Assembly: GCF_000019965.1 (NCBI RefSeq)
Contig: NC_010571.1
Coordinates: forward strand, 1,240,001-1,304,000
DNA: 64,000 nt
DNA from: Opitutus terrae PB90-1
GTDB taxonomy: Bacteria > Verrucomicrobiota > Verrucomicrobiia > Opitutales > Opitutaceae
Direction: 5' to 3'
How positions within the stretch are numbered: position 1 is the stretch's first letter; each line of letters starts with the position of its first letter. The notes beneath the pieces were generated by a model. That model was not told the origin of the DNA. It was given only the letters and a program-made list of their open reading frames with translations, and did not search any database. Of this stretch, positions 1 through 64,000 are shown one piece after another. The translations under genes and the position numbers were made by a program.

Positions 1-534
1 GTCGAGCGTGACGAGCCGCGTGCGTGAGCGCCGGGAGCTGCCCGGCTCGTTGAAACCGATGTGGCCGGTCCGGCCGATGCCGAGGATCTGAAAATCGATG
101 CCGCCGGCCGCGCGAATCGCTTCCTCGTACGCGCGGCAATGCGCGTCGATTTCCGCGGCCGCCACGGTACCGGACGGCAGGTGGATGTTCGCCGGCGAAA
201 TGTCCACGTGGTCGAACAGGTGCACCTGCATGAACCGGCGGTAGCTCTGCGGATGCTCCGGCGGCAGCGGATAATATTCGTCGAGGTTGAACGTGACCAC
301 GTTCGCGAAGCTCAGGTGCTCCTCGCGGTGGAGTCGGACCAACTCGGCGTAGAAGGCAACGGGCGTGGAGCCGGTGGCGAGCCCGAGCACGACGGGTCGC
401 TTTTCGTGCTGCCGCTGGCGGATCAGCGCGGCGACCTCGGCCGCGACGGCACGCGAGGCGTCGATGCTGGACGGGATCACCGTCAGCGCGAGGTGTTCGC
501 AGCCGTAGCGTGGCAGTGGAACCAGGGAGTGCAT
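1..534 (-). CDS. nagB: Glucosamine-6-phosphate deaminase, C-terminus outside window
   Basis: This protein would convert glucosamine 6-phosphate to fructose 6-phosphate and ammonia in the cytoplasm (amino-sugar catabolism). The 178 visible residues contain LGLATGSTP near residue 48, VVTFNLDEYYPLPPEHPQSY near 73, a DHVDI segment and GRTGHIGFNEPGS, in the order seen in NagB. The Asp before Gly-His in E. coli NagB (NDGH) is Thr here (RTGH); I recall this variant from the long Bacteroidetes/Verrucomicrobia-type enzymes, so I do not take it as loss of function. The start is the first ATG after an in-frame TAG. The gene is divergent from the AraC regulator at 746, with a large palindrome between them. 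It runs off the left edge. Confidence 0.9.
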   Translation of the reverse strand, partial: MHSLVPLPRYGCEHLALTVIPSSIDASRAVAAEVAALIRQRQHEKRPVVLGLATGSTPVAFYAELVRLHREEHLSFANVVTFNLDEYYPLPPEHPQSYRRFMQVHLFDHVDISPANIHLPSGTVAAAEIDAHCRAYEEAIRAAGGIDFQILGIGRTGHIGFNEPGSSRRSRTRLVTLD

Positions 535-600
535 GAGGAGGACAGCTTGGTCCGGTGTGGTGAGTTCCGCTTTGCTGGAGATTCGCGGCGAGACGAGCTG

Positions 601-689
601 ATCGTTCTCGTTCTCCTAATCGTTCTCGTTCCCTCGGGGGTTCCGCTCCCCGAGCTGAGAAAGAGAAAGATTACGAGAAAGAGAAAGAG
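601..689. repeat. Large imperfect palindrome between nagB and araC-type gene
   Basis: A perfect inner stem (CTCGGGG / CCCCGAG) is extended on both sides by purine/pyrimidine arms of about 30 nt. The left arm repeats GTTCTC-type units around a central CTAATC; the right arm repeats GAGAAA-type units around GATTAC. It lies in the divergent intergenic region and could be a dispersed repeat or a cruciform-forming site. Only the sequence symmetry is seen. Confidence 0.6.
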
Positions 690-745
690 TTGGGGCGGAG
701 TGCATGCGATCACCGACATATTACGACTGGCGGCCGGGATAAAAA

Positions 746-1639
746 ATGGCAGAAACGACGATGTTTTTAACAGAAATGACTTCCAAGCCCGATCTCACGA
801 CGCTCGTGAACCGGTTGCCGCAGCCGCCGCATCCGCTGATGGGCCGGCGGCCGGGCGCGGTGGCGCTGCCCGACAACATCGTGTGCTTCCAGCGCCGCGC
901 CGCATCGGAGCTGAACCGTCCGCGGCGCGGGCGGGCGCTGCACCATCGTTGCGTGCTTATCCTCGCGCTGCGCACGGCGGTGACGGTGTGCGTCGACGAT
1001 CGCGTGCTGCGACTCGGCGCGGGTGAGGGACTCATCGTGCTGCCGTTCCAGTTTCACCATTACCTGCATCCGCAGAGTGAGAGCATGCTGTGGTTGTTCG
1101 TGACCTTCGACCTGGCGGACACGAGCCAGCTCGCGTCGCTGCGGTTCAAACCCTTTCCGCTCACGCCTCCGGTGCAGGGCGTGGCGACGGAGTTTCTCGC
1201 GGCCTATGAGCAGGAGGGTCGCGAGTCCGACCTGCCGGCGCTGCTGCTCGCGCTGCTGCTGGCGCGCGTGCGCCGGCTCGCCCGGACGCCGCGCCGCGCG
1301 CCGCTCGAACCCGAGGCGTCGCCCGGCGTGGTGATGCAGGTGAACCAGCTTGCGCAGAAAGGTCCGGAGCGAAGCGGGATCAAGCAGATTGCCCACACGC
1401 TCGGCATCAGCCCGAGTCATTTGCGCGCGCGGTTCCGGGCCTCGTGCGGCGTCAGCATCGGCCGGCACTTGCGTCGGCTGCGGCTGGAGAAGGCCTGCGG
1501 GCTGCTGCGGCTGACGCCGAACCGCGTGTCGGAAGTGGCGGAGCAGTGCGGGTTCAATTCGATCTATCACTTCAGCCGCGCGTTTCGGGCGGCGTATGGC
1601 ATTTCGCCGATGCAGTACCGGCATGCGGATAAGCGGTAG
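746..1639 (+). CDS. AraC/XylS family transcriptional regulator
   Basis: A 297-residue cytoplasmic transcription factor. The C-terminal ~85 residues (about 210-293) form the two AraC helix-turn-helix motifs: IKQIAHTLGISPSHLRARF followed by VSEVAEQCGFNSIYHFSRAF and the typical YGISPMQYR ending. The N-terminal ~190 residues are a cupin-like sensor region with no recognisable ligand signature. It is divergent from nagB, so it may control amino-sugar genes, but that is inference from position. The last codons and the stop lie within the left arm of an inverted-repeat element (1625-1972), so the C-terminus may have been reshaped by that insertion. Confidence 0.88.
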   Translation: MAETTMFLTEMTSKPDLTTLVNRLPQPPHPLMGRRPGAVALPDNIVCFQRRAASELNRPRRGRALHHRCVLILALRTAVTVCVDDRVLRLGAGEGLIVLPFQFHHYLHPQSESMLWLFVTFDLADTSQLASLRFKPFPLTPPVQGVATEFLAAYEQEGRESDLPALLLALLLARVRRLARTPRRAPLEPEASPGVVMQVNQLAQKGPERSGIKQIAHTLGISPSHLRARFRASCGVSIGRHLRRLRLEKACGLLRLTPNRVSEVAEQCGFNSIYHFSRAFRAAYGISPMQYRHADKR

Positions 1640-1972
1640 GCTCTGGGCGGTAAGCGCAAAGCCGTCAGCCTGGGAGCGCGGGCGTCTCGCCGGCCCGAAC
1701 GAGATGGCCGCAAAAAGGCGCAAGAGGCGCAAAAGCGAGCGCCCGACACGACGACGGATCGCTCGTCGTGACCCGCGCGGGTCCTGCGGATCGAGATGGA
1801 ACGCGTCGCCCTGAACGCGTTCGACGCGCACGCGCAACTGCGTCGATTGCGACGCGGCGGTGTTTCAGCGAAAGTCTCACGGGTTCCGCTACGGAAGCAC
1901 GTTGGGCAACGCGCTTACCTCGGCCGATGCGTGCCGCTTCCAGCTTACCGCCCAAGGCCTGCCGCTTATCGC
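1625..1972. repeat. MITE-like element with ~30-bp terminal inverted repeats
   Basis: The ~30-bp segments at 1625-1655 and 1943-1972 are inverted copies of each other with few differences; both contain GGGCGGTAAGC or its complement and a (G)ATAAGCGG core. They enclose ~290 bp with no convincing gene and several hairpins. The layout resembles a miniature inverted-repeat element. The stop codon of the AraC-family gene lies inside the left arm. Confidence 0.6.
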
Positions 1973-2037
1973 TGCTCGCCCGACGCCCTCGCTTCTTCAC
2001 CCTTGCGCGATCGAACCGAGCCGAGTCCAGTGCGGAC

Positions 2038-2493
2038 ATGAAAGTGTCGTTCACCACGAAGGAGTATGCGCGCCTGCTCGAGCTGGTGCACATGGGGCTG
2101 ACGATGGCCGGAGCCCGCGCGGATGATCCGGCCACGATGCCGGAACGTTACGGCGACGTCGCGCAAAAGGTGCTCGGGCTCGCCGAGGTGTTCGGCTGCG
2201 CCGAGCTGGTGGAAACCGACGTGAACGGGGAATATTTTCCCAACGAGAAACTGACGGGCGGCGTGCCGCAGGAGAAGATCGACGCGTTTGTCGACGACGT
2301 GTTCTGGAGCGAGCTCGTGTCGCGGCTCGCGGCGCGCGATCTCCGCGCGGAGATCGGCGCCGAGGCGGCGGAGATCGAGGAACTGCCGGAGGAACACGAG
2401 GACAAACTGGGCGAGTTTGAGGACGGCTACTGGCGCGAATTCGAGGCGAACGGCGTCGATCATCTCCACGTGCTCCGCGGCGGCCGCGGCTGA
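2038..2493 (+). CDS. Conserved-looking hypothetical protein
   Basis: A 151-residue acidic protein (start MKVSFTTKEYARLLELVHMG) rich in Glu and Asp, especially residues 110-140. No signal peptide, membrane segment or catalytic motif is visible, so I assign no function. The predicted structure is mainly helical. The ATG at 2038 is preferred over upstream starts because the upstream codons lie in the repeat-rich stretch and read as low-complexity shadow. Codon use fits the GC-rich neighbours. It is followed by two genes for TonB-C repeat proteins on the same strand after a ~140-nt gap. Confidence 0.6.
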   Translation: MKVSFTTKEYARLLELVHMGLTMAGARADDPATMPERYGDVAQKVLGLAEVFGCAELVETDVNGEYFPNEKLTGGVPQEKIDAFVDDVFWSELVSRLAARDLRAEIGAEAAEIEELPEEHEDKLGEFEDGYWREFEANGVDHLHVLRGGRG

Positions 2494-2633
2494 GGTGACG
2501 CTGACCTCGGTTTGTTGGCGGGCCACCCCCGCCGAGGCGCCCTTAGCGGCAGCGTGAACGGGACGTGCCGCCTTGGCGCGGTGCACGCTAAACGCCGTTG
2601 ACCCCTGAAGCGCGCACTGCAGGTTTCCTGCAA

Positions 2634-4331
2634 ATGTCGCCGGGTCCCCGCTGGTTGCTCCGCTGTTGCGTGCCGCTGTTCGTGTTGGGCTGGCTGTCGC
2701 TGATGCTGGCGCAGGACGTGACGGTGGGCCCGATCTCCTGGCTCGACGCAGACGACCCGCCGGACCAGTTGCCCACGAGGAAAGCGGCGTTTCGCCCCGA
2801 ATTTCCGGAGGAGCTGAAGCAGAGCCCCGACCTCGGCTGGGCCATGTTTGAGATCTGGCTGAGCGACGATGGCCGTAGCGTGCAGCTCGTCACCTACGGC
2901 ACGCAGCCGGCCTATGCGGATGCGCTGGAGCACAGCTACGATGCCCGGCTGCGGTTCAAGCCGGGCAAGCGCGACGGCCGCGCGGTGAACACCCGGGTGC
3001 GCGTCACAGCGGTTTTCAACCCCGCCGGCGCTGCGCTGAAACGCGCTGACGCCACGCCGCGGTTGCTCGACGCGCAGGTGATCATCGACCCGCGACAGAA
3101 ACCCGAACGGCGCGAACCGATGTGTTCCAATCGCACCGTTTGGGCGAACGTCCGCGTGCGCCCGAACGGCGAGGCGACGCTTGCCGGCGGCGCGCCCGAT
3201 GAACTCGCCGACCTCCTGCGCGGGGCGCTGCCGCAGTGGCGGTTTGCGCCGGCGCGGCGGGGCGGTCAGCCGGTGGAAGCGGAGCTGCGCGTGCCGTTCA
3301 TTGTCGTGCCGCCCGAGGCGACTTCGGGCGGGGAGCAGGTTCCGCCGAAGATCCTGCAGGCCACTTCGCCGCATTATCCCTGGTCGATGCAGGCGAGCGG
3401 ACTGCGCGGAGACGTGGTGGTGGAATTCGTCGTCGATTACGAGGGGCGCGTGCGCAAGCCGATCGTGGTGCGCACGCTCAACCCGGGATTCAACGCCGCG
3501 GCGATCGAGGCGATCAGCCGCTGGCGGTTCGAACCGGCCACGGTGCACGGCCGGCCAGTTAATACCCTCGTGCAACAGGGGATTCGATTCGAACTGAGGG
3601 ACGCACCCGGGGGCGGTTCCGATGGGCTCGAGGTTAAACAGAAAGCCAACCTCTCGAAGCTGCCGCCGGAGCTGCGCTACGACACGCCGCCGAAACTCAC
3701 CACCCTGGTGCAGCCGAAATATCCCTACGCGCTCCTCCGCGAGGGCAAGCGCGGCACAGCCCAAGTAACGGTGCTCGTGGGCGCGGATGGCCGCGTGCTC
3801 GAGGTGCGCGTGGCGAAGGCGCCGCAACCGGAGTTGGGTTACGCACTCGAGGCAGCGGCGGAGATGTTCGCATTCCAGCCTGCGCTCAAAGGCGGGCATC
3901 CCATTCCGGCGATGTATGGCTTCGAACACGACTTCGACCCGAGCGAACGCACGCTCGTCCCCGAAAGCGACTGGGCGGCTTTGCGGCTCGAGCAGAAGCA
4001 TCCCGAGGAGATTCTTACCGCGAACAAACTGGACCAACCCATCAAGCCCGAGACAACGAAGCCGCCGCGGTTTCCCAGCAGCGTTCCGCAGGAGGTCGTG
4101 GAGGGCGAGGCGGTGGTCGAGGTGTTGATCGACCACAAGGGGCGCGTGTGTGTGCCGCGCGTGGTGTCGGCCTCGCTTCCCGAGTTCGGCTACGCGGCGG
4201 TCCAGGCGGTGGCCGAATGGCGGTTCGATCCACCGACCAGCGGGGGCAAGCCCGGCGCGGTGCGCGTGTCGGTGCCGTTTGCGTTCAAACGGCCTCCGCT
4301 CGCCGCGCCCGCCTCGCCGCCCTCATCCTAA
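2634..4331 (+). CDS. Secreted protein of five tandem TonB-C-like repeats
   Basis: A 565-residue protein. The N-terminus (MSPGPRWLLRCC, then a hydrophobic stretch ending in LMLAQ) looks like a signal peptide or anchor, pointing to the periplasm. The rest consists of about five copies of the TonB C-terminal fold pattern: a hydrophobic strand, DxxGRV, then AAxxAxxxWRFxPA and GxPV. The clearest copies are near 240-320, 360-440 and 475-555. Ordinary TonB has one such domain plus a Pro-rich linker, which is absent here. The ATG at 2634 is preferred over a TTG 36 nt upstream because it directly precedes the signal sequence. The next gene encodes a relative with four repeats, so the two probably act together. 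The function is unknown. Confidence 0.75.
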   Translation: MSPGPRWLLRCCVPLFVLGWLSLMLAQDVTVGPISWLDADDPPDQLPTRKAAFRPEFPEELKQSPDLGWAMFEIWLSDDGRSVQLVTYGTQPAYADALEHSYDARLRFKPGKRDGRAVNTRVRVTAVFNPAGAALKRADATPRLLDAQVIIDPRQKPERREPMCSNRTVWANVRVRPNGEATLAGGAPDELADLLRGALPQWRFAPARRGGQPVEAELRVPFIVVPPEATSGGEQVPPKILQATSPHYPWSMQASGLRGDVVVEFVVDYEGRVRKPIVVRTLNPGFNAAAIEAISRWRFEPATVHGRPVNTLVQQGIRFELRDAPGGGSDGLEVKQKANLSKLPPELRYDTPPKLTTLVQPKYPYALLREGKRGTAQVTVLVGADGRVLEVRVAKAPQPELGYALEAAAEMFAFQPALKGGHPIPAMYGFEHDFDPSERTLVPESDWAALRLEQKHPEEILTANKLDQPIKPETTKPPRFPSSVPQEVVEGEAVVEVLIDHKGRVCVPRVVSASLPEFGYAAVQAVAEWRFDPPTSGGKPGAVRVSVPFAFKRPPLAAPASPPSS

Positions 4332-4356
4332 GCGCTCGGAGTTCTTTCTTTTCCCC

Positions 4357-5757
4357 ATGCTTCTCGCGCGTATCGGTCTCCTTGCTCTGATTTGCGCCGG
4401 ACTGCTGGCGGGCTCGATCGCTCGCGCGGCGACCGCTTCCGCTCAGCCACCGGAGCCGCCGCTCGTCGCGGACGGCCCGGCGCTCCTGCGTGAGTGGAGC
4501 CCGCCCGTGTATCCGCCGGAACAGCTCGCGAAGAAAACCGGCGGAATGGTCACCGTGCGGTTGATCGTCGACGAGCATGGCATCGTCACGTCCGCGCGCG
4601 CGATGCCCGACTCGGACGAGGCGTTCGTCGCCTCGGCGCTCGCGGCCGTGCGGGCGTGGAAATTCGCGCCGGCGATCGAGGAGCAAAAGCCGGCGCCGTG
4701 CTGTCTCGAGACCCTCGTGGCTTATTCGCCCGCGCGCGGCCAGCTGAAGCCCTCCGTGGTTCCGCCACAGGAGCAGACCTTCTCGCTGCCGGCCCGCACC
4801 ACGCCGGAACCGCAGTCGTCACCGCCGGGCGAGTATCCCAGCGTGTTGGTTGATCGCAAACTCGCCGGCGCGGTGCGATTCGGTGGCGTGGTGACGACCG
4901 ATGGCCGGCTGATCCAGCCCCGGATCGACGCGGCGTCGCACGTCGAGTTCGTGCTGCCGGCCTTGCAGGCGCTCGAACGCTGGGCGTTCAAACCCGCCAT
5001 GCAGGGCGACCTCGCCGTGCGCGCCAACGTGGAGGCGGTGATGACGTTCGAGGCGCTTTTCGACAAACCGGAAGAGGTGTTGACGGCGAATCGGATCACG
5101 GCGCCGGACGGCTCCCCGCCGCCGACCGCGCCGCGGCCGACCTTCGTGGCGGATCCGGTCTGGCCCATCGACGCGCTACTCCGGGGCGAAGAGGGCGCGG
5201 CCACGGTCGAGTACCAGGTGACTCCCACCGGCCGGGTGCGGGGGGTGCGGGTGCGCGAAGCCAGTCAGCCGGAGTTCGGTGCGGCGCTGGCGGCGGCGAT
5301 CGAAGCTTCCGGTTACGGGCGCACGCTCGGGGATCCCGGCGCGCCGCCCATCGCGCTCATGCAGCGCGTCGCGTTCAAGGCGGTGCCCGCCGATTTGACA
5401 GAGTCGACGGATCCGATCGCGCGGCTGGTGATCGCCATGCGAGCCGGCCAGATCGGCTCGGCGAAGGGACTCGACCGCAAGCTCGCGCCGATCTATCGCG
5501 CGCCGCCCGCGTATCCGGGATCTCTGGTCAGCGCCGATGGCGGGCCGAAAGGCCGCGCGGAGATCGAGTTTGTCGTGGACCGCGAGGGACGCGTGCGGCT
5601 GCCGCGGATCGTCTCGGCCACCCAGCCGGAGTTTGGTTGGGCCGCGGCGACGGCGATCGCGCAATGGGTGTTTCAGCCTCCGACCCGCGGCGGTCAGCCG
5701 GTCGACGTCAAAGTGAAAATCCCGTTCGAGTTCGCAGCGGTGACGGCGCCGGAGTGA
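4357..5757 (+). CDS. Secreted protein of four tandem TonB-C-like repeats
   Basis: A 466-residue protein starting MLLARIGLLALICAGLLAG, a clear signal peptide with an ARAATASA cleavage region, so probably periplasmic. Four TonB-C-like repeats follow. The best is the last (about 375-460), with EIEFVVDREGRVRLPRIVS and AIAQWVFQPPTRGGQPV; the third is degenerate. There is no Pro-rich spacer and no second membrane segment. It lies 25 nt after the five-repeat gene and is likely co-transcribed. Such repeats could bind TonB boxes of receptors or peptidoglycan, but this is inference. Confidence 0.75.
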   Translation: MLLARIGLLALICAGLLAGSIARAATASAQPPEPPLVADGPALLREWSPPVYPPEQLAKKTGGMVTVRLIVDEHGIVTSARAMPDSDEAFVASALAAVRAWKFAPAIEEQKPAPCCLETLVAYSPARGQLKPSVVPPQEQTFSLPARTTPEPQSSPPGEYPSVLVDRKLAGAVRFGGVVTTDGRLIQPRIDAASHVEFVLPALQALERWAFKPAMQGDLAVRANVEAVMTFEALFDKPEEVLTANRITAPDGSPPPTAPRPTFVADPVWPIDALLRGEEGAATVEYQVTPTGRVRGVRVREASQPEFGAALAAAIEASGYGRTLGDPGAPPIALMQRVAFKAVPADLTESTDPIARLVIAMRAGQIGSAKGLDRKLAPIYRAPPAYPGSLVSADGGPKGRAEIEFVVDREGRVRLPRIVSATQPEFGWAAATAIAQWVFQPPTRGGQPVDVKVKIPFEFAAVTAPE

Positions 5758-5818
5758 AAGTGATCCATTGACGCGCCAGGTGCCGGGCGCGCAGAGAAGA
5801 AAGGCGCCCAGCCAGCGG

Positions 5819-5885
5819 AAACGCGGAGAACGCGGAGGCCGCGAAGTTTTTGAGCTTCTCCGCGCCCTTCGCGTCCTCTGCGTTT
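5819..5885. repeat. Short palindromic dispersed-type repeat
   Basis: Imperfect inverted repeat: the left arm begins AAACGCGGAGAACGCGGAGG (5819 on) and the right arm (5855-5885) reads as its complement with several differences, ending GCGTTT. It sits between the second TonB-C repeat gene and rtcB. It resembles the 'GCGGAGAACGC' class of intergenic palindromes found in many copies in some large genomes; the copy number here is unknown. Confidence 0.55.
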
Positions 5886-5990
5886 CAGATCGAATGCTCC
5901 GCTGGTTTGCGGGCTTTGCGTTCTCTGCCGTTGACCGAGTCCCGATCCGACCGCGGTCGACAAATCGAGCATCGCCGCCCACGTTGCTGG

Positions 5991-7523
5991 ATGGGCATGG
6001 AAATCAAAGCGCGCGACCTGATCGCGGCGGGTTGGCGGGAGGATGCGCGCATGGGGATGGTGCTGAAACGCGCACGCGAGCTCGAGGCGACGGGACTCGA
6101 TCGCGCGGGCGTGCTCGCGGCCCTCGAGGCCGATTTCCCGAAACTCGCGCTGCGGGCAGAACTGCGCAGCACGCCCGCGGGTTGCAGCGAGGCGATCGCG
6201 GCCGAGACACCGGCCGAAATCGCCAGCGTCGCGGCCTCGCGCGCGCGGATGCTGGAGCTGTTGCACGTGCCGGTGATCAAGCGCGGAGCCCTGATGCCGG
6301 ACACGTGTCCCGCGGGCGCGGGGATCGCGACGATTCCGGTCGGTGGTGCGATCGAGGTGGAGAACGCGCTACTGCCAGGCGCGCACTCGGCGGACATCTG
6401 CTGCTCGATGTTCGCCAGCTTTTTCGCCGACAACCGTCCGGTCGGCGAACTGATGGATCACCTCTGGGCCTCGACGCATTTCGGCGCCGGCGGCCGGCCA
6501 CGCGGCAAGCAGTTTTACTCCACGCTGCTGGAGGAGCCGGTGTGGGATAATCCCTTTCTCGCCGGACTGCAGGGCCGCGCGCGCGAATTTCTCGGCACTC
6601 AGGGCGACGGAAACCACTTCGCCTACGTTGGTCGGATTGAGTTCACGCCGGACCAGCATCGCGCGATCGCCCGCGCCGGGGACACCGACCTCGCCGCGGC
6701 GATCGAGCGGCGCGAAGGTGGTTTCCACGTGCTGGTGACGCACCACGGTTCGCGCGCGTTGGGCGCCAATGTCTACAAACACGGGATGATCGAGGCGCGC
6801 GCGTGGATGCGGCAAAACGCGACCAGCATCCCCGAGGCGGCCGCTTGGCTGCCGGCGGACTCGCGCGAGGGGCGCGACTACTGGGCCGCGCTGCAGTTCG
6901 TGGCCCGATGGACGCGGGTGAATCACGCGCTGATCCACGACGAGTTTTTGCACCGTGTGGGTTTGCGGCCGCTGGCCCAGCTCGGCAACGAGCACAATTT
7001 CGTGTGGCAGCGCGGCGACGCGTTCTATCACGGCAAAGGCGCGACGCCGGCTTGGCGCGACGCGAAGGGTCGGCCGCTGCTGGGACTGATTCCGCTGAAC
7101 ATGGCGCGGGAGATCCTGATCGTGCTCGGCGGCGACAACGACGAGTTTCTCTCGTTTTGTCCGCATGGCGCCGGACGCAACCTCTCGCGCAAGGCGATGC
7201 TCGCGCCCTACCGTGATGCCGAAGGCGACATCGATCCGGCGCGGGTGAAGCAGGTGCTCGCCGAGACGACCGGCGGACTCGACATCCGCTGGTTCAACGG
7301 CGCGCCGGATTTGTCGGAGACGCCGCTCGGCTACAAGGACGCATCCAAGGTGAAGGAGCAGATCGAGCGGTTCCAACTCGCGTCGGTGGTGGGCGAGATT
7401 CATCCGCTCGGCTGCATCATGGCCGGCCAGGCGGCCGAGCCGCCGTGGCTGCAGAAGAAGCGTGAAAAACGCGCCGCGCACAAAGCCGCGCGGCGCGAGT
7501 GGACGACAGAGAACGAAGAGTAA
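5991..7523 (+). CDS. rtcB: RtcB family RNA ligase
   Basis: RtcB joins RNA ends carrying 2',3'-cyclic phosphate or 3'-phosphate to 5'-OH ends, using GTP and Mn2+. This 510-residue protein has the metal-binding site HSADICCSM near 132-140 (canonical GVDIGCGM), GDGNHF near 205-210, THHGSRALG near 250, and CPHGAGRNLSR near 390, whose His is the site of guanylation in the family. The first ATG (5991) follows a palindrome; a second in-frame ATG lies two codons later. No RtcA or RtcR is next to it, so it may act in RNA repair or have a specialised substrate. The two substitutions around the first metal motif are worth noting. Confidence 0.9.
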   Translation: MGMEIKARDLIAAGWREDARMGMVLKRARELEATGLDRAGVLAALEADFPKLALRAELRSTPAGCSEAIAAETPAEIASVAASRARMLELLHVPVIKRGALMPDTCPAGAGIATIPVGGAIEVENALLPGAHSADICCSMFASFFADNRPVGELMDHLWASTHFGAGGRPRGKQFYSTLLEEPVWDNPFLAGLQGRAREFLGTQGDGNHFAYVGRIEFTPDQHRAIARAGDTDLAAAIERREGGFHVLVTHHGSRALGANVYKHGMIEARAWMRQNATSIPEAAAWLPADSREGRDYWAALQFVARWTRVNHALIHDEFLHRVGLRPLAQLGNEHNFVWQRGDAFYHGKGATPAWRDAKGRPLLGLIPLNMAREILIVLGGDNDEFLSFCPHGAGRNLSRKAMLAPYRDAEGDIDPARVKQVLAETTGGLDIRWFNGAPDLSETPLGYKDASKVKEQIERFQLASVVGEIHPLGCIMAGQAAEPPWLQKKREKRAAHKAARREWTTENEE

Positions 7524-7565
7524 CCCGGTCGGCGAGAGCCGCGCGGCGCGCCGCACCGCGCTGGC

Positions 7566-7931
7566 TCAGGATTCGGCCCCCAGCGTCAGCGGGAAGATGG
7601 CGCGCACCGGCACCGCCCGGCCGTTTTCCAGCATCGGCTGGAACTTCCATTGCGCGATCACCGGCAGCAGCTTTTGCTTGAGGTCCTCGGGCATGAAGCC
7701 CACGGGCGCCACGTCATGTACGTTGCCCGCCGCATCGATGATGAAGGTGAGTTTGACGGTGGCGTCTTTGAAGCGCGAAGGCAGCCCCGTCGGCGCGACG
7801 ACCTGCACGGGAACGGGGCGAACGGTCGAGGCGGTATCAGCGGTGATGGGCGTGTCAGGAGTCGCGGCGGCGGCGCCGGTGGCGAGAAGCGCGGCGGCCA
7901 GGAGCGCGCCGGGAAGGAAGGATTTTTTCAT
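7566..7931 (-). CDS. Small periplasmic TonB-C domain protein
   Basis: A 121-residue protein with a signal peptide (MKKSFLPGALLAAALLATGA) followed by one TonB C-terminal domain: KLTFIIDAAGNVHDVAP and IAQWKFQPMLENGRAVPVR. It lacks the membrane anchor plus Pro-rich linker of classical TonB, so it is an isolated periplasmic domain. It is divergent from the TonB-dependent receptor at 8271, with ~340 nt between the starts, and may share regulation with it. It is convergent with rtcB. Confidence 0.8.
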   Translation of the reverse strand: MKKSFLPGALLAAALLATGAAAATPDTPITADTASTVRPVPVQVVAPTGLPSRFKDATVKLTFIIDAAGNVHDVAPVGFMPEDLKQKLLPVIAQWKFQPMLENGRAVPVRAIFPLTLGAES

Positions 7932-8270
7932 AGGAGCAGGAGAGGGGGGAATGTGTTTTTCCGAGCGCGGAGTGGTTGAAGTGCGCTCAGTGACGTGCGG
8001 GAAAACACGGCGGCGGCCGGAAAGGTTACAGCAGTTGCGAGTGATGACACAAAGGTGCCGGCCCGCGCGGGGCCGCCGATCGAGCGAACGCGTTGCGTCG
8101 CGGGAGGCGTCGGCCAGACGCCTTCGCCGCGAGCACACGAGGGCCCGCGCCACGACGGCCCGCAACGTTTGCAGACGAGCGATGTAGCGCCCGGCGCCGC
8201 GTACGATATCGCTGATCACATTCACCCCTCCCAGCCGCCTGCGGCTGAACCCCGTCCTGTCATCTCCTCT

Positions 8271-11200
8271 ATGAAATCGAGCAAACCAGTTCCGACTACC
8301 CCTCGTGCTTGCTTGGGCTCGGCAGAGCACTCCCGCACCTCTCATCGCCGACTGCTTCCGTCCTGGCTGGCCGTACTCTGCGTCGCGGCGCCGTTCGCGG
8401 GCGCGCAGACGACCACCCCGCCGGCGCCTGCACCGGTCGAAGACGAAGAAATCATCATGCTGTCGCCGTTCGAAGTGTCGGCGAGCGAATCGGAAGGTTA
8501 CGCGGCGGCGACGACACTCGCGGGCAACCGGTTGAACACGCAGCTGCGCGACGTGGGCGCGGCGGTATCGGTGGTCACAACACAGTTTCTGCGCGACACC
8601 GGAGCCACCGGCAACACCTCGCTCCTGCAGTACACGGTCGGTTCCGAGGTCGGCGGCGTGAACGGCAACTTCGCGGGCACCGGCGACGGCGCCGTGCTGG
8701 CCGAGCCGTCCCGCCCGAGCGAAACCACGCGTGTCCGTGGACTCGCGGCCGCCGACAACACCCGCGACTTCTTCCTCTCCCAGATTCCGTGGGACAGCTA
8801 CAACATCGACCGCGTCGATCTGCAGCGCGGTCCGAACTCGATCCTCTTTGGCCAAGGCAGTCCGGCGGGTATCATCAATGCGGGCACGAAGGTGGCCAGT
8901 TTCCGCAACTCGGGCGAGGTCGAGACCCGCATTGGCAGCTACGGCACCCTGCGCGGGTCGCTGGACCTCAACCGTGAGCTCGTGGAGAACCAGCTGGCGA
9001 TTCGGCTCAACCTGCTCGACAACGAGGAGAAATACCAGCAGGAGGAGGCGTTCACGAACGACCGGCGCGCGGCTGGATCGCTGCGCTACGAGCCGGAGGC
9101 GCTCAATCGAAACGGATTCCGGTTCACCGTGAAGGCCGGTTTCGAGACCGGCAGGATCGACAGCAACAATCCGCGCATTCTGCCGCCGCAGGATCAGATT
9201 ACGCCGTTCTTCGAAGACGGTACCATAACCGTAACGGATCCGAACGGAAGCGCCAGGTCAGTCGCGCGCGGAACGAATCAAGCCACCTACAACGGCTGGC
9301 AGCTCTGGGACAACCAATCGGGTCGCATCGGCAGCGGCGTCGCTCGTCCGACCGCCTATGAGCATGCGGGCTCCATGTTGATTCCCTACGCCTCGGATTG
9401 GATCAAGAATTCCAACTTCGGCGGCAGCATCAACGCCAACAATCCGGTGGCCTTCTTTGGCAATGGCGGCGGTGCGCAAACCGCCTATTGGGTCACCACC
9501 GCGAGTCAACAGTACCAGGGAAACCTCTCGCTCGGCTACGTCACGGCACCCGGGTCCTGGGCCAGCATCGCTCCCACCGCGACTTGGGCGGTCAATGCGA
9601 ACCTGCCTTACTCCGGCGCGGGCATTTTCAAGAACAACGTCATCACCGATCCGTCGGTCTTCGACTTCTACAATCATTTGATCGACGGCGACACCAAGCG
9701 CGAACGGCAGCGGTTCCACCGTGCGACGTTCAATGTCGCGACCACCGCGCTGAACGACCAGATCGGTCTCTCGTTCGACTACAACAAGGAAGCCTACAAG
9801 TTCACGCAGAGCGCGCTCCTGGGTGGCAACGTGACCCTGTATATCGATCCGATGGCCGTGTACAACAACGGCACGGCGGACGCGGGTTTGACAGGCGTCC
9901 CGTACTCCGACGGCACGGCGAATCCTAACGTGGGCCGTCCCTTTGTTTCCTCGGTCGGCGGCAGCAACAATTCCACTGCCACCGAGAGTGAAGACAAGCG
10001 CGTGACGGCGTTTGTCACTCGCGACCTCCGCGAGGATCTTCCGGGCTGGCTGGGCCGGATTGTCGGCAAGCATACGGTAACCGGCCTCTGGGCGGACTCG
10101 GAGCAGACCACCGACAATCGTGGCTGGGACAGCTACGGCTACCGCGATCCGAACGTCTATCGACTGCAGGACCCGGATCTCGACCCGCAGACCGTCAACT
10201 TCACGTTCGTGCGGCCCGCGATGGTCATGTATCTCGGGCCGTCGTTGCTGGGCAAGTCGGCCACCGGTGCCAGTATCCCGGTGATTTCGGGGACTCCGAT
10301 GATTGCCAGCGGCGCGGTGACCTATTTCGACGATACCTGGAATGCCCCCGCGAGCGTCCGTCCGACCGATCCTTGGACGAACAATGCGTTCACCCTCGAT
10401 CCGACGAAATTGGCTCCGGGTTACTTGGCGGCGGCGGGTGCCGGAGCGGTCAATCCCGCCAACTTCACGCAGGCGAACAATCCCGCCAACTACGTGGGCT
10501 GGACGACCGCCCCGCTCAACATCACCCACGCTGATTCGGACGCGAATCGCGACGCGTTGACGACGAGCGCGGCGTTGAACCGAGCCCAGACGGTGTCGAA
10601 AGCGCTCGTCTGGCAGGGCAAGATGCTCGACGACAGCATCGTCGCGACACTGGGCTGGCGCAGAGACACGGCGAAGGCCTACGGCTTCCAGCGCGTTCTC
10701 GGAAACGACCCGCAGATCAACTTGAGCAACTACACCATTACGGGTAGCGCGAATCACGTCCTGGAAGTCGGTTCGCGCTCCGAGAGCTTCGTGGCGCACC
10801 TGATGGACTTGCCGGGCCTCAAGGGCCTCACGAAGAACCTGCCGTTCGAGGTCAGTCTTGCGTACAGTCACTCCACGAACTTCCAGCCGCTCGCTGGCCG
10901 CGTGAATGTGTATGGTGAGGAGATCGCACCGCCGTCCGGCAAGACGTATGATCGCAGCATCACGATCGCGACGCGGGACCAGAAATATTCGCTCAAAGTC
11001 GGCAAGTACGTCACTTCGCAGAAGAACATCACGTCGCTGAACAACATCTTCGCGAACGATTTCAACTGGTGGATCGGCAGCCTGACGAACTACACGAACA
11101 TGTTCGATCCGGCCATCCAGGGCGGCCCCGTCTGGGGGCCGATGAAAAGCGGCTCCAATATCGAGCAGTACATGTTCAGCGACAGCACGACGACCCAGTC

Positions 11201-12092
11201 GCCTGAACTGGCGGCGCGTCAAGCCGCGGCGGTCGCAGGAGTGCGCGCGTTCCAGAATGCCGTCGATCCGCGTTTCTGGTCAGCGTGGGGTTTCACCAGC
11301 AAAGAGTTCATCCAGTCCAACCAGACGGGGAACCCGTACACGAATGTGAACTCCGTCCCGAACGGCTTTGCTCTCACCGAGGACGGTGTCTCGGAAGGCT
11401 ACGAATTCGAACTGAGCGCCCAGCCGCTGCCGAATTGGCGGCTGATCTTCAACGCCAGCAAGATGACGGCGGTCCGCAGCAACATCGGCGGCGACGCGCT
11501 CAACGAGATGATGGAGCAGATCATCACGATGGTTAACGGCGACGGCGGAAAGATGCACTTCTGGTGGGGCACCTCCGATGTTCCGGATGCCCGGCAGGTG
11601 TTCTATACGGGCGTCGGAGCTCCCGGAAACCGCGGCCTCGGCGCGGACTGGGCCAGCCTGAAGCTGATCGAAGGCGCCTCCGCCCCGGAGATTCGTACCT
11701 GGCACTACAATCTCATCACGAACTACGATTTCACCGACGGGTTCCTCAAGGGCTTCAGTGCGGGTGGTGCCGTGCGGTATCAGAGCGGGGATACGCTCGG
11801 TTATCCTCCGACCGGCAACCCGACCGATCCGGCGAGCCTCGGGTTCGACCTCGCGAATCCCTACAAGGGGCCGTCCGAGACCTACGTCGACTTTTGGGTG
11901 GGTTACCGGCGGAAGCTCACCGCGAAGATCGATTGGCGCGTTCAACTCAACGTCCAGAACGTCGGCAAGAATGATGGTCTGATTCCCATCACGGTGCAGG
12001 GACCGATCCCGGGCCAGCCCGGCGGAACTCCCGCCGGCTACCGCATCGCTCCGGTGCAGACGTTCACGCTCACCAACACGTTCGAATTCTGA
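8271..12092 (+). CDS. TonB-dependent outer-membrane receptor
   Basis: A 1,273-residue outer-membrane active transporter. The N-terminus has a signal peptide (hydrophobic segment LLPSWLAVLCVAAPFAGA) followed by a Pro/Thr linker and LSPFEVSASE, typical of Opitutaceae receptors. A plug domain follows (about 70-210) with VSVVTTQFLRD and IDRVDLQRGPNSILFGQG. The large beta-barrel ends in FTLTNTFEF; a terminal Phe is the usual barrel-assembly signal. I prefer the ATG at 8271, since upstream codons read as shadow. The substrate cannot be read from sequence, but the glucan genes immediately downstream suggest an oligosaccharide (inference). Confidence 0.92.
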   Translation: MKSSKPVPTTPRACLGSAEHSRTSHRRLLPSWLAVLCVAAPFAGAQTTTPPAPAPVEDEEIIMLSPFEVSASESEGYAAATTLAGNRLNTQLRDVGAAVSVVTTQFLRDTGATGNTSLLQYTVGSEVGGVNGNFAGTGDGAVLAEPSRPSETTRVRGLAAADNTRDFFLSQIPWDSYNIDRVDLQRGPNSILFGQGSPAGIINAGTKVASFRNSGEVETRIGSYGTLRGSLDLNRELVENQLAIRLNLLDNEEKYQQEEAFTNDRRAAGSLRYEPEALNRNGFRFTVKAGFETGRIDSNNPRILPPQDQITPFFEDGTITVTDPNGSARSVARGTNQATYNGWQLWDNQSGRIGSGVARPTAYEHAGSMLIPYASDWIKNSNFGGSINANNPVAFFGNGGGAQTAYWVTTASQQYQGNLSLGYVTAPGSWASIAPTATWAVNANLPYSGAGIFKNNVITDPSVFDFYNHLIDGDTKRERQRFHRATFNVATTALNDQIGLSFDYNKEAYKFTQSALLGGNVTLYIDPMAVYNNGTADAGLTGVPYSDGTANPNVGRPFVSSVGGSNNSTATESEDKRVTAFVTRDLREDLPGWLGRIVGKHTVTGLWADSEQTTDNRGWDSYGYRDPNVYRLQDPDLDPQTVNFTFVRPAMVMYLGPSLLGKSATGASIPVISGTPMIASGAVTYFDDTWNAPASVRPTDPWTNNAFTLDPTKLAPGYLAAAGAGAVNPANFTQANNPANYVGWTTAPLNITHADSDANRDALTTSAALNRAQTVSKALVWQGKMLDDSIVATLGWRRDTAKAYGFQRVLGNDPQINLSNYTITGSANHVLEVGSRSESFVAHLMDLPGLKGLTKNLPFEVSLAYSHSTNFQPLAGRVNVYGEEIAPPSGKTYDRSITIATRDQKYSLKVGKYVTSQKNITSLNNIFANDFNWWIGSLTNYTNMFDPAIQGGPVWGPMKSGSNIEQYMFSDSTTTQSPELAARQAAAVAGVRAFQNAVDPRFWSAWGFTSKEFIQSNQTGNPYTNVNSVPNGFALTEDGVSEGYEFELSAQPLPNWRLIFNASKMTAVRSNIGGDALNEMMEQIITMVNGDGGKMHFWWGTSDVPDARQVFYTGVGAPGNRGLGADWASLKLIEGASAPEIRTWHYNLITNYDFTDGFLKGFSAGGAVRYQSGDTLGYPPTGNPTDPASLGFDLANPYKGPSETYVDFWVGYRRKLTAKIDWRVQLNVQNVGKNDGLIPITVQGPIPGQPGGTPAGYRIAPVQTFTLTNTFEF

Positions 12093-12171
12093 GGTCGTGA
12101 TGCTGCGCGCGACTCAGCCGGTCGCGCGCAGTCACGAGCGCCTCTCCACGCAACGATGCCGTCATCTGTAG

Positions 12172-12193
12172 GGCGGGGTCGCCCAACCCCGCC
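12172..12193. terminator. GC-rich hairpin downstream of the receptor gene
   Basis: GGCGGGG and CCCCGCC form a perfect 7-bp stem with an 8-nt loop about 80 nt after the receptor stop codon. There is no T-run, so it may be part of a dispersed repeat and not an intrinsic terminator. The following bases to about 12,290 repeat the same GGCGGGG theme. Confidence 0.4.
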
Positions 12194-12299
12194 GTGCGCG
12201 GCAGTCCGGCGGCAACGGCGGGGTCAGGCGACTCCGACTTACAGGCCGGCTGCGTCGGGTGGCGCAGTTCGCCCCGCTCACTTTTTTCAAACCCTCACC

Positions 12300-13241
12300 A
12301 TGTCTCCGTCCATCGTTGTGGCCCACGGTCAACGTGCGCGTGGCACGGGCGTCTCGCCCGTGGACGGCGCTCCGCGCCGCCGAGCCGCGCGCACCGCCGA
12401 CACGGTGACCACACGGGCGGGACGCCCGGGCCACCGCGAACCTGCCGACGCGCGAGCCGCGAAACCATTTCGGCCCCTCGCGTTCGACGCCGCGATCTTC
12501 GACATGGACGGCGTCATCACCGACACCGCGGCGGTGCACTCCGCGGCGTGGAAGCGAATGTTCGACGAGTACCTCCGGCGGCGGGCGCAGGCGCGCGGTG
12601 AGCGCTTTCAGGAGTTTGCCCACGAACGCGACTATCGAGCCTACGTCGATGGCCGGCCGCGGTATCAGGGGGTCGCGACGTTCCTGAAATCCCGCGACAT
12701 CGATCTGCCGTTCGGCGTGTCGACGGATCCAGCCGGCGCCGAAACCATCTGCGGACTCGGCAATCGGAAAAACGAACTTTTCCACGGGATCATCGAGGCG
12801 GACGGCGTACGCGTTTACCCGTCTACGCTCGAGCTGATCGAAACTCTTCGCAGCGCCGGCATCCAGGTGGGGTTGGCGACTTCGAGCAAGAACTCCGGGC
12901 TGATCCTCGCGAAGACGCGGACCGCTCCACTTTTCGCGACGGTGGTCGATGGTGTCGTCTCGGAGCGGCTGGGGCTGAAAGGCAAGCCCCAGCCGGACAT
13001 CTTTCTTGCCGCCTGCCGCGACCTCGGCGCGCCTCGGCATCGGGCGATTGTCATCGAGGACGCCGTGTCGGGCGTGCAGGCGGGCGCGAACGGCGGGTTC
13101 GGGCTCGTCGTCGGCGTGGCCCGGGAGAACAACGCCGTTGAGCTGCGCGAGCACGGCGCCGACCTCGTCGTGGGCGACCTGGCAGAGCTCACGCTCGATG
13201 AGATCGATCGGAAGGTTCGCCTCAAGGCCGCCGGGGCGTGA
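12300..13241 (+). CDS. pgmB: Beta-phosphoglucomutase-like HAD hydrolase
   Basis: It would interconvert beta-glucose 1-phosphate and glucose 6-phosphate, the step after an inverting disaccharide phosphorylase. HAD motifs: FDMDGVITDTA (motif I, residues ~66-76), TSSKNSG (motif II), KGKPQPD (motif III Lys) and VIEDAVSG (motif IV). The cap has YVDGRPRYQGV, usual in this subgroup. The protein is 313 residues from the ATG at 12300. About 60 N-terminal residues are Arg/Ala-rich and encoded by a palindromic repeat (12344-12432), so the native start may be nearer the domain (a GTG lies at 12405). The MFS gene follows after 18 nt and GH65 after that, supporting an operon. Confidence 0.85.
   Translation: MSPSIVVAHGQRARGTGVSPVDGAPRRRAARTADTVTTRAGRPGHREPADARAAKPFRPLAFDAAIFDMDGVITDTAAVHSAAWKRMFDEYLRRRAQARGERFQEFAHERDYRAYVDGRPRYQGVATFLKSRDIDLPFGVSTDPAGAETICGLGNRKNELFHGIIEADGVRVYPSTLELIETLRSAGIQVGLATSSKNSGLILAKTRTAPLFATVVDGVVSERLGLKGKPQPDIFLAACRDLGAPRHRAIVIEDAVSGVQAGANGGFGLVVGVARENNAVELREHGADLVVGDLAELTLDEIDRKVRLKAAGA
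12344..12432. repeat. Palindromic repeat inside the 5' end of the pgmB reading frame
   Basis: Successive hairpins: CACGGGC/GCCCGTG (12344-12362), GGCGC/GCGCC (12366-12378) and a CGGGCG/CGCCCG pair near the right edge. The encoded peptide (GTGVSPVDGAPRRR, then RAGRPGH) looks like translation of a dispersed verrucomicrobial repeat and not like protein-family sequence. Confidence 0.55.
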
Positions 13242-13259
13242 GTCTCCCGGCCTTTCCCC

Positions 13260-14768
13260 ATGCTTACTCCGCAAAAACCCCGCCTCGGATTCTGGCAGCT
13301 CTGGAACATGAGTTTCGGCTACGTCGGAATCCAATTTGGCTTCGCCCTTCAAAACGCGAACGTCAGCCGCATCTTCGAAACGCTCGGCGCGAGCGTGCCG
13401 GACATTCCGATCCTCTGGATCGCCGGCCCGGTCACCGGTTTGGTGGTGCAGCCGATCGTGGGATACATGAGCGACAAGACCTGGAACCGGCTCGGTCGCC
13501 GCAAGCCGTATTTCCTCGTCGGCGCGATCCTCGCCTCGCTCGCGTTGCTCGTCATGCCCAACTCGCCCGCGCTCTGGTTCGCCGCGGGCATGCTCTGGAT
13601 CATGGACGCGTCCATCAACATCACGATGGAGCCGATGCGTGCCTTCGTCGGCGACATGCTGCCCGACGAGCAGCGGACGACTGGTTTTGCGGTTCAGACC
13701 TTCTTCATCGGCGCGAGCTCGGTGATCGGCTCGCTGATGCCTTGGCTGCTCACGAATGTTTTCCACGTGGCGAACACGGCGCCGGAGGGCGTCGTGCCGG
13801 ACTCGGTGAAATGGTCGTTCGCGCTCGGCGGCATCGTCTACTTCCTCACCGTGCTCTGGACCGTGGTGTCGGTGAAGGAATATTCGCCCGAGCAACAGCG
13901 GGCGTTTCACGGGGAATCAGAGCAACCGCAAAGCGCGGATGTGTCGCAGCTGACGCTCGACGCGGGCCGCTACACCCGGCTGGGCTCGGCGCTGGTGGCG
14001 GGCGGACTGCTGGCCAGCGTCGTGATTCGCCAGCTGAGCTGGGATCGCGGGCTCTACATCCTCTCGTTCGGCGCCGGAGCCTACGGCCTGCTGCAGCTCG
14101 TCGCGGCACACCGCTATCGCGCCGGGAAAAAGCGCGGGCTGGTCGAGCTCATTCACGATCTCAACAACATGCCGGCCGCGATGCGCCAGCTGGCGCTCGC
14201 CCAGATAGCCACGTGGTTCGCGCTCTTCGCGTTCTTCATCTACGCGACGGCGGCCGTGGCGAACCACCACTTCGGCAGCACGGATCCGCGCAGTGCGCTC
14301 TACAACGAAGGTGCCAACTGGGTCGGCGTACTGATGTCGGTCTACAATGGCGTCGCGGCGCTCGTCGCGTTTGCGCTGCCGCCGATGGCGCGCCGGCTGA
14401 GCCGCGTGAAGACGCACGTCGTCTGCCTGGTGATCGGCGGACTCGGGCTCGGCTCGATGTATTTTTTCAAGAACCCGCAGTGGCTGATCGTCTCGATGAT
14501 CGGACTCGGCATCGCGTGGGCAAGCCTGCTCACGCTGCCCTACGCGATCCTCAGCAGCGTGGTGCCGTATCGGAAAATCGGCGTCTACATGGGCATGTTC
14601 AATTTCTTCATCGTCATCCCGCAAATCCTTGCCGCGGCGGTCCTGGGCCTGCTCGTTCGCACGGTGTTCCACGGCCGCGCAATCGACGCGCTCCTGCTCG
14701 GCGGCGCCTCCATGATCCTCGCCGCCGTGCTCATGCTGCGGGTGCAGGACCAGCGGGGGAGGACGTGA
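13260..14768 (+). CDS. MFS/GPH-type sugar transporter
   Basis: A 502-residue inner-membrane carrier with about 12 hydrophobic segments. The loop after TM2, [17 protein letters not shown], is the MFS signature in the form used by GPH and SLC45-like sugar transporters. A long soluble segment at about 200-245 separates the two halves. It sits between the phosphoglucomutase-like gene and the GH65 gene with short gaps (18 and 7 nt), so it probably imports the disaccharide that the phosphorylase splits. The exact sugar is inferred from context only. Confidence 0.85.
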
Positions 14769-14775
14769 CCTTTTA

Positions 14776-17106
14776 ATGAAACAGCTTTGGGAAATCAGCA
14801 CCACCGAATGCGCCGGCAGCAAGGAAAGCATCATGCTCCGGGGCAATGTGTATCAGATTGCCAATGGCGCCATGGGCTATCGCGGCACGCTGGACGAGTT
14901 CGGTCCGGCCGAAGCGGTGGGCATCACGCTGGCCGGGATTTTCGATCAAGTGGGGGAGGCCTGGCGCGAGCCGGTGAACGCGCCGAATGGCGGTTACACC
15001 CGCGTGTCGCTCGACGGCACCCCGCTGTCGGCCCTGGACGACACCGTCGTGGCGCACCGGCAGGTGCTGCATTTCCGCGACGCGCGGTTTGAACGCGAGA
15101 CGGTTTTCGCCGTCGGCGGAAAGAAGCTCACGTTGCGTTCGTCGCGGTTCCTGAGCGTGGTCGAGCCGAATCTGGGTGTGATCCGGCTTTCGGTGTCGTG
15201 CGACCAGGATGCGGATATCGCGATCGCCACGGGCATCGACTACAACATCTGGGACCTGAATGGACCGCACCTGCGTGAGCTCACGCCGAGCCAGTCGGAC
15301 GACCTGCTGTGCGTGGACGCCCGGACCCACGAAGCCCGCAAGCGCGTCGCGGTGGCTGAGGCGGTTGCGACCGAACTCGGCGGCAGCCAGCCGCTCGTCG
15401 CGGAGAACCGGAACCTGCGGCGCTTCGCGTTTCGCGCGCGGGCTGGGGAAATCTACGTGCTCGACAAGTTTTTCGCGGTGTTCGCCGAGCAGGATTCGCC
15501 GGCCACGCCGCCGGCGCGCGGGGCCCTCGAACTCGTCAAGCGCGCGCGGCAACTCGGTCGCGACGCGTGCCTGGCGCAGCACGCCGCCGAATGGCAAAGC
15601 CGCTGGGCGCGCTGCGACGTAGTGATCGCCGGCGACGACGAAGCGCAGCAGGCGCTGCGCTACAGCCTCCTGCAGCTGTTGATGGTCGCGCCCGTGCAAG
15701 GGAGTGCGAACTCGATTCCGGCCCGGGCGTTGTCGGGGCAGGTCTACAAGGGTGCGGTGTTTTGGGATACGGAGATGTTCATGTTGCCGTTCTTTCTGCA
15801 CACGTATCCCGAGAAGGCCGTGGAGCTGCTGCGCTACCGGATCCGGACGCTCGACGGCGCGCGGCGCAAGGCGCAGACGGAGGGGCCGGGCTATCGCGGC
15901 GCCTTCTACGCGTGGGAGAGTCAGGATACGGGCGACGACGCGTGCACGTATTTCAATATCGGCGACCCGATCACCGGCCGGGAACTGCGCACGCATTTTC
16001 GCGACAAGCAGGTGCACATCAGCGGTGACGTGGCGCTCGCGCTGTGGGAATATTTCCGCATTACCGGGGACGACCGGATGCTACGCGAGGGCGGGGCGGA
16101 GGTGATTCTGGAGTGTGCGCGGTTCTACTACTCTTACGCGCATTTCAAGAAGGACCGAGGCCGCTACGAGATCCTCGATGTGATCGGGCCGGACGAATAC
16201 CACGAGCGCGTCAACAACAACGCGTTCACCAATGCGGTCGTCCGCGAGACCTTCGCGATCGCGGGGGCGGTTGTCGCGCATCTCGAGCGCACGCATCCGG
16301 CGGAGCTGAAAACGCTGCTGGCGAAGCTCGATATCGCGGGCGAGCTGCCCGCCTTCGCCGACGCCGCCGCGCGGCTGTATGTGCCGGCGCCACATCCGAA
16401 GACGCGCGTGATCGAGCAGTTCGAAGGTTATCTGAAGCTGCGCGACGCCTCGGTGGAGGAACTGAAGGCGAAGATGGTGCATCCGAACGAGTATCTCGGC
16501 GCCGGTCAGGGGCTCGCCGTGCCGACCAAGCTGATCAAGCAGGCGGACGTGGTGATGATGCTGAACCTGTTTCGTGCGCGGTATCCCACCGAAGTGAAGC
16601 AGGCAAACTGGCGCTACTACGAGCCGCGCACGGAGCATGGCTCGAGCCTCAGCGCCTGCGCCTACGCGATGGTCGCGACGGAGATCGGCGAAGGGGAGCG
16701 CGCCTACGACTACTTCCTCAAAACCGCGACGATCGACCTCGAGGCGAAGTACAAAGTCTACGTCGGCACGACGTTCATCGGCGGATCGCACCCGGCCGCC
16801 AACGGCGGCGCGTGGATGACCGCCGTGTTTGGCTTCGGCGGCGTGCTGATCGAGGAGAACCGGATTCTCATTCAGCCGCGGCTGCCGAGGAAGTGGCGGA
16901 GCTTGGAGTTTGGACTGGAACACCGGGGCGACCGTTTCCAGATCCGGATCACCGCGGACCGCGTGTCTGTCGAGCCCGCGCTGACGAATCGGCACGAACA
17001 CGCGTTTATGGTCGCGGGAGAACCTGTCACCTGCGCACGTGGCAACCCGGTGACGGTGGAGCATGGCCGGAGCAAGCCCGCGCTCTCCGGCTCGCGCGCG
17101 ATCTGA
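14776..17106 (+). CDS. GH65 disaccharide phosphorylase (nigerose/kojibiose/maltose type)
   Basis: An inverting cytoplasmic phosphorylase that splits an alpha-linked glucose disaccharide with phosphate into beta-glucose 1-phosphate and glucose. The 776-residue length fits GH65. The (alpha/alpha)6 barrel contains FWDTEMFMLPF near 330 and IGPDEYHERVNNNAFTN near 470; Glu474 is the expected general acid. PTKLIKQADV and RTEHGSSLS, also family hallmarks, follow. The N-terminal beta-sandwich covers ~1-260. Linkage specificity cannot be fixed by eye. The adjacent beta-phosphoglucomutase supports the phosphorylase (not hydrolase) assignment, and the GH87-like gene downstream makes nigerose (alpha-1,3) a good candidate. 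Confidence 0.9.
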   Translation: MKQLWEISTTECAGSKESIMLRGNVYQIANGAMGYRGTLDEFGPAEAVGITLAGIFDQVGEAWREPVNAPNGGYTRVSLDGTPLSALDDTVVAHRQVLHFRDARFERETVFAVGGKKLTLRSSRFLSVVEPNLGVIRLSVSCDQDADIAIATGIDYNIWDLNGPHLRELTPSQSDDLLCVDARTHEARKRVAVAEAVATELGGSQPLVAENRNLRRFAFRARAGEIYVLDKFFAVFAEQDSPATPPARGALELVKRARQLGRDACLAQHAAEWQSRWARCDVVIAGDDEAQQALRYSLLQLLMVAPVQGSANSIPARALSGQVYKGAVFWDTEMFMLPFFLHTYPEKAVELLRYRIRTLDGARRKAQTEGPGYRGAFYAWESQDTGDDACTYFNIGDPITGRELRTHFRDKQVHISGDVALALWEYFRITGDDRMLREGGAEVILECARFYYSYAHFKKDRGRYEILDVIGPDEYHERVNNNAFTNAVVRETFAIAGAVVAHLERTHPAELKTLLAKLDIAGELPAFADAAARLYVPAPHPKTRVIEQFEGYLKLRDASVEELKAKMVHPNEYLGAGQGLAVPTKLIKQADVVMMLNLFRARYPTEVKQANWRYYEPRTEHGSSLSACAYAMVATEIGEGERAYDYFLKTATIDLEAKYKVYVGTTFIGGSHPAANGGAWMTAVFGFGGVLIEENRILIQPRLPRKWRSLEFGLEHRGDRFQIRITADRVSVEPALTNRHEHAFMVAGEPVTCARGNPVTVEHGRSKPALSGSRAI

Positions 17107-17110
17107 TGTG

Positions 17111-17227
17111 AACCACGGATGAACACAGCTAGACTCAGAATGAATGAACGATTTCCGAGCGCAGGATTCGGCGCCGCACGCTCACGCTCCTCTGATCTGC
17201 GTGCATCTGTGTTCATCCGGGGTTGGT
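17111..17227. repeat. Dispersed-type inverted repeat
   Basis: The left arm AACCACGGATGAACACAG (17111-17128) pairs with CTGTGTTCATCCGGGGTTGG on the right (17206 on); the core GGATGAACACAG/CTGTGTTCATCC is perfect. About 75 nt of unrelated sequence lies between. It separates the GH65 and GH87-like genes and may act as a partial terminator. Confidence 0.6.
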
Positions 17228-17303
17228 TCGTGAGCGGTTTACCCGATCACGCAGCGGGTTTCCCCCGCTGCGCATCGTGCTTCCAGATGCCTGTGCGACC
17301 TTC

Positions 17304-19058
17304 ATGAGCTCCGCATTTCCGCTTCGTCTCTGTTGCCACTTCACGATTACGCTCGCGACTTTCCTCTTCTCTGGGCATGGGCAAGCGGCTCCCGTAGACA
17401 TTGGCGCCGAAATTCCGTGGACCACGATCGAGGCGGAAGCGATGCAGACGTCGGGCACGATTCTCGGACCCGCCTACGGTCCGCACCGGATCGAGATGGA
17501 GTCGTCGGGGCAGAGCTGCGTGCGGCTCGGCCGCGCCGGCGACTACGTGGAATTCCGCGCCACGGCGGAGTCCGATTCGCTCGTGCTCCGCTACAGCCTC
17601 CCGGATGCGCCGGCCGGCGGCGGCACGAGTTCGACGCTCACGCTGCTGATCAACGGCCGGCCGGTCCAGACGCTCGCGCTGAGTTCGTGCAACGCGTGGC
17701 TCTACGGCACCTATCCGTTTTCGAACGACCCGAGTTTGGAGAAACCGCGGAATTTCTATGACGAGCTGCGGCTGAAGCACATGAAGATCGCGCAGGGCGA
17801 TCTGGTGCGGTTGGAAAAAACAAATGACGATGGACACGCGTGCGTGATCGATCTCGTCGACGTGGAACTGATGCCGGCGCCACTCGCGCCGCCGGCGGGT
17901 TCGCTCTCGGTGCGCGAGTTCGGTGCGCGCGGTGACGGTGTCGCCGACGACACGGCGGCGTTGCGCGTTTGCATCGTGCGCGCGCAGGAAATGCGACGCG
18001 TCGTCTGGGTTCCCGCGGGCGACTACCTAATCACCGGCGATATCATCGTGCCGTCCGGCGTGACGATTCAGGGCGCGGGCTTGTGGCACACGACGTTCGT
18101 CGGCGATGCCGCGCTCTACGACCAGCCGGCCCGCCGCGTTCGTTTCAAGCTCACCGGCGAGGACGTGCACCTCGCGGACTTCGCGATCTTCGGTCAACTG
18201 AACTATCGCAACGACCAGGAGCCGAACGATGGCGTGGTCGGCGCCGGCTGCACCGGCGCCTCGATCCGTCGGATCTGGGTGGAGCACACGAAAGCGGGCG
18301 CGTGGATCTACAACGGTGCGCAGCTCGTGATCGACGGCTGCCGGTTCCGCAACCTCCTCGCCGATGGCGTGAACCTGTGTGTCGGCACGCACCACTCGGT
18401 CGTGGAGAACTGCACCGCGCGCGGCACGGGCGACGATTGCTACGCGATCTGGCCGGCGCCGTCGGACCAGGGGCACGAGCAGCGCGTGGAAAAGCCGGGA
18501 CACAATGTGATCCGCCGGTGCACGGGGCAGCTGACGTTTTTGGCGAACGGCGGCTCGCTCTATGGCGGGGCCGACAACGTCATCGAGGACTGCCTTTTCA
18601 CCGACATCGCCACGGGCTGCGGCGTGTTGATCAGCACGACGTTTCAGACCGCCGACGAGGAGGGGCGCGTCGACAACACCTTCAGCGGGACGACGCAGGT
18701 GAGGAACGTCCAGTTGCTCCGCTGCGGCGGCTACGATCACACCTGGGCCTGGCGCAGCGCGCTGCAGATCTGCCTGGATCGGCGCAGCATCTCGGGACTG
18801 CGGATCAGTGACCTCGAGATTCGCGACAGCCTGTCGGACGCCCTCTCCGTGGTGGCACCGGGACGCGCGAAAGGGCAGGGCACTCTGTCGAACGCGGTGC
18901 TCGAAAACGTGGTGGTGCAAAATGTCGGGCTCGGCAGTACGACGGGACGCGGGTTGTGGATCCGGTCCGACGCATCAGGCCAACTCCAGGTGCTCAACTC
19001 GCGCATCCCCGAGCTGCGCAACGAGTCCGGCGACTTCGAAATCATTATGCAGCCGTAG
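17304..19058 (+). CDS. Secreted GH87-like alpha-1,3-glucanase/mycodextranase, beta-helix fold
   Basis: A 584-residue protein with a signal peptide (MSSAFPLRLCCHFTITLATF, cleavage near GQAAP). Residues ~35-195 resemble a carbohydrate-binding sandwich: TIEAEAMQTSG, VRLGRAGDYVEF, RYSLPDAPAGGG, DELRL. From ~200, SLSVREFGARGDGVADDTAA starts a right-handed beta-helix, with VVWVPAGDYL, VTIQGAGLWHTTF and a run of short Asn/Cys-rich turns. This two-part layout matches my recollection of GH87 (mutanase/mycodextranase), though other polysaccharide-cleaving beta-helix families begin similarly. A secreted endo-glucanase next to a disaccharide phosphorylase would feed that pathway. The ATG at 17304 is the start giving a proper signal peptide. 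Confidence 0.72.
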   Translation: MSSAFPLRLCCHFTITLATFLFSGHGQAAPVDIGAEIPWTTIEAEAMQTSGTILGPAYGPHRIEMESSGQSCVRLGRAGDYVEFRATAESDSLVLRYSLPDAPAGGGTSSTLTLLINGRPVQTLALSSCNAWLYGTYPFSNDPSLEKPRNFYDELRLKHMKIAQGDLVRLEKTNDDGHACVIDLVDVELMPAPLAPPAGSLSVREFGARGDGVADDTAALRVCIVRAQEMRRVVWVPAGDYLITGDIIVPSGVTIQGAGLWHTTFVGDAALYDQPARRVRFKLTGEDVHLADFAIFGQLNYRNDQEPNDGVVGAGCTGASIRRIWVEHTKAGAWIYNGAQLVIDGCRFRNLLADGVNLCVGTHHSVVENCTARGTGDDCYAIWPAPSDQGHEQRVEKPGHNVIRRCTGQLTFLANGGSLYGGADNVIEDCLFTDIATGCGVLISTTFQTADEEGRVDNTFSGTTQVRNVQLLRCGGYDHTWAWRSALQICLDRRSISGLRISDLEIRDSLSDALSVVAPGRAKGQGTLSNAVLENVVVQNVGLGSTTGRGLWIRSDASGQLQVLNSRIPELRNESGDFEIIMQP

Positions 19059-19201
19059 TAGCCCGGAATTTCATGAATAGGAGTGAAGCTCAGTCCGAAA
19101 TTTCCGTCCGCCTGCGGCGGAGCCCCGACTTGTCGGGGCGGCAATTCAGCCCCGACAGAGTCGGCCCGGAGGGCGGATATTTCATGAAATATCTGGGCTA
19201 G
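19059..19201. repeat. Long palindromic intergenic repeat
   Basis: Arms at 19059-19077 (TAGCCCGGAATTTCATGAA) and 19182-19201 (ending ATATCTGGGCTA) are inverted copies with a shared TTTCATGAA core. Inside is a second stem, GCCCCGAC/GTCGGGGC. It starts one base after the stop of the GH87-like gene and may serve as terminator as well as dispersed repeat. Confidence 0.6.
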
Positions 19202-19259
19202 CCGGTTGAGGCGGGTGTCCGGGGCTTGACCGCCAAAACCGGCAACAGCACAAGACGTC

Positions 19260-20357
19260 ATGCTTTCCGTTGCCCAGTCCGGGAAGGTTACCCTGCAAGA
19301 CGTCGCGGCGAAAGCGGGCGTGTCGATCTCGACGGCATCCCGCAGCCTCACGGGCGCGGTGGGCATTTCGAAAGCGACGCAGGAGCGGGTTCTCTCCATC
19401 GCGCAGGCGCTCGGCTATCGCTACAATCCGCTGCTCGGCGAGGTGATGCGGTCGACGCGCCGCGGCACGCCCAATCACTATCTCGGTACGCTCGCCTACA
19501 TCACGCCGTACGACGACGTGAAGGAATGGCGCGCGACGCCGACGCTTTGCCGGCACTGGTCGGCGGCGTGCGACCAGGCGGCGCTGTTTGGGTTTAGCGT
19601 GAGTGAGTTCGCGCTGACGTCGCATGGCATGACGGCGCGCCGCCTGGGCGAAATCCTGAAGGCGCGCGGCATCACGGGCATCCTGCTCGCGGCGTTTCCG
19701 AAGGAGCCGTTCGAGCTGGTGCTGCCGTGGGAGCATTTCGCCACGGTGCCGGTCGGCCACATGGTGCAGAATCCGCAGCTCGACTGCGTGGTGAGCGATC
19801 ACACGCAGGCGGTGCTGCTCGCCGGGCGGGTGCTCGCGGCGCGCGGGTATCAGCGCATCGGACTCGCGATCGAGAGTTACCAAAACTCGATCACGAACCA
19901 CGGCTGGGCCAACGGCTACGCGGCGCTGCCGGTGGAGAACCCGGAACTCGCTGCGATCCCGCCCTTCCTGCCGCCGAAGATCACCGCGCGGGCGTTCCTC
20001 CAGTGGGTGAGGCAAAACCGCGTCGACTGCGTGCTGACGCTGTCGACCTTCCGCAACGAGCCGAACCCGATGCGCGAGTGGCTGGCCGAAGCCGGCCTGA
20101 TCTGTCCGCGCGACATCGGACTCGTCTCGCTCGACGTCACTCCTGCGACCTCGACGTGGGCGGGCATCGACCAGAATTCCGATGAGATCGGCAAGGCGGC
20201 CGTCGACCTGGTGGTTTCAAAAATCCGCGCGGGCGAACGCGGCGTGCCGCGCGTCCGCCGCAGCCTCCTGGTCCACTGTCAGTGGCGCGACGGCGACAGC
20301 GTGCGGAGCGGCAGAGCTGCGCGTCCCAACGCCGTAGTCGAACGCGCGCTCGCGTAG
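19260..20357 (+). CDS. LacI/GalR family transcriptional regulator
   Basis: A 365-residue DNA-binding regulator. The N-terminal LacI helix-turn-helix is clear: VTLQDVAAKAGVSISTASRSL, then the hinge helix ERVLSIAQALGYRYNP. The remaining ~290 residues follow the periplasmic-binding-protein-like sensor fold (ITGILLAAF, DCVVSDHTQAV, GYQRIGLAI, GLVSLDVTP). It lies directly after the glucan locus on the same strand and is the likely regulator of those genes, responding to a sugar or sugar phosphate (inference). Confidence 0.9.
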   Translation: MLSVAQSGKVTLQDVAAKAGVSISTASRSLTGAVGISKATQERVLSIAQALGYRYNPLLGEVMRSTRRGTPNHYLGTLAYITPYDDVKEWRATPTLCRHWSAACDQAALFGFSVSEFALTSHGMTARRLGEILKARGITGILLAAFPKEPFELVLPWEHFATVPVGHMVQNPQLDCVVSDHTQAVLLAGRVLAARGYQRIGLAIESYQNSITNHGWANGYAALPVENPELAAIPPFLPPKITARAFLQWVRQNRVDCVLTLSTFRNEPNPMREWLAEAGLICPRDIGLVSLDVTPATSTWAGIDQNSDEIGKAAVDLVVSKIRAGERGVPRVRRSLLVHCQWRDGDSVRSGRAARPNAVVERALA

Positions 20358-20645
20358 AATGCGCCTTCCGCCTGGTTTGCGTTAACCCGCCCCCGCAGCT
20401 GTTTGATGGCGTGCCGAGCGGCCGACCGACCGCTTTTTGTTCACCATTGAGAAGCGCCGTTAATTTCGCCGGGCGCGAGCTGACGGATCGATCAAGGTCA
20501 TCATACTTGTGCCGATGCAGACTGCGTCCGCCGGTTCTTTCAGGAAAAACAAAAGGCATTCTATTCCGATACATGCCTCGGCTGCGGTGTCCGAGTAGTC
20601 CCACTCCCTCGGGAGGCCTTCGGGACGAATGCCCGCGGCTAGGAA
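20358..20645. other. Intergenic region before the NirK fusion gene
   Basis: No convincing gene. It contains short inverted repeats (for example CCTCGGGAGG near 20,610) and a pyrimidine-rich stretch. It probably holds the promoter region of the downstream gene together with the palindrome at 20646-20665. Confidence 0.4.
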
Positions 20646-20665
20646 TTGACCACCGAAATGGTCAA
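20646..20665. promoter_or_regulatory. Candidate operator palindrome upstream of the NirK fusion
   Basis: TTGACC and GGTCAA face each other across 8 nt, ~80 nt before the GTG start. The half-site TTGAC resembles Crp/Fnr-type (FNR, NNR) half-sites that control denitrification genes, but the spacing is wider than the usual TTGAC-N4-GTCAA, so the assignment is tentative. Confidence 0.35.
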
Positions 20666-20746
20666 CCGGCCTGAAAGAACCGGCGCTCTTTTTGGAAATT
20701 TCAGGGGTTCCACCTGCGCGGCCGCAGGAAGCGACTATAGTGCCGC

Positions 20747-22327
20747 GTGAATGCGGACACTTCAGAGCGGGCAGGGTTTGCGTCGTGGACGGTCGTCGCG
20801 GCGGGCGCGGTGCGGGCAGGTTTCGGCGTGGTGATGGCGCTCGACGCCTACCTGAAATGGCAGCCGGCGTTTGCCGAGCATTACGTCGGGTATTTGAGAA
20901 ACGCCGCGCTGGCGCAACCGCGGTGGCTCGATGCCTGGTTTCAAGGCTGGCTGCGGCTCGTCGAGTCCAACCCGGACTTCTTCATTTCGGCCACGCGGTG
21001 GATCGAAACGTTGATCGCGGTCGGGTTGCTTCTCGGGTTCGCGCGGCGATTCATCTACTACGGCGGCGCGATTTTCAGCCTGCTCATCTGGTCGACGGCC
21101 GAGGGGTTTAGCGGGCCTTACACCGCGGGCGCGACGAACATCGGGCCGGCACTGGTTTACGCGCTTGTCTTCGTCGCGCTGGCGATCTTCGCGCGCCTGC
21201 TGGGCAGCACCCCCTACAGCGTGGATTACCATCTCGCCCGCCGGTACCCGCGATGGGGATCGTGGGTGGAGTTGGCGCCGCCGGAAGTCTGGCGCCGGCC
21301 ACCCGCGGTGATCGCACTGCGGCACCAATTCGCGGCCGTGGGCGCCATCGCGATCGCGCTGGGCCTTGCCGTTGGAACGCTGCGCAGCGCGATGAACGTT
21401 CCGCCGCCGACGCCCACCAACGCCGCCGCCGCCGTCACCCCGCTCAGCCTCTACAACGGCCTGCCGGTGCAGCAGGCGCATCCCGCCCGACTCCCGCCGC
21501 TGCTCGGCACCGGCGACTCGGTGGGCGTCACGCTCATCGCGACCGACACGACGGTGGAGATCGCCAACGGAGTTCAGTACAACGCCTGGACGTTCAACGG
21601 CACCGTGCCCGGTCCCGTGCTCCACGTGCGCCAGGGGCAAACAGTAAACGTGACCTTCGTGAACCGGGGACACATGCCGCACTCGATCGACTTTCACGCG
21701 GCGGAGGTCGCGCCCAGCGTCGCCTACCGTACCATCGCGGTCGGAGAAACGCTCCAGTTCTCGTTTCTCGCCCGCACGGCTGGAGCGTTTGTGTACCACT
21801 GCGGCACCCCGCCCGTCCTGCTGCATATGGGCAATGGCATGTATGGCGTCATCATCGTCGATCCAGCCACGCCGCTGCCGCCGGCCGACGTGAGCTACGT
21901 CCTCCTCGAGAGCGAGTGGTATACCCAGCATGCGGGTGGCACGGTCATGAACGGCGACTACGCGAAAATGCTGGCCGGAACGCCGGACGAGATGGTGTTC
22001 AACGGCGAAGCCTTCCAGTACAACGACCAGCCGCTCACGGCGAGAACGGGCCAGCGCGTCCGCTGGTACGTGCTCAACGCCGGCCCGAATCGAACGAGCG
22101 CATTCCACGTCATCGGCAGCATGTTCGCGGCCGTGTATCCAGACGGCGATGCGGCGCATGCGCTCACCGGCGTGTCGACCTACGTCATCGGTCCGGGCCA
22201 GGGGGTGGTGCTCGACACGATCATGCGGGAGAGCGGCGACTATCCGTTCGTCGATCACAGCATGCGGGCGATGACCATGGGCGCGGTCGGCACGTTACGC
22301 GTGGGCCCGGCGGAGGGCGGCGGCTGA
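20747..22327 (+). CDS. DoxX-like membrane domain fused to a NirK-type copper nitrite reductase
   Basis: A 526-residue protein. Residues ~10-215 have about five hydrophobic segments of the DoxX/TQO-small-subunit type and end in a membrane helix near 195-215. Residues ~260-520 are two cupredoxin domains. All NirK ligands can be placed: type-1 Cu by His312, Cys352, His360, Met365; type-2 Cu by His317, His351, His504; catalytic Asp315 and His454. Motifs are MPHSIDFH, VYHCGTPPVLLHMGNGM, SAFHVIG and VDHSM. The His454-to-His504 spacing matches Alcaligenes NirK within one residue. It would reduce nitrite to NO outside the membrane, perhaps taking electrons through the membrane part. A GTG start is assumed. 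Confidence 0.82.
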   Translation: MNADTSERAGFASWTVVAAGAVRAGFGVVMALDAYLKWQPAFAEHYVGYLRNAALAQPRWLDAWFQGWLRLVESNPDFFISATRWIETLIAVGLLLGFARRFIYYGGAIFSLLIWSTAEGFSGPYTAGATNIGPALVYALVFVALAIFARLLGSTPYSVDYHLARRYPRWGSWVELAPPEVWRRPPAVIALRHQFAAVGAIAIALGLAVGTLRSAMNVPPPTPTNAAAAVTPLSLYNGLPVQQAHPARLPPLLGTGDSVGVTLIATDTTVEIANGVQYNAWTFNGTVPGPVLHVRQGQTVNVTFVNRGHMPHSIDFHAAEVAPSVAYRTIAVGETLQFSFLARTAGAFVYHCGTPPVLLHMGNGMYGVIIVDPATPLPPADVSYVLLESEWYTQHAGGTVMNGDYAKMLAGTPDEMVFNGEAFQYNDQPLTARTGQRVRWYVLNAGPNRTSAFHVIGSMFAAVYPDGDAAHALTGVSTYVIGPGQGVVLDTIMRESGDYPFVDHSMRAMTMGAVGTLRVGPAEGGG

Positions 22328-22517
22328 TGCGGGCGTCGGGCCGGAGTCGGCCTGGTGCCCGGCTCGGCGTTCCGGCGGAAATCCGGAAGAGACCTCTGAA
22401 CCCCGACAACTCAGCGGCTCCGGCGCGCGGCGCTCCCGGCCTCGACAGGCTCCAGGCCTTTGGCTCTCATTGACGAAACAAGTCCTTGGATTCGTCTTTC
22501 CGCGTTCGCCGCGGCTC

Positions 22518-23132
22518 ATGCCCCTCCATCGAAAAAACCTGTACCGTCCGCCACCGCCAGCCCCCACCACGATCTACGTGCGGCCTGGTTACAACCGCGT
22601 GCTGGCCGAGGAATTCGAGGCGCTGAAGGTGAAGCGGGCGGCACTGGTGCTGGACAAAATCGAGGCGCACAGTCAGGGCGACCTCCGCGAGAATTTCGGT
22701 TTCAAGGCGGCGAAGGAGGCGATTCGCGCCGTGGACCGGAAGATGATGGCGCTCGACCGGTTTGTCGCCCGCAACACGTTCAAGGAGGTCGATCCCGCCG
22801 CGTGGCTCACCAAATCGACCGACACGCTGCAACTCGGTCACGTCACCACGATCGAGAAACAGGACGTGACGACGAAGCGAACGCATAGCTTCACGTTCCT
22901 CGTGACGACGTACGGCGAGACCGCGAGCGATCCCGACTCCGGTCTCGAATGCCTGCCGCACACCTCTCCGCTGGCCACCGCCGTGCTCGGTCTGGCAGCG
23001 GGCGCTCAGACCAAGGTGATGCTCCCCGCGGGCGAATCGCTCCTCACGCTGATCTCCATCCGCAATCCGACCCAAGCGGAGCTCGATCGGCTGCTGATGC
23101 CGATCAAGCCGCCGGACATCGACGAGGAATAG
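22518..23132 (+). CDS. GreA/GreB-like transcription factor
   Basis: A 204-residue protein. Residues ~30-85 form the antiparallel coiled coil of Gre factors, with HSQGDLRENFGFKAAKEAI; Asp and Glu at the tip match the acidic residues of GreA (GDLSENAEY) that reach the RNA polymerase active site and stimulate transcript cleavage. The C-terminal part has the FKBP-like fold, ending SPLATAVLGLAAGAQ and a basic/hydrophobic strand. It is longer than GreA (~158) by an N-terminal Pro-rich segment and an insertion near 120-150. A TTG 48 nt upstream is a less likely start. It could be a paralogue acting beside a housekeeping GreA. Confidence 0.78.
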   Translation: MPLHRKNLYRPPPPAPTTIYVRPGYNRVLAEEFEALKVKRAALVLDKIEAHSQGDLRENFGFKAAKEAIRAVDRKMMALDRFVARNTFKEVDPAAWLTKSTDTLQLGHVTTIEKQDVTTKRTHSFTFLVTTYGETASDPDSGLECLPHTSPLATAVLGLAAGAQTKVMLPAGESLLTLISIRNPTQAELDRLLMPIKPPDIDEE

Positions 23133-23308
23133 AGCCGGGCCGCGTGGCTGAGGATCTCAGCTTCGCTCCAAACGCCAAAGCCGACCATGGTTCGCTCCGT
23201 CGCGGATCCGGCCAGCGCCCACGCCTTTCCGTCGTTGAACTCTGCAGTCGGGGCGCAAGGCTGACCGGATTCCCTGCGGCCTTCGGTCACCCGCGAGAGT
23301 TTTTCCCC

Positions 23309-24478
23309 ATGTTCTTCCCGCTCATTCGGAAATCGGCCTGGACGGTCGTGCCGCTGTGCTTCGCGCTTTCCCGCCTGCTCGCCGTCGAAATCGATCCGAT
23401 CAGCGCGGGCCCGTTGGCCGTGGCCAGCACGAATCTGGAGGTGAGCGCGCCCGCGCCGGATGTGCCCATGGTCGACTACCTGAACGGCAAGGCGACCTCC
23501 AAGCGGACGGTCTATCTCTCGGATATCCTGGCGCATCCGGACTCGGCGCTGGCGCTGACGATCGACGTTCCCGCCGATCCGAAAACGTTTGGCTGGATGG
23601 CCGGCCGGCGGATTCCGCTCGTACTCTACGTGCTGTATCCGACAACGCCGGACAATCCGCGGCCGGATTACCGATTTCCTTACCGGGAAACGGGCGACAA
23701 CGTCCTCCCCCACATGCAGCCCGCCGGCGAGCGGCCGATTTTCGCGGATGCCTCCGCCGCGTATCCGCTGATTGTTTATTCGGGCGGCTACAACACGCAT
23801 GGGCTGTGGCACCTCGAACACTTGAAGGTGCTCGCGGCGCATGGCTATATCGTGGTCGACATCTTTCACGGCGACAACCGCGGGCCCGGCTTCAAGGCGA
23901 ATCTGGCACTGCGCGCGCTCGAGTTTCGGGCGGTGTTGGACTTCATTCTGCGCCACCCCGACTTTGCGCAGGCGATCGACCCGGAGCGCATCGGCGCTTC
24001 CGCCGCGAGCGGCGGCGCCCATACCATTCTCAGCGCGATGGGCGGGTTCGATCCCGCGGCCACGGGCGCGCGACCGGCGGCCGATCCGCGGATCAAGGCC
24101 GGTTTCGGCGTGGTGCCGTTCATGGGGGGTACGTTGGGCGTCTGGCCGCTTCAGACAGAGGCCTGGATGTTCGGCCAGGACCACGCGGGGCTGCGCGGGG
24201 TGCGGGCTCCCTTTCTCGCGGTGTACGGCGGAAAGGATGAGAATGTTCCTCCCGACGGCGTGGAGGCGGGAATCCGGGCGCTCGGCGGTGCCGCGGGCGC
24301 CGTGAGGCTGGACGGCGAAACCCACAGTCTGTCCGCCAGCACGGTGAGCGACGTGAACACGTGGGAACTCCTGTTCTTCGAGGCCTGGGTGCGCGGCAAT
24401 GCCGAAGCCCGCCAGCGCCTTGCCGCCGCCACCAGCGTTCGCGGTGGCGTCAATGATCGCCGCACTTTTCCGCGCTGA
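23309..24478 (+). CDS. Secreted alpha/beta hydrolase (PAF-acetylhydrolase/dienelactone-like)
   Basis: A 389-residue protein with a signal peptide (hydrophobic stretch AWTVVPLCFALSRLLA). The alpha/beta-hydrolase core is visible: a beta-strand YPLIVYSGGYNTHG (oxyanion region), HGYIVVDIFHGDN, the nucleophile elbow ERIGASAASGGAHT near 230, an acid in YGGKDENVPPDG and a His in GETHSLS. The elbow reads A-x-S-x-G and not G-x-S-x-G. The substrate is unknown; secreted esterase or lipase-like activity is likely. Confidence 0.75.
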   Translation: MFFPLIRKSAWTVVPLCFALSRLLAVEIDPISAGPLAVASTNLEVSAPAPDVPMVDYLNGKATSKRTVYLSDILAHPDSALALTIDVPADPKTFGWMAGRRIPLVLYVLYPTTPDNPRPDYRFPYRETGDNVLPHMQPAGERPIFADASAAYPLIVYSGGYNTHGLWHLEHLKVLAAHGYIVVDIFHGDNRGPGFKANLALRALEFRAVLDFILRHPDFAQAIDPERIGASAASGGAHTILSAMGGFDPAATGARPAADPRIKAGFGVVPFMGGTLGVWPLQTEAWMFGQDHAGLRGVRAPFLAVYGGKDENVPPDGVEAGIRALGGAAGAVRLDGETHSLSASTVSDVNTWELLFFEAWVRGNAEARQRLAAATSVRGGVNDRRTFPR

Positions 24479-24724
24479 GCCGCAACCGGGCGTTCGGCAC
24501 CGGCCAGCGATGAGTACGCGACGCCGGCGGGCGTCTTGTCGCGCCAGACGCGGGCGCCCCAAATCCGCCGCATCGCCCCTCCCACGCCCGCTGGTGCTGC
24601 GGTCGGCCTGTGCGAAGCCGTCTCGAGGAAAACGCTTATCGACGACGGACGTCGCATTTCTGCGCGTCGGCCTCGTGCCGCGCGAGCGAGCCCGGGCCAG
24701 ATTGCCTCGGCTCGCCGCTCGCGC

Positions 24725-25018
24725 TCAGTAGCGCCGGCGGGGCGGCGGGCGATAGGTCGAGGACGGATCCTTCATGCGAAACGTGATCCGCGCCTTTTCC
24801 GTGTCGTACGGACTCATCTCCATTTTCACCATGTCGCCGGCAGCGATCTTGATGAAGTGCTTGCGCAACTTGCCGGAGATGTGCGCCAGCACGATGTGTC
24901 CATTGGAAAGCTGCACCCGGAACATCGTGCCCGGCAAAACGGCCACGATCCTCCCTTCAACTTCGATATGCGTCGTGGATTTCGGAGGCTCAGGGCGGGC
25001 GGATGTATTTTGGATCAA
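24725..25018 (-). CDS. infA: Translation initiation factor IF-1
   Basis: IF-1 binds the ribosomal A site during initiation. The S1/OB fold is plain: [39 protein letters not shown] and [12 protein letters not shown][10 protein letters not shown], followed by a basic Arg/Pro tail. No in-frame ATG precedes the domain within a sensible distance; a TTG at 25018 gives 97 residues, about 25 more than typical IF-1, so the start is uncertain. Such genomes often have more than one infA, so this may be a secondary copy. Confidence 0.8.
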
Positions 25019-25178
25019 GATTAGATCAAAGCCCGATAACGCAGCTTTCGCAATGTTCGATTTCTTCAAGCGCGGCAGCAGCGGCCAAAGGTCGTTGGAT
25101 TCCGTCGTGTTTGGAGACCCGGTGACGGGCCACCAACGGGTTGATCGTAACGACTCGTCGTGGAGAATGGCCACAGGA

Positions 25179-25228
25179 GGCACCGAAGACACAGAAGGTT
25201 TTTGTGCATTCTGTGGCTTCGGTGTGCC
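25179..25228. repeat. Short inverted repeat (dispersed type)
   Basis: GGCACCGAAGACACAGAA (25179-25196) pairs with the TTCTGTGGCTTCGGTGTGCC segment (25209-25228) across a 12-nt loop. It lies upstream of infA and downstream of the ABC-F gene; the surrounding ~310 nt between those genes shows no other feature. Confidence 0.55.
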
Positions 25229-25331
25229 ACATTCGAAAGAGCTGCGGAGCTTCTTTTCCTGGACGCAGCCTTGGCTGCGCGACGATGGCGACGTCTGCGC
25301 GCTTTCGCGGCCACATGGGCTGCCGCGACCG

Positions 25332-26852
25332 TCACGTCACGGCTCTGATCTCCAGTCGTGAGTCCCCGGCCGTGTCTCGCACGAGCAGCCAGTCCGTGTC
25401 GGTGATCTTGGCGAGAAATGACTCGTCGTGGCTCACCAGCAACATCGCGCACGGGCAGTCCGCCAGCGCTTCTTCCAGGCAGACGATGCCGGGCAGGTCC
25501 ATATGGTTGGTGGGTTCGTCCATCACGATGAGATGCGGACCGCGCACGATGCCGATCGCGAGGAGCAGCTTGCGCACCTCGCCGGGACTTGGCAGCGCGC
25601 TCTCAAGCAGCCGCGCCGGTCGGGAACCGAGCCGGCTGATCGTCGTCATCACGCGGCCGCGCTCGTCGTTGGGCAGGCGTTTCACCGCTTCCAGCAGCGC
25701 GCGTGACTCCTCGGCGGAGATTTCCTGCGGTACCGTCACGACCTTCTCCGCCGGCAACTGCAGCTGGCCGAGCAGATGCCGGACGAGCGTGCTCTTGCCG
25801 AGCCCGTTGGCTCCCTTCAACGCGATGCGGCTGGTCCCGCCGATCGCGAGGTCGGGATAGTGCAGTGCGCGCCCGCCGCCCAGTGGCAGGTGCCCGGCCG
25901 GCAGTCGCAGCAGAAAGTCCCGCGGCATGAAGGACGCGCCCTCGACCCAGATGCCGGTTTCGTAGCGCTTCTTCACGGCGATCTCGGCGCGCTGCGCCGC
26001 CACCTTGCTCGCGCGCTGGCTCATCTGCGCGACCATCCTGCCCGCATACGCGTCCTTGCCGGTCAGCTTCGCGAGGTTGCGCATGGCGCGGCCGTCGTGA
26101 TCGTGGGCGGGAATCTTTTTCTGTTTCGAGCCGCGGGCCGCCGCAGCCTTCTGGTCTGCGATCACCCGGCGCCGCTGCGCCTCCGCCTGGAGCCGGTTCG
26201 CGCTCCGGCGAAGCGCTTCGCTGGCGCTGTGCGCGGACTTCTCGTCGAGCTCCTGCTGCTTCAGCGCCTCCGTCACGCCGCCCGGCCGCATCACCGCCTC
26301 GGGCGGATCGAGCAGCAGACATTGCGGGCAAAGTTCGTCGAGCAAGGTGCGGTCGTGGCTCACGAGCAGCCCGACGCCGCCGAAGTCCCGGAGCGCCTGC
26401 CACAGCAGCCGGCGCGCGTCGGAGTCGATATGGTTGCTCGGCTCGTCGAGCGCGAGCACCACGGGCTCGCGCCAGAGCGCCACCGCGATCTGCGCCCGCT
26501 TCCGTTCGCCATGACTCAGGGTGGCCCAGCGCTCCGGCCAATCCTCACCGATCCGCAGCCGCGCCTTGAGCACGCCGGCATCGGCCGCCCACACAAAGTC
26601 CTCGAAAAACTCCGGCGGGTCGTCGGTGCGTTGCGCGACATACAGCGCGAGCCCCTGACGGTGCACCACTCCGCTCTGCGGAGCGAGTTCCCCGGTGGCG
26701 ACCTTCAGCAGCGTCGTCTTGCCGGCGCCATTCGGTCCGACAATGCCCGTCCAGCCCGACGGGAACTGCACGGTCAAATCGGTGAACAACGGCGCCGTCA
26801 TCCCCGGATGCGCGAACTCGACCGACTGCAGCGTCAACTGGGCGGAAGCCAT
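25332..26852 (-). CDS. ABC-F family ATPase
   Basis: A soluble protein of two ABC ATPase domains without membrane segments, as in ABC-F ribosome-associated factors (translation rescue or antibiotic resistance). Domain 1: Walker [10 protein letters not shown], signature TLSHGERKR, Walker [14 protein letters not shown]. Domain 2: GANGLGKST, a divergent signature LPSPGEVRK, and [12 protein letters not shown]. Between them is a Lys/Arg/Ala-rich linker (about 200-300) that would contact the ribosome. The ATG at 26852 (MASAQL) is preferred over an ATG seven codons upstream because family similarity starts there. It is 506 residues long. Confidence 0.88.
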
Positions 26853-26974
26853 GCCGACAGCGTGAAGTCGCATTGCTGTCCCGCAACGCCAAGTTCGCGC
26901 GTGCGGGCAATTGCGTCCCCTGCGTTCGAACTACATCATCCTGACGAACGCGCACTCGCTGCTGTCGGCCGTAA

Positions 26975-27255
26975 CCCAGTGGCAATGACTGGACGCAACG
27001 CTGCTTGGCGTTGCTCTCAGCTCTGGACTCTCAGCTCTCAGCCAAAGAATGGGCCCACTGGGATTGGCTTCGCTTGCGCTCGTCTCGCGTTGCGAGATCC
27101 GCGCTCCGCGCGGCCCCTTCTGCGTTCGCTGCGCTCACTCCGTCGAACCCATGGGTTCTCATCCCAGTGGCTGTGGCCGGACGCAGCGGTGCTTGGCGTC
27201 GCTCTCAGCTCTGGACGCCTATCTCTCGACTCAAGTAATGGGCCCACTGGGATTC
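26975..27255. repeat. Direct duplication containing a tRNA 3'-end fragment
   Basis: Two ~91-bp direct copies (26975-27065 and 27163-27255) share CCCAGTGGC, GCTTGGCGT, GCTCTCAGCTCTGGAC and end with AATGGGCCCACTGGGATT, the 3' end of the tRNA gene at 27239-27311. So 27050-27065 is a partial copy of that tRNA's 3' end. Such fragments are typical scars of elements that recombine at tRNA 3' ends. Confidence 0.8.
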
Positions 27256-27311
27256 GAACCCAGAACCAAAGGATTATGAGTCCTCTGCTCTGACCGTTGA
27301 GCTATAGGCCC
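27239..27311 (-). tRNA. tRNA with CAU anticodon, probably tRNA-Ile2 (intronless copy)
   Basis: The 73-nt cloverleaf folds fully: acceptor GGGCCTA/TGGGCCC (one G-U pair), D arm GCTC/GAGC, anticodon stem GAGGA/TCCTT with loop CTCATAA, and T arm CTGGG TTCGAAT CCCAG. The anticodon is CAU. The identity is probably tRNA-Ile2 (C34 changed to lysidine by TilS), because a near-identical copy at 49,430-49,725 carries an intron like that of Azoarcus tRNA-Ile(CAU); elongator tRNA-Met is the alternative. CCA is not encoded. A promoter-like pair lies upstream within the adjacent repeat array. Confidence 0.93.
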
Positions 27312-27323
27312 ACAGACGGAATG

Positions 27324-27352
27324 ATGGTAAAGTGCACGGACGATGTCGCCAA
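27324..27352 (-). promoter_or_regulatory. Candidate promoter for the intronless tRNA
   Basis: On the minus strand, TTGGCG (27352-27347) and TACCAT (27329-27324) are separated by 17 nt, ending ~12 nt before the mature 5' end of the tRNA. The -35 part overlaps the first repeat of the adjacent array, so the array may supply the promoter. Confidence 0.5.
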
Positions 27353-27530
27353 ACGACATCTTGTGGTGACAAAACTGGGGCGACAACTTGTGGTGACCAG
27401 CTTTTCAGCGAAAAGCACGACGACTTGTGCAGCCAGTTTTGATCACCACAAAATGTCGTGCATTGCGGCGCTGAAAAGTGTGACACGAATTTGTGTTCGA
27501 ATCAGTTTCTAGCTCCGACGCTGAAAAGCG
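27331..27530. repeat. Repeat array resembling a Tn7-like transposon end
   Basis: Five copies of a CGACAxxTTGTGGTGAC-like site occur within ~130 bp. Plus-strand copies begin at 27354, 27381 and 27418 (the last degenerate). Minus-strand copies are at 27441-27458 and, partial, at 27331-27350. Three copies of GCTGAAAAG (one inverted) lie at 27401-27409, 27470-27478 and 27520-27528. Several ~20-bp sites next to an insertion target is what TnsB-binding ends look like; Tn7's own sites contain GACAAAAT. It begins 20 bp from the tRNA 5' end. The exact terminus was not identified. Confidence 0.6.
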
Positions 27531-27633
27531 CTCGCCCCAACTCAGCCTTTTACGAACAGTAACCCGTTCGCTTTTCCGGCTGTCCGCAGTGCCGAGCGAC
27601 AGTAAGCCGGCGTCGAGTTAGGGCTTGGCGGTC

Positions 27634-28349
27634 CTACCGACGCGAATAGCGCGAGATCCGGTATCGTTTCTTAAGCCGGGCCGAATACTCGACGTGTAAT
27701 CCCCGTAGGGTTTCCAGAGCATACGGAATGAATTCCCGTTCGAGCACGATGCGTTGGAACCGGTCCAGCCGCAGTTTCCCAGAGTTGGCACCTATCATCT
27801 TCTTAAGGAGGGCCTCATCCCTGTGGCCTGCGGGAATCCGGCCATCCGCATGCACCAGGATGTTTCGTAACGCCGAGAACTTCTTGATCGTGGCCCAATG
27901 CGGCAGTTCGTCCGGAAAGCCCACCCGGGCCACCTTCTTCAGGTAAATCTTCGCCCGCTCCATGCCCTCGCCCCGGATTTCCTTGAAGGAAATCTCCAGC
28001 TTCTTCGCCTTTTTGAACAGCTCCGCCAGGCCATTGAGCGTGTTCTCAAAGTCGGCCATGCACATCACGAACAACGATGCCCGAAACATCGCGGGAAATG
28101 TCTCGTGCAGTTCATCGTAATCTTCCGCTGCAGAATCCACATAATCCTGCCTCTGCGCCTCTGGCATGTTCTTGAGCCTGCCTCCACCTTCAAGCTGAAG
28201 CTCTCCGCCTGCCGCTTGAACATACCTTCCAGTTGCCGCCCGTAGGACTCGAACTGCTCAAATCGCCGCTCGGTAAACTGCCGCTGCAGTTCTATCTGGA
28301 GATAGGGCGGGATGGAGGTGCGTTTGGTAGACTTCAATGCGCGGAGCAT
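27634..28349 (-). pseudogene. Hypothetical protein gene with an apparent frameshift
   Basis: Two reading frames appear to belong to one gene. The upstream frame (start at 28349) encodes KRTSIPPYLQIELQRQF and RRFEQFESYGRQLEGMFKRQ, then runs into poor sequence. The downstream frame continues with DYDELHETFPAMFRASLFVM, a long helical domain and a basic end. Joining them needs a one-base shift near 28,165-28,185. The C-terminal ~170 residues contain FSALRNILVHADGRI, reminiscent of HEPN-like or AbiV-type helical proteins (RxxxxH-like), but I cannot assign a family. The sequence is lower in GC than the chromosome to the left. Confidence 0.5.
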
Positions 28350-28788
28350 GTTCGAAGAGGTCGATCTGAGACTATCCTCTGGGCACCGCTCGGCGATCAC
28401 TACTTCGACGCCGCTTACCAAGTCGCGGAGACCGGCTCTACAAACCGGCAGCCTCGGGCGACTTCGGTCATTCGTGCAAACGGCCAACGCAAGATGCACC
28501 TATCCGGTAGCACCTTTTTTATCGGCCTTCGCCCCACCACCGCCTCCAAGCGGTGGCGATGGTGGACAAAGGCCAGCGCATGATAGGCGGTGCGGCTCGA
28601 AGGCCAAGGCGCTCGGCGGAGTCTGCGTCTTCGATGTATTTCTCCGTGCCGCCAATTCGTTCTAGCTCCACCTGGGATCAGTCGTTCCAGTTTCCTCGCC
28701 GAGTGCCCAGACGTCAGCGGGGGCTCGACAGGCCTGCACGATTTAACGCGCAAGCCACCAGCCGAGGCACTAGGACTCTGTGCATTAC
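28350..28788. other. Gene-free stretch
   Basis: About 440 bp with no reading frame of convincing composition on either strand. A small inverted repeat surrounds GCCGCTTGGAGGCGG-like sequence near 28,545. It may be a remnant of lost genes. Confidence 0.4.
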
Positions 28789-29271
28789 ATGAACCTAGAC
28801 TTATCTGAGCAAGAAGTTCGCGCGCGGCTTAATTTAGCGTTGGAACAACTAGCCACACGCGACGGATATTTGGTGAAATACGGTCTAAATGAAAGGACTG
28901 TGACTCACAAACTGGCCGAGTACCTGCAGGCAGTTTTCCCAAAGTGGGATGTCGATTGCGAATACAACCGCGACGGACCTGATACAAAAGACGTCCTAAT
29001 TCCTAATGTGGACGGCGATCTCGACGACAACCCGGTGTATCCAGATATCATCGTGCACCAGCGCGGCGACTTCCGAGCACATGACCACCCCCCGCACCTT
29101 CTTGTGATCGAAGCACGAAAATCTGGTTGGGGCGTCGGCAAAATCTCCCGTGATCAATGGAAGGTTTGGGCCTACCTTAACGAACTGCGCTACTGTTACG
29201 GCGCCCTGGTCGAGTATGCTTTCGTTGATGGAAAGGTTCAGTTTGCGATGGAATTCATTCCGCGAACCTGA
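28789..29271 (+). CDS. Small PD-(D/E)XK-like putative nuclease
   Basis: A 160-residue protein. After a helical N-terminus (RLNLALEQLATRDGYLV) comes ERTVTHKLAEYLQAVFP, then the pattern VYPDIIVHQRG ... HLLVIEARKSG, matching the Asp and Glu-x-(Lys/Arg) strands of PD-(D/E)XK nucleases, with Glu in the preceding helix. The last motif is E-A-R-K, so activity is uncertain. The ATG at 28789 is preferred over a GTG three codons earlier. The PLD-family gene follows after 44 nt, suggesting a pair. Confidence 0.55.
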   Translation: MNLDLSEQEVRARLNLALEQLATRDGYLVKYGLNERTVTHKLAEYLQAVFPKWDVDCEYNRDGPDTKDVLIPNVDGDLDDNPVYPDIIVHQRGDFRAHDHPPHLLVIEARKSGWGVGKISRDQWKVWAYLNELRYCYGALVEYAFVDGKVQFAMEFIPRT

Positions 29272-29315
29272 CGCGAGCGCATTCTTGACGGTCAAAGATT
29301 GATAGCAGACTCGTT

Positions 29316-30341
29316 ATGAGCATTTTAGCAACGATTGATCATCTAAATTTTGAACGTATTCTTCGCGAGCTTCCAAGTTCGTCTCGGGTCGAAATTGCTA
29401 CTTACAATTTCGACTACAGAGATAATAGCCGACTTCTCCGGGCAATACGGAGTCTAGAAATTGAGCAAATCGAGGTCGTGACCGGAATTCCCGACTGCCG
29501 CGGTGATATTAGCCGGGCAGACGACCAACGCGTGAATGAGCAGATCCGATCGTACTACAGAGCGATGAACCCAGCGCGTTATCGAAGTAATACGAAGTTC
29601 TGGATCAGCCATCGCAATCACGCCAAAATCATCTGCTGCGACCACATCGCGTACCTTGGCTCGGCTAACTTTTCCGCTGGGAGTGAAAAGAACTTCGAAA
29701 TCGGGTATTTGACTGAAAAGCCGGAGGAGATCCGAGACCTTAGAAAATTCCTGAGTGAGATAAGGTCTCGTTCGATTCCTTATTTCAAAGTAGATGTGTC
29801 ACTTCACCTACAGAAGTTGATGCAGTTTGCGGCCGACACAGACTGGATAGCCTCTCGGCTTGAAGAGCACTGCTATGAGATCGTGAGTGAATACGGAAAC
29901 GTTGACGGGCGCTTGGAGTTTAGTTTGGGCAACTTTGGTGTTCCGGAAGCCACGGGGCGATTGATCAAGTGGGCGGCCGTGGTGGCTGCTGATCTCGAAA
30001 AGCGCCAGGCACAGGGGAATCGCCTAGCCGGTCGTGAAGAAAGGCTCATCGAATTGGGCCTGACCAATTCGATTCTCCATTTATCAGAGGAGCTCGAATC
30101 GATCACCGAGCAGACCGAACTTGAGCCAGAGCTTAGCCAAGCCGGCGTCGAAAGCAGTCTGCTGGAAAAATACGCGCTGCGCGACGATCCGGGTTCCGAC
30201 CCGGAGATGATTGAGGAAGCGACCGAGATCGTGATCAGAAACCGCGAACAGCGTTATGGCCCAGCGAAACGTCAGATGGAGATCTTTATCGCGGACGTCC
30301 GACGGGTGGGAGAGCAAATTTTTGATTGCTTGCGAGTCTGA
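29316..30341 (+). CDS. PLD-superfamily putative nuclease/phosphodiesterase
   Basis: A 341-residue protein with a single HKD motif: HAKIICCDHIAYLGSANFSAG near 105-123 (H-x-K-x4-D-x5-G-S-x-N). Single-HKD proteins act as dimers and include nucleases such as Nuc and BfiI. An N-terminal ~90-residue alpha/beta part precedes it and a helical Glu-rich C-terminal half follows (from ~200; LELEPELSQAG region), possibly coiled coil. It has no signal peptide, so it is cytoplasmic. Together with the small upstream nuclease-like gene it looks like a two-gene defence or restriction unit (inference). Confidence 0.7.
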   Translation: MSILATIDHLNFERILRELPSSSRVEIATYNFDYRDNSRLLRAIRSLEIEQIEVVTGIPDCRGDISRADDQRVNEQIRSYYRAMNPARYRSNTKFWISHRNHAKIICCDHIAYLGSANFSAGSEKNFEIGYLTEKPEEIRDLRKFLSEIRSRSIPYFKVDVSLHLQKLMQFAADTDWIASRLEEHCYEIVSEYGNVDGRLEFSLGNFGVPEATGRLIKWAAVVAADLEKRQAQGNRLAGREERLIELGLTNSILHLSEELESITEQTELEPELSQAGVESSLLEKYALRDDPGSDPEMIEEATEIVIRNREQRYGPAKRQMEIFIADVRRVGEQIFDCLRV

Positions 30342-30743
30342 CGCATTGTCGGAAATTGTGACACTACGGCCTGCCTACACAACGTTCCTTGCTGATCTGA
30401 TTACCCGAGCCAGACTCGTAAATAGAACTGGCATCCGGCATCGCCAAGAGACTTTAAGGTAGATGCCTTTCCCTTTGCCTCGCAGTGAACGCGGCGGTCC
30501 TTAATGTTTCAGCCTGTTGTCGACGCCCAAGGAAGAGGCTAACTTTTACGCGACGCCTCTCGTGAATTACGAAGGACAAAAGATCGTGTTGCAGCCGCTT
30601 CTGGAACCGTCCCGGTTGGAGCAATTCGAGGTACCGCCTCCATATCGTCCGAAAGTCTAGCCGAGGTTAAGGCGTCTTGGCCTTCCGAGAAATCCGCCTG
30701 TTCAAGTTTAGTCGTTCGGCTAGTCTTCGGGTTCCTCCAACTC
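30342..30743. other. Gene remnant and probable promoter region
   Basis: Mostly non-coding. A short plus-strand frame ending at ~30,660 (peptide ANFYATPLVNYEGQKIVLQP, then PPYRPKV, stop) lacks a start codon and reads like the C-terminal remnant of a lost gene. The region should contain the promoter of the 2,099-residue gene. Confidence 0.35.
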
Positions 30744-33700
30744 GTGCCCAGTTCCGTTCCAGCGTTATTCCTCTCCAAAGACGAATATGTCTTTCAGCAG
30801 CTGTGCCGTGATATTCTACATGCAGAACCAGACATTTCTGGGTGTGAAGTCTATGGCCAGCGCGGTCAGATGCAGCGCGGCATAGATGTCTGGGCGTGCC
30901 GGCGCCCTGACCAACAGATCGAGGTCGGTCAATGCAAGCGTTACGCCACGTTAACGGCGCGACATGTCGAGCAGGCGACGAAGGACTTCTTTGCCCACTG
31001 GGAATTCTGGAAAGCCCAGGGTGTGCGCCGATTCGTCCTGTTCGCGGCCTGCGATACCTCGTCGCGGAAGGTCCAGGATGCGATCTTGCGCCAGCGGCCC
31101 ATTTTTCGAAAGAAGCGAATCAAGTTCGAGGCCTGGGGTCTAAACGACCTGAAGGGAAAATTGGTTTCGCTGCGCCAGAATGTTCAAAGCCTCTACGGAC
31201 CGGACGTCGCGGATGCGATTTGCGGCACGGTCGCCGAAACCCCGGCCCTGCGAGCCCAGCATCAGTGGATGAATCACCACCTCGGCGTGGTGCTCTCCGA
31301 GCTCGAGTCCGGACGGAGCGCGGAACTTGACGGCCTCCGTGAAAAGAGCCGCGAGGGCAGGCATGCCGAAGCTCTGGCCGACGTGGAGAAGATTAAGACC
31401 GCGCCTTCCTGGCCATCGTTGCCGCGTGGTTTGCAGGCCCGCTTTCTCCGCTTCGAAGCCGCGCTCCGGCTGAATCTCAAACAACCGGCCGCGCGCGTCG
31501 CGCCGCTCGTCGAACAGGCGCGCGCAATCGATCCCCAAGGTGATTTTCAGATCATTGATGCGTACGTGAAATATCGGGAGGGCGGTCAATCCGCAGCGCT
31601 GGAGTTGCTGTCGGCTCCCCGCTCGATTGACGGCTGGAATTTTCGCTGGGGCCTTCTGCTCGATGTCGCCCGTGGTCCCGAGATCGAACCGGAACTCGCG
31701 CGGCTACCGGCGACCGTTGCGCCGAACGCCGAAACGCACCGACTCGTCGCGCTCGCGGCACTGTTGGCTGGCGATTTTCCCAAGGCCGACGCCCAGGCGG
31801 CCACGGCTCGGGCGCTCAATCCGACCCATCACGGGGTCCGAATGATAAGCGCGGTCGTGGATTACTTCAGCTGTGTCGTGCTGGAACCGGGCAAGCCGGT
31901 GTGCCTGAGCTGGCCGCCACCGGTGCCGTGGGAATTTGTGAAGCGCGATGCCGACACTCTCGCGCGATTGCGGCGGGCCGCGGGCGAATTTGCCCGGCTT
32001 GCCGCTGAGCTGCCGGAGCGGGACGAAGAACGTGAGCAGATGGAAGTATTTCAATTGGCCGCGATCGCCTGCGACTCTGCGCGGCGAGATGAAGCAACCG
32101 CTCTGGTCGCGAAGTTGCTCAGCGCAAATCCGGCGCACTATCGGATAGCGGCCTGGGCAGTAGAACGAGCGCTGCCTTTTGACACCAACGCTGTCGCTTC
32201 GGCTCTACTCGCGGCTGCCACTGCGGGAAATCTTACCCAACCCGATGCGTGGCTGGCGTGCTGTTCGGTGCTGCTGAGTGCGAAACGAAATGCGGAAGCC
32301 GAGACCGCGATCGATCGAGCGGAGCCATCGTTCGCCACGACGGGAAACATGGACCTCTGGCGTTTTCAAAAGTCGCAGTTCTTGGCGAACCGAGGGCTGA
32401 CTGCCGAGGCGGCGGCTCTCGTCGAGAAGGTCGAGGATCAAGGGATGCGAAGCTCGGCGCAACTGGCGTTGGCGCGGATCGGGGCTCGCAGCAAAGCTGA
32501 TTTTGCCCGCCTCGGGGCTCAGCTGGAAACAGAATATCGGTCGACGGAATCGCCCCAGCTCCTGTTCAAATGCTGTGAGATCCGAGTCCGGACTACCGAC
32601 TGGAAGTTCATCAGTGAGCACGCCACCGAACTGGTGGAAAAACTGCGCACCGACGCTGCGCTTCGTCTCGCCCTCCATGCCACGTTCAACCATGGCGACT
32701 ACGAGCTGTGTCTGAGTCTACTCCGACAGCATTCTGGACTGTTGCTCGGCGGCCAACTGCCCCCGGACATTCGGAGTCTGCGGGCGGAATGCCAGCAGCG
32801 GCTGGGGCACTGGCAGGAAGCGATCGCTGAAGCCGAAGCCCTTTACCGGGAGCGACCGAGTGTTGAACGTTTCGCCGAGTATTTCCGACTGCTCCTGATC
32901 ACCGCAGATGTTCCCCGCTGTGCGCTGATCGCTCGCGAGTTGCTCGAATTGCCCAATGCTGAGGCCGATCTGTTATTGCAGGCCGCGCGAGTGACGCGAC
33001 TGCAGGATCAGAATCTCGCGAGGGAACTTTGGCGGCGCGCGCTCAAGCTGCTGCGCAATGACATGACGTTGATGACCGCCGCGCTTGGCCTGGCTTATGA
33101 ACTCGGGCTCGAGCGGGAGGCGGCCCAGCTGCAACAACGATTGTTCGCCCAAGGTCGGACGTGCAGCGGACCCTTTCAGGTCAAGACGTTCGAGGAAACG
33201 GTTGCGATTCTGCGCGAACAGCGCGCCGAACAGGAGCGGTTGAACAAGGTCTACAACGAGTCGGCGGCGCCGATTCACCTCATTGCCAAGCAGGTCGGCG
33301 CGCCGCTGGTCGAACTCTACCACGGTACGCTGAGTCGAAACCGGCAATCGCCCAACTTGATCGCTGCGCCTGCACTGCTGGCGCGATATGGCGGCCGGAA
33401 GATGCCGGACCGTTTTGCCGTCGACACGGTTTATGCCGACGTTACGAGCCTGATTCTCGCCGCCGACTTGGAAATTCTCGATCAGATCGAAGCCAAGTTG
33501 AGTCCCATCCAGATCAGCGGCGACGTCACGCCAAGTTTGATGGAGCAGATCGCGCGGGTGACGCCACATCAACCGAGCCAGCATGCTCAACGGGCGGAGA
33601 TGTTTCGCCTGATCAAGGTCAAGCAGCTGGCCGTCGCGGAGGTCCCGAGTCCCGCACCAGAGGTCGCGGAGTCGATCACGAAGGACTTGGGGGAGGAATG

Positions 33701-36700
33701 GACCGCGCAGTGGCAGGCCGCCGCCGCCGCGGATGGAGCAGTGCTCGCGGACCATCCGTTGGTCACGCATGACGGAACTTTCCGTCCCGTGGAATTGCCG
33801 GTTCCGATTGGCGTCCGCGTTTTCAATCTCCGGGAGTTCCTGCACGCGCTCTTTCTCGCCGGCGGGTTGACCGCCGACGAGTGGAAGTCGGCGGTTGCGA
33901 AGGGCACGGTGCTGGCGGGATACCCCGAACGTGCCGAGGCGGAGTTGGCCTGGCCGAAGGATCGGATGGTCGCGCTGACGGGCGCGGTGTTCGTGATGCT
34001 GTTTGACGGCGGCTGGCTCGACGCGGCTACGACGCACTTCCGTTTGGTGATCAGTCAAACTGCGTTGAAGGAGGCCGAAGCCGAGGAAGCGGCGCATGGC
34101 CGACGCGAGGAACTCGCGGCGTGGAGTAAGGGTCTCCTAGAGCGGATTCAACGTGGGATTGCGCAGAAGAAATATCGGGTGCTGCCGCAACTCGCCAAGC
34201 CGGCGCAAGCGAAACAGGATCTCGGCGCGGATGGAGTTGGCCTCGGGACCCTGCTCCGCCATGTGTCGGTAGCCAAGACCGGCGTGCTCTGGTGCGACGA
34301 CCGCATGGTGAATCGTCACCTCACGGCTGGGTCGCGGCCCATCGTTGGGATCATCGAGATCCTCCTCATGTTGCGGTCTACTGGGGCTTTGTCCGAGGCG
34401 GAATACTACGGCAAAGTTCTGCACCTCCGCCGGAGCAATGTGCGTTTTCTTCCGGTGACGCCGGAGGAGATCCTCCATCACTTACGCCAAGCGACAGTGA
34501 ACAACGACACGTTGGTGGAAACTCCGGCACTCGCGACGTTGCGCCGGTATCTGGCGGCATGCCTCGTGGACCGCGAGCGCTTGTTGGCGCCGCTCGCGCC
34601 CGTCGAGGGCGGACGGCAGGACATTCGCGAATGGGAATTCGTGCTCCAAGTTCGCCGCGCGAGCGATGAAACGCTGCGCAAAATTTGGGAGCAGCAATCC
34701 GACAGCTTGGAGATCCGGAACGCCCAAGCCGATTGGCTCTGGCAGGCCGTTTTTCTGGATGTCCTCGGCATGCGGCAGAATCTGGTCGTGGAACGACCGA
34801 TCGGCGAAGAACGAGAACTCACGGCGTTTGCCGTTGCGATGAATTTCCTGATCGGGGTGACTTTGTCGATCAAGGTGCCGGGCGCGTCAGACGCCACGCT
34901 GGCTCCGAGAAAAGGATACTACGACTGGCTCACCACGCGGATGTTGCAGCCGCTGGAGCGGAGTAATCCCGGCTTTGTTGGGTTGGTGGCCAAACTCGTG
35001 GCGGACGATGTGACGGCGACGACGCGAGCGGCACTGAAGAAAAAATCAAAGGACACTCGGATCGGTGAATGCGGCGTGATGCGGCAACTGGTGTGGAATC
35101 TGCCCAACGATTTGCTGCAGGAGTTGGATCTACCTGCGGACGTAATGGCGGGAATCAGCCTCAAGGCGAACGGGCCCACGGCGACGGTGGATGGAGGTGA
35201 ATTCGATGTCGGCACGCTGTGGGCGGCGCAGGCCGAGGCGATCAATGGGCGGCCCGGGCAGGTGCAAGACCGAACGGGAAAGCGCCAGCTTTCATTTGTG
35301 CGCGATGACAAGCCGGGGGGCATAACCCTCCGCGTCAGCGATACTGCGTCGGCGGAGCCCAAGTTTTGGCGCGAATCGGCCTATCCCTTGATGCTCGACG
35401 CCGTCGCCGCGCGCGTGGCCGACTTGGAACAACATCCGGAATGGTTCGACTGCCCGGCCGCTGAGCGGCACGAAGCGATCCAGGCCATTGCTAATGCGGA
35501 ACGACCGGCTGACCGCGCGGAGCGGTTGCATCAATGGATCAACAAGTCGCCGACGGTCTGGTATCGGCGGTTGACGAATCAATTTCGCGGCCAGGAAGGA
35601 ATTTCGGCGGATGAAATTCGCCTGCCGAGTTGGTCCCGGCTTCGCGCGCATTTGCGGTTCAAGGATGGAGCGGAAATTCAACCGCGCGAAGGGTTCAGCG
35701 TCGCGATGAGCGACCTGCTGCGCGAGGAGGGGTTGTTTAGAACATTGCAGCGGGCGATTTGTCTGCCGGTAACGCTCCCGCCGGCCCTCGTAGACGCCTG
35801 GATCGCGTTGCCGACGGCCGACGCGCGTTCTGATTGGTCGAAACTCCGCCGAGGGGCGCCGTCGCCGATCGCCGTGATCCAAATATTACGGCTCGGCCTC
35901 GTCCGCGCTGACATTGATGCGGCCGAAATTAAGGCGCTTTTCGCGGAGCTCTTCGACCCCGTCGCGGGTGAGGAATTCGCGGATTCGTTCAACTCCGTGC
36001 TGGTGTGGGTCGGCAGAGAATTGGTGCACTGGCCAAACGGAAGAGCGCTGCCCGCGTGGCAACGGCATCTGATGATTTGGTATCACGCGAGCCGTTTGCA
36101 CGCCATGTTTCGCATCGGGCGCGCCGATTTGGCGAAGCTGCCGGGCTGGTTTGCCAGCCATGGAGGGACGTGGAACGAAAGCATCCTCACGTATGATCCG
36201 CATTTCGCCGACGATCTCCTGCACCCGTCGGAGGGCTCGCGCGGCTGCATTGAGATCAACGGCTTGGTCAACGCCCTGGCGGGTGTGCCGGATGACCGCG
36301 TGCGACTCCTGGATATTTCCACAGTGTGGATGCGACTCAGGACGGAGAGCCCGATTCAAGTCGCCGGGCTGCAGTCCGACTTGGCGCGTCGCATCGATTT
36401 GGCGCCGGATAATCTTGGGGCGCTCCTCCGCCGTTCCGACCAGACGGAGGCGGTTCGTGTTCTCGGTGAAGGAGTCGTGAAGGAGCTATTCCTGCGAAAC
36501 GACGACGAGGAAATTACGGAGGGGATTCGCGCTCTCGTGGCAGCGCCTTACGCGCAGAAATCGTGGACGGTGCTTCTCGCCACCCTGCGCGATCTGCCCG
36601 CGCCCACCGCTTGTCGAACCGCGCTTCGCGAGGCCTTGCAGGCGATCGATTTCGTCGAGTTCATGCGGCGCGAACCCGACTGGGCCTGTATCGCACTCGC

Positions 36701-37043
36701 CTTTGCGGCCGGCCAGGCGCGATTCTTCAACGACGAAACCTATTCACAGCGCGTCGAAGAACAAATTTTTGCTGCGGCTTATGCGGGAAAGGACGCCTCG
36801 GATCGCGACGACAGCCAGTTCCCGTTGTGCTTCATGCAAGCTCTCCTTCATCTGTCCGTGTTGAACGACAGCGACGAGGCCAATGCGGAAAAGTTCTTTG
36901 GGCGGCTGGATAAGCTCGTGCGAGTGCTGCCGTCCCTCACCAATTTTCTGCGGCGGGCCACCCAGTTTTGGATGACGAGTCTTCCGTTCTCACAGCAGCG
37001 CGCTTTCTGGCGGCTCCTCTTAACGGTCCGCGCGCATTATTGA
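30744..37043 (+). CDS. Giant Mrr-like nuclease / TPR / PIN-like protein, candidate defence effector
   Basis: A 2,099-residue cytoplasmic protein. Residues ~10-150 look like an Mrr/PD-(D/E)XK nuclease: YVFQQLCRDIL, then GIDVWACRRPDQQIEVGQCKRY, giving Asp and Gln-x-Lys. From ~180 to ~880 are helical TPR-like repeats (many A-x-L-A-x-x-G patterns). A possible PIN-type nuclease follows, with VYADVTSLILAADL near 895 and GVLWCDDRMVN near 1180, both acidic. The rest (~1200-2099) is helical with no recognised domain. An HNH protein follows after 16 nt. The start (GTG) follows a low-complexity region. The two genes resemble an anti-phage operon in which repeats sense and nucleases act; that is inference. 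Confidence 0.7.
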   Translation: MPSSVPALFLSKDEYVFQQLCRDILHAEPDISGCEVYGQRGQMQRGIDVWACRRPDQQIEVGQCKRYATLTARHVEQATKDFFAHWEFWKAQGVRRFVLFAACDTSSRKVQDAILRQRPIFRKKRIKFEAWGLNDLKGKLVSLRQNVQSLYGPDVADAICGTVAETPALRAQHQWMNHHLGVVLSELESGRSAELDGLREKSREGRHAEALADVEKIKTAPSWPSLPRGLQARFLRFEAALRLNLKQPAARVAPLVEQARAIDPQGDFQIIDAYVKYREGGQSAALELLSAPRSIDGWNFRWGLLLDVARGPEIEPELARLPATVAPNAETHRLVALAALLAGDFPKADAQAATARALNPTHHGVRMISAVVDYFSCVVLEPGKPVCLSWPPPVPWEFVKRDADTLARLRRAAGEFARLAAELPERDEEREQMEVFQLAAIACDSARRDEATALVAKLLSANPAHYRIAAWAVERALPFDTNAVASALLAAATAGNLTQPDAWLACCSVLLSAKRNAEAETAIDRAEPSFATTGNMDLWRFQKSQFLANRGLTAEAAALVEKVEDQGMRSSAQLALARIGARSKADFARLGAQLETEYRSTESPQLLFKCCEIRVRTTDWKFISEHATELVEKLRTDAALRLALHATFNHGDYELCLSLLRQHSGLLLGGQLPPDIRSLRAECQQRLGHWQEAIAEAEALYRERPSVERFAEYFRLLLITADVPRCALIARELLELPNAEADLLLQAARVTRLQDQNLARELWRRALKLLRNDMTLMTAALGLAYELGLEREAAQLQQRLFAQGRTCSGPFQVKTFEETVAILREQRAEQERLNKVYNESAAPIHLIAKQVGAPLVELYHGTLSRNRQSPNLIAAPALLARYGGRKMPDRFAVDTVYADVTSLILAADLEILDQIEAKLSPIQISGDVTPSLMEQIARVTPHQPSQHAQRAEMFRLIKVKQLAVAEVPSPAPEVAESITKDLGEEWTAQWQAAAAADGAVLADHPLVTHDGTFRPVELPVPIGVRVFNLREFLHALFLAGGLTADEWKSAVAKGTVLAGYPERAEAELAWPKDRMVALTGAVFVMLFDGGWLDAATTHFRLVISQTALKEAEAEEAAHGRREELAAWSKGLLERIQRGIAQKKYRVLPQLAKPAQAKQDLGADGVGLGTLLRHVSVAKTGVLWCDDRMVNRHLTAGSRPIVGIIEILLMLRSTGALSEAEYYGKVLHLRRSNVRFLPVTPEEILHHLRQATVNNDTLVETPALATLRRYLAACLVDRERLLAPLAPVEGGRQDIREWEFVLQVRRASDETLRKIWEQQSDSLEIRNAQADWLWQAVFLDVLGMRQNLVVERPIGEERELTAFAVAMNFLIGVTLSIKVPGASDATLAPRKGYYDWLTTRMLQPLERSNPGFVGLVAKLVADDVTATTRAALKKKSKDTRIGECGVMRQLVWNLPNDLLQELDLPADVMAGISLKANGPTATVDGGEFDVGTLWAAQAEAINGRPGQVQDRTGKRQLSFVRDDKPGGITLRVSDTASAEPKFWRESAYPLMLDAVAARVADLEQHPEWFDCPAAERHEAIQAIANAERPADRAERLHQWINKSPTVWYRRLTNQFRGQEGISADEIRLPSWSRLRAHLRFKDGAEIQPREGFSVAMSDLLREEGLFRTLQRAICLPVTLPPALVDAWIALPTADARSDWSKLRRGAPSPIAVIQILRLGLVRADIDAAEIKALFAELFDPVAGEEFADSFNSVLVWVGRELVHWPNGRALPAWQRHLMIWYHASRLHAMFRIGRADLAKLPGWFASHGGTWNESILTYDPHFADDLLHPSEGSRGCIEINGLVNALAGVPDDRVRLLDISTVWMRLRTESPIQVAGLQSDLARRIDLAPDNLGALLRRSDQTEAVRVLGEGVVKELFLRNDDEEITEGIRALVAAPYAQKSWTVLLATLRDLPAPTACRTALREALQAIDFVEFMRREPDWACIALAFAAGQARFFNDETYSQRVEEQIFAAAYAGKDASDRDDSQFPLCFMQALLHLSVLNDSDEANAEKFFGRLDKLVRVLPSLTNFLRRATQFWMTSLPFSQQRAFWRLLLTVRAHY

Positions 37044-37059
37044 TTCCGCGATTCCGCCG

Positions 37060-38391
37060 ATGCCGAAACCGACGATCAATTTCATCCGAGGAAAAGTCTC
37101 CTCCGAAGCTCGAGCCAGGTTCGACGAGATTTGGCACTATCGCCTCACGGAAAACCAGTGGCCCACTGATAGGTGGAACTACAAGCGCCTGCCAAAACCC
37201 AAATTCGATGCGCTGCTGAAGTCGCTTAACGGCGCCTATATTGTCGAAATGGATTCGTCGGGCACCAAAACTTACGAACTCCAACCGATCGGGGTCCTCT
37301 GCACCTCCGACGGCGACCGCTACCTAAAGCTCCTTCGCCGGTTCGTCGAATACCTCCGTCACGTCTACTTCGACAACGACCGACAAAACAGCATCCAGCA
37401 TTCGGAACTCATCAACCATGCTGGTTTCACGAGCGCGGAAAGCGCCGAACTCGGTCGGCTTCTCTACGTTTCCCGGATTCTCGGCGTGGCCTGCGGGGGC
37501 CAGCCCGACTTCTCGGCTTGGTCCACTAGTCTTCCGTCCGATCTGGGAGGAATTCTTCCGAGTGAAGGCCCGACTGACGAAGCCTTCGAAATCCTCATCC
37601 TGCGCGACTGGCATCCGCATTGGCCGATTTCCTACGAGGAACGCGCACGCCAGCTTCATTCGGGTTCGGCCTCCGTGCTTAAACACTTGCTCGATGTCGC
37701 GTCAACCGCGCCGGCACCGAAGAGAAAGGAGCCGGCACGGAAGCGGGCGCATGTTCCAGCCGCCACCGAGACCAAGGTGCTCGCGGCTTCTCGCCGTCGC
37801 TGTGCGTTCTGCTTCGGACTGAATGGCGTCCTTGAAGAGACGGAAGGACAAATCGCGCACATCGATCACGATCCCAAGAATGCCAAGCCGGAGAATCTCG
37901 TTTGGCTCTGTTCGAAGCATCACAACTCCTACGACAGCTCCATGAGCCAGGTGAAGGGGTACACAGCGGGGGAGTTGCGACTGTTTCGCGCCGAGCTGCG
38001 GAAAGCGATCGAACGCAAGGAGCACCTTTCGGCTCCGAAATCCGCTCCGGCTGCCATCAGCGGGGCAGCGCCCCAGTTGCCGTATGAGCCCCAGCTAAAG
38101 TCGTCACCCCGCGAAGCGGTTCTGGCCGCGTGGAAAGATGTGCAGCGAGCCGCGATTGGCGTCCTTGAAACTAAAATGGCATTCCCGGACAAAACGGCTC
38201 CAATTCCGACAGGCGCTCTGATTACGATGCTCAGGAACTTTGGCGGAGTTGACCAAGCGAATGCCACCGCCATCGGCCAACTCGCATCGATTCACGACGC
38301 GATCGCGGGCGGAGCGGCGGTCGATGAATCCACCGCTCGGGCCTACTGCGATGCGGCAGAGCCTGTCATCGCGTATCTGATGGCGAAGTGA
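37060..38391 (+). CDS. HNH endonuclease-domain protein, partner of the giant nuclease
   Basis: A 443-residue protein. The HNH domain is at ~240-300: RRRCAFC, then GQIAHIDHDPKNAKPENLVW and LCSKHHNSYD, giving the His-Asn-His core plus a Cys pair for zinc. The N-terminal ~230 residues contain a helical part with no recognised family. The C-terminal ~90 residues (from AVLAAWKDVQRAAIGVL) form a helical domain resembling a four-helix bundle. It starts 16 nt after the giant gene and is surely co-transcribed. An HNH domain suggests nucleic-acid cleavage. Confidence 0.78.
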   Translation: MPKPTINFIRGKVSSEARARFDEIWHYRLTENQWPTDRWNYKRLPKPKFDALLKSLNGAYIVEMDSSGTKTYELQPIGVLCTSDGDRYLKLLRRFVEYLRHVYFDNDRQNSIQHSELINHAGFTSAESAELGRLLYVSRILGVACGGQPDFSAWSTSLPSDLGGILPSEGPTDEAFEILILRDWHPHWPISYEERARQLHSGSASVLKHLLDVASTAPAPKRKEPARKRAHVPAATETKVLAASRRRCAFCFGLNGVLEETEGQIAHIDHDPKNAKPENLVWLCSKHHNSYDSSMSQVKGYTAGELRLFRAELRKAIERKEHLSAPKSAPAAISGAAPQLPYEPQLKSSPREAVLAAWKDVQRAAIGVLETKMAFPDKTAPIPTGALITMLRNFGGVDQANATAIGQLASIHDAIAGGAAVDESTARAYCDAAEPVIAYLMAK

Positions 38392-38472
38392 AACACCCGG
38401 TGGCCCGGGCGTGAACTCCTTTGGTGGCGACGAAGGCTCAGACGGATTGATGTGGTGCCGACGGGCTGGGTT

Positions 38473-38976
38473 TCAGCTCTGTTGTTTTACCTCGGCCAAC
38501 GCCGCATCACGATACGCCGCAAACTCTGGATTGTAGCGCGATTCCAGCACATCGATCGTGGATCCGCGCGTCACCTTTAACATAGGTTCCCCGCGCTGCC
38601 AGTCGAACTTGATGCGCCCGGGTTTGATCAGATTGGGTTCCGTTCCTCCCGCGGCTGCCCACACGGCAGTGATCTTCTTCTCCAAGGCACTCCGCGCCGC
38701 CACATACGCAGCACTGAACTTCCGGCCCGCCTCTCGCGGTTCTCCCAACAGCTGCGAATACTGCTTCCGTCCGTGCTCGAAAGCCGCCGCCTGTGACACT
38801 GCTCGAAACAGCCGCCCCTCATAGCTCCAATATTCTTCCCCGCGCCAATAGAGCACGACGAGCCGCCAGCCTTCCTCGATCTCCGAGTAGTCTGCCCGCA
38901 CTTCCATCTTGATCCCTTCCTTCGCTGCAGCGAGGACGTCGCCCTTTTTCGCGATCCGGGTTTCAATATAAGACAT
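38473..38976 (-). CDS. Hypothetical protein, last gene downstream of the STAND ATPase
   Basis: A 167-residue protein of unknown function, without signal peptide or membrane segment. Recognisable pieces are EGWRLVVLYWRGEEYWSYEG (strand-rich) and a long basic helix AYVAARSALEKKITAVWAAA. It follows a 118-residue gene by 9 nt and is probably in one operon with the STAND ATPase gene. It is convergent with the HNH gene. Confidence 0.55.
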   Translation of the reverse strand: MSYIETRIAKKGDVLAAAKEGIKMEVRADYSEIEEGWRLVVLYWRGEEYWSYEGRLFRAVSQAAAFEHGRKQYSQLLGEPREAGRKFSAAYVAARSALEKKITAVWAAAGGTEPNLIKPGRIKFDWQRGEPMLKVTRGSTIDVLESRYNPEFAAYRDAALAEVKQQS

Positions 38977-38985
38977 TATCGTGGT

Positions 38986-39342
38986 CTAGAGCGTGTTACC
39001 GGTGAGGATGATCATAGTGACGTCGCCCGCCACCAGATCCTTCCAGTCGATATCTTCAAATCGTGCGACACCAAAATAGGGACACATCACTCGCGGCTTT
39101 TGACCAAGCTGATAGTCCACAACCGAAAACATTACGGCCTGGTTCGCCGCTAGTGCTTTCAAGACTGGCTCAACCCAGGCGAAATCAAAATTTCGCTGCG
39201 CGATTGGGCTGAGTGCGAGCGCTGCACACAGGTCGATGAACTGTCGAGGTGACGTGGCCCCGAACTCGTGGTTCGCCGCTGGATCAGACAAAGCAGCGGA
39301 TGATATTACGCTCGGTGACCTACGTCTCTTCTGGTCGTCCAA
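38986..39342 (-). CDS. Hypothetical protein downstream of the STAND ATPase
   Basis: A 118-residue protein of unknown function. A polar N-terminal ~25 residues precede an alpha/beta-looking body (RQFIDLCAALALSP, VMFSVVDYQLGQ, VTMIILTGNTL). It starts 78 nt after the STAND ATPase stop and ends 9 nt before the next gene on the same strand. It may be an accessory protein of that putative defence operon; the start codon is uncertain. Confidence 0.5.
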   Translation of the reverse strand: MDDQKRRRSPSVISSAALSDPAANHEFGATSPRQFIDLCAALALSPIAQRNFDFAWVEPVLKALAANQAVMFSVVDYQLGQKPRVMCPYFGVARFEDIDWKDLVAGDVTMIILTGNTL

Positions 39343-39420
39343 GTGTCGGTTGACGGCCCACCAAGTCGCCAGTTCACAAGCTTCTTCTTAGGAGGGTGAT
39401 GACCTCGTGACTGATACAGC

Positions 39421-42400
39421 TCACACTGCGCCAGCCCTCATCGCCGCCACGGCTATCTGACCGTAGTGAGGACTGTCAACGTGGCGCTCCACTGCCGCGC
39501 GCGTTTCCGCGTTCCCGTCGACGCACAGTTGGAATATCAGTGCGACCGTCCGGGCTTTCGGGAAATGCTTCGGACAAATTACGCACCGGAGCTCCTCCAT
39601 CCGCCCGCAGGCATCTGCTGCCACCCGGGCCAATTCCATTCGGAATTCCCGCAATATGTCCGCAGCCACCTTTTTCAGCGGGTGATTGTCGTGCCGACGT
39701 TCCATCATGGCAGCCAGAAGTGCAGGCAGTACGAGCGGGTGCTCGGTAATTAACCGAGTCAGTAACGCCTTCGCCTTTCCAACCTCTGCGCCTGCGACTG
39801 CGTGGATGAGTGAAACAAACACCGGCCACGCCGCGGCATCGCCCTCGGAGTAGTCAGTATGTCGAAACGCATCCGCCGGCAACGGTCTGCCAGCGATGCC
39901 CCAATGCGTTGCCAATTCCATCTGGCATGCCGCTGCATCCCCAATGCCGAACATCACGCCGTCCCAAGGTAGCGTGCGAAACACGCCGATGAGGTCCTCG
40001 GGCTCGATGCAGGCTTCCGAAGCCAGGAAGCCGATCAACATCGATTCGAACATGCCGCTGTGTTCTACACCGGCGGACGGAATCGCATCATGCGCGAATG
40101 CACGTTTCTCCACGCCTGAAAGCTTCGACCACGCTTCGGTCCACGCCTCCCACTCGTTAAACTCCACGGCCCGATCGAACAGATGCCGCTTCCCCGAGGC
40201 GATCACCCCGAGATCATTCTCGCCCCACGACTCAGAGTTTGCGCGCAACCCCGCAAGGATGCGCTCCGTCTGCGACTCCATCGATTCCTGATCGATCACG
40301 CCAATTTCAGCGCCGAAGCGAAGCAGCGTGTCGTCCCACAGGATTTTCGTGTCCAGGCCTTCATTCACCAGTTTTTCCAAGAGGACCTTGAACTCCCCAC
40401 CGTTGCGGTGGGCCTCGACGAGCACATCCCAATTCTGAAACAACATGCGATCGGAATAGCGCTCGAACACGCGGCCGGCCTTGAATCCCGATTGGTCCAT
40501 TAGGGCCACCCATCGCGCAAGGACAGCGGTAGCTTCGTCAGCTTCTAGCGATGCTGCCAGTTTCGCCTGCAGGCTGATAATTTCCATCATCGTTCCGCCC
40601 CGTGTTGGGATACAGGCGATCGCCTCTAGCAAGGGATCATCTAGGCGTTGATTCCACTCCTGGTGAAAATTCCGCAACAGGAGCATGGGCTCCTTTGCCC
40701 AAATTCCATCAGCCGCGACTACTTTGCGGACAATCTGGAGTCGACCGCGTAGAGTCTGTGCGTGAGGGTGCGCGGCTCGCAGCAGCGACTGCTCTTCGAG
40801 TAACACGACATCCGCGATCCGTTCCGTGAACGTCCGCACCACCTCTGCGCACCGGAGCATGCGCAATGCGAACTTCTCCTCCGGCTGTGAAGGGAAGAAG
40901 GCATTATCCGCAGCCAAGACCGGCTGGGGTTTGATTCCCTCACCACGTTCCTTGAACACGATCGCTTGCGGGTGCGACCCTAGGTAGGTGCAATATCTGT
41001 CGAGGAATTCCCTCACCGCTTGGACTCCTGCGGCGCGCAGTTCCACCCCGAATTCTCCCGCTACCAACGCTGGGACCAGTCCGTCGTCTTCGAGCAATGA
41101 CCACGCCGCGATGAAAAAGACCAGGGTCCGCCTCTGCGGAAAACCGACCACGGACCGGGTATATTGCCGGTTCCTTGCCTGTATCAGCAGCGACAGTAGC
41201 GCTGCCGTATCGGCCGTCCCTTCGTCCAAAGCCTGCGCAGCAAGGAACACCTGCAGTCGCTCGTGTTGGAACCGGATGCGGTCGCCTTGCTGCCTAAACA
41301 GGCGTGACCTTCGGACGCTGTCGCCGAGCGTCAGCCCAGCTCCCTCCTTCCGGCAAACCTCCGCCGCGATCTGATCGAACTCCGTAACCGCGAGAGATTG
41401 AGCAAACCGATTCTCCATGGCGGCGGCGACGACGCGAGAGATCTGTGCGGCGACTAGTGCCTGATCCTGCGGCAACAGCGAACGCACATAGGATCCAATT
41501 GCCTCCGCTAGGGACGATCCGTCCGGGACGCCGTCTGCAAGGGCGAGAGCCCGGACCGCAAAACCATCCGAGGCGACTTCGAGGAGGCGTTCTTGCCACT
41601 GGGTGCGGCCGGTTGGCCGACGATGCGCTTGGAACACGGCTTCGCGGTGCGCACCTTCCATCGCCGGCGCCGCCAATTTCCCGAGAGGGAGTCGCGCGTC
41701 GACGTCTGGGTTTTCAATCTTTGCACTAAGGACCACCAGACTCCACAGCCCCCGATCCATTTGATCTGCGATTTGCGATATTAGGGTCCGGCGCAGTTCT
41801 TCTGCCACGCTGTCGACACCGTCCACGAATAGGATACGCCGTTGCGCAGTCAGCCGTGGCAGATGCGAAAGCAGTTCCTTGATGCTAGTCGGTGCGTAAC
41901 CCGCCGACCCGACCTCCTGTAGCTTTTCCAAACTTCCATCGTAGACTTCCGCCGACGCGAAAACGGGTAGTGTACCCGCCCTAGCCAACTCAAGTGCACA
42001 CGCCTCAAGGTGCGCCGTTTTGCCCAATCCCGATGCACCATGGACTAGCAGCGCGCCGTCCACCGCGACTCGTGCTCTTAGCTCTTCGAAAAAAGACCGG
42101 TGAGGAGCGAAAGCCCCACCCTGTGACCGGAAGCACCGCACGAATTCCTCGCGATACGCCTCTGCGCATCGCACTGCCTCAAAGAGGGTGGGGTCGCAAA
42201 GTTCGTCCACGGTCCGCACCGGGACCGCTCGCAGGTGCTCCAAGACAAAGCGCCGCCACAGATCCAGTGGCCATCCCACTTTGAGGGTCCCTATCGTAAT
42301 TGTCCTGATCGCTTCGTCGCCATCGCAAACGGAATAGCCACCGAACTGATCGGGTTTCCGGTCGCAGGCGGACCCGTCGGGAAGTTTCGGCCACACGGCT

Positions 42401-42807
42401 GCCACAGCCGCGACGTGGTCCTTGATGTTGTGCACCGGCGCCCCAATCGTTTTGGCGGCGTCACGCATGTCGTCGAGCAGCGCCTCCCGCTGCTGCTTCA
42501 TTTTGGTTAAGAGGTTGGGGTATCGCTTCGCTTTCACACCCCGTATTCTGATTCGCCACTCCGCGTCGCGACGGCTGCCGTGAAGGGATCCTCCGATCGT
42601 CTTTACGTCGACCGTCCAGGCACCGAACTCCGTTGCAACGAAGAAATCCGGGGTGCATCGCGGCAGCTTGGGCTGGCACACCACGAGGGCCTTACGTCCC
42701 GTCGCCTTAAGGCGAGCAACAAGCTCGCGAAAAAACGCGACCTCAGCCGTTTCACCGGCCGCGCCGCTCGCATACAATTCGATTTTCGTGTCTGGCATCG
42801 GGTTCAT
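39421..42807 (-). CDS. Nuclease-STAND NTPase, Avs-like putative antiviral ATPase
   Basis: A 1,128-residue protein. Residues ~15-110 match a NERD/PD-(D/E)XK-like nuclease: GETAEVAFFRELVARL, CTPDFFVATEFGAWTVDVKT (Asp and Asp-x-Lys). A P-loop NTPase follows: Walker A VHGASGLGKTAH near 255, Walker B RRILFVDGVDS near 324. The C-terminal ~650 residues are helical, suited to sensing a ligand. This order (effector, STAND ATPase, sensor repeats) is that of Avs and related anti-phage systems, which oligomerise upon binding a phage protein and activate the nuclease. The sensor is not recognisable by eye. Two small genes follow. Confidence 0.68.
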   Translation of the reverse strand: MNPMPDTKIELYASGAAGETAEVAFFRELVARLKATGRKALVVCQPKLPRCTPDFFVATEFGAWTVDVKTIGGSLHGSRRDAEWRIRIRGVKAKRYPNLLTKMKQQREALLDDMRDAAKTIGAPVHNIKDHVAAVAAVWPKLPDGSACDRKPDQFGGYSVCDGDEAIRTITIGTLKVGWPLDLWRRFVLEHLRAVPVRTVDELCDPTLFEAVRCAEAYREEFVRCFRSQGGAFAPHRSFFEELRARVAVDGALLVHGASGLGKTAHLEACALELARAGTLPVFASAEVYDGSLEKLQEVGSAGYAPTSIKELLSHLPRLTAQRRILFVDGVDSVAEELRRTLISQIADQMDRGLWSLVVLSAKIENPDVDARLPLGKLAAPAMEGAHREAVFQAHRRPTGRTQWQERLLEVASDGFAVRALALADGVPDGSSLAEAIGSYVRSLLPQDQALVAAQISRVVAAAMENRFAQSLAVTEFDQIAAEVCRKEGAGLTLGDSVRRSRLFRQQGDRIRFQHERLQVFLAAQALDEGTADTAALLSLLIQARNRQYTRSVVGFPQRRTLVFFIAAWSLLEDDGLVPALVAGEFGVELRAAGVQAVREFLDRYCTYLGSHPQAIVFKERGEGIKPQPVLAADNAFFPSQPEEKFALRMLRCAEVVRTFTERIADVVLLEEQSLLRAAHPHAQTLRGRLQIVRKVVAADGIWAKEPMLLLRNFHQEWNQRLDDPLLEAIACIPTRGGTMMEIISLQAKLAASLEADEATAVLARWVALMDQSGFKAGRVFERYSDRMLFQNWDVLVEAHRNGGEFKVLLEKLVNEGLDTKILWDDTLLRFGAEIGVIDQESMESQTERILAGLRANSESWGENDLGVIASGKRHLFDRAVEFNEWEAWTEAWSKLSGVEKRAFAHDAIPSAGVEHSGMFESMLIGFLASEACIEPEDLIGVFRTLPWDGVMFGIGDAAACQMELATHWGIAGRPLPADAFRHTDYSEGDAAAWPVFVSLIHAVAGAEVGKAKALLTRLITEHPLVLPALLAAMMERRHDNHPLKKVAADILREFRMELARVAADACGRMEELRCVICPKHFPKARTVALIFQLCVDGNAETRAAVERHVDSPHYGQIAVAAMRAGAV

Positions 42808-43030
42808 GCGTGTGGCCGAGGGCCGCCAATGCCTGACCTTCCGACGGAATCACCAGACGATTGCCCGTCAAGCCTCATCGATTCCGTCGGCGTCTCACGT
42901 CAGGTTCGGCAGTTGAGCCCTTTCCCTCCAAACCTGCTCCAATCGGTTCCCGTCCTAGCGCCAGCTCATGAAGAGTCGCCAGTCCAACCTCGGGCCACGG
43001 CATCTCGAGACTGGCGTTGTTGCTGGTAAG

Positions 43031-43384
43031 TGACAAATATTATGGCGGCGAAATGACGAAATTCGGCCACCAAATTGTCGAAGGCGCGCCGGACAATCAG
43101 TTTTACTGACAGATAAACCGGCCATGCTCGTAATTCATGTCAGAATGAATGGCCGCGGATCCACTGCATTCTGTTGCTCGCACCGCGCGGCTGGAGGGCC
43201 GGCAGCCATCACGAGTTGAAGCGACTTCGGCAATCGCCGTAGCGTCAAACGCCGAAGTCGCGCGGCATCACGATTTGCGCCTGTGGCTCCTTGGCGGATA
43301 GCTTATTCACTGTGAGCGACCCCAGCTGCTGGAATGGCCTCTCGGTCGGGAGCACGATCTCGCCGTCACGCGCCGCTTGCTGGC
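43031..43384. repeat. ~360-bp repeat, copy A (transposon-end-like)
   Basis: Direct repeat of 44359-44721 with scattered differences. It starts TGACAAATATTATGGCGGC and contains ACTGACAGATAAACCGGCCAT, ATTCATGTCAG and a later stretch GTCACGCGCCGCTTGCTGGC. The spaced TGACAAAT / ATGACGAAAT / TGACAGAT motifs resemble the end sequences of Tn5053- or Tn7-like transposons. No gene is evident in it. Confidence 0.75.
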
Positions 43385-43653
43385 TGACTACGACCGGCTG
43401 ATGAGTGACAGACCTTCCGTCGCTCGGTCTGACGCATCTGGTGGCCGAACGTGTCGGCGCGATGGCATCTAGTACAAGAAAATGTGAGATTTGCGGTGGC
43501 CAATCCTATATCGCTGACAGCTGGTGTGGCCAGATTCAGCAGAAATGCCGCTCGCCTACCTCCCTCGCCATGGGCGATCGGCAGGAAAAATCGCATCGAT
43601 TCGCAAAGCGGCCAAGAGGCTTGACGCGGTATCAAACCTGCCAACATGTCCAT

Positions 43654-44211
43654 ATGGCCCATACCCCTATTCAGGTGGAGGTCAGTGAAAAGCTGGAGAA
43701 GGCAATTACCGCAATGCTTGCAATTGCACCCCTTTCGGCGAGCGCTACGCTGAGCGTTTTACGCCGAGTTGGCGAATCGATTGCGGTTTCGCCCGATGAT
43801 ATCGATGCGGCATTCGAGCGAGTGAAGCTGCGTTCCGCGAGCGTCGAACTTGAAGTCCGCCGTCTGGATGGCGGTGGGTTGTCTGACTCGGAATTTGCGG
43901 ACAAACTAGGCATCGCCTCGCGTCGGCGCATTCGTGCTTACCGTGAAAAAGGAAAACTCTTCGCATGGAAAAAGGGTGCGAGGACACTTCGGTATCCGGC
44001 GTGGCAGATTCATGAGGGCGCTCTGTTGCCTGGCTTGGCCGAAGTCCTCTCCATTCTCGATCGCCGAAAAATGTCACCTTTGGCGATCGCCGACTATTTC
44101 CTAAGCGAGAGTGATGAACTGGACGGAAACCGCCCGTTGGATCTGCTGCGGAAGAATCATGTCGAGCCGGTACTCGCGCACGCAGCCCGCCATGGTGCTC
44201 ACGGGGCTTGA
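43654..44211 (+). CDS. MbcA/ParS/Xre-antitoxin-like protein between two repeats
   Basis: A 185-residue protein. The C-terminal part, SPLAIADYFLSESDEL then GNRPLDLLRK-NHVEPVLAHA, matches the toxin-binding domain of Xre/MbcA/ParS antitoxins (pattern L-D-G-x-x-P-L-x-L-L). The middle, LSDSEFADKLGIASRRRIRAY then ARTLRYPAWQI, reads as a DNA-binding segment. No RES-domain toxin is adjacent, so it is an orphan. It sits between two copies of a ~360-bp repeat that could mobilise it. The ATG at 43654 is preferred because upstream codons belong to repeat-derived sequence. Confidence 0.55.
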   Translation: MAHTPIQVEVSEKLEKAITAMLAIAPLSASATLSVLRRVGESIAVSPDDIDAAFERVKLRSASVELEVRRLDGGGLSDSEFADKLGIASRRRIRAYREKGKLFAWKKGARTLRYPAWQIHEGALLPGLAEVLSILDRRKMSPLAIADYFLSESDELDGNRPLDLLRKNHVEPVLAHAARHGAHGA

Positions 44212-44358
44212 AGAGGGCACGGGACCAGCGTCCGCTAGCGTATGAGATAGTTACCATTCCACCTCTTCCTAGAATCCGGCGGCTCGAACCCGATATTTCT
44301 CGCGTTGACGTCGCTTAGGCTGTCTCGGACCCCAAGAGCGGGCGTGCAGGGTGGTGAC

Positions 44359-44721
44359 TGACAAATAATGTGGCCGCAAAATGACAAAATCATTGGCCTC
44401 CAAATTGGCGAAAGGCGCATTGGGCAATCAGTTTTACTGACAGATAAACCGGCCATACTCGTAATTCATGTCAGAATGAAAGGCCGCGGATCTACTGCCT
44501 GCCGTTGCTCGCACCACCGCGCGGCTGGACGGCCGGCAGCCATCACGGGGTGAATCGACCTCGGCAATCGCCGTAGCGTCAAATGCCGAGGTCGCGCTGC
44601 ATCACGATTTGCGCCTGCGGCTCCTTGGCCGACAGCTTATGCACTGTGAGCGCCCCCCCAGTTGCTGGATCGGGCTCTCTGTCGGGAGCACGATCCAGCC
44701 GTCACGCGCCGCTTGCTGGCT
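44359..44721. repeat. ~360-bp repeat, copy B (transposon-end-like)
   Basis: Direct repeat of 43031-43384, in the same orientation, so the pair encloses ~975 bp including one gene. It starts TGACAAATAATGTGGCCGC, then has AAATGACAAAATC and ACTGACAGATAAACCGGCCAT. Each copy ends near GCCGCTTGCTGGC. The surrounding 44212-44913 shows no gene. Confidence 0.75.
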
Positions 44722-44913
44722 TCAACACCCTGAGTCGCGAGCGTTTCCGCTCGCGGGGCGAGGCCTCCGACCACATCAGGTCAAACAACTCACACAACTG
44801 ACGATGCGCGGTCCGGCTTGTGCGAGATCCATCTGGAATGTGAATCAGATCCCGCAGGCCACGCAGCATCTGGATCGCGGGCGCCGAGATGTCGGATTCG
44901 ACGCGGACCAAGC

Positions 44914-46773
44914 TCAGTCCGTGAAAGCCAGCTTCACATCTGGCGAGATGGCCTTGCCGATCACGGCGAGCGCCTTCCCCACCTCCGCGATGGCAACGAG
45001 CCCCATCCGTTGGTAATCCTCCGCGTCCTTCGGGATGCCGAGCAGTGGTAATGATTCGCGCAGCTTGCTCCCTTGTGCGTGGGCATCGCCCTGCCGAAGG
45101 TCTGCCACCCCCGCCAACGCCTGGGTGATCTTCCTCCCGTCGTGTCCGGCTTTCGTCATCCAGAGGTCGACGCGCTTGATTTGTCGCAGCTTGGCCTTGT
45201 TCGCCTCCTCCGCATTCTTCGGGTCGATCTTGTCGTTCAACGCGCCGAGGTCGATCTGCTCGCTGACGACCCGGTGCAGCTCCTTGCACAATTCACAAAA
45301 CTCCTCGAACGAGTCGCAGTAGAAGCGGTGGACCTTCGTGTGGAATTCGCGCTCACCGGGCAGCGCGAAGAATAATGGCTTACCGTAGATCCGTTTCGTC
45401 TCGGCTTGCAGGAGATTCATGTTCCGCCACAGCGCTTCCTCAGGGGCTATCGTTCCCGCCGGCCGCGCGAGGTTCTGCGACGCGTGGAGTTCGTCCGAAA
45501 GCCCGCCCTCGGGAACCGTGTTGTCGCCTGCCCAAATTTTCTGAGCCCATTCCGGCAGGTCCGCCATATCATGGCTCAGGACGTTGATCAGCCCTTTGGC
45601 GTTTACGCCGAAGTGCAGCGTCAAGTTGGGCGACGGGCCGATCCTGCCGGTCTGCTGCGTATACCACTTCAAGATGCCCTTCGGCCCGCCGATCAGTTTC
45701 CGCATCACGGCCGGCTTGAACCAGAGCCAGCCGCGATAGTCCTTGAGCGCACGTCCCGCCACGGTGCCCTGCGCCTGGTTGTCGACGATGAAGTTCACCT
45801 TCGATTCCACCTCGTCTCGCCGGATGCGGGGACTCTTTGCCGCCGGCTCAACCCAATGCTTCGTCCAGACCCGGGTGTAGAGCATGTGCAGTTTCCTGCC
45901 ACGCGCTTTCACCGTGAAGGTATCCATGCCGGTTTGCTCGTCTTGGGACGGGTGCGGCATCTCGGGCACATCGTGGTTTGGATTCACGCTTTCGCGCCAG
46001 GCGTGCATCACCGCGATCTCCATGCCGAATGCCTCGCCGCCCTCGTGGATTGGACGGAAGCTCGAACTGCGTTCCCCGGTCGCGAACGTCTTCTTCTGGC
46101 GACCATCTTCCCACGCGACGCCCTCGAAGTTCTCCTCCACCGCTTCGCGGAGGTAAAACCCAGTTACCAATAGCGCCGCCTTTTTCGCGCACAGGTAGTC
46201 CCGCAGATGTTCCGCCCGGATCAACAACTCCGCCGGCGTGTCATCCGCCCTGCGAAGTAGCCGCACCACCTCGACGTCGTTCTCTCTGGGACATACCCAC
46301 ACGTCCCCCTGCCGCAGGAGCTGCAGGCCGATCTCTATTTCATGCTGCAGAACCCACTCGTCAGGTTCGCCCGACTCGAAGGAACGCATAATGACCGGGT
46401 AGAGGAAACGCGGATCCTGATCATAGCATCCGGGAGGGTAGAACATCTTCTCGTCGGCCCACGTCCCGTCCGTGCCGCCAGAGCGGGCAACTGACTGCCA
46501 ATCCCGATCTTTGAATTCCTCCCTCTGCGCGAGCGGCACGACAAGGGTCTCGATCGAACGGGAGTATTCGCGGTGCCCGGCAAATCCCGATTTGCCGATC
46601 TCAAACTCCTTCTGGTTCGCCCGCAGCGGAATCCACGTGGACTTGTCGAATGCGATCGACTCCAGATCCGAGGCCTCGATCCACGCCAGGGGCGTCGGTT
46701 CGAGTGCAGCATGGGGCGGGTTCATAATGGACATCGGTGTAACGAACCGGCGGAGCAGGACAACTCGTCTCAT
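44914..46773 (-). CDS. Large hypothetical protein, partner of a GumN/TraB-like protein
   Basis: A 619-residue soluble protein that I do not recognise. No signal peptide, membrane segment or ATP-binding loop is visible. It has Trp-rich strand segments (WIEASDLES, RGWLWFKPAVM) and a helical C-terminal third with DKIDPKNAEEANKAKLRQIK and a Gly/Ala-rich end. It starts 3 nt after the preceding gene's stop, so the two are co-transcribed and possibly coupled; alternative ATGs lie 13 and 16 codons downstream. It sits among defence-like genes. Confidence 0.6.
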   Translation of the reverse strand: MRRVVLLRRFVTPMSIMNPPHAALEPTPLAWIEASDLESIAFDKSTWIPLRANQKEFEIGKSGFAGHREYSRSIETLVVPLAQREEFKDRDWQSVARSGGTDGTWADEKMFYPPGCYDQDPRFLYPVIMRSFESGEPDEWVLQHEIEIGLQLLRQGDVWVCPRENDVEVVRLLRRADDTPAELLIRAEHLRDYLCAKKAALLVTGFYLREAVEENFEGVAWEDGRQKKTFATGERSSSFRPIHEGGEAFGMEIAVMHAWRESVNPNHDVPEMPHPSQDEQTGMDTFTVKARGRKLHMLYTRVWTKHWVEPAAKSPRIRRDEVESKVNFIVDNQAQGTVAGRALKDYRGWLWFKPAVMRKLIGGPKGILKWYTQQTGRIGPSPNLTLHFGVNAKGLINVLSHDMADLPEWAQKIWAGDNTVPEGGLSDELHASQNLARPAGTIAPEEALWRNMNLLQAETKRIYGKPLFFALPGEREFHTKVHRFYCDSFEEFCELCKELHRVVSEQIDLGALNDKIDPKNAEEANKAKLRQIKRVDLWMTKAGHDGRKITQALAGVADLRQGDAHAQGSKLRESLPLLGIPKDAEDYQRMGLVAIAEVGKALAVIGKAISPDVKLAFTD

Positions 46774-46776
46774 CGC

Positions 46777-47583
46777 CTATTGGCTGCCAATGTCGAGGAC
46801 CGTGAAATCGCGCCGGCTTAGCTGGGAGAGCAAGCCATCCTCGCCCGGAAAATGCAGGACCCCGGCTGCTATCAGGACAGACTTTTTCTCCGCCGCTATA
46901 TCCACGATTTTTTCGAGCCAACGGCTTTCGCGTTCCTGAAGTTGTGCGAGTATCCTCGTTGGCCGCAGCGGCGCCAACTCGCTGCGCAAGCGAGCGAGGG
47001 TCGGGAGGTCAGCGGCTTCGTACGCGTTGAGTATCTGGGTGCTATCCGCCCGAGGGAGGCAGCCGGTGGTCCGCCAAGCGTCCAGCTCCGCAACGATTTC
47101 GTGCAACGGCCCGCTGACCGCTGCCCGGCCTTGGTCCTCGCTCGTCTCCAGGAAGCGAATCTCCTTCTTTTGAGCGCGGTAGCGTTGGCAGACCGTTCGG
47201 TCGACGCCCCAATCCATTTCATATCCCGCTGTCATCTGAGTCGGTGTGGACAGCTCGATTAGGTCGCCGATTCCACCAGCGGCACAATTTGCCAGCGGTC
47301 GATTGAGGGAGAGTTCCTGCTCCAAGCGCCGGTAGATCGCCGGGCCAACTTCCTGCAACAAAGTGGTTGCCGAGTTCGTTGGTCGAAACATGAAGCCAAT
47401 GTCCCATTTCTCCAGCGGATCGATTTCGAAATACGCTATGTCCGCGCCGTGAATGAGCGCATCAGCCATCGGCGGAAATTGGTATCCGCCGAAGGGGCCG
47501 GTATGTATGGTCGCAAGCAAAGTGATCGGGCGCTCGACGATGCTCCAGCACAAGGCACGAGGCAACGGACGCTTGAAATTCAT
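46777..47583 (-). CDS. GumN/TraB family protein
   Basis: A 268-residue protein. The N-terminus TLLATIHTGPFGGYQFPPM with ALIHGADIAYFEID, and the C-terminus KKSVLIAAGVLHFPGEDGLLSQL, match the two GxxH-type motifs of the TraB/PrgY/GumN fold, related to Tiki metalloproteases. Members act in pheromone shutdown and as proposed proteases; the substrate here is unknown. No signal peptide is seen, unlike many GumN proteins. It precedes the 619-residue gene and forms a two-gene unit with it. Confidence 0.65.
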   Translation of the reverse strand: MNFKRPLPRALCWSIVERPITLLATIHTGPFGGYQFPPMADALIHGADIAYFEIDPLEKWDIGFMFRPTNSATTLLQEVGPAIYRRLEQELSLNRPLANCAAGGIGDLIELSTPTQMTAGYEMDWGVDRTVCQRYRAQKKEIRFLETSEDQGRAAVSGPLHEIVAELDAWRTTGCLPRADSTQILNAYEAADLPTLARLRSELAPLRPTRILAQLQERESRWLEKIVDIAAEKKSVLIAAGVLHFPGEDGLLSQLSRRDFTVLDIGSQ

Positions 47584-47854
47584 CGGGGCAGGATAGTCGG
47601 CAGAGTGGAACTTACGAGCGAACCTTTAGCGTCCACGCACCGTCCTAAAAATCGTCGTTACGCTCACTGACGCAGAGCGCAGTACCTGTCCGAGATTCGA
47701 GAGACCGTCGCCCCACTTGACCGCAATCAAAGAGAGACCCTGACCTGGCCCCTAAGTTGAGGATTTGTTCCTCGGTCCACGACGCCTAGTCTTTTTGCGC
47801 CTCGCTACCAACGGCGACCGCGTGAGTCGGTTCGAAAAAAGCGAAATCAGCCTC

Positions 47855-47932
47855 TTGACACGGTTCCCACCGTTTTTGCTGCAGGACCGCTGCAGAGGTG
47901 CTGCAACGGTGCCGCAGGACCAATGCATGAAC
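47855..47932 (+). promoter_or_regulatory. TTGACA plus five 11-bp direct repeats, array 1
   Basis: TTGACA (47855-47860), a 17-nt spacer ending CCGTTTTT, then five consecutive 11-bp units from 47878 to 47932: GCTGCAGGACC, GCTGCAGAGGT, GCTGCAACGGT, GCCGCAGGACC, AATGCATGAAC. The core is (C)TGCA. The 11-bp period places each unit on the same helix face. The same layout with another core recurs at 48773-48850. It lies upstream of a 51-residue basic peptide gene. Confidence 0.8.
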
Positions 47933-48021
47933 ATTCGTGTTTTACGGAGCTGACACTAGTCGCTCGTCAGCTGAGATATGCGTCTTGCATGGCGATGGTC
48001 GACTTTTCGATTTGCTAGGGT

Positions 48022-48177
48022 ATGGACGTGAAAAGACGCACCTCACGGAATCCTACACCCTCCCGAACCACCAGACGGTCGAAGAAGTCGCGTTTAGCCC
48101 ACGTCGCCCTCGAATGGGCCAAGGTTCTTGGTAAATGCGTGCCGCTTCTCGCCGAACTTCGTCGCTGGCTGCAGTAG
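48022..48177 (+). CDS. Small basic peptide, paralogue 1
   Basis: A 51-residue peptide, strongly basic in its first half (MDVKRRTSRNPTPSRTTRRS) and amphipathic at the end, closing with PLLAELRRWLQ. A second gene at 48945-49103 encodes a similar peptide ending PLLAELRRWLS. It stops 3 nt before the helix-turn-helix gene at 48181, implying co-transcription. GTG at 48028 is an alternative start that aligns with the other copy. DNA or RNA binding is plausible; the function is unknown. Confidence 0.6.
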   Translation: MDVKRRTSRNPTPSRTTRRSKKSRLAHVALEWAKVLGKCVPLLAELRRWLQ

Positions 48178-48180
48178 CCC

Positions 48181-48768
48181 ATGATCAATTTCGACTTCAG
48201 CAATCCAATTTTGAGTCGGTTCGGCCCAGACCGCGCGATGAGGATCACTCGTGCTCCATCGCGCAGTGCGTGGCGCCTCGCCCAGTGTAATCATGAGTGC
48301 CTGGAAAGGCGCCTGCGTCAGCTTGGCCCCTGGGTGCGCATCCACGCAATAGCCCGAGCCGTAGGCTGGAGTAAGCCGACGGTGATGAAATTCGTTCGTC
48401 TCGGCTTGCTTCAGCGTCGCCAGAAGCAGCGTGGCCAGCGTGCGAGAATGCCGGCAGAGGTCAGCACGCGGAGCGTCATGGATCTCGCGGAGGCTTGTCG
48501 CGTGATGCTTGAGGATCCGCCATGCAGTGCCCGCGCATACCATCGAATCCGAACGCGCTTTGAGGTCTTGGGGCCGAACGGTGACTACCAGACGCTGCCC
48601 GCCTTCCTCACTATCGAGGACGTCGCGCGGTATCTGCGCTGCACCCACACAACGGTGCTGCGAATGATACGTGCAGGCGAAATTTACGCCGAACACCGCA
48701 CGCCCTGCCGGTGGGAAATACGAAAAAAAGACCTGCCTCGGTGGGCTTATAAAGAAACACGAATTTAG
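48181..48768 (+). CDS. Helix-turn-helix protein with C-terminal excisionase/MerR-like domain
   Basis: A 195-residue protein. The middle has IHAIARAVGWSKPTVMKFV (a first HTH) and the C-terminal ~50 residues LTIEDVARYLRCTHTTVLRM, IRAGEIYAEHR and WEIRKKDLPRW follow the excisionase/MerR-like winged-helix pattern (third motif is the wing). It sits between two 11-bp direct-repeat arrays and two paralogous basic-peptide genes and is the natural candidate to bind those arrays, perhaps cooperatively as BldC-like proteins do. That binding is inference. Confidence 0.7.
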   Translation: MINFDFSNPILSRFGPDRAMRITRAPSRSAWRLAQCNHECLERRLRQLGPWVRIHAIARAVGWSKPTVMKFVRLGLLQRRQKQRGQRARMPAEVSTRSVMDLAEACRVMLEDPPCSARAYHRIRTRFEVLGPNGDYQTLPAFLTIEDVARYLRCTHTTVLRMIRAGEIYAEHRTPCRWEIRKKDLPRWAYKETRI

Positions 48769-48772
48769 CCAC

Positions 48773-48850
48773 TTGACATGATTTTCCCCGTTTTTCTTAA
48801 CAGCGTCTTAAGGATCTCTTAAGGATGTCTTAAAGTGCCTTTAAGGAATA
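48773..48850 (+). promoter_or_regulatory. TTGACA plus five 11-bp direct repeats, array 2
   Basis: TTGACA (48773-48778), a 17-nt spacer ending CCGTTTTT, then units from 48796 to 48850: CTTAACAGCGT, CTTAAGGATCT, CTTAAGGATGT, CTTAAAGTGCC, TTTAAGGAATA. The core is CTTAA. A TATAAT box at 48874-48879 stands 23 nt after the array; the matching -35 position is poor (TTCCCG at 48851) and abuts the last repeat, as expected for an activator-dependent promoter. Confidence 0.8.
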
Positions 48851-48944
48851 TTCCCGTTTCCCGCGCATCGCGCTATAATTTGCGGTGCAGGCGGTTGCGG
48901 ATATGAGAAGATGGTGCTCCGCGCCGGTTTGATAGAGTTGTGGG

Positions 48945-49103
48945 GTGAAAAAACACCGCCGCCGAAAGCGCAAATCCAATCGCCTTAAGTCACGACGTCG
49001 GGCGGCTCCAAAACGAAGCATTGCCCGCCATATCCTCGGGTGGGTGACGCTCGCACGGAAAGCGCTCCCGCTCCTCGCCGAGCTGCGCCGATGGCTTTCG
49101 TGA
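48945..49103 (+). CDS. Small basic peptide, paralogue 2
   Basis: A 52-residue peptide with a GTG start: VKKHRRRKRKSNRLKSRRR at the N-terminus, extremely basic, and an amphipathic C-terminus ending PLLAELRRWLS. It shares PLLAELRRWL and an Arg/Lys-rich start with the 51-residue peptide at 48022, and is preceded by the matching repeat array 2. It is too short for standard gene callers. The function is unknown. Confidence 0.55.
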   Translation: MKKHRRRKRKSNRLKSRRRAAPKRSIARHILGWVTLARKALPLLAELRRWLS

Positions 49104-49432
49104 GCACGACGCGAGGCGCTCTCCCGCCTCGATCCAAGACTTCGGCTACAACAATCGTTTCACCTGCGTGGCACAACGGGATTTGGCGTAGTCAGACTGA
49201 ACCGGCCTTACCGCAGACCAAGATGCGCCAGAAATCGGGACAGCGTGTTCCAGGGATTTCGAACCGTCGCTCACGCTACATAGGCGGCCAAAACTCCATT
49301 GAAGAGCGAGGCAACTTTTCTCGGACGAGGCACGACGTAAAGACGGGCCTCGGACAGTTTGGCGTAAAGATTGGCCAAACCGCCAAATCCCTGTGTCCAA
49401 CTCCACAGGGAGAACAAGCGAGCGCGGAGTGG
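49104..49432. other. Spacer before the intron-containing tRNA, with terminator hairpin
   Basis: No gene is seen. Several TTTGGCG/CGCCAAA-type short inverted repeats occur between 49,170 and 49,390. CCCTGTG and CACAGGG form a 7-bp hairpin at 49389-49410, just downstream of the tRNA 3' end on the minus strand, and may terminate the tRNA transcript. Confidence 0.45.
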
Positions 49433-49725
49433 TGGGCCCACTGGGATTCGAACCCAGAACCAAAGGATTATGCTTACCACTTCGGCTTTCGCCGCCGGCA
49501 ACCCGTGCGTGGTCTGGACCATGCCTTCACCGTGTCGCGCCTGTGCGTGAGGTAGGTGGGTGATTATGGCCTCTACACCTTCCCGCTACGGCGGGCTTGG
49601 CTCGGCGTTGGGTCGCCCCAAGAGCGGGCAGGCCGTTCACCGAATTTACACCTGACTAGCGGCGCGTTTCCACGCCGCCGACCCAAATGGCGAGTCCTCT
49701 GCTCTAACCGTTGAGCTATAGGCCC
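49430..49725 (-). tRNA. tRNA with CAU anticodon, probably tRNA-Ile2, split by a group I intron
   Basis: Exons 49693-49725 (33 nt) and 49433-49472 (40 nt) join to a 73-nt tRNA identical to the copy at 27239-27311 except one base in the D arm (C to T on the tRNA strand). The CCA end is encoded at 49432-49430, unlike the other copy. The insertion is between U33 and C34 of the anticodon loop: the 5' exon ends in U and the intron ends in G, as group I chemistry requires. It lies next to tniQ. Confidence 0.93.
49473..49692 (-). ncRNA. Group I intron (Azoarcus-like, subgroup IC3 type)
   Basis: A 220-nt self-splicing intron without an ORF. On the minus strand it contains GGTGTAAATTCGG, CAACGCCGAGCCAAGC, GGAAGGTGTAGAG, CACCCACCTACC and GGTGAAGGCATGGTCCAG in that order. 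These correspond closely to the core (IGS/P3, P6-P7, P3'-P8, J8/7 region) of the Azoarcus tRNA-Ile intron as I remember it. A P2-like hairpin GCGGCG/CGCCGC follows the 5' end. The last base is G (omega-G). Boundaries rest on comparison with the intronless tRNA copy. Confidence 0.9.
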
Positions 49726-49782
49726 AAATCCAAAGAACGCCCCTAGCCTGCAACCCCTCGCGCGTTGCTCAACACGATTCGA

Positions 49783-51132
49783 TCAAATGAGGAGCATCAA
49801 TTGCTCCGACGGATCTTCGTAGCCGAGTTCCTCCCTGACTCTACGAAGCGCGGCAATCGCCCATGCGCATCGCAACTTGCTCGGCCGGTCGAGGTAAGGC
49901 GAAAGGGTCTTGTAATTAGGAACAATCCCTCGGGCGTGCAGGAACCGTGCAACCGTTTCCAAGGCTGCGCAAAACTGGTCGCGCTTGATGTCCGCCATAA
50001 GCTTTCGGTTTTCGAGGTAACGCCGGGCCACGAGGCGAGCCTCTTCTGGGAAATTTTGACGGATCACCACGTCGCGTCGGCGCAGCTTGCGACTGCAGAT
50101 TTCTGAGAACGACATCATCGAGTATCTGTTCTCCCGCAGAATCGTGCTGAGTTCGGAACCGAGCCTAGCTTTATCGATTCGCCGCCGGGTGGAGACCGCC
50201 GCATGGCGCATCCCTGCGTCGATCGATTGACGTAATCTGCCGTCATGGCCGGATGGACGCCGAAGCAGCAAAAAATCGACGAGGCTGATCCCAAAAACCC
50301 AGCATAGATTCAGCGTCATTCGGAGGCGTGGAATGGCTTTGTTCGAACGCCATCTGAACAATGCGAGGGGCGACGCACCCAAGGCCTTGGCCGCGTCCCG
50401 GTTTGAGCGGAGCTCGAACAAGTCCAACCAGTGCTCCAGCGCACGGTGATAACTAAAGTCTTCCGACAACGACTCTACAGTTTGAAACCTGATAAAATTG
50501 CCCAGCTCTCTCGCTACCCATACCTCATAATCGATCGAGCGTATAGAACCAACAATCGGATCAGCAGGAACTGCACCGATGTTCGTTTCGAACAATGAAC
50601 TGCCGCACCGGTAGCAGCGACCAATGTGACTGCCGCCAGAAAGGAGAACCAGCGACTGGCGACAAGTCGGGCAAAGTGAGCCCAACGGTTTTCTGGTTTC
50701 TGGACATACACGCACCGGCTCCAGCGCCCAGAGGAGCGGATAGTATTTTGTTTCTTGGGAGCGCAAGGATTGCACACTCCAAGCGAGCTGTTGGCGAAGA
50801 AGCCCGTTAAACGTCGTGAACGGAGCGAACGCCAAGGTGGTCGAACGGCGTAGCCCATCCAGGCGGGTCAGTTGCTCAGTTCGGTTGACCAGCATTCGGG
50901 CGACCTCGCTGCATCCATTGATCGACTGCCCGACCGACCTTCCCAAAGCGCGGGTAGAGAACTTCAGCATTTGCAGTCCAGTGCCCGTGGCGAATTTCCA
51001 TTCGAGGAGTTGAGCAGGACTGACGTCGTTCTCTCGCGCCGTCCTAACCAGGAGGCTCGCGAGTGACTCGCGTTGGGCTCCGTCTGGATCGCAGGGGGTG
51101 ACCCGCAGGATCTCGGTGCAGCTCGATTTCAT
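49783..51132 (-). CDS. tniQ: TniQ/TnsD-family target selector
   Basis: A 449-residue protein. The N-terminus has the TniQ pattern (ESLASLLVRTARENDVSPAQ), a treble-clef zinc site (VRVCPETRKPLGSLCPTCRQ and CYRCGSS near 140-190), then HTH segments: SNRDAAKALGASPLALFRW and a second near 345-375. TnsD-like proteins choose the insertion site; TniQ in Tn7-like elements recruits TnsC. Its ATG overlaps the tnsC stop (ATGA), so translation is probably coupled. The stop is ~57 nt from the intron-bearing tRNA gene. The long C-terminal DNA-binding region suggests it recognises a fixed chromosomal site. Confidence 0.8.
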   Translation of the reverse strand: MKSSCTEILRVTPCDPDGAQRESLASLLVRTARENDVSPAQLLEWKFATGTGLQMLKFSTRALGRSVGQSINGCSEVARMLVNRTEQLTRLDGLRRSTTLAFAPFTTFNGLLRQQLAWSVQSLRSQETKYYPLLWALEPVRVCPETRKPLGSLCPTCRQSLVLLSGGSHIGRCYRCGSSLFETNIGAVPADPIVGSIRSIDYEVWVARELGNFIRFQTVESLSEDFSYHRALEHWLDLFELRSNRDAAKALGASPLALFRWRSNKAIPRLRMTLNLCWVFGISLVDFLLLRRPSGHDGRLRQSIDAGMRHAAVSTRRRIDKARLGSELSTILRENRYSMMSFSEICSRKLRRRDVVIRQNFPEEARLVARRYLENRKLMADIKRDQFCAALETVARFLHARGIVPNYKTLSPYLDRPSKLRCAWAIAALRRVREELGYEDPSEQLMLLI

Positions 51133-52295
51133 GCGGCTCTTCTGGCGGTTGGATCGAGGTGCTTAGTGCCGACCGGATCGTGGTGCGGGTTTCGCTCCCC
51201 GGGCTTCCGTTTCCGTTTGCTGCTTGCGTGGTGCTGTTCGTCAGAGGGGGATGAACTATCCGCCGGCAAGAATCCTAAACGCGTCAAGTAGTCCGTTTCA
51301 CAAAGCGACCTGTTGGTGAAGTACTTTTCGCCGTCTAGGGTCTCCGTGATTAGCTCTAAGCGGTCGCTCGCAGCGAGAATCGTCTGTTCCAAGACGCTTT
51401 TGGTGATCTTCCGACCGCCTGGACTTTTGGTTCTGCACCACGCGCGGAACAACCAGTCACGCAAGACGCCAATACATCCGACCGAGCCCTGATACAGATA
51501 TGGAACCTCTTCGAGCAGGGAAACCGAGCATATCTCATCGAGATCTGCGGCAAAAACAGCGACAACTTTTGCGAACGGTTCTAGGCTTTGAGCGGGATCC
51601 TTGGCATCGTAGACGTAACGCGAGAAATGCACGACCTCGCGACGCCTGATAAGCGCGCTGCTAAGATCCATCAACTTAATCAATTCGTATGTCCCGAAGA
51701 GGACAAATAGCGTGTTGGTTTCGTCGGCGATATATTTGATGTGTTCCAGTTGGTTGACGAGCGTCTGTGAAGAGGCGACGCGCAACAGGTGATGGGCTTC
51801 GTCAAAGATCAGCGCCTTCGGTTGTCGGTGGGTAATCGTGCGTTGCAGGATGCGAAAGAGTCGATCGTTTGGCGATCGCTGTGCAGCCTCGGGCGACATG
51901 GTCTTTAGCGCTGTAGTACGAGGCGCTTGTGAATTGGTGCCTTGAGCCATGGCCCGATGCTCAGCGAAAGGGTGCTGTAAAGAGATTAGCAGCTGAATGT
52001 AAGTATCCTTCCATGAAAAAGCGGTCGGCCCGGGTGCCTTTACCGATGTAGATCCGAAGGCGACCATCTCCGGATTACTTTCAATCTCCTGGGCGGCGAT
52101 TGCCTCAAGTTCTTGGGCGAACTGCTTGCGCAAGGTGGTCTTACCGGCGCCGGTTGGACCTGTGACAATAACAATTCGCGTGCTGGTCTTCATCCGCACC
52201 AGCTCGCGCAAGCGATCAAGTGCGTCATCGAAACATAAATGAGCGATCGTCGTTGTGAAACACGCTGGCGGATTGGAGAAGAGTTCTTTGGACAT
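51129..52295 (-). CDS. tnsC: TnsC/TniB-like AAA+ transposition regulator
   Basis: A 388-residue AAA+ ATPase. Walker A is GPTGAGKTTLRKQF (residues 46-59); Walker B is PKALIFDEAHHLL near 157; a sensor-like TLFVLFGTYELI follows, then RRREVVHFSRY with an arginine finger candidate. TnsC-type proteins form filaments on DNA that link the target selector (TniQ) to the transposase. It starts 18 nt after tnsAB and overlaps tniQ by 4 nt, giving a tnsAB-tnsC-tniQ operon. Confidence 0.85.
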   Translation of the reverse strand: MSKELFSNPPACFTTTIAHLCFDDALDRLRELVRMKTSTRIVIVTGPTGAGKTTLRKQFAQELEAIAAQEIESNPEMVAFGSTSVKAPGPTAFSWKDTYIQLLISLQHPFAEHRAMAQGTNSQAPRTTALKTMSPEAAQRSPNDRLFRILQRTITHRQPKALIFDEAHHLLRVASSQTLVNQLEHIKYIADETNTLFVLFGTYELIKLMDLSSALIRRREVVHFSRYVYDAKDPAQSLEPFAKVVAVFAADLDEICSVSLLEEVPYLYQGSVGCIGVLRDWLFRAWCRTKSPGGRKITKSVLEQTILAASDRLELITETLDGEKYFTNRSLCETDYLTRLGFLPADSSSPSDEQHHASSKRKRKPGERNPHHDPVGTKHLDPTARRAA

Positions 52296-52313
52296 GGTGC
52301 TGTAGTGTTAAGG

Positions 52314-55052
52314 TTAGGCTGCCGTCTTGCGCAGATGGGAAAAATCGATTTTCGGCAGCTTGGAACCGATCGACTGAACGCCTCCCGAATGCTCCGTCTG
52401 CGGCGACACGTGTGCGTGTTGAGGCTTGGAAAGCTGTCGTTGCGCTCTCGCTCGGCGCTGCTCCCGGAGCGCTTTCTCGTCTTCGAGCATCTCGTCGCCA
52501 AGACAAGCAAGCTTGCGACCGTGAGTGCGCTCACGCCGCTCAGCATGATTGTTCTTGAGGCGCCGCCGTGCAATGACCTGAAGGTGCCGAGTCCGCTCCG
52601 TCACGTTACGCAGTTCCGGTGCATGCCGGGCGGTACATTCAACCCATGTGTCACCGATGGCCGCAAAAACGATCGCGAGTTCGTAAGGATCGTAGCGGAC
52701 ACGAACCTTCGTTTTTTCCACGTGCGGCTTTGCCATAACATCGTTCCAGTAGTAGTACCCTTCCACGAAGATACCCCGGCCGGGTTGAACGACGCGTGTC
52801 ACGCCGTCGACTTCGGGAAAGAAGGCGATCTTGGCTTGGTCCGGAGGAACTGTGAAACGGCCTTCCCGATCTGGAGCGCGCTTTTGATCCCGCTCGAAGG
52901 CCAGCCGTGGAGTCGTGCCCAGCGCCGCCGAAGGGGCATCCCAGAGCATCGTGAACAGATAGTGTTCAATCCGCCGCCACAAAGCTGATAGAGTCCAGAT
53001 GGCGAGTTTTTCAGGATTCATCTCAGCCGTCATCTCACGGGCTGTCTGGAGGGGTTTCGTATTCCCCGCCGAGTTATGGATCACTTCTCGATCGATAACC
53101 CGGAAAAGCGCCTCGATCTCACTTGCAAAGCGCGGATCGCGCGGTGGGCGATTGATTTTGGTTATTCCTAGTGTTGCGAGCAGCGAGTCGAACGTTGCAT
53201 TGTTGAACGCTTTGCCGTTATCCACGACAATATACTTAACAGGTTCACCGAAACGTTCAATTTCGTCGCGGAGGCACATGGTGCCAGACCGGTAACTTTC
53301 CGGCTCAAACAAGAACGCAGCCCCGATGGGAGCGCTCCCGTAGTGAGGCAGTGTCAACAATGTTAGTGTCGGCTTCCCCAAAACTTCGCCCGTTTCATCG
53401 TCGACGACGAGTATATCGAAACTCTTGCCATCCATTTGGGACACCTTCAGCGGAAAATCTCCGGCAGTGATCCAATTTTTCCCGCCTGCCGAAGAGGCGT
53501 CATACTTATAGGCAGCGCCCTTCCCCTGTCTACTTTCCGTCGCATCTCGCAGATTCTTCATCCTATCGAGGTGGCGGCGATACGCGCCCTTCGAGGGGAA
53601 TGGCAGCCCGCGCGCTTCTCGTCTCTGGCGGAGCGCCCGCCATACAAAGGTTTTGGAAGGGGCGGTCTTCGAGAAGTATAGCTCCTCCGCGACAGCGGTC
53701 ATTTCGTCTCGCATCTCTTTCGGCAATGCATCCCGCGGCCGACCGGGCCGCGGTCGGTCGAACAAGCCCCAAAGCGGCGTACCGAAGCGAACCATCGATT
53801 CGTGCGCCGCACGCTTCCAGCGCTGCACCGTACGCGTTTTTATGGGCTTCAGTCCAAAGTCTTCTGGCTTCGCTTCAGGATGACGTTCGAGAAACCTAAG
53901 AAACTCATTTCTCGCCTTTCCAAGTAGCTGCTTCTCTAGCGTCAAGGCGGTGAAGTACGGTTTGAGCGTCTCCGCTTGGTCCGCGCCATCTACGACTACT
54001 TCGTCGAGGAGCTCGATTTCTCCTGTGCCAATCAATGAACACAGTAGGTCCCTTGGAAATGCCGTCGGAGAACCTTCCGCAGCCATCAGGTAGACCTTAT
54101 TCCGCGAGGCGTTGCAGATGGAGTAGTTTGTCCCGTTCCATCGGAGGCGAGTCCCTGCTTTGAGGACGAGAGATCTTTCCGACTGCTCGACAGTCGCAAA
54201 CTTCATCAGGCGATAGGCTTCAGCCTGGTATTCTTCGGCGAAAACCAAAGTCGTGCGGTCGTCGACGAGCAGACAATGTGCAAGCAGCACATGGACGTCG
54301 CGCCGGAGTATCCCCACATAGATGTCGTTCTTCGTGAATGCAGAGCCGGCCTGCGCAACTAGTTCCGCCAAAGGCACGCCGTCGCGCCTATTTTGAAGGA
54401 AGGTCATGATCGCCTCGAGCGCTGAGGCGGATGAGTAGGATGCTTGCCGGACTTCCTCGAGGAGGGTGTAATTGCGCAGCAGTACCGGATTCAGATCAGC
54501 GCTGCTCACGACTCGGAAATGGATGCCGTAGTCCGCAAGAGCGGCTTCCACCTCGGGCGACGTCCAGCGTCCGGTATCATCTCGGCTATACCGCCCAGGC
54601 TGTGTTAGGCTGATGGCGTGTAGAGCAGACTCCGGTTTGCATTCGACGAGTTCTAGCCTGTCCGGATAAAGGACGAGAAAATCGAGAGTGATCCAAAGGG
54701 CCCTTTCGATTCCATCCCGACATTTGCAGACCACACGCAGCTTTATGGGCTGTGCCCAGTAGCCGACACAGGCAACAGAAGACTCGAGCATCTGGGCATA
54801 TGCGGCCTCGATTGTGAGGCTTTCGACCTGAACGGTGTGCCCCATCTTCTGTGAGGCGATGTCGACGATCAGATTTCGACCGGCGACATTCGAGGGATTC
54901 CTACTCGGTAGTCCGGTAATCACGTCTGCCGCGTATTTCTTTCCTTTTTCGGTAAGAGAGCCGGCCGCTTGAAGCCGCTCGATTAACGCAATCCAATTGG
55001 GTTGATTGGTATTCACACGCATACCCATGGTATGCGCAAAAGCACATGTCAA
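52314..55052 (-). CDS. tnsAB: TnsA-TnsB fusion transposase
   Basis: A 912-residue transposase. Residues ~60-200 resemble the TnsA nuclease: Glu82 (TIEAAYAQ), Asp124 (WITLDFLV) and Glu-x-Lys139 (LVECKP), the E-D-K triad that cuts the 5' ends. Next come helix-turn-helix segments and an rve/DDE integrase core: Asp541 (VSQMDGKS), Asp611 (VVDNGKAF) and Glu647 (ASEIEALF), with 35 residues between the last two. Fusion of TnsA to TnsB implies cut-and-paste movement. ATGs at 55028 and 55022 are alternative starts. The gene is divergent from a repressor and sits over its operators. Confidence 0.85.
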   Translation of the reverse strand: MTCAFAHTMGMRVNTNQPNWIALIERLQAAGSLTEKGKKYAADVITGLPSRNPSNVAGRNLIVDIASQKMGHTVQVESLTIEAAYAQMLESSVACVGYWAQPIKLRVVCKCRDGIERALWITLDFLVLYPDRLELVECKPESALHAISLTQPGRYSRDDTGRWTSPEVEAALADYGIHFRVVSSADLNPVLLRNYTLLEEVRQASYSSASALEAIMTFLQNRRDGVPLAELVAQAGSAFTKNDIYVGILRRDVHVLLAHCLLVDDRTTLVFAEEYQAEAYRLMKFATVEQSERSLVLKAGTRLRWNGTNYSICNASRNKVYLMAAEGSPTAFPRDLLCSLIGTGEIELLDEVVVDGADQAETLKPYFTALTLEKQLLGKARNEFLRFLERHPEAKPEDFGLKPIKTRTVQRWKRAAHESMVRFGTPLWGLFDRPRPGRPRDALPKEMRDEMTAVAEELYFSKTAPSKTFVWRALRQRREARGLPFPSKGAYRRHLDRMKNLRDATESRQGKGAAYKYDASSAGGKNWITAGDFPLKVSQMDGKSFDILVVDDETGEVLGKPTLTLLTLPHYGSAPIGAAFLFEPESYRSGTMCLRDEIERFGEPVKYIVVDNGKAFNNATFDSLLATLGITKINRPPRDPRFASEIEALFRVIDREVIHNSAGNTKPLQTAREMTAEMNPEKLAIWTLSALWRRIEHYLFTMLWDAPSAALGTTPRLAFERDQKRAPDREGRFTVPPDQAKIAFFPEVDGVTRVVQPGRGIFVEGYYYWNDVMAKPHVEKTKVRVRYDPYELAIVFAAIGDTWVECTARHAPELRNVTERTRHLQVIARRRLKNNHAERRERTHGRKLACLGDEMLEDEKALREQRRARAQRQLSKPQHAHVSPQTEHSGGVQSIGSKLPKIDFSHLRKTAA

Positions 55053-55069
55053 CTCTTGCTTACCATGGG
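55024..55069. promoter_or_regulatory. Inverted operator pair between tnsAB and repressor
   Basis: CCCATGGTA (55024-55032) and its inverse TACCATGGG (55061-55069) are separated by 28 nt, spanning the tnsAB start and the 5' side of the divergent repressor gene. The first is also part of ATACC-CAT-GGTAT. They are good candidate binding sites for the adjacent repressor. Confidence 0.55.
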
Positions 55070-55096
55070 CTATCTTTTAGCATATCAACTTTCCCA

Positions 55097-55981
55097 ATGA
55101 ATGCTGAACAACGAGAGTCGCTCTTGAAAGGATTCGACGCGCGACTTCGTGAGTGTATCGCTGCTTGCGGCTCGATCTACGCGTTGGCCAAGAGATGCGA
55201 AGTCTCAATCCCCACGCTGAAGCGGTATCTCTCCGGTAGTGAGCCATCGCTTACTATGCTCGTCCGGATCGCTGCCGCAGCGAATGTCACCCCCGGATGG
55301 CTTGCCACCGGCCAAGGGCCCCAATTGGCGCTGCCTGATGCCGGTCCGCTGCCTTTCGACGCCGCTGCAAAGGAAATTCGGGCTCGATTTATCGATATCC
55401 AAGAGAAATTGGGTTCATCTGTTCCCAAACTCGCGCCCAAAATGCTCGTGTCGCCAGAGCGCCTACGAGCCATACTGACTGGGGAAGTCGATGCCACGGC
55501 CGGGGAACTGGTGCGATTTTGCAGTGAGACAAACGTCTCGCTTCGATGGATTCTAACTGGTCAAGGAGTTCGCTACTTATTTGGGAGACCTGAGCTTCGC
55601 GACACCCCGACCACAAGACACAGGGATCCGGAGCAGTTTGCTCTCCTACTAGACGAACTTTCTCGGATAACTGATCCTCTGACCAACCTGAACTTTCGGG
55701 TGCATCGCGTCGTCGGCGACGCGATGGCGCCGAGGTTCAACGATGGCGACCTCGCGATTGCCGATACGACGGCCTCGCTGGAGCGCGAAAGGGTCGGAAC
55801 GTACCTGATCGTCGATAGGGGGAGCGAATTTGTCGCCTACGCTGCCAAAGATACGAGCAAGGTCGTGCTTACGTTCGAAAATTCTAAGATCTCGCCGCTC
55901 GTTCGAGAATGGGATGACCAACCAGTCAATTTCACGATAATGGGCCGAGTGGTTTACCGCGTTGCGATGCAACGACTGTGA
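55097..55981 (+). CDS. Tandem-HTH repressor with inactive S24-like domain
   Basis: A 294-residue regulator. Two XRE-like helix-turn-helix domains are visible: SIYALAKRCEVSIPTLKRYL ... PGWLATGQG and VPKLAPKMLVSPERLRAILT ... LRWILTGQG; the shared TGQG ends suggest duplication. The C-terminal ~100 residues are an S24 (LexA/CI-like) domain: HRVVGDAMAPRFNDGDLAI. The usual GDSM Ser is Ala here, and no clear catalytic Lys is seen, so self-cleavage is unlikely. It is divergent from tnsAB and probably represses it. The ATG at 55097 is preferred; one at 55046 overlaps the operators. Confidence 0.78.
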   Translation: MNAEQRESLLKGFDARLRECIAACGSIYALAKRCEVSIPTLKRYLSGSEPSLTMLVRIAAAANVTPGWLATGQGPQLALPDAGPLPFDAAAKEIRARFIDIQEKLGSSVPKLAPKMLVSPERLRAILTGEVDATAGELVRFCSETNVSLRWILTGQGVRYLFGRPELRDTPTTRHRDPEQFALLLDELSRITDPLTNLNFRVHRVVGDAMAPRFNDGDLAIADTTASLERERVGTYLIVDRGSEFVAYAAKDTSKVVLTFENSKISPLVREWDDQPVNFTIMGRVVYRVAMQRL

Positions 55982-56033
55982 GGTCGTCGTCCAGCAGACA
56001 CCGTTAGGCTTGCGCGAAGTCTCAAAAAAGAAA

Positions 56034-56081
56034 CCCCGGATCCTGACACTGCCGCAAAGGGCAGGAGAAGGATATACGGGG
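56034..56081. terminator. Bidirectional terminator-like hairpin between convergent genes
   Basis: CCCCG (56034-56038) pairs with CGGGG (56077-56081) around an inner CTGCC/GGCAG hairpin (56049-56064). It sits between the repressor stop (55981) and the stop of the NAD-kinase-like gene (56087). It is preceded by AAAAAAGAAA on the plus strand, which reads as a T-run on the minus strand. Confidence 0.6.
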
Positions 56082-56086
56082 CTAGG

Positions 56087-57070
56087 TTAGAGTACCAATT
56101 GTCCCATCCGTGCAGCTACACCGATCTCGGCCTTTACACCGGAATTGAACTCGAGGAAATCCGCCTCGATTCCGTCGCTGAAGATAACCCCTTGCTCTGG
56201 CATATGTGATTCGATTCTCAGAACCGACTGCGCTTGAACTTTTCCGAATACAATCTCGGTGCCGGTCGTTTTGCTGGGAAACGGCTCGCGGACCGTGAAA
56301 AACAGGTGATCAGCATCCCACGGGAAGCGCAGCTTTCGGCCCTGCCATGACACTACGTCTACCGCTTCTCCTGTTCCGTGACTCCCCGCCATCGGGAATC
56401 TGGCTTGAAGGGTTGCTGTTACGCCTTGTGCGCCGGCGATGAGACTGCTGAACCACCCCGTCGAGCCGAGACCAGTCGACACAATCACTCCGCTCGATGA
56501 ATGCCGCTCGGATTTACCTTCGTGACTGATCGTGTAGCGCGCGGAACCATGGGTCTTAGGGCCAATAAACAAATCGTTCACGGCGTAGATCACCTGCCCG
56601 TTGTTCAGCACCGCCTGCGCCATCGTAACCGACTTGATCGGTCGCTGCCGCCGAAATACCTCGGGAATGACTTGGTCGAGGTCTCGAACCGCGAAGGGAA
56701 GCAACTGCCCATCGTAGCGACTTGGCTCAGGATTGACCCCTACCAGCGGTTGCCCATCGAGATACTTCAGTGTGTTCGCGACGAGCCCGTCCTGTCCGAC
56801 CGCAACGGCGATGTCCTCAGGGCCGAAAATAAAGTTTGGCACGAATCGGCGATGCACGACCTGCACACGGCCAAGCTGCGAAAGGCGCTGGTGCGCATTT
56901 TCTACTGCTGCCCGGTAGCTCGCGTCCTCGCGCTCATAGTCGCCGAAATCTCCGCCGAGTTGCTCGACGTAGAATTGCGCCTGGCTCACCGTGTTGAACC
57001 GCGCCTTGAGTTCTTCAAGGCGCGTCTCGCGGACGACCAGGACGATTTTGTTCTCGGTCAGCCGTTCCAC
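56087..57070 (-). CDS. NAD-kinase-like protein
   Basis: A 327-residue protein of the ATP-NAD kinase fold. The diagnostic GGDGT loop reads GQDGL (AVGQDGLVANTL, near 90), and the NxE/D motif is AVNDLFIG. The later SSGVIVSTGLGSTGW (near 195) matches the usual TPTGSTAY stretch. It may phosphorylate NAD to NADP or act on a related substrate; the altered GGDGT makes the activity uncertain. It starts one base after the SPFH stop and so belongs to the same operon. It is the last gene of the NAD cluster. Confidence 0.72.
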   Translation of the reverse strand: MERLTENKIVLVVRETRLEELKARFNTVSQAQFYVEQLGGDFGDYEREDASYRAAVENAHQRLSQLGRVQVVHRRFVPNFIFGPEDIAVAVGQDGLVANTLKYLDGQPLVGVNPEPSRYDGQLLPFAVRDLDQVIPEVFRRQRPIKSVTMAQAVLNNGQVIYAVNDLFIGPKTHGSARYTISHEGKSERHSSSGVIVSTGLGSTGWFSSLIAGAQGVTATLQARFPMAGSHGTGEAVDVVSWQGRKLRFPWDADHLFFTVREPFPSKTTGTEIVFGKVQAQSVLRIESHMPEQGVIFSDGIEADFLEFNSGVKAEIGVAARMGQLVL

Positions 57071-57071
57071 C

Positions 57072-58091
57072 TCAGGCCTGCTGTTTCCCCATCAGTTCAC
57101 GCAGCAGATCGGGCGAGATATTCAGCTGCCCGATCTTGTCGGCCTTGTCGGCGATGCCTTGGAAGGCGACGGCGATCAGCTGTTCGGGGTTCATTCCGGC
57201 GTTTGCGAGGGCCGCAAGGACGCGCGGATCTGCCGTGCCAAGCGCCTTCATCGTCGCTTCGATGCCGTAGGCGCGAGCGTCAGCTTCGCCCCTAGCGTTG
57301 GTGGCAGTGAGTTCGACCAAGTCTTTCTTCTTCTGCTCAAGCGCAATGCTCGCCGCCATCTCGGCCTCGCGAAGCAGCCGTTGCTTTTCCTGAACCGCCC
57401 GTTCCGCATCCATCTTTGTTTCCCGGATCTGGCGCTTCTTCAGCTCCACCGCGTTCTCGGTGTTCAACTCGTTCTCCTTGATCGCACGCTCGTTCTCCAC
57501 GGCGGCATTGCGGCGGCGGAAGATGGCTTCGTCAGCTTCCTTGAGCAGTTGCTCGCGTGTTTCCGCCTCAAGAGCACGCGCTGTCTCCGGCGTCGGCTTA
57601 ATGGCGAGGATCGAAAACCCGAGGATCTCCAGGCCGAGTGCTGCAACTTCCGGCGCCGCGACCAGCTTCGGCCGAAGCGCTTCGACCAGCCCATCCGACT
57701 CGCGCACGGCCTGCCGCAGCGGCAAGCGCTGGATCTGTGCGCGAGCGTGGACGTTCACGATGTTGATGAGGCGCTGGGGCAGCTTCTCTGGATCGTCGCT
57801 GGCGTAGCTCTGGCCATTCGGCGCGAGCGTGAAGTTCATCAGCGCCGCGAGCTTCTTGGGATCCGCCACACGGTAAGTTATCTGACCCTGAATCGTCACC
57901 TTCTGAAAATCCGCGGTCGTCTCCTCAAAGATGAAAGGCACCTCATTACTCGCCGTCGGAACCGCGACGAGCGAGGTGGTCGGGCCGTAGTAGAAGAAGG
58001 CGAGACCAGTGCCTTCGCGCACGAGATGGCCTTTCCGGTATTGGAGCAGGTAAGTGGTCGGTTGGACCTTGATGAAGCGGAAGCCGAACAT
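57072..58091 (-). CDS. SPFH/band-7 domain protein
   Basis: A 339-residue protein. An N-terminal SPFH-like domain (FIKVQPTTYLLQYRKG, then VQGQITYRV-type strand, ~1-180) is followed by a long charged coiled coil (~200-300; AETREQLLKEADEA, ELKKRQIRETKMDAERA) and a Gly/Ala-rich end. No membrane anchor is evident, unlike flotillins. The ATG at 58091 (MFGFRFIKV) is used because upstream codons lack family character. Such proteins oligomerise into rings or scaffolds. It is translationally adjacent to the NAD-kinase-like gene. Confidence 0.75.
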   Translation of the reverse strand: MFGFRFIKVQPTTYLLQYRKGHLVREGTGLAFFYYGPTTSLVAVPTASNEVPFIFEETTADFQKVTIQGQITYRVADPKKLAALMNFTLAPNGQSYASDDPEKLPQRLINIVNVHARAQIQRLPLRQAVRESDGLVEALRPKLVAAPEVAALGLEILGFSILAIKPTPETARALEAETREQLLKEADEAIFRRRNAAVENERAIKENELNTENAVELKKRQIRETKMDAERAVQEKQRLLREAEMAASIALEQKKKDLVELTATNARGEADARAYGIEATMKALGTADPRVLAALANAGMNPEQLIAVAFQGIADKADKIGQLNISPDLLRELMGKQQA

Positions 58092-58141
58092 GGGGAGTTG
58101 AGTTGAGGGTTGGAGGTGAAATTCGGTCGCGCGATCCGAGG

Positions 58142-58762
58142 TTAGCGATTCGTCGCGAGATCTACGCTTTGGACGAGCCGGACTCCTGCGCGCTGCATTT
58201 CTTCGAGTGCTCGATCGCAGTCGCCCGGGTTCAGCTCCACGCCACGGCATCCATCGAGTACGAGCGTCGTGGTGAAGCCCAGTTGTTGCGCATCGATGGC
58301 CGTTGCTTTCACGCAGTAGTCCGTAGCGAGCCCAAGCACGAAAACGTGAGTCACCCCTTTGAGTGTCAGGTAATCGCCCAGACCAGTCGCTTTGCGCCGA
58401 CGATTGTCGAAGAAGCCGCTGTAGCTATCGATCTCAGGACCGGTGCCCTTCGGGAAAACGCGTTGGATGCGTGCGGTGTTCAGACCCGGCGCGAAGGCAG
58501 CGCCGCCTGTGTTCTGCACACAGTGATTCGGCCACATCACCTGAGGGAGTCCGCCTAACTCAGCCATCGTGCCGGGCTGCTGTCCGCGATTGGCGGCGAA
58601 GCTGCCGTGATTTTCCGGATGCCAGTCCTGCGTGGCGACGATAACTGGGAAGCGATCGAGCAGCCGGTTCGCGACTGCAACCACTTCATCGCCGTGCGGC
58701 ACGGGCAACGCACCGCCGGGGAGGAAGTCATTCTGGATATCGACCAGGATCAGGGCATTCAT
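58142..58762 (-). CDS. pncA: Nicotinamidase
   Basis: It hydrolyses nicotinamide to nicotinate and ammonia, the first step of NAD salvage. The 206-residue isochorismatase-fold protein has the catalytic Asp in LVDIQNDFLPGG, Lys in VFPKGTG and Cys in GLATDYCVKAT, plus the metal site QDWHPENHGSF. It starts 12 nt after the nrtR stop and precedes the SPFH gene by ~50 nt. Nicotinate made here is the substrate of PncB encoded upstream. Confidence 0.92.
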   Translation of the reverse strand: MNALILVDIQNDFLPGGALPVPHGDEVVAVANRLLDRFPVIVATQDWHPENHGSFAANRGQQPGTMAELGGLPQVMWPNHCVQNTGGAAFAPGLNTARIQRVFPKGTGPEIDSYSGFFDNRRRKATGLGDYLTLKGVTHVFVLGLATDYCVKATAIDAQQLGFTTTLVLDGCRGVELNPGDCDRALEEMQRAGVRLVQSVDLATNR

Positions 58763-58774
58763 CGCGTCGAAGGT

Positions 58775-59464
58775 TCAAAGTTCGAAATTGAATCCCGCCT
58801 TTTTCAGGCGCCGGTAGCTCGGCTCGTCGAAACGATAGAGGCGCGCCGCACGATGGGCGACGTCCTGCTGGATCTCCTCGGTATCCGCCAGCAGTCCCAT
58901 GCTAAGAATCTTCTTCCTGAAATTCCGCTTATCCAGCGGCTGTTCCAGGATCGTCTCATAGAGACGCTGCAGCTCCGAAAGAGGGAACTTCTCGGGCAGG
59001 AGTTCGAAGCCGATCGGCTCGTAGCGGATCTTCCCCTTCAAACGACGGAGTGCCACGTCGAGGATCTCCTCATGATCGAAGGCCAGCGCCGGCAAGTTCG
59101 CGACCGGAAACCAAGCCACATTCCGTGCATCGCTGGCGGCGCGCACCGTGTGATCCGCCAGCTTCACGAGTGCGTAGTAGGCGACGCTGATCACTCGTTC
59201 GCGAGGGTCGCGCTTCGGTTCGCCGAACGTGTAGAGCTGCTCCAGATAAAGCTCAGTGACGCCTGTTTCCTCTTCCAGCTCCCGTCGGGCTGCAGCCTCA
59301 AGGCTTTCATTCATGTCCACGAATCCACCGGGCAGCGCCCACTTGCCCCGATAGGGCGGCTGATCTCGTTGAATCAGCAAAACCTTCAAGTCGGCCTCGT
59401 CGTAGCCGAAAACAACGCCGTCAACCGTCACGGCTGGATGCGGATATTCGTAGGTGTAGGGCAT
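58775..59464 (-). CDS. nrtR: NrtR-type Nudix transcriptional regulator of NAD metabolism
   Basis: A 229-residue repressor. The N-terminal Nudix domain contains [20 protein letters not shown] and [10 protein letters not shown] (Nudix box G-x5-E-x7-REUxEE). The C-terminal part, [17 protein letters not shown] and [14 protein letters not shown], is the winged helix typical of NrtR. The protein senses ADP-ribose in studied cases and represses NAD genes. A 21-bp operator (59489-59509) lies 25 bp upstream of the ATG, and an equal one precedes pncB. A GTG at 59506 would overlap the operator and is less likely. Confidence 0.88.
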
Positions 59465-59488
59465 GGTGGTGGTTGAACTGTCGTCATC

Positions 59489-59509
59489 TTGGTGTTGCTG
59501 TGACACTAA
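59489..59509. promoter_or_regulatory. nrtR: NrtR operator upstream of nrtR
   Basis: A 21-bp site, TTGGTGTTG followed by CTGTGACACTAA. It matches the pncB-upstream site in length, ends and core (TTrGTGTTG ... rACACTAA), and points to autoregulation. A second palindrome, GTGTAAATTACAC, lies at 59524-59536 beside it. Confidence 0.72.
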
Positions 59510-59543
59510 GTAAAGCTCAAAGTGTGTAAATTACACCAAGGCG

Positions 59544-59891
59544 CTATTTCCCAAACCGGTGGGTCACCTCGATCAGTCCGATGATGTGCCGGTTGAACTC
59601 GTCCAAGGCCTCCGCGGGAATCCACAGCTCTTCGTGCACTTTCGAACCAACGACGCGAGGTGGATACTGCTTCAGAAAGTCACTCTCCACCTGAAAACGG
59701 GTGACGAACCCCGAGCCTGAGGCAGGAACGTTCCAGTCCCGGGCGATTTGAATCGCGTAGTCCTCATTGGTGACGGGGTAGAAAATCGGCTGGTCAGGCA
59801 GCCGAGGCGGAAAGGAGCGAAAGCCGCTGGCCTCGATGAGCGCCAGCTCCTTGGGCCCGACGGGCCGATACAGAGTTGTCGTCTTAGTCAT
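59544..59891 (-). CDS. Small unknown protein coupled to nadE
   Basis: A 115-residue protein (MTKTTTLYRPVGPKELALIE) with GFRSFPPRLPDQPIFYPV, YAIQIARDWN and HEELWIPAEALDEFN. No family is certain; the Tyr-Arg start and the final strand pattern (LWIPAEAL) suggest an ADP-ribosyltransferase-like or NAD-related binding protein, but this is weak. Its ATG overlaps the nadE stop (ATGA), so it is translationally coupled to NAD synthetase and likely to act in the same pathway. Confidence 0.7.
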   Translation of the reverse strand: MTKTTTLYRPVGPKELALIEASGFRSFPPRLPDQPIFYPVTNEDYAIQIARDWNVPASGSGFVTRFQVESDFLKQYPPRVVGSKVHEELWIPAEALDEFNRHIIGLIEVTHRFGK

Positions 59892-61864
59892 GTGTTCAGT
59901 TCCGACAGCTCTCGTGCGAACCCCCCTGAGAGGATTGGATAACGGCACCACGTTTTGGGATCGAGGCTCTCGTCATCCAAGTGAAACGAAGGCGCATACC
60001 TCTCTCGCTTCCACTGGTTGCGACTCCAAAGCCGGAAGAACCGCGTCACCCAAACTTTCATCTGGTCGACCTTATACTGAGGAAACTGAACCCCGATGCT
60101 CGCGAGGACTTCTGCCGGACCTTTCTTGTCGCGGATGAACGCGCGTTCACAGGCGTCCAGCACCGTGTAAGGCATCAAATCACCCTCGTCCGTTTGCTTC
60201 TGTTCGGCAGGACGAAGCTCGGCCGTCGGCGCCTGGGCATTCACGAGCCTCAATGCCGGCAGGGCGCCGATACCGTCAGGTCCATGTTGCTCCATCCAGA
60301 CGAGCCATTGGCGCAGGTAGGCTTTGTCGATGCCGGCGATCGGGCTCAGGCCGCCGCACGTGTCTCCGTCCATCGTTGCGTAGCCTACCGCGGCCTCCGA
60401 GCGGTTGCTGGTGGAGAGAAGCAGCGCATTCCGGAGGTTGGCGAGAAACCAAACGCCGGGAGCTCGCACCCGCGCCTGGATGTTTTGAAGCGCGATGTCA
60501 TCGGTTGCCCAAGTGAGCGGACGACCGATCGCCCCGGACACGATGGAGGTGTAGCGCTCCACCAGTTCGCCGACTTCGAACTCCAAAAACTCGGCGCCGA
60601 CAGCTTGGGCGACGGCCCGTGCGGCATCGCGAGTAGTGGCCGAGCTATTCTCCGTGCCCTGATAAACGCACGTGAGGAGTGCCCTGATGACGCTGCCGAC
60701 ATCCCGATGTTCGCGCAGGGCGTGCGCGTAGCCGAGTTTCTTCAGAAAGCCATTCAGTCCGAGTTCCGCGATCCCCATTCGCACCGACAACCCTGCGAGG
60801 CACGTGACCGCCGCTGAGTCCACTCCGCCGCTCAATGAAACAACGAAGCCATGCAACCGGCTTTTTCGCATGTAGTCGAAAAGTGCCAATGCTTCGGCGC
60901 GGGCAAACTCCTCCGCCTTCAACTCAGCACTATTCTCCCAAGGGGCCATGACGATCTTGGCGGGTTCAAACGCAGTAGCCGGCACGGCGAACTTGAGTCG
61001 AACGCAGCCGGCATCGGACGATGTGAGGCCAGGTTGGTGACTCGTGGTCCGAGCCTGGCTCAGGCGCGTCTGCTGAATATCAACAACGGCGGACGTGACC
61101 GTGACGCCCTGGAATGAAAAACGTGGACCAGCGGCGACGAGCTTGCCGCCAGATGCAATCAGCGCACCGCCGTCGTAGATCGCGCGGCCCGCCTCGTTGC
61201 CCACATGATTCGAATACACATACGTCGCTCCGAAAGCTCTCGATCCTTCGAGCACGAAACGCTTGCGGACGTCGAGCTTCCCGAACGCAAAGTGACTCGC
61301 ACTTGGGTTGAAGATCACGTCCACGCCCTTCGATGCCAACGACGCGCCGGGTCTGTTGGCCACCCAAGCGTCTTCGCAGATCTCGAAGCCGATCCGAAGG
61401 CCATCGAGATCGAAAAACACATCGCCGAACGGGTAACTCCGGCCGTCCACGCGCAGTTCATGCTGAACACCGCTTGGCCAAGGTTTGAACCATCGCGGTT
61501 CGTAGTGGATGCCGTCTCCGGCCAGAAACTTCTTCGCCACAAAACCCGCGATGACGCCGTCCACCAGCAGACAGGCACAATTGAACACGGAGTTCTGGTG
61601 CATGACAGGGAGACCAACCGCCACCGCCATGCCCGTCGTCTCACCCGCGATAATGTTGAGTTCCGTCCAAGCGGTTTGGTGAACGAACGGCGCGTGAAAC
61701 GCATCCTCGCAACCATAGCCCGAGATGCACAGTTCTGGTAAGCAGAGGACGCCAACTCCTGTCTCTCGTGCCTGTCTGATGGCAGTGATAATGTTCGCTC
61801 GATTGCTGTCCCAATCCAAGGGCGTCTGGTTGAGGATTCCGGCTGCAACTTTGATAGGCTTCAT
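59888..61864 (-). CDS. nadE: Glutamine-dependent NAD+ synthetase
   Basis: It makes NAD+ from nicotinate adenine dinucleotide, ATP and glutamine. The 658-residue protein has an N-terminal nitrilase-like glutaminase with the Glu-Lys-Cys triad: LCLPELCISGYG, VAKKFLAGDG and FEICEDAW. The synthetase part holds the ATP pyrophosphatase loop SLSGGVDSAAV (near 347) and TSNRSEAAVGYATMDGD. It lies 15 nt after pncB in one operon. Having the glutaminase domain means it does not depend on free ammonia. Confidence 0.95.
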   Translation of the reverse strand: MKPIKVAAGILNQTPLDWDSNRANIITAIRQARETGVGVLCLPELCISGYGCEDAFHAPFVHQTAWTELNIIAGETTGMAVAVGLPVMHQNSVFNCACLLVDGVIAGFVAKKFLAGDGIHYEPRWFKPWPSGVQHELRVDGRSYPFGDVFFDLDGLRIGFEICEDAWVANRPGASLASKGVDVIFNPSASHFAFGKLDVRKRFVLEGSRAFGATYVYSNHVGNEAGRAIYDGGALIASGGKLVAAGPRFSFQGVTVTSAVVDIQQTRLSQARTTSHQPGLTSSDAGCVRLKFAVPATAFEPAKIVMAPWENSAELKAEEFARAEALALFDYMRKSRLHGFVVSLSGGVDSAAVTCLAGLSVRMGIAELGLNGFLKKLGYAHALREHRDVGSVIRALLTCVYQGTENSSATTRDAARAVAQAVGAEFLEFEVGELVERYTSIVSGAIGRPLTWATDDIALQNIQARVRAPGVWFLANLRNALLLSTSNRSEAAVGYATMDGDTCGGLSPIAGIDKAYLRQWLVWMEQHGPDGIGALPALRLVNAQAPTAELRPAEQKQTDEGDLMPYTVLDACERAFIRDKKGPAEVLASIGVQFPQYKVDQMKVWVTRFFRLWSRNQWKRERYAPSFHLDDESLDPKTWCRYPILSGGFARELSELNT

Positions 61865-61879
61865 GACGCTTTCTGCCGC

Positions 61880-63349
61880 TCAGGCAACCTTGCGGTTCTT
61901 GAACACGAGCTGGGTCTTTAGATCGAAAAGACCGGGCTCGAGTCCCACCGGATACTCGTGCGGATTGAGCAGCCGTTTCGTTCCGCCGTAGAGACGATCC
62001 AACTGCTCCCGAGCGCGGGCCCTGATATCTTCCAGCGTGGGGGCAGCGTAGACGAGTTCGCCTCCTCGGAAGACCGGAACGAGGAGATCGTCCGCCACGG
62101 CATCAGCAGGCATCACCTTGCGGCGAGTGACATCCGCAGGATCGACGATCATCCGGGTGTTCAAAGGCATTGCTTCCTCGTTGAAGATCATGTCTCCGAT
62201 GAACTCTCCACCTTTTGTGAACCGGCGGGCTTGGAGAATCCCAGGGTTCGAGATCTTAATCGATTGCTCCGAAAGCTTCACCTTAAATTCCCATTCGCCG
62301 CCGGGAACGCGGGTGGCGGCGAGTTTGTAGACGCCTCCGAGTGCGGGCTGATCATAGGCAGTCACGAGCTTCGTCCCTACGCCCCAAAGCCCGATCTTGG
62401 CTCCCTGCTGCTTCAGGCTCGCGATGATGTGTTCATCGAGATCATTGCTCGCGACAATCACCGCGTCGGGGAACCCCGCTTCATCGAGTATCTTCCTGGC
62501 TTCAATGCTGAGATAGGCGAGGTCGCCCGAATCCAACCGGATTCCGACCATTTCGTGGCCGTTATCCCGCAACCAGCGCCCGGCGGCCACGGCGCGACGA
62601 ACGCCCTCAAGGGTGTCGTAAGTATCGACTAGGAACACGCTGTTATTCGGCATCGCTTCGGCATACGCCTGAAACGCTTCCGCCTCGTCATCGAACGACA
62701 TCACCCAGCTGTGCGCGTGGGTGCCTTTGACAGGAATTCCGAAGACCTGGCCGGCGAGGACATTCGAGGTGGCGGCACAACCGCCAATGTAAGCCGACCT
62801 GCTCGCAGCCAAGGCCCCGTCCACTCCTTGGGCTCGGCGCAAGCCGAACTCCAGAACGGGCTCCCCTTGGGCCGCCTCGCAGATACGAGCGGCCTTCGTC
62901 GCGATGAGTGTCTGGAAATTGATGAAGTTCAGCAGCGCAGTTTCCGCCAACTGGCCTTCTATGATGGGCCCCTTGATCCGCAGCAGCGGTTCGTTCGGAA
63001 ACACAACGGTGCCTTCCGGCACTGCGTCCACGTCACCCGTGAATCGGAACGCACGCAGATACTTGAGGAATGCGGCCTCGAAGAGCGGCTTGCCGTCATT
63101 GCCGACGAGTGTCGCAAGATAGCTCAGCTCCTGCGGGCCGAAACGGAGATTGCGCAGCCAGGTGATCGCATCTGCAAGGCCGGCCGCGATGGTATAGCCG
63201 CTCTTGAACGGCGCCTTTCGGAAGAACAGGTGGAAGACAGCTTCTTTGTGGGCCGTCCCGGTCTTCCAATAGCCGTAGGCCATGGTCAGCTGATAGAGGT
63301 CCGTCAGGAGCGGCGATTCGTGAAAGCAAGGCCGGGTTGCAAGCGTCAT
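61880..63349 (-). CDS. pncB: Nicotinate phosphoribosyltransferase
   Basis: It converts nicotinate and PRPP to nicotinate mononucleotide. The 489-residue protein starts with the family hallmark [16 protein letters not shown], has [10 protein letters not shown]-like [36 protein letters not shown] and [12 protein letters not shown], and [16 protein letters not shown] (phosphate-binding). The ATG at 63349 is directly preceded by an NrtR-type operator (63351-63371), so the transcript leader must be very short or the operator overlaps the promoter. It is the first gene of the salvage operon. Confidence 0.93.
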
Positions 63350-63350
63350 G

Positions 63351-63371
63351 TTAGTGTTGTTTTAACACTAA
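63351..63371. promoter_or_regulatory. pncB: NrtR operator upstream of pncB
   Basis: A perfect inverted repeat TTAGTGTT / AACACTAA with a 5-bp centre. It matches the site before nrtR in length and in nearly all positions. It touches the pncB start codon region, so bound repressor would block the promoter or the start of transcription. Confidence 0.75.
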
Positions 63372-63405
63372 GACGTTTTGTCAACCTTTTGCTGAGGACG
63401 TGCGA

Positions 63406-64000
63406 CTAGATTACAAGGCTGCTCTGTAGCTTCGCTGCAATCTTGGCGGCATTGGGTCGAACACGCACAAGGCGCGGGTTCCATGCGAGCATGGCTTCTC
63501 GGTCGAGCTGCCGCAGAGCGGGATCATCCACCCGATGAGCGAATCCGGTCGCCAGGTCTTGAGTGGCAATCTCCGGCACGATGGCGGCGAAGCGACCTGA
63601 GCGCAGAGCGGCCATTGTCTGCGGGAACGACTGGCAGGAGAGCGCAGGCACGAGCGACACCGAAAGCGACTTTGCCAGGTCACGCAGGCCGGAGGTGAAT
63701 TGACCGTCTGTGGTCTGGGTAGCGAGCGGCAGCTCCGAGAGGAACTCCCGGAGAATCACTTTCTTTCGCTTGGTCAGCAACCCTGCCGGAACCAAGGCAG
63801 TGTATCGGACCACGCCCAGCGATACCGACTTCAAACCTTGAGCGACGGCATTCTTTCGAATGATGCCAAAATCGAGGCGGCACTCGGTGAGCTGCTGCAC
63901 AATTTCGTTCGTTCGCAGATTCGTCGTAGCGAAGTGAACCCCGGGAAACGCATCGATGATCTTTCCCAGTCGAGGGATCACCAGCCACTGAATGAGGCTG
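63406..64000 (-). CDS. LysR family regulator, N-terminus outside window
   Basis: The visible ~198 residues are the effector-binding half of a LysR-type regulator: LVIPRLGKIIDAFPGVHF, then LTECRLDFGIIRKNA, typical of the domain-I strand/helix order (pattern G-x-x-x-LDFGI). The helix-turn-helix part lies beyond base 64,000. It is upstream of pncB on the same strand, separated by the NrtR operator, so it need not regulate the NAD genes. Confidence 0.78.
   Translation of the reverse strand, partial: SLIQWLVIPRLGKIIDAFPGVHFATTNLRTNEIVQQLTECRLDFGIIRKNAVAQGLKSVSLGVVRYTALVPAGLLTKRKKVILREFLSELPLATQTTDGQFTSGLRDLAKSLSVSLVPALSCQSFPQTMAALRSGRFAAIVPEIATQDLATGFAHRVDDPALRQLDREAMLAWNPRLVRVRPNAAKIAAKLQSSLVI

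Follow-up and report, generated by a model that had tools for sequence, protein, structure and literature searches.

Two consecutive regulatory units on the + strand of a closed genome of 5,957,605 bp each carry five direct repeats of 11 bp, followed at a fixed spacing by a short open reading frame for a basic micropeptide. They lie within the window (the whole 64-kb stretch of DNA that was analyzed), with a gene for a helix-turn-helix (HTH) protein between them. The period-11 arrays are real and far above background. A comparison of their sequences supports the two units as a duplicated control unit. A Tn7-like transposon of 50,983 bp encloses the whole module, that is, both units and the HTH gene. 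Tentatively, and with a little less than even confidence, we propose a module that is private to the element and autoregulated: the HTH_17 protein would assemble cooperatively on both arrays, with the micropeptides as the regulated output. We infer the binder, the direction of control, the position of the promoter and the function of the peptides.

The block upstream of the first array (47837-47877, + strand) contains TTGACA at 47855-47860 and CCGTTTTT at 47870-47877. It is followed by array 1 (47878-47932, + strand), which has the core CTGCAG. Its boxes are, in order, GCTGCAGGACC, GCTGCAGAGGT, GCTGCAACGGT, GCCGCAGGACC and AATGCATGAAC; the fifth is weak and keeps TGCA alone. The upstream block of unit 2 (48755-48795, + strand; 31 of 41 bases identical to unit 1) starts within the 3′ end of the HTH gene and contains TTGACA at 48773-48778, again with CCGTTTTT. 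Array 2 (48795-48849, + strand) has the core CTTAAG and, counted from the last T of CCGTTTTT, consists of TCTTAACAGCG, TCTTAAGGATC, TCTTAAGGATG, TCTTAAAGTGC and CTTTAAGGAAT. As the first-pass annotation had stated, TTGACA and 17 nt ending in CCGTTTTT precede the first box in both units. The equality does not extend to the cores, which lie 18 nt past TTGACA in the first unit and 17 nt past it in the second. The same annotation called the cores different. They are different in their letters, but in the register of the downstream blocks (offset 917) both read CTnnAG, both are palindromic, and it is the central two bases that differ.

Arrays were scored by the agreement of five 6-bp boxes at a fixed period, with a maximum of 30. 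Array 2 scores 28 and array 1 scores 27, the two highest values in the 64-kb window for periods 8-15; no other period exceeds 25. Across 432 kb (the window and 19 further stretches, including pieces of three other genomes), scores of at least 26 at period 11 occur at the two arrays only, and places scoring 26-27 exist at periods 9 and 12. Elsewhere in this genome, the period-11 maximum is 24 over approximately 302 kb. Periods 9, 12 and 15 reach 26-27 there, and periods 7 and 14 reach 30. These scores of 30 coincide with 24 tandem copies of the heptamer ATGAGAG (L030 18531, genome about 2318531). Dinucleotide shuffles of 47600-49760 did not reach 26 at periods 9-12 in any of 2000 trials. Direct reading, background scans and shuffles thus confirm the twin arrays of five 11-bp repeats that had been described. 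A CTGCA triple at the array spacing, with up to one mismatch, was found nowhere else in the 5.96-Mb genome. Neither an exact YTTAA triple nor an exact YTTAAK-N5-YTTAAK pair, a search that would miss degenerate boxes, was found outside array 2 in the whole genome. Because neither core array recurs in the genome, a private or local regulator is suggested.

The two units are alike in blocks. Besides the TTGACA block, identity is 10/15 directly after the array (47933-47947 in unit 1, + strand, ATTCnnGTTTnnCG; offset 917) and 21/30 in a block around an extended −10-like motif, compared with 18/60 for the linker and 20/55 for the arrays themselves. The putative motif is TTTGCTAGGGT at 48011-48021 in unit 1 and TTTGATAGAGT at 48928-48938 in unit 2 (both + strand). 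From the first core to this motif there are 137 bp in both units, and from the motif to the GTG (48945 in unit 2) there are six bases in both. The length of the linker is kept while its sequence is unconserved, which suggests that the spacing matters; equal length could also reflect a chance absence of insertions and deletions. The block identities and the shared 137 bp uphold the duplication proposed earlier, and the separated specificity proposed with it is weakened by the shared CTnnAG.

A TGn-TANNNT motif six bases 5′ of GTG would fit a leaderless transcript. A TATAAT lies 24 bp past array 2 (48874-48879, + strand), and the corresponding position of unit 1 reads TAGTCG. A consensus scan of 47580-49430 reported no sigma-70-like promoter at its threshold, TATAAT at 48874 included. 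Among the transposon genes, a Pfam scan identified a sigma-70-family factor with regions 2, 3 and 4. This factor of the element could read the promoters of the module, which would change the promoter assignment. We rejected TTGACA as an ordinary −35 element paired with a −10 inside the array, since the array contains no such −10. CCGTTTTT was also rejected as an intrinsic terminator: unit 2 has no counterpart of the hairpin at 47860-47873 in unit 1, and two terminator-like sites are what shuffled sequence gives on average (2.0). A conserved RNA leader was discarded as well. The predicted folds of the two units differ, and a search of 47600-49780 against Rfam gave one chance-level match only (E 3.6).

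The main rival explanation assigns the arrays to the host. They would be half-sites of a host response regulator of the OmpR/PhoB family, by which the element senses a host signal, and the HTH gene would be a passenger. We regard this as unlikely, but as a serious contender. The arrays do have the form of such half-sites, namely 11-bp direct repeats with a conserved core of 5-8 bp, CTTAA(G) or CTGCA(G). The PmrA box, YTTAAK-N5-YTTAAK, fits array 2. PHO boxes, as described in the cited passages, consist of 11-nt units in direct repeat, on which PhoB, SphR or PhoP bind head-to-tail, and their cyanobacterial form, CTTAACCT with a 3-bp linker, is close to array 2 (PMC1906773, PMC4415409). Rows of CTTAA 11-bp boxes abutting TATAAT also occur in viral contigs. 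Five IMG/VR contigs picked by eye from 112 stretches (L087, L089, L095, L114 and L154) carry 17 such rows on the + strand, with 2-7 boxes each, and an ORF starts 30-44 bp downstream in 7 of the 17. They are probably a Pho-box-like promoter class. A PHROGs scan of 29 ORFs at the five viral loci gave no transcription regulator among the best 25 of 38 families. Against a host regulator stands the lack of a visible regulon, as no other exact YTTAAK-N5-YTTAAK pair, YTTAA triple or CTGCA triple exists in the genome (degenerate boxes would be missed). The response regulators that bind PHO boxes serve several operons per genome according to the passages cited above, whereas either exact core array occurs once in this genome. 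Among 45 ORF products of the transposon scanned against Pfam there is no response regulator; a host regulator with degenerate sites would still agree with both negative results. The two cores also stay unexplained if a host protein is the reader.

The reading that we favor places the HTH protein on the arrays. Its gene (48181-48768, + strand) starts three bases past the stop codon of peptide 1 and encodes 195 amino acids, with an HTH_17/excisionase domain at residues 142-188. The excisionase/MerR-like domain noticed at first pass is well founded, as both HTH_17 (PF12728; E 5.5e-10, 39.8 bits against a cut-off of 27) and TIGR01764 (E 2.2e-8, 34.3 bits against 28.8) match above their cut-offs. 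The closest PHROG families include excisionases (phrog_66, E 5.1e-8; phrog_2907, E 2.8e-7). The protein thus has the domain of the HTH_17/excisionase family, and repeats approximately one helical turn apart lie beside its gene. A match to HTH_23 in the N-terminal part (residues 53-73) is under the Pfam curated cut-off, and residues 48-75 resemble the C-terminal domain of the same protein (P 0.013 by shuffling). This similarity is suggestive only of a second HTH near residues 48-75. The AlphaFold model of the protein has a mean pLDDT of 41.7 and is unusable. The two matches from a sequence search of the PDB (E 0.4 and 1.7) are not HTH relatives.

In the mechanism we propose, the HTH_17 protein would bind cooperatively along both arrays, its monomers lined up head-to-tail with one per helical turn. 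It would thereby control expression of peptide 2 and of peptide 1 with the HTH gene, which form its own operon. Head-to-tail assembly is reasonable to suppose by analogy, because described proteins bind direct repeats approximately one helical turn apart. One protein could read both arrays, since the cores share CTnnAG and differ at two bases; a single reader would require these two central bases to matter little. The micropeptides, each with a basic tail and an amphipathic helix containing PLLAELRRWL, would be the regulated output and would bind a partner that may be a protein or a nucleic acid.

Peptide 1 (48028-48177, + strand) has 49 amino acids from GTG 48028, a basic N-terminus and the end PLLAELRRWLQ. 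An alternative start at ATG 48022 would give 51 amino acids, but GTG 48028 is more likely. Peptide 2 (48945-49103, + strand) also starts with GTG; it has 52 amino acids and ends in PLLAELRRWLS. The length of 51-52 residues first given to both is correct for peptide 2 and probably too long for peptide 1. The description of the pair as paralogous basic peptides ending in PLLAELRRWL was sound. They are 41% identical over their full length, with diverged N-terminal halves and an invariant PLLAELRRWL. Within the ten codons of this motif there are six base differences, all synonymous (P 2.1e-4 under random substitution). Because these codons change synonymously only, the peptides are probably translated. 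The net charge is +12 for peptide 1 (from GTG) and +19 for peptide 2. The C-terminal helix is amphipathic, with best 18-residue hydrophobic moments of 0.53 and 0.62, and AlphaFold, given the two peptide sequences, predicts a helix at 21-51 in peptide 2 (ten-residue pLDDT means of 73-87). Searches of Pfam and PHROG gave no match to the peptides, and NCBIfam gave one insignificant match (peptide 1, E 0.13, far under the cut-off).

These features admit two further explanations. The micropeptides might themselves bind the arrays, their basic arms contacting DNA and their C-terminal helices oligomerizing, so that each peptide reads its own array. The diverged N-terminal halves beside an invariant PLLAELRRWL, the high net charges and the long predicted helix would suit such a role. 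We consider it improbable: the peptides match no DNA-binding family in Pfam, PHROG or NCBIfam, nucleic acid binding by disordered basic tails is unspecific, and an HTH gene is already present for the job. Equally doubtful is that the peptides are a pair of small toxins, cationic amphipathic helices repressed by the HTH protein, and the module an addiction system of the transposon. Their charge and amphipathicity agree with this, and tight repression would suit arrays of five boxes. No toxin family is matched in the same three collections, and the invariant, synonymously changing PLLAELRRWL argues for a specific contact and against a general disruption of membranes.

The transposon that encloses the module has ends with TGGTAAAGTG at window position 27325 and at genome position 1318307, and is flanked by a 5-bp target duplication, AATGA. 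Its transposition genes (49783-55052, − strand) encode TniQ, a TniB/TnsC-like ATPase and a Mu/TnsB-like transposase, whose N-terminal extension looks TnsA-like by eye. A distance of 12 bp separates one transposon end from the 5′ end of an intact host tRNA gene (27239-27312). A split tRNA-Ile(CAU)-like gene (49433-49726, − strand) carries an insert of approximately 220 nt at the anticodon loop, and its exon parts match this host tRNA at 40/40 and at 97% of 35 positions. From its position, we take the insert to be group-I-intron-like; Rfam did not call it as an intron. The insert may hide the element's own tRNA copy from its target finder, which is an idea only. A relative in assembly G272 has a likewise interrupted tRNA gene beside TniQ (L018 7356-7643).

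In the transposon, 25 tRNA genes stand in a row; the G272 contig has 22. Further cargo consists of RtcB, two RlaP RNA-repair proteins and two SPFH proteins, together with an NAD synthase, a nicotinate phosphoribosyltransferase, an isochorismatase-family protein and an NrtR-like regulator identified in Pfam scans. This cargo, together with the sigma-70-family factor, is located at L025 1042-4557 and 5463-12887, L017 9931-13395 and window 57075-63349. Defense-looking cargo at window positions 28780-30341 and 30744-37043 includes a PD-Lambda-3_A-like protein (E 2.1e-23) with a PLD-domain neighbor that has weak DrmC matches. The adjoining protein of 2099 amino acids has an HTH of the type found upstream of double-PIN, and a permuted GreAB-C domain.

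Given this location and the excisionases among the closest HTH families, the arrays might serve the element's DNA transactions (excision, transposition or replication, as iterons do); the HTH protein would then assist as an accessory factor, and the position of the arrays before the small ORFs would be incidental. We give this little credence. The arrays are approximately 20 kb and 30 kb from the element ends, and were rejected as binding sites of the transposon ends, since they have no match to the end motif CGACATCTTGTGGTGACAAA. Each array also lies at a fixed spacing to a small ORF. Nor does the HTH protein have the setting of an excisionase proper, as the arrays are not located at an attachment site and Pfam scans of the 45 ORF products of the transposon contain no tyrosine integrase. 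Very improbable, finally, is a two-channel switch in which the HTH protein has tandem excisionase-type domains, the two arrays are told apart by the central dinucleotide and the micropeptides feed back on the filament of their own array.

The first-pass annotation proposed a genome search for the array-peptide architecture, and this search did not yield a convincing relative of the module, the peptides or the HTH protein in the collections searched. The comparison therefore rests on the sequences of the two internal copies. The HTH protein finds only itself in its own genome and among 57 relatives (itself included). Among 387 genomes of the phylum, again including its own, seven have a match; the six others share the HTH_17 domain only, and by eye are five PTS EIIA-like proteins and one DNA methyltransferase. 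No match to it was found in IMG/VR (0/6 candidate stretches), in genome_contigs (0/31), or in plasmids and phages. The peptides find each other and three hits at E 0.50-0.74 in their own genome. In 273 genomes of the order, four have a match, namely the genome itself and three weak ones (E 0.001-0.009). These three were judged to be chance; their loci have no period-11 array above 23. The peptides had no match in IMG/VR (0/27 candidate stretches), and peptide 2, the only one searched there, had none in plasmids and phages. The first-look candidates scored per genome were capped at 24 for the peptides (order), 8 for the HTH protein (phylum) and 4 for TniQ (phylum), and weak relatives can be missed under these caps.

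The motif TTGACA-N9-CCGTTTTT occurs in 14 of 273 genomes, with 13 hits outside the own genome compared with 6 in a backward control. By eye, none of the 13 is then followed by an 11-bp array. Among 56 viral stretches, 55 of which were long enough for scoring, the best period-11 score is 21, compared with 27 here. TniQ was found in 4/273 genomes of the order (E 1e-10), in 3/387 of the phylum (E 1e-20) and in one of 137 candidate stretches of genome_contigs, which is the G272 contig. In this relative, an Opitutia MAG of the same family, TniQ is 56% identical, and the transposition genes and the interrupted tRNA are common to both elements. The contig stops approximately 0.4 kb beyond the interrupted tRNA, before the spot that would match the module. 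TTGACA-N9-CCGTTTTT is absent from the whole G272 assembly, which also has no match in the peptide search. Nor is it among the matches of the HTH protein, whose phylum search drew on as many genomes as the TniQ search in which G272 is listed.

If the HTH protein reads both arrays, the pair would be a natural experiment with equal spacing and frame and two central bases changed. It could then show how HTH_17 proteins assembling on DNA separate specificity from cooperativity. The micropeptides, with their coding signature, would form an orphan family under a regulator of its own. A Tn7-like element with approximately 25 tRNA genes and RNA-repair genes also raises the question of what such elements must control.

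Sets of five 11-bp direct repeats are known from parC/ParR of plasmid R1. This type II partition system differs from the module, as no actin-like ParM or ribbon-helix-helix match was found in eight proteins (the three of the module and five neighbors). The MerR-type domain of CarH/CarA is described as binding three or four tandem 11-bp direct repeats that overlap promoter elements (PMC9304148). According to the passages cited, CarH is a photoreceptor that depends on B12, forms tetramers in two species and has the motif TnnACA; Pfam gave no match to its B12-binding C-terminal domain in the 195-aa HTH protein. The period alone does not identify the binder, because PhoB-type regulators and CarH also use 11-bp direct repeats. 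BldC of Streptomyces, a MerR-like winged HTH protein of 68 residues, is described as assembling head-to-tail on direct repeats approximately one turn apart (PMC5859096). It differs from the HTH protein here in being, according to that source, a developmental regulator that reads AT-rich repeats, AATTXXXX(C). For RdfS, which like BldC is of the HTH_17 type, head-to-tail assembly is described as well (PMC11963761).

The closest described behavior is that of Apl from coliphage 186. In the passages cited, Apl acts as an excisionase and also regulates transcription; attP has five of its repeats, and the region from pR to pL has seven. Its 6-bp operators are spaced at 10-11 bp, and binding is weak at a single site, strongly cooperative and spreading (PMC7498355). 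Direct-repeat arrays are thus read cooperatively by a recombination directionality protein that regulates transcription. The reading of phased direct repeats by a row of DNA-binding monomers is a known principle, and the earlier statement that no system like this had been described was too strong in this respect. It stands for the whole arrangement, within the literature and collections searched, which contain no convincing relative. As far as the passages on Apl go, that protein uses one consensus for its arrays and acts with an integrase, and no paralogous micropeptides are reported. The module here has two cores and two such peptides, and lies in a Tn7-like element.
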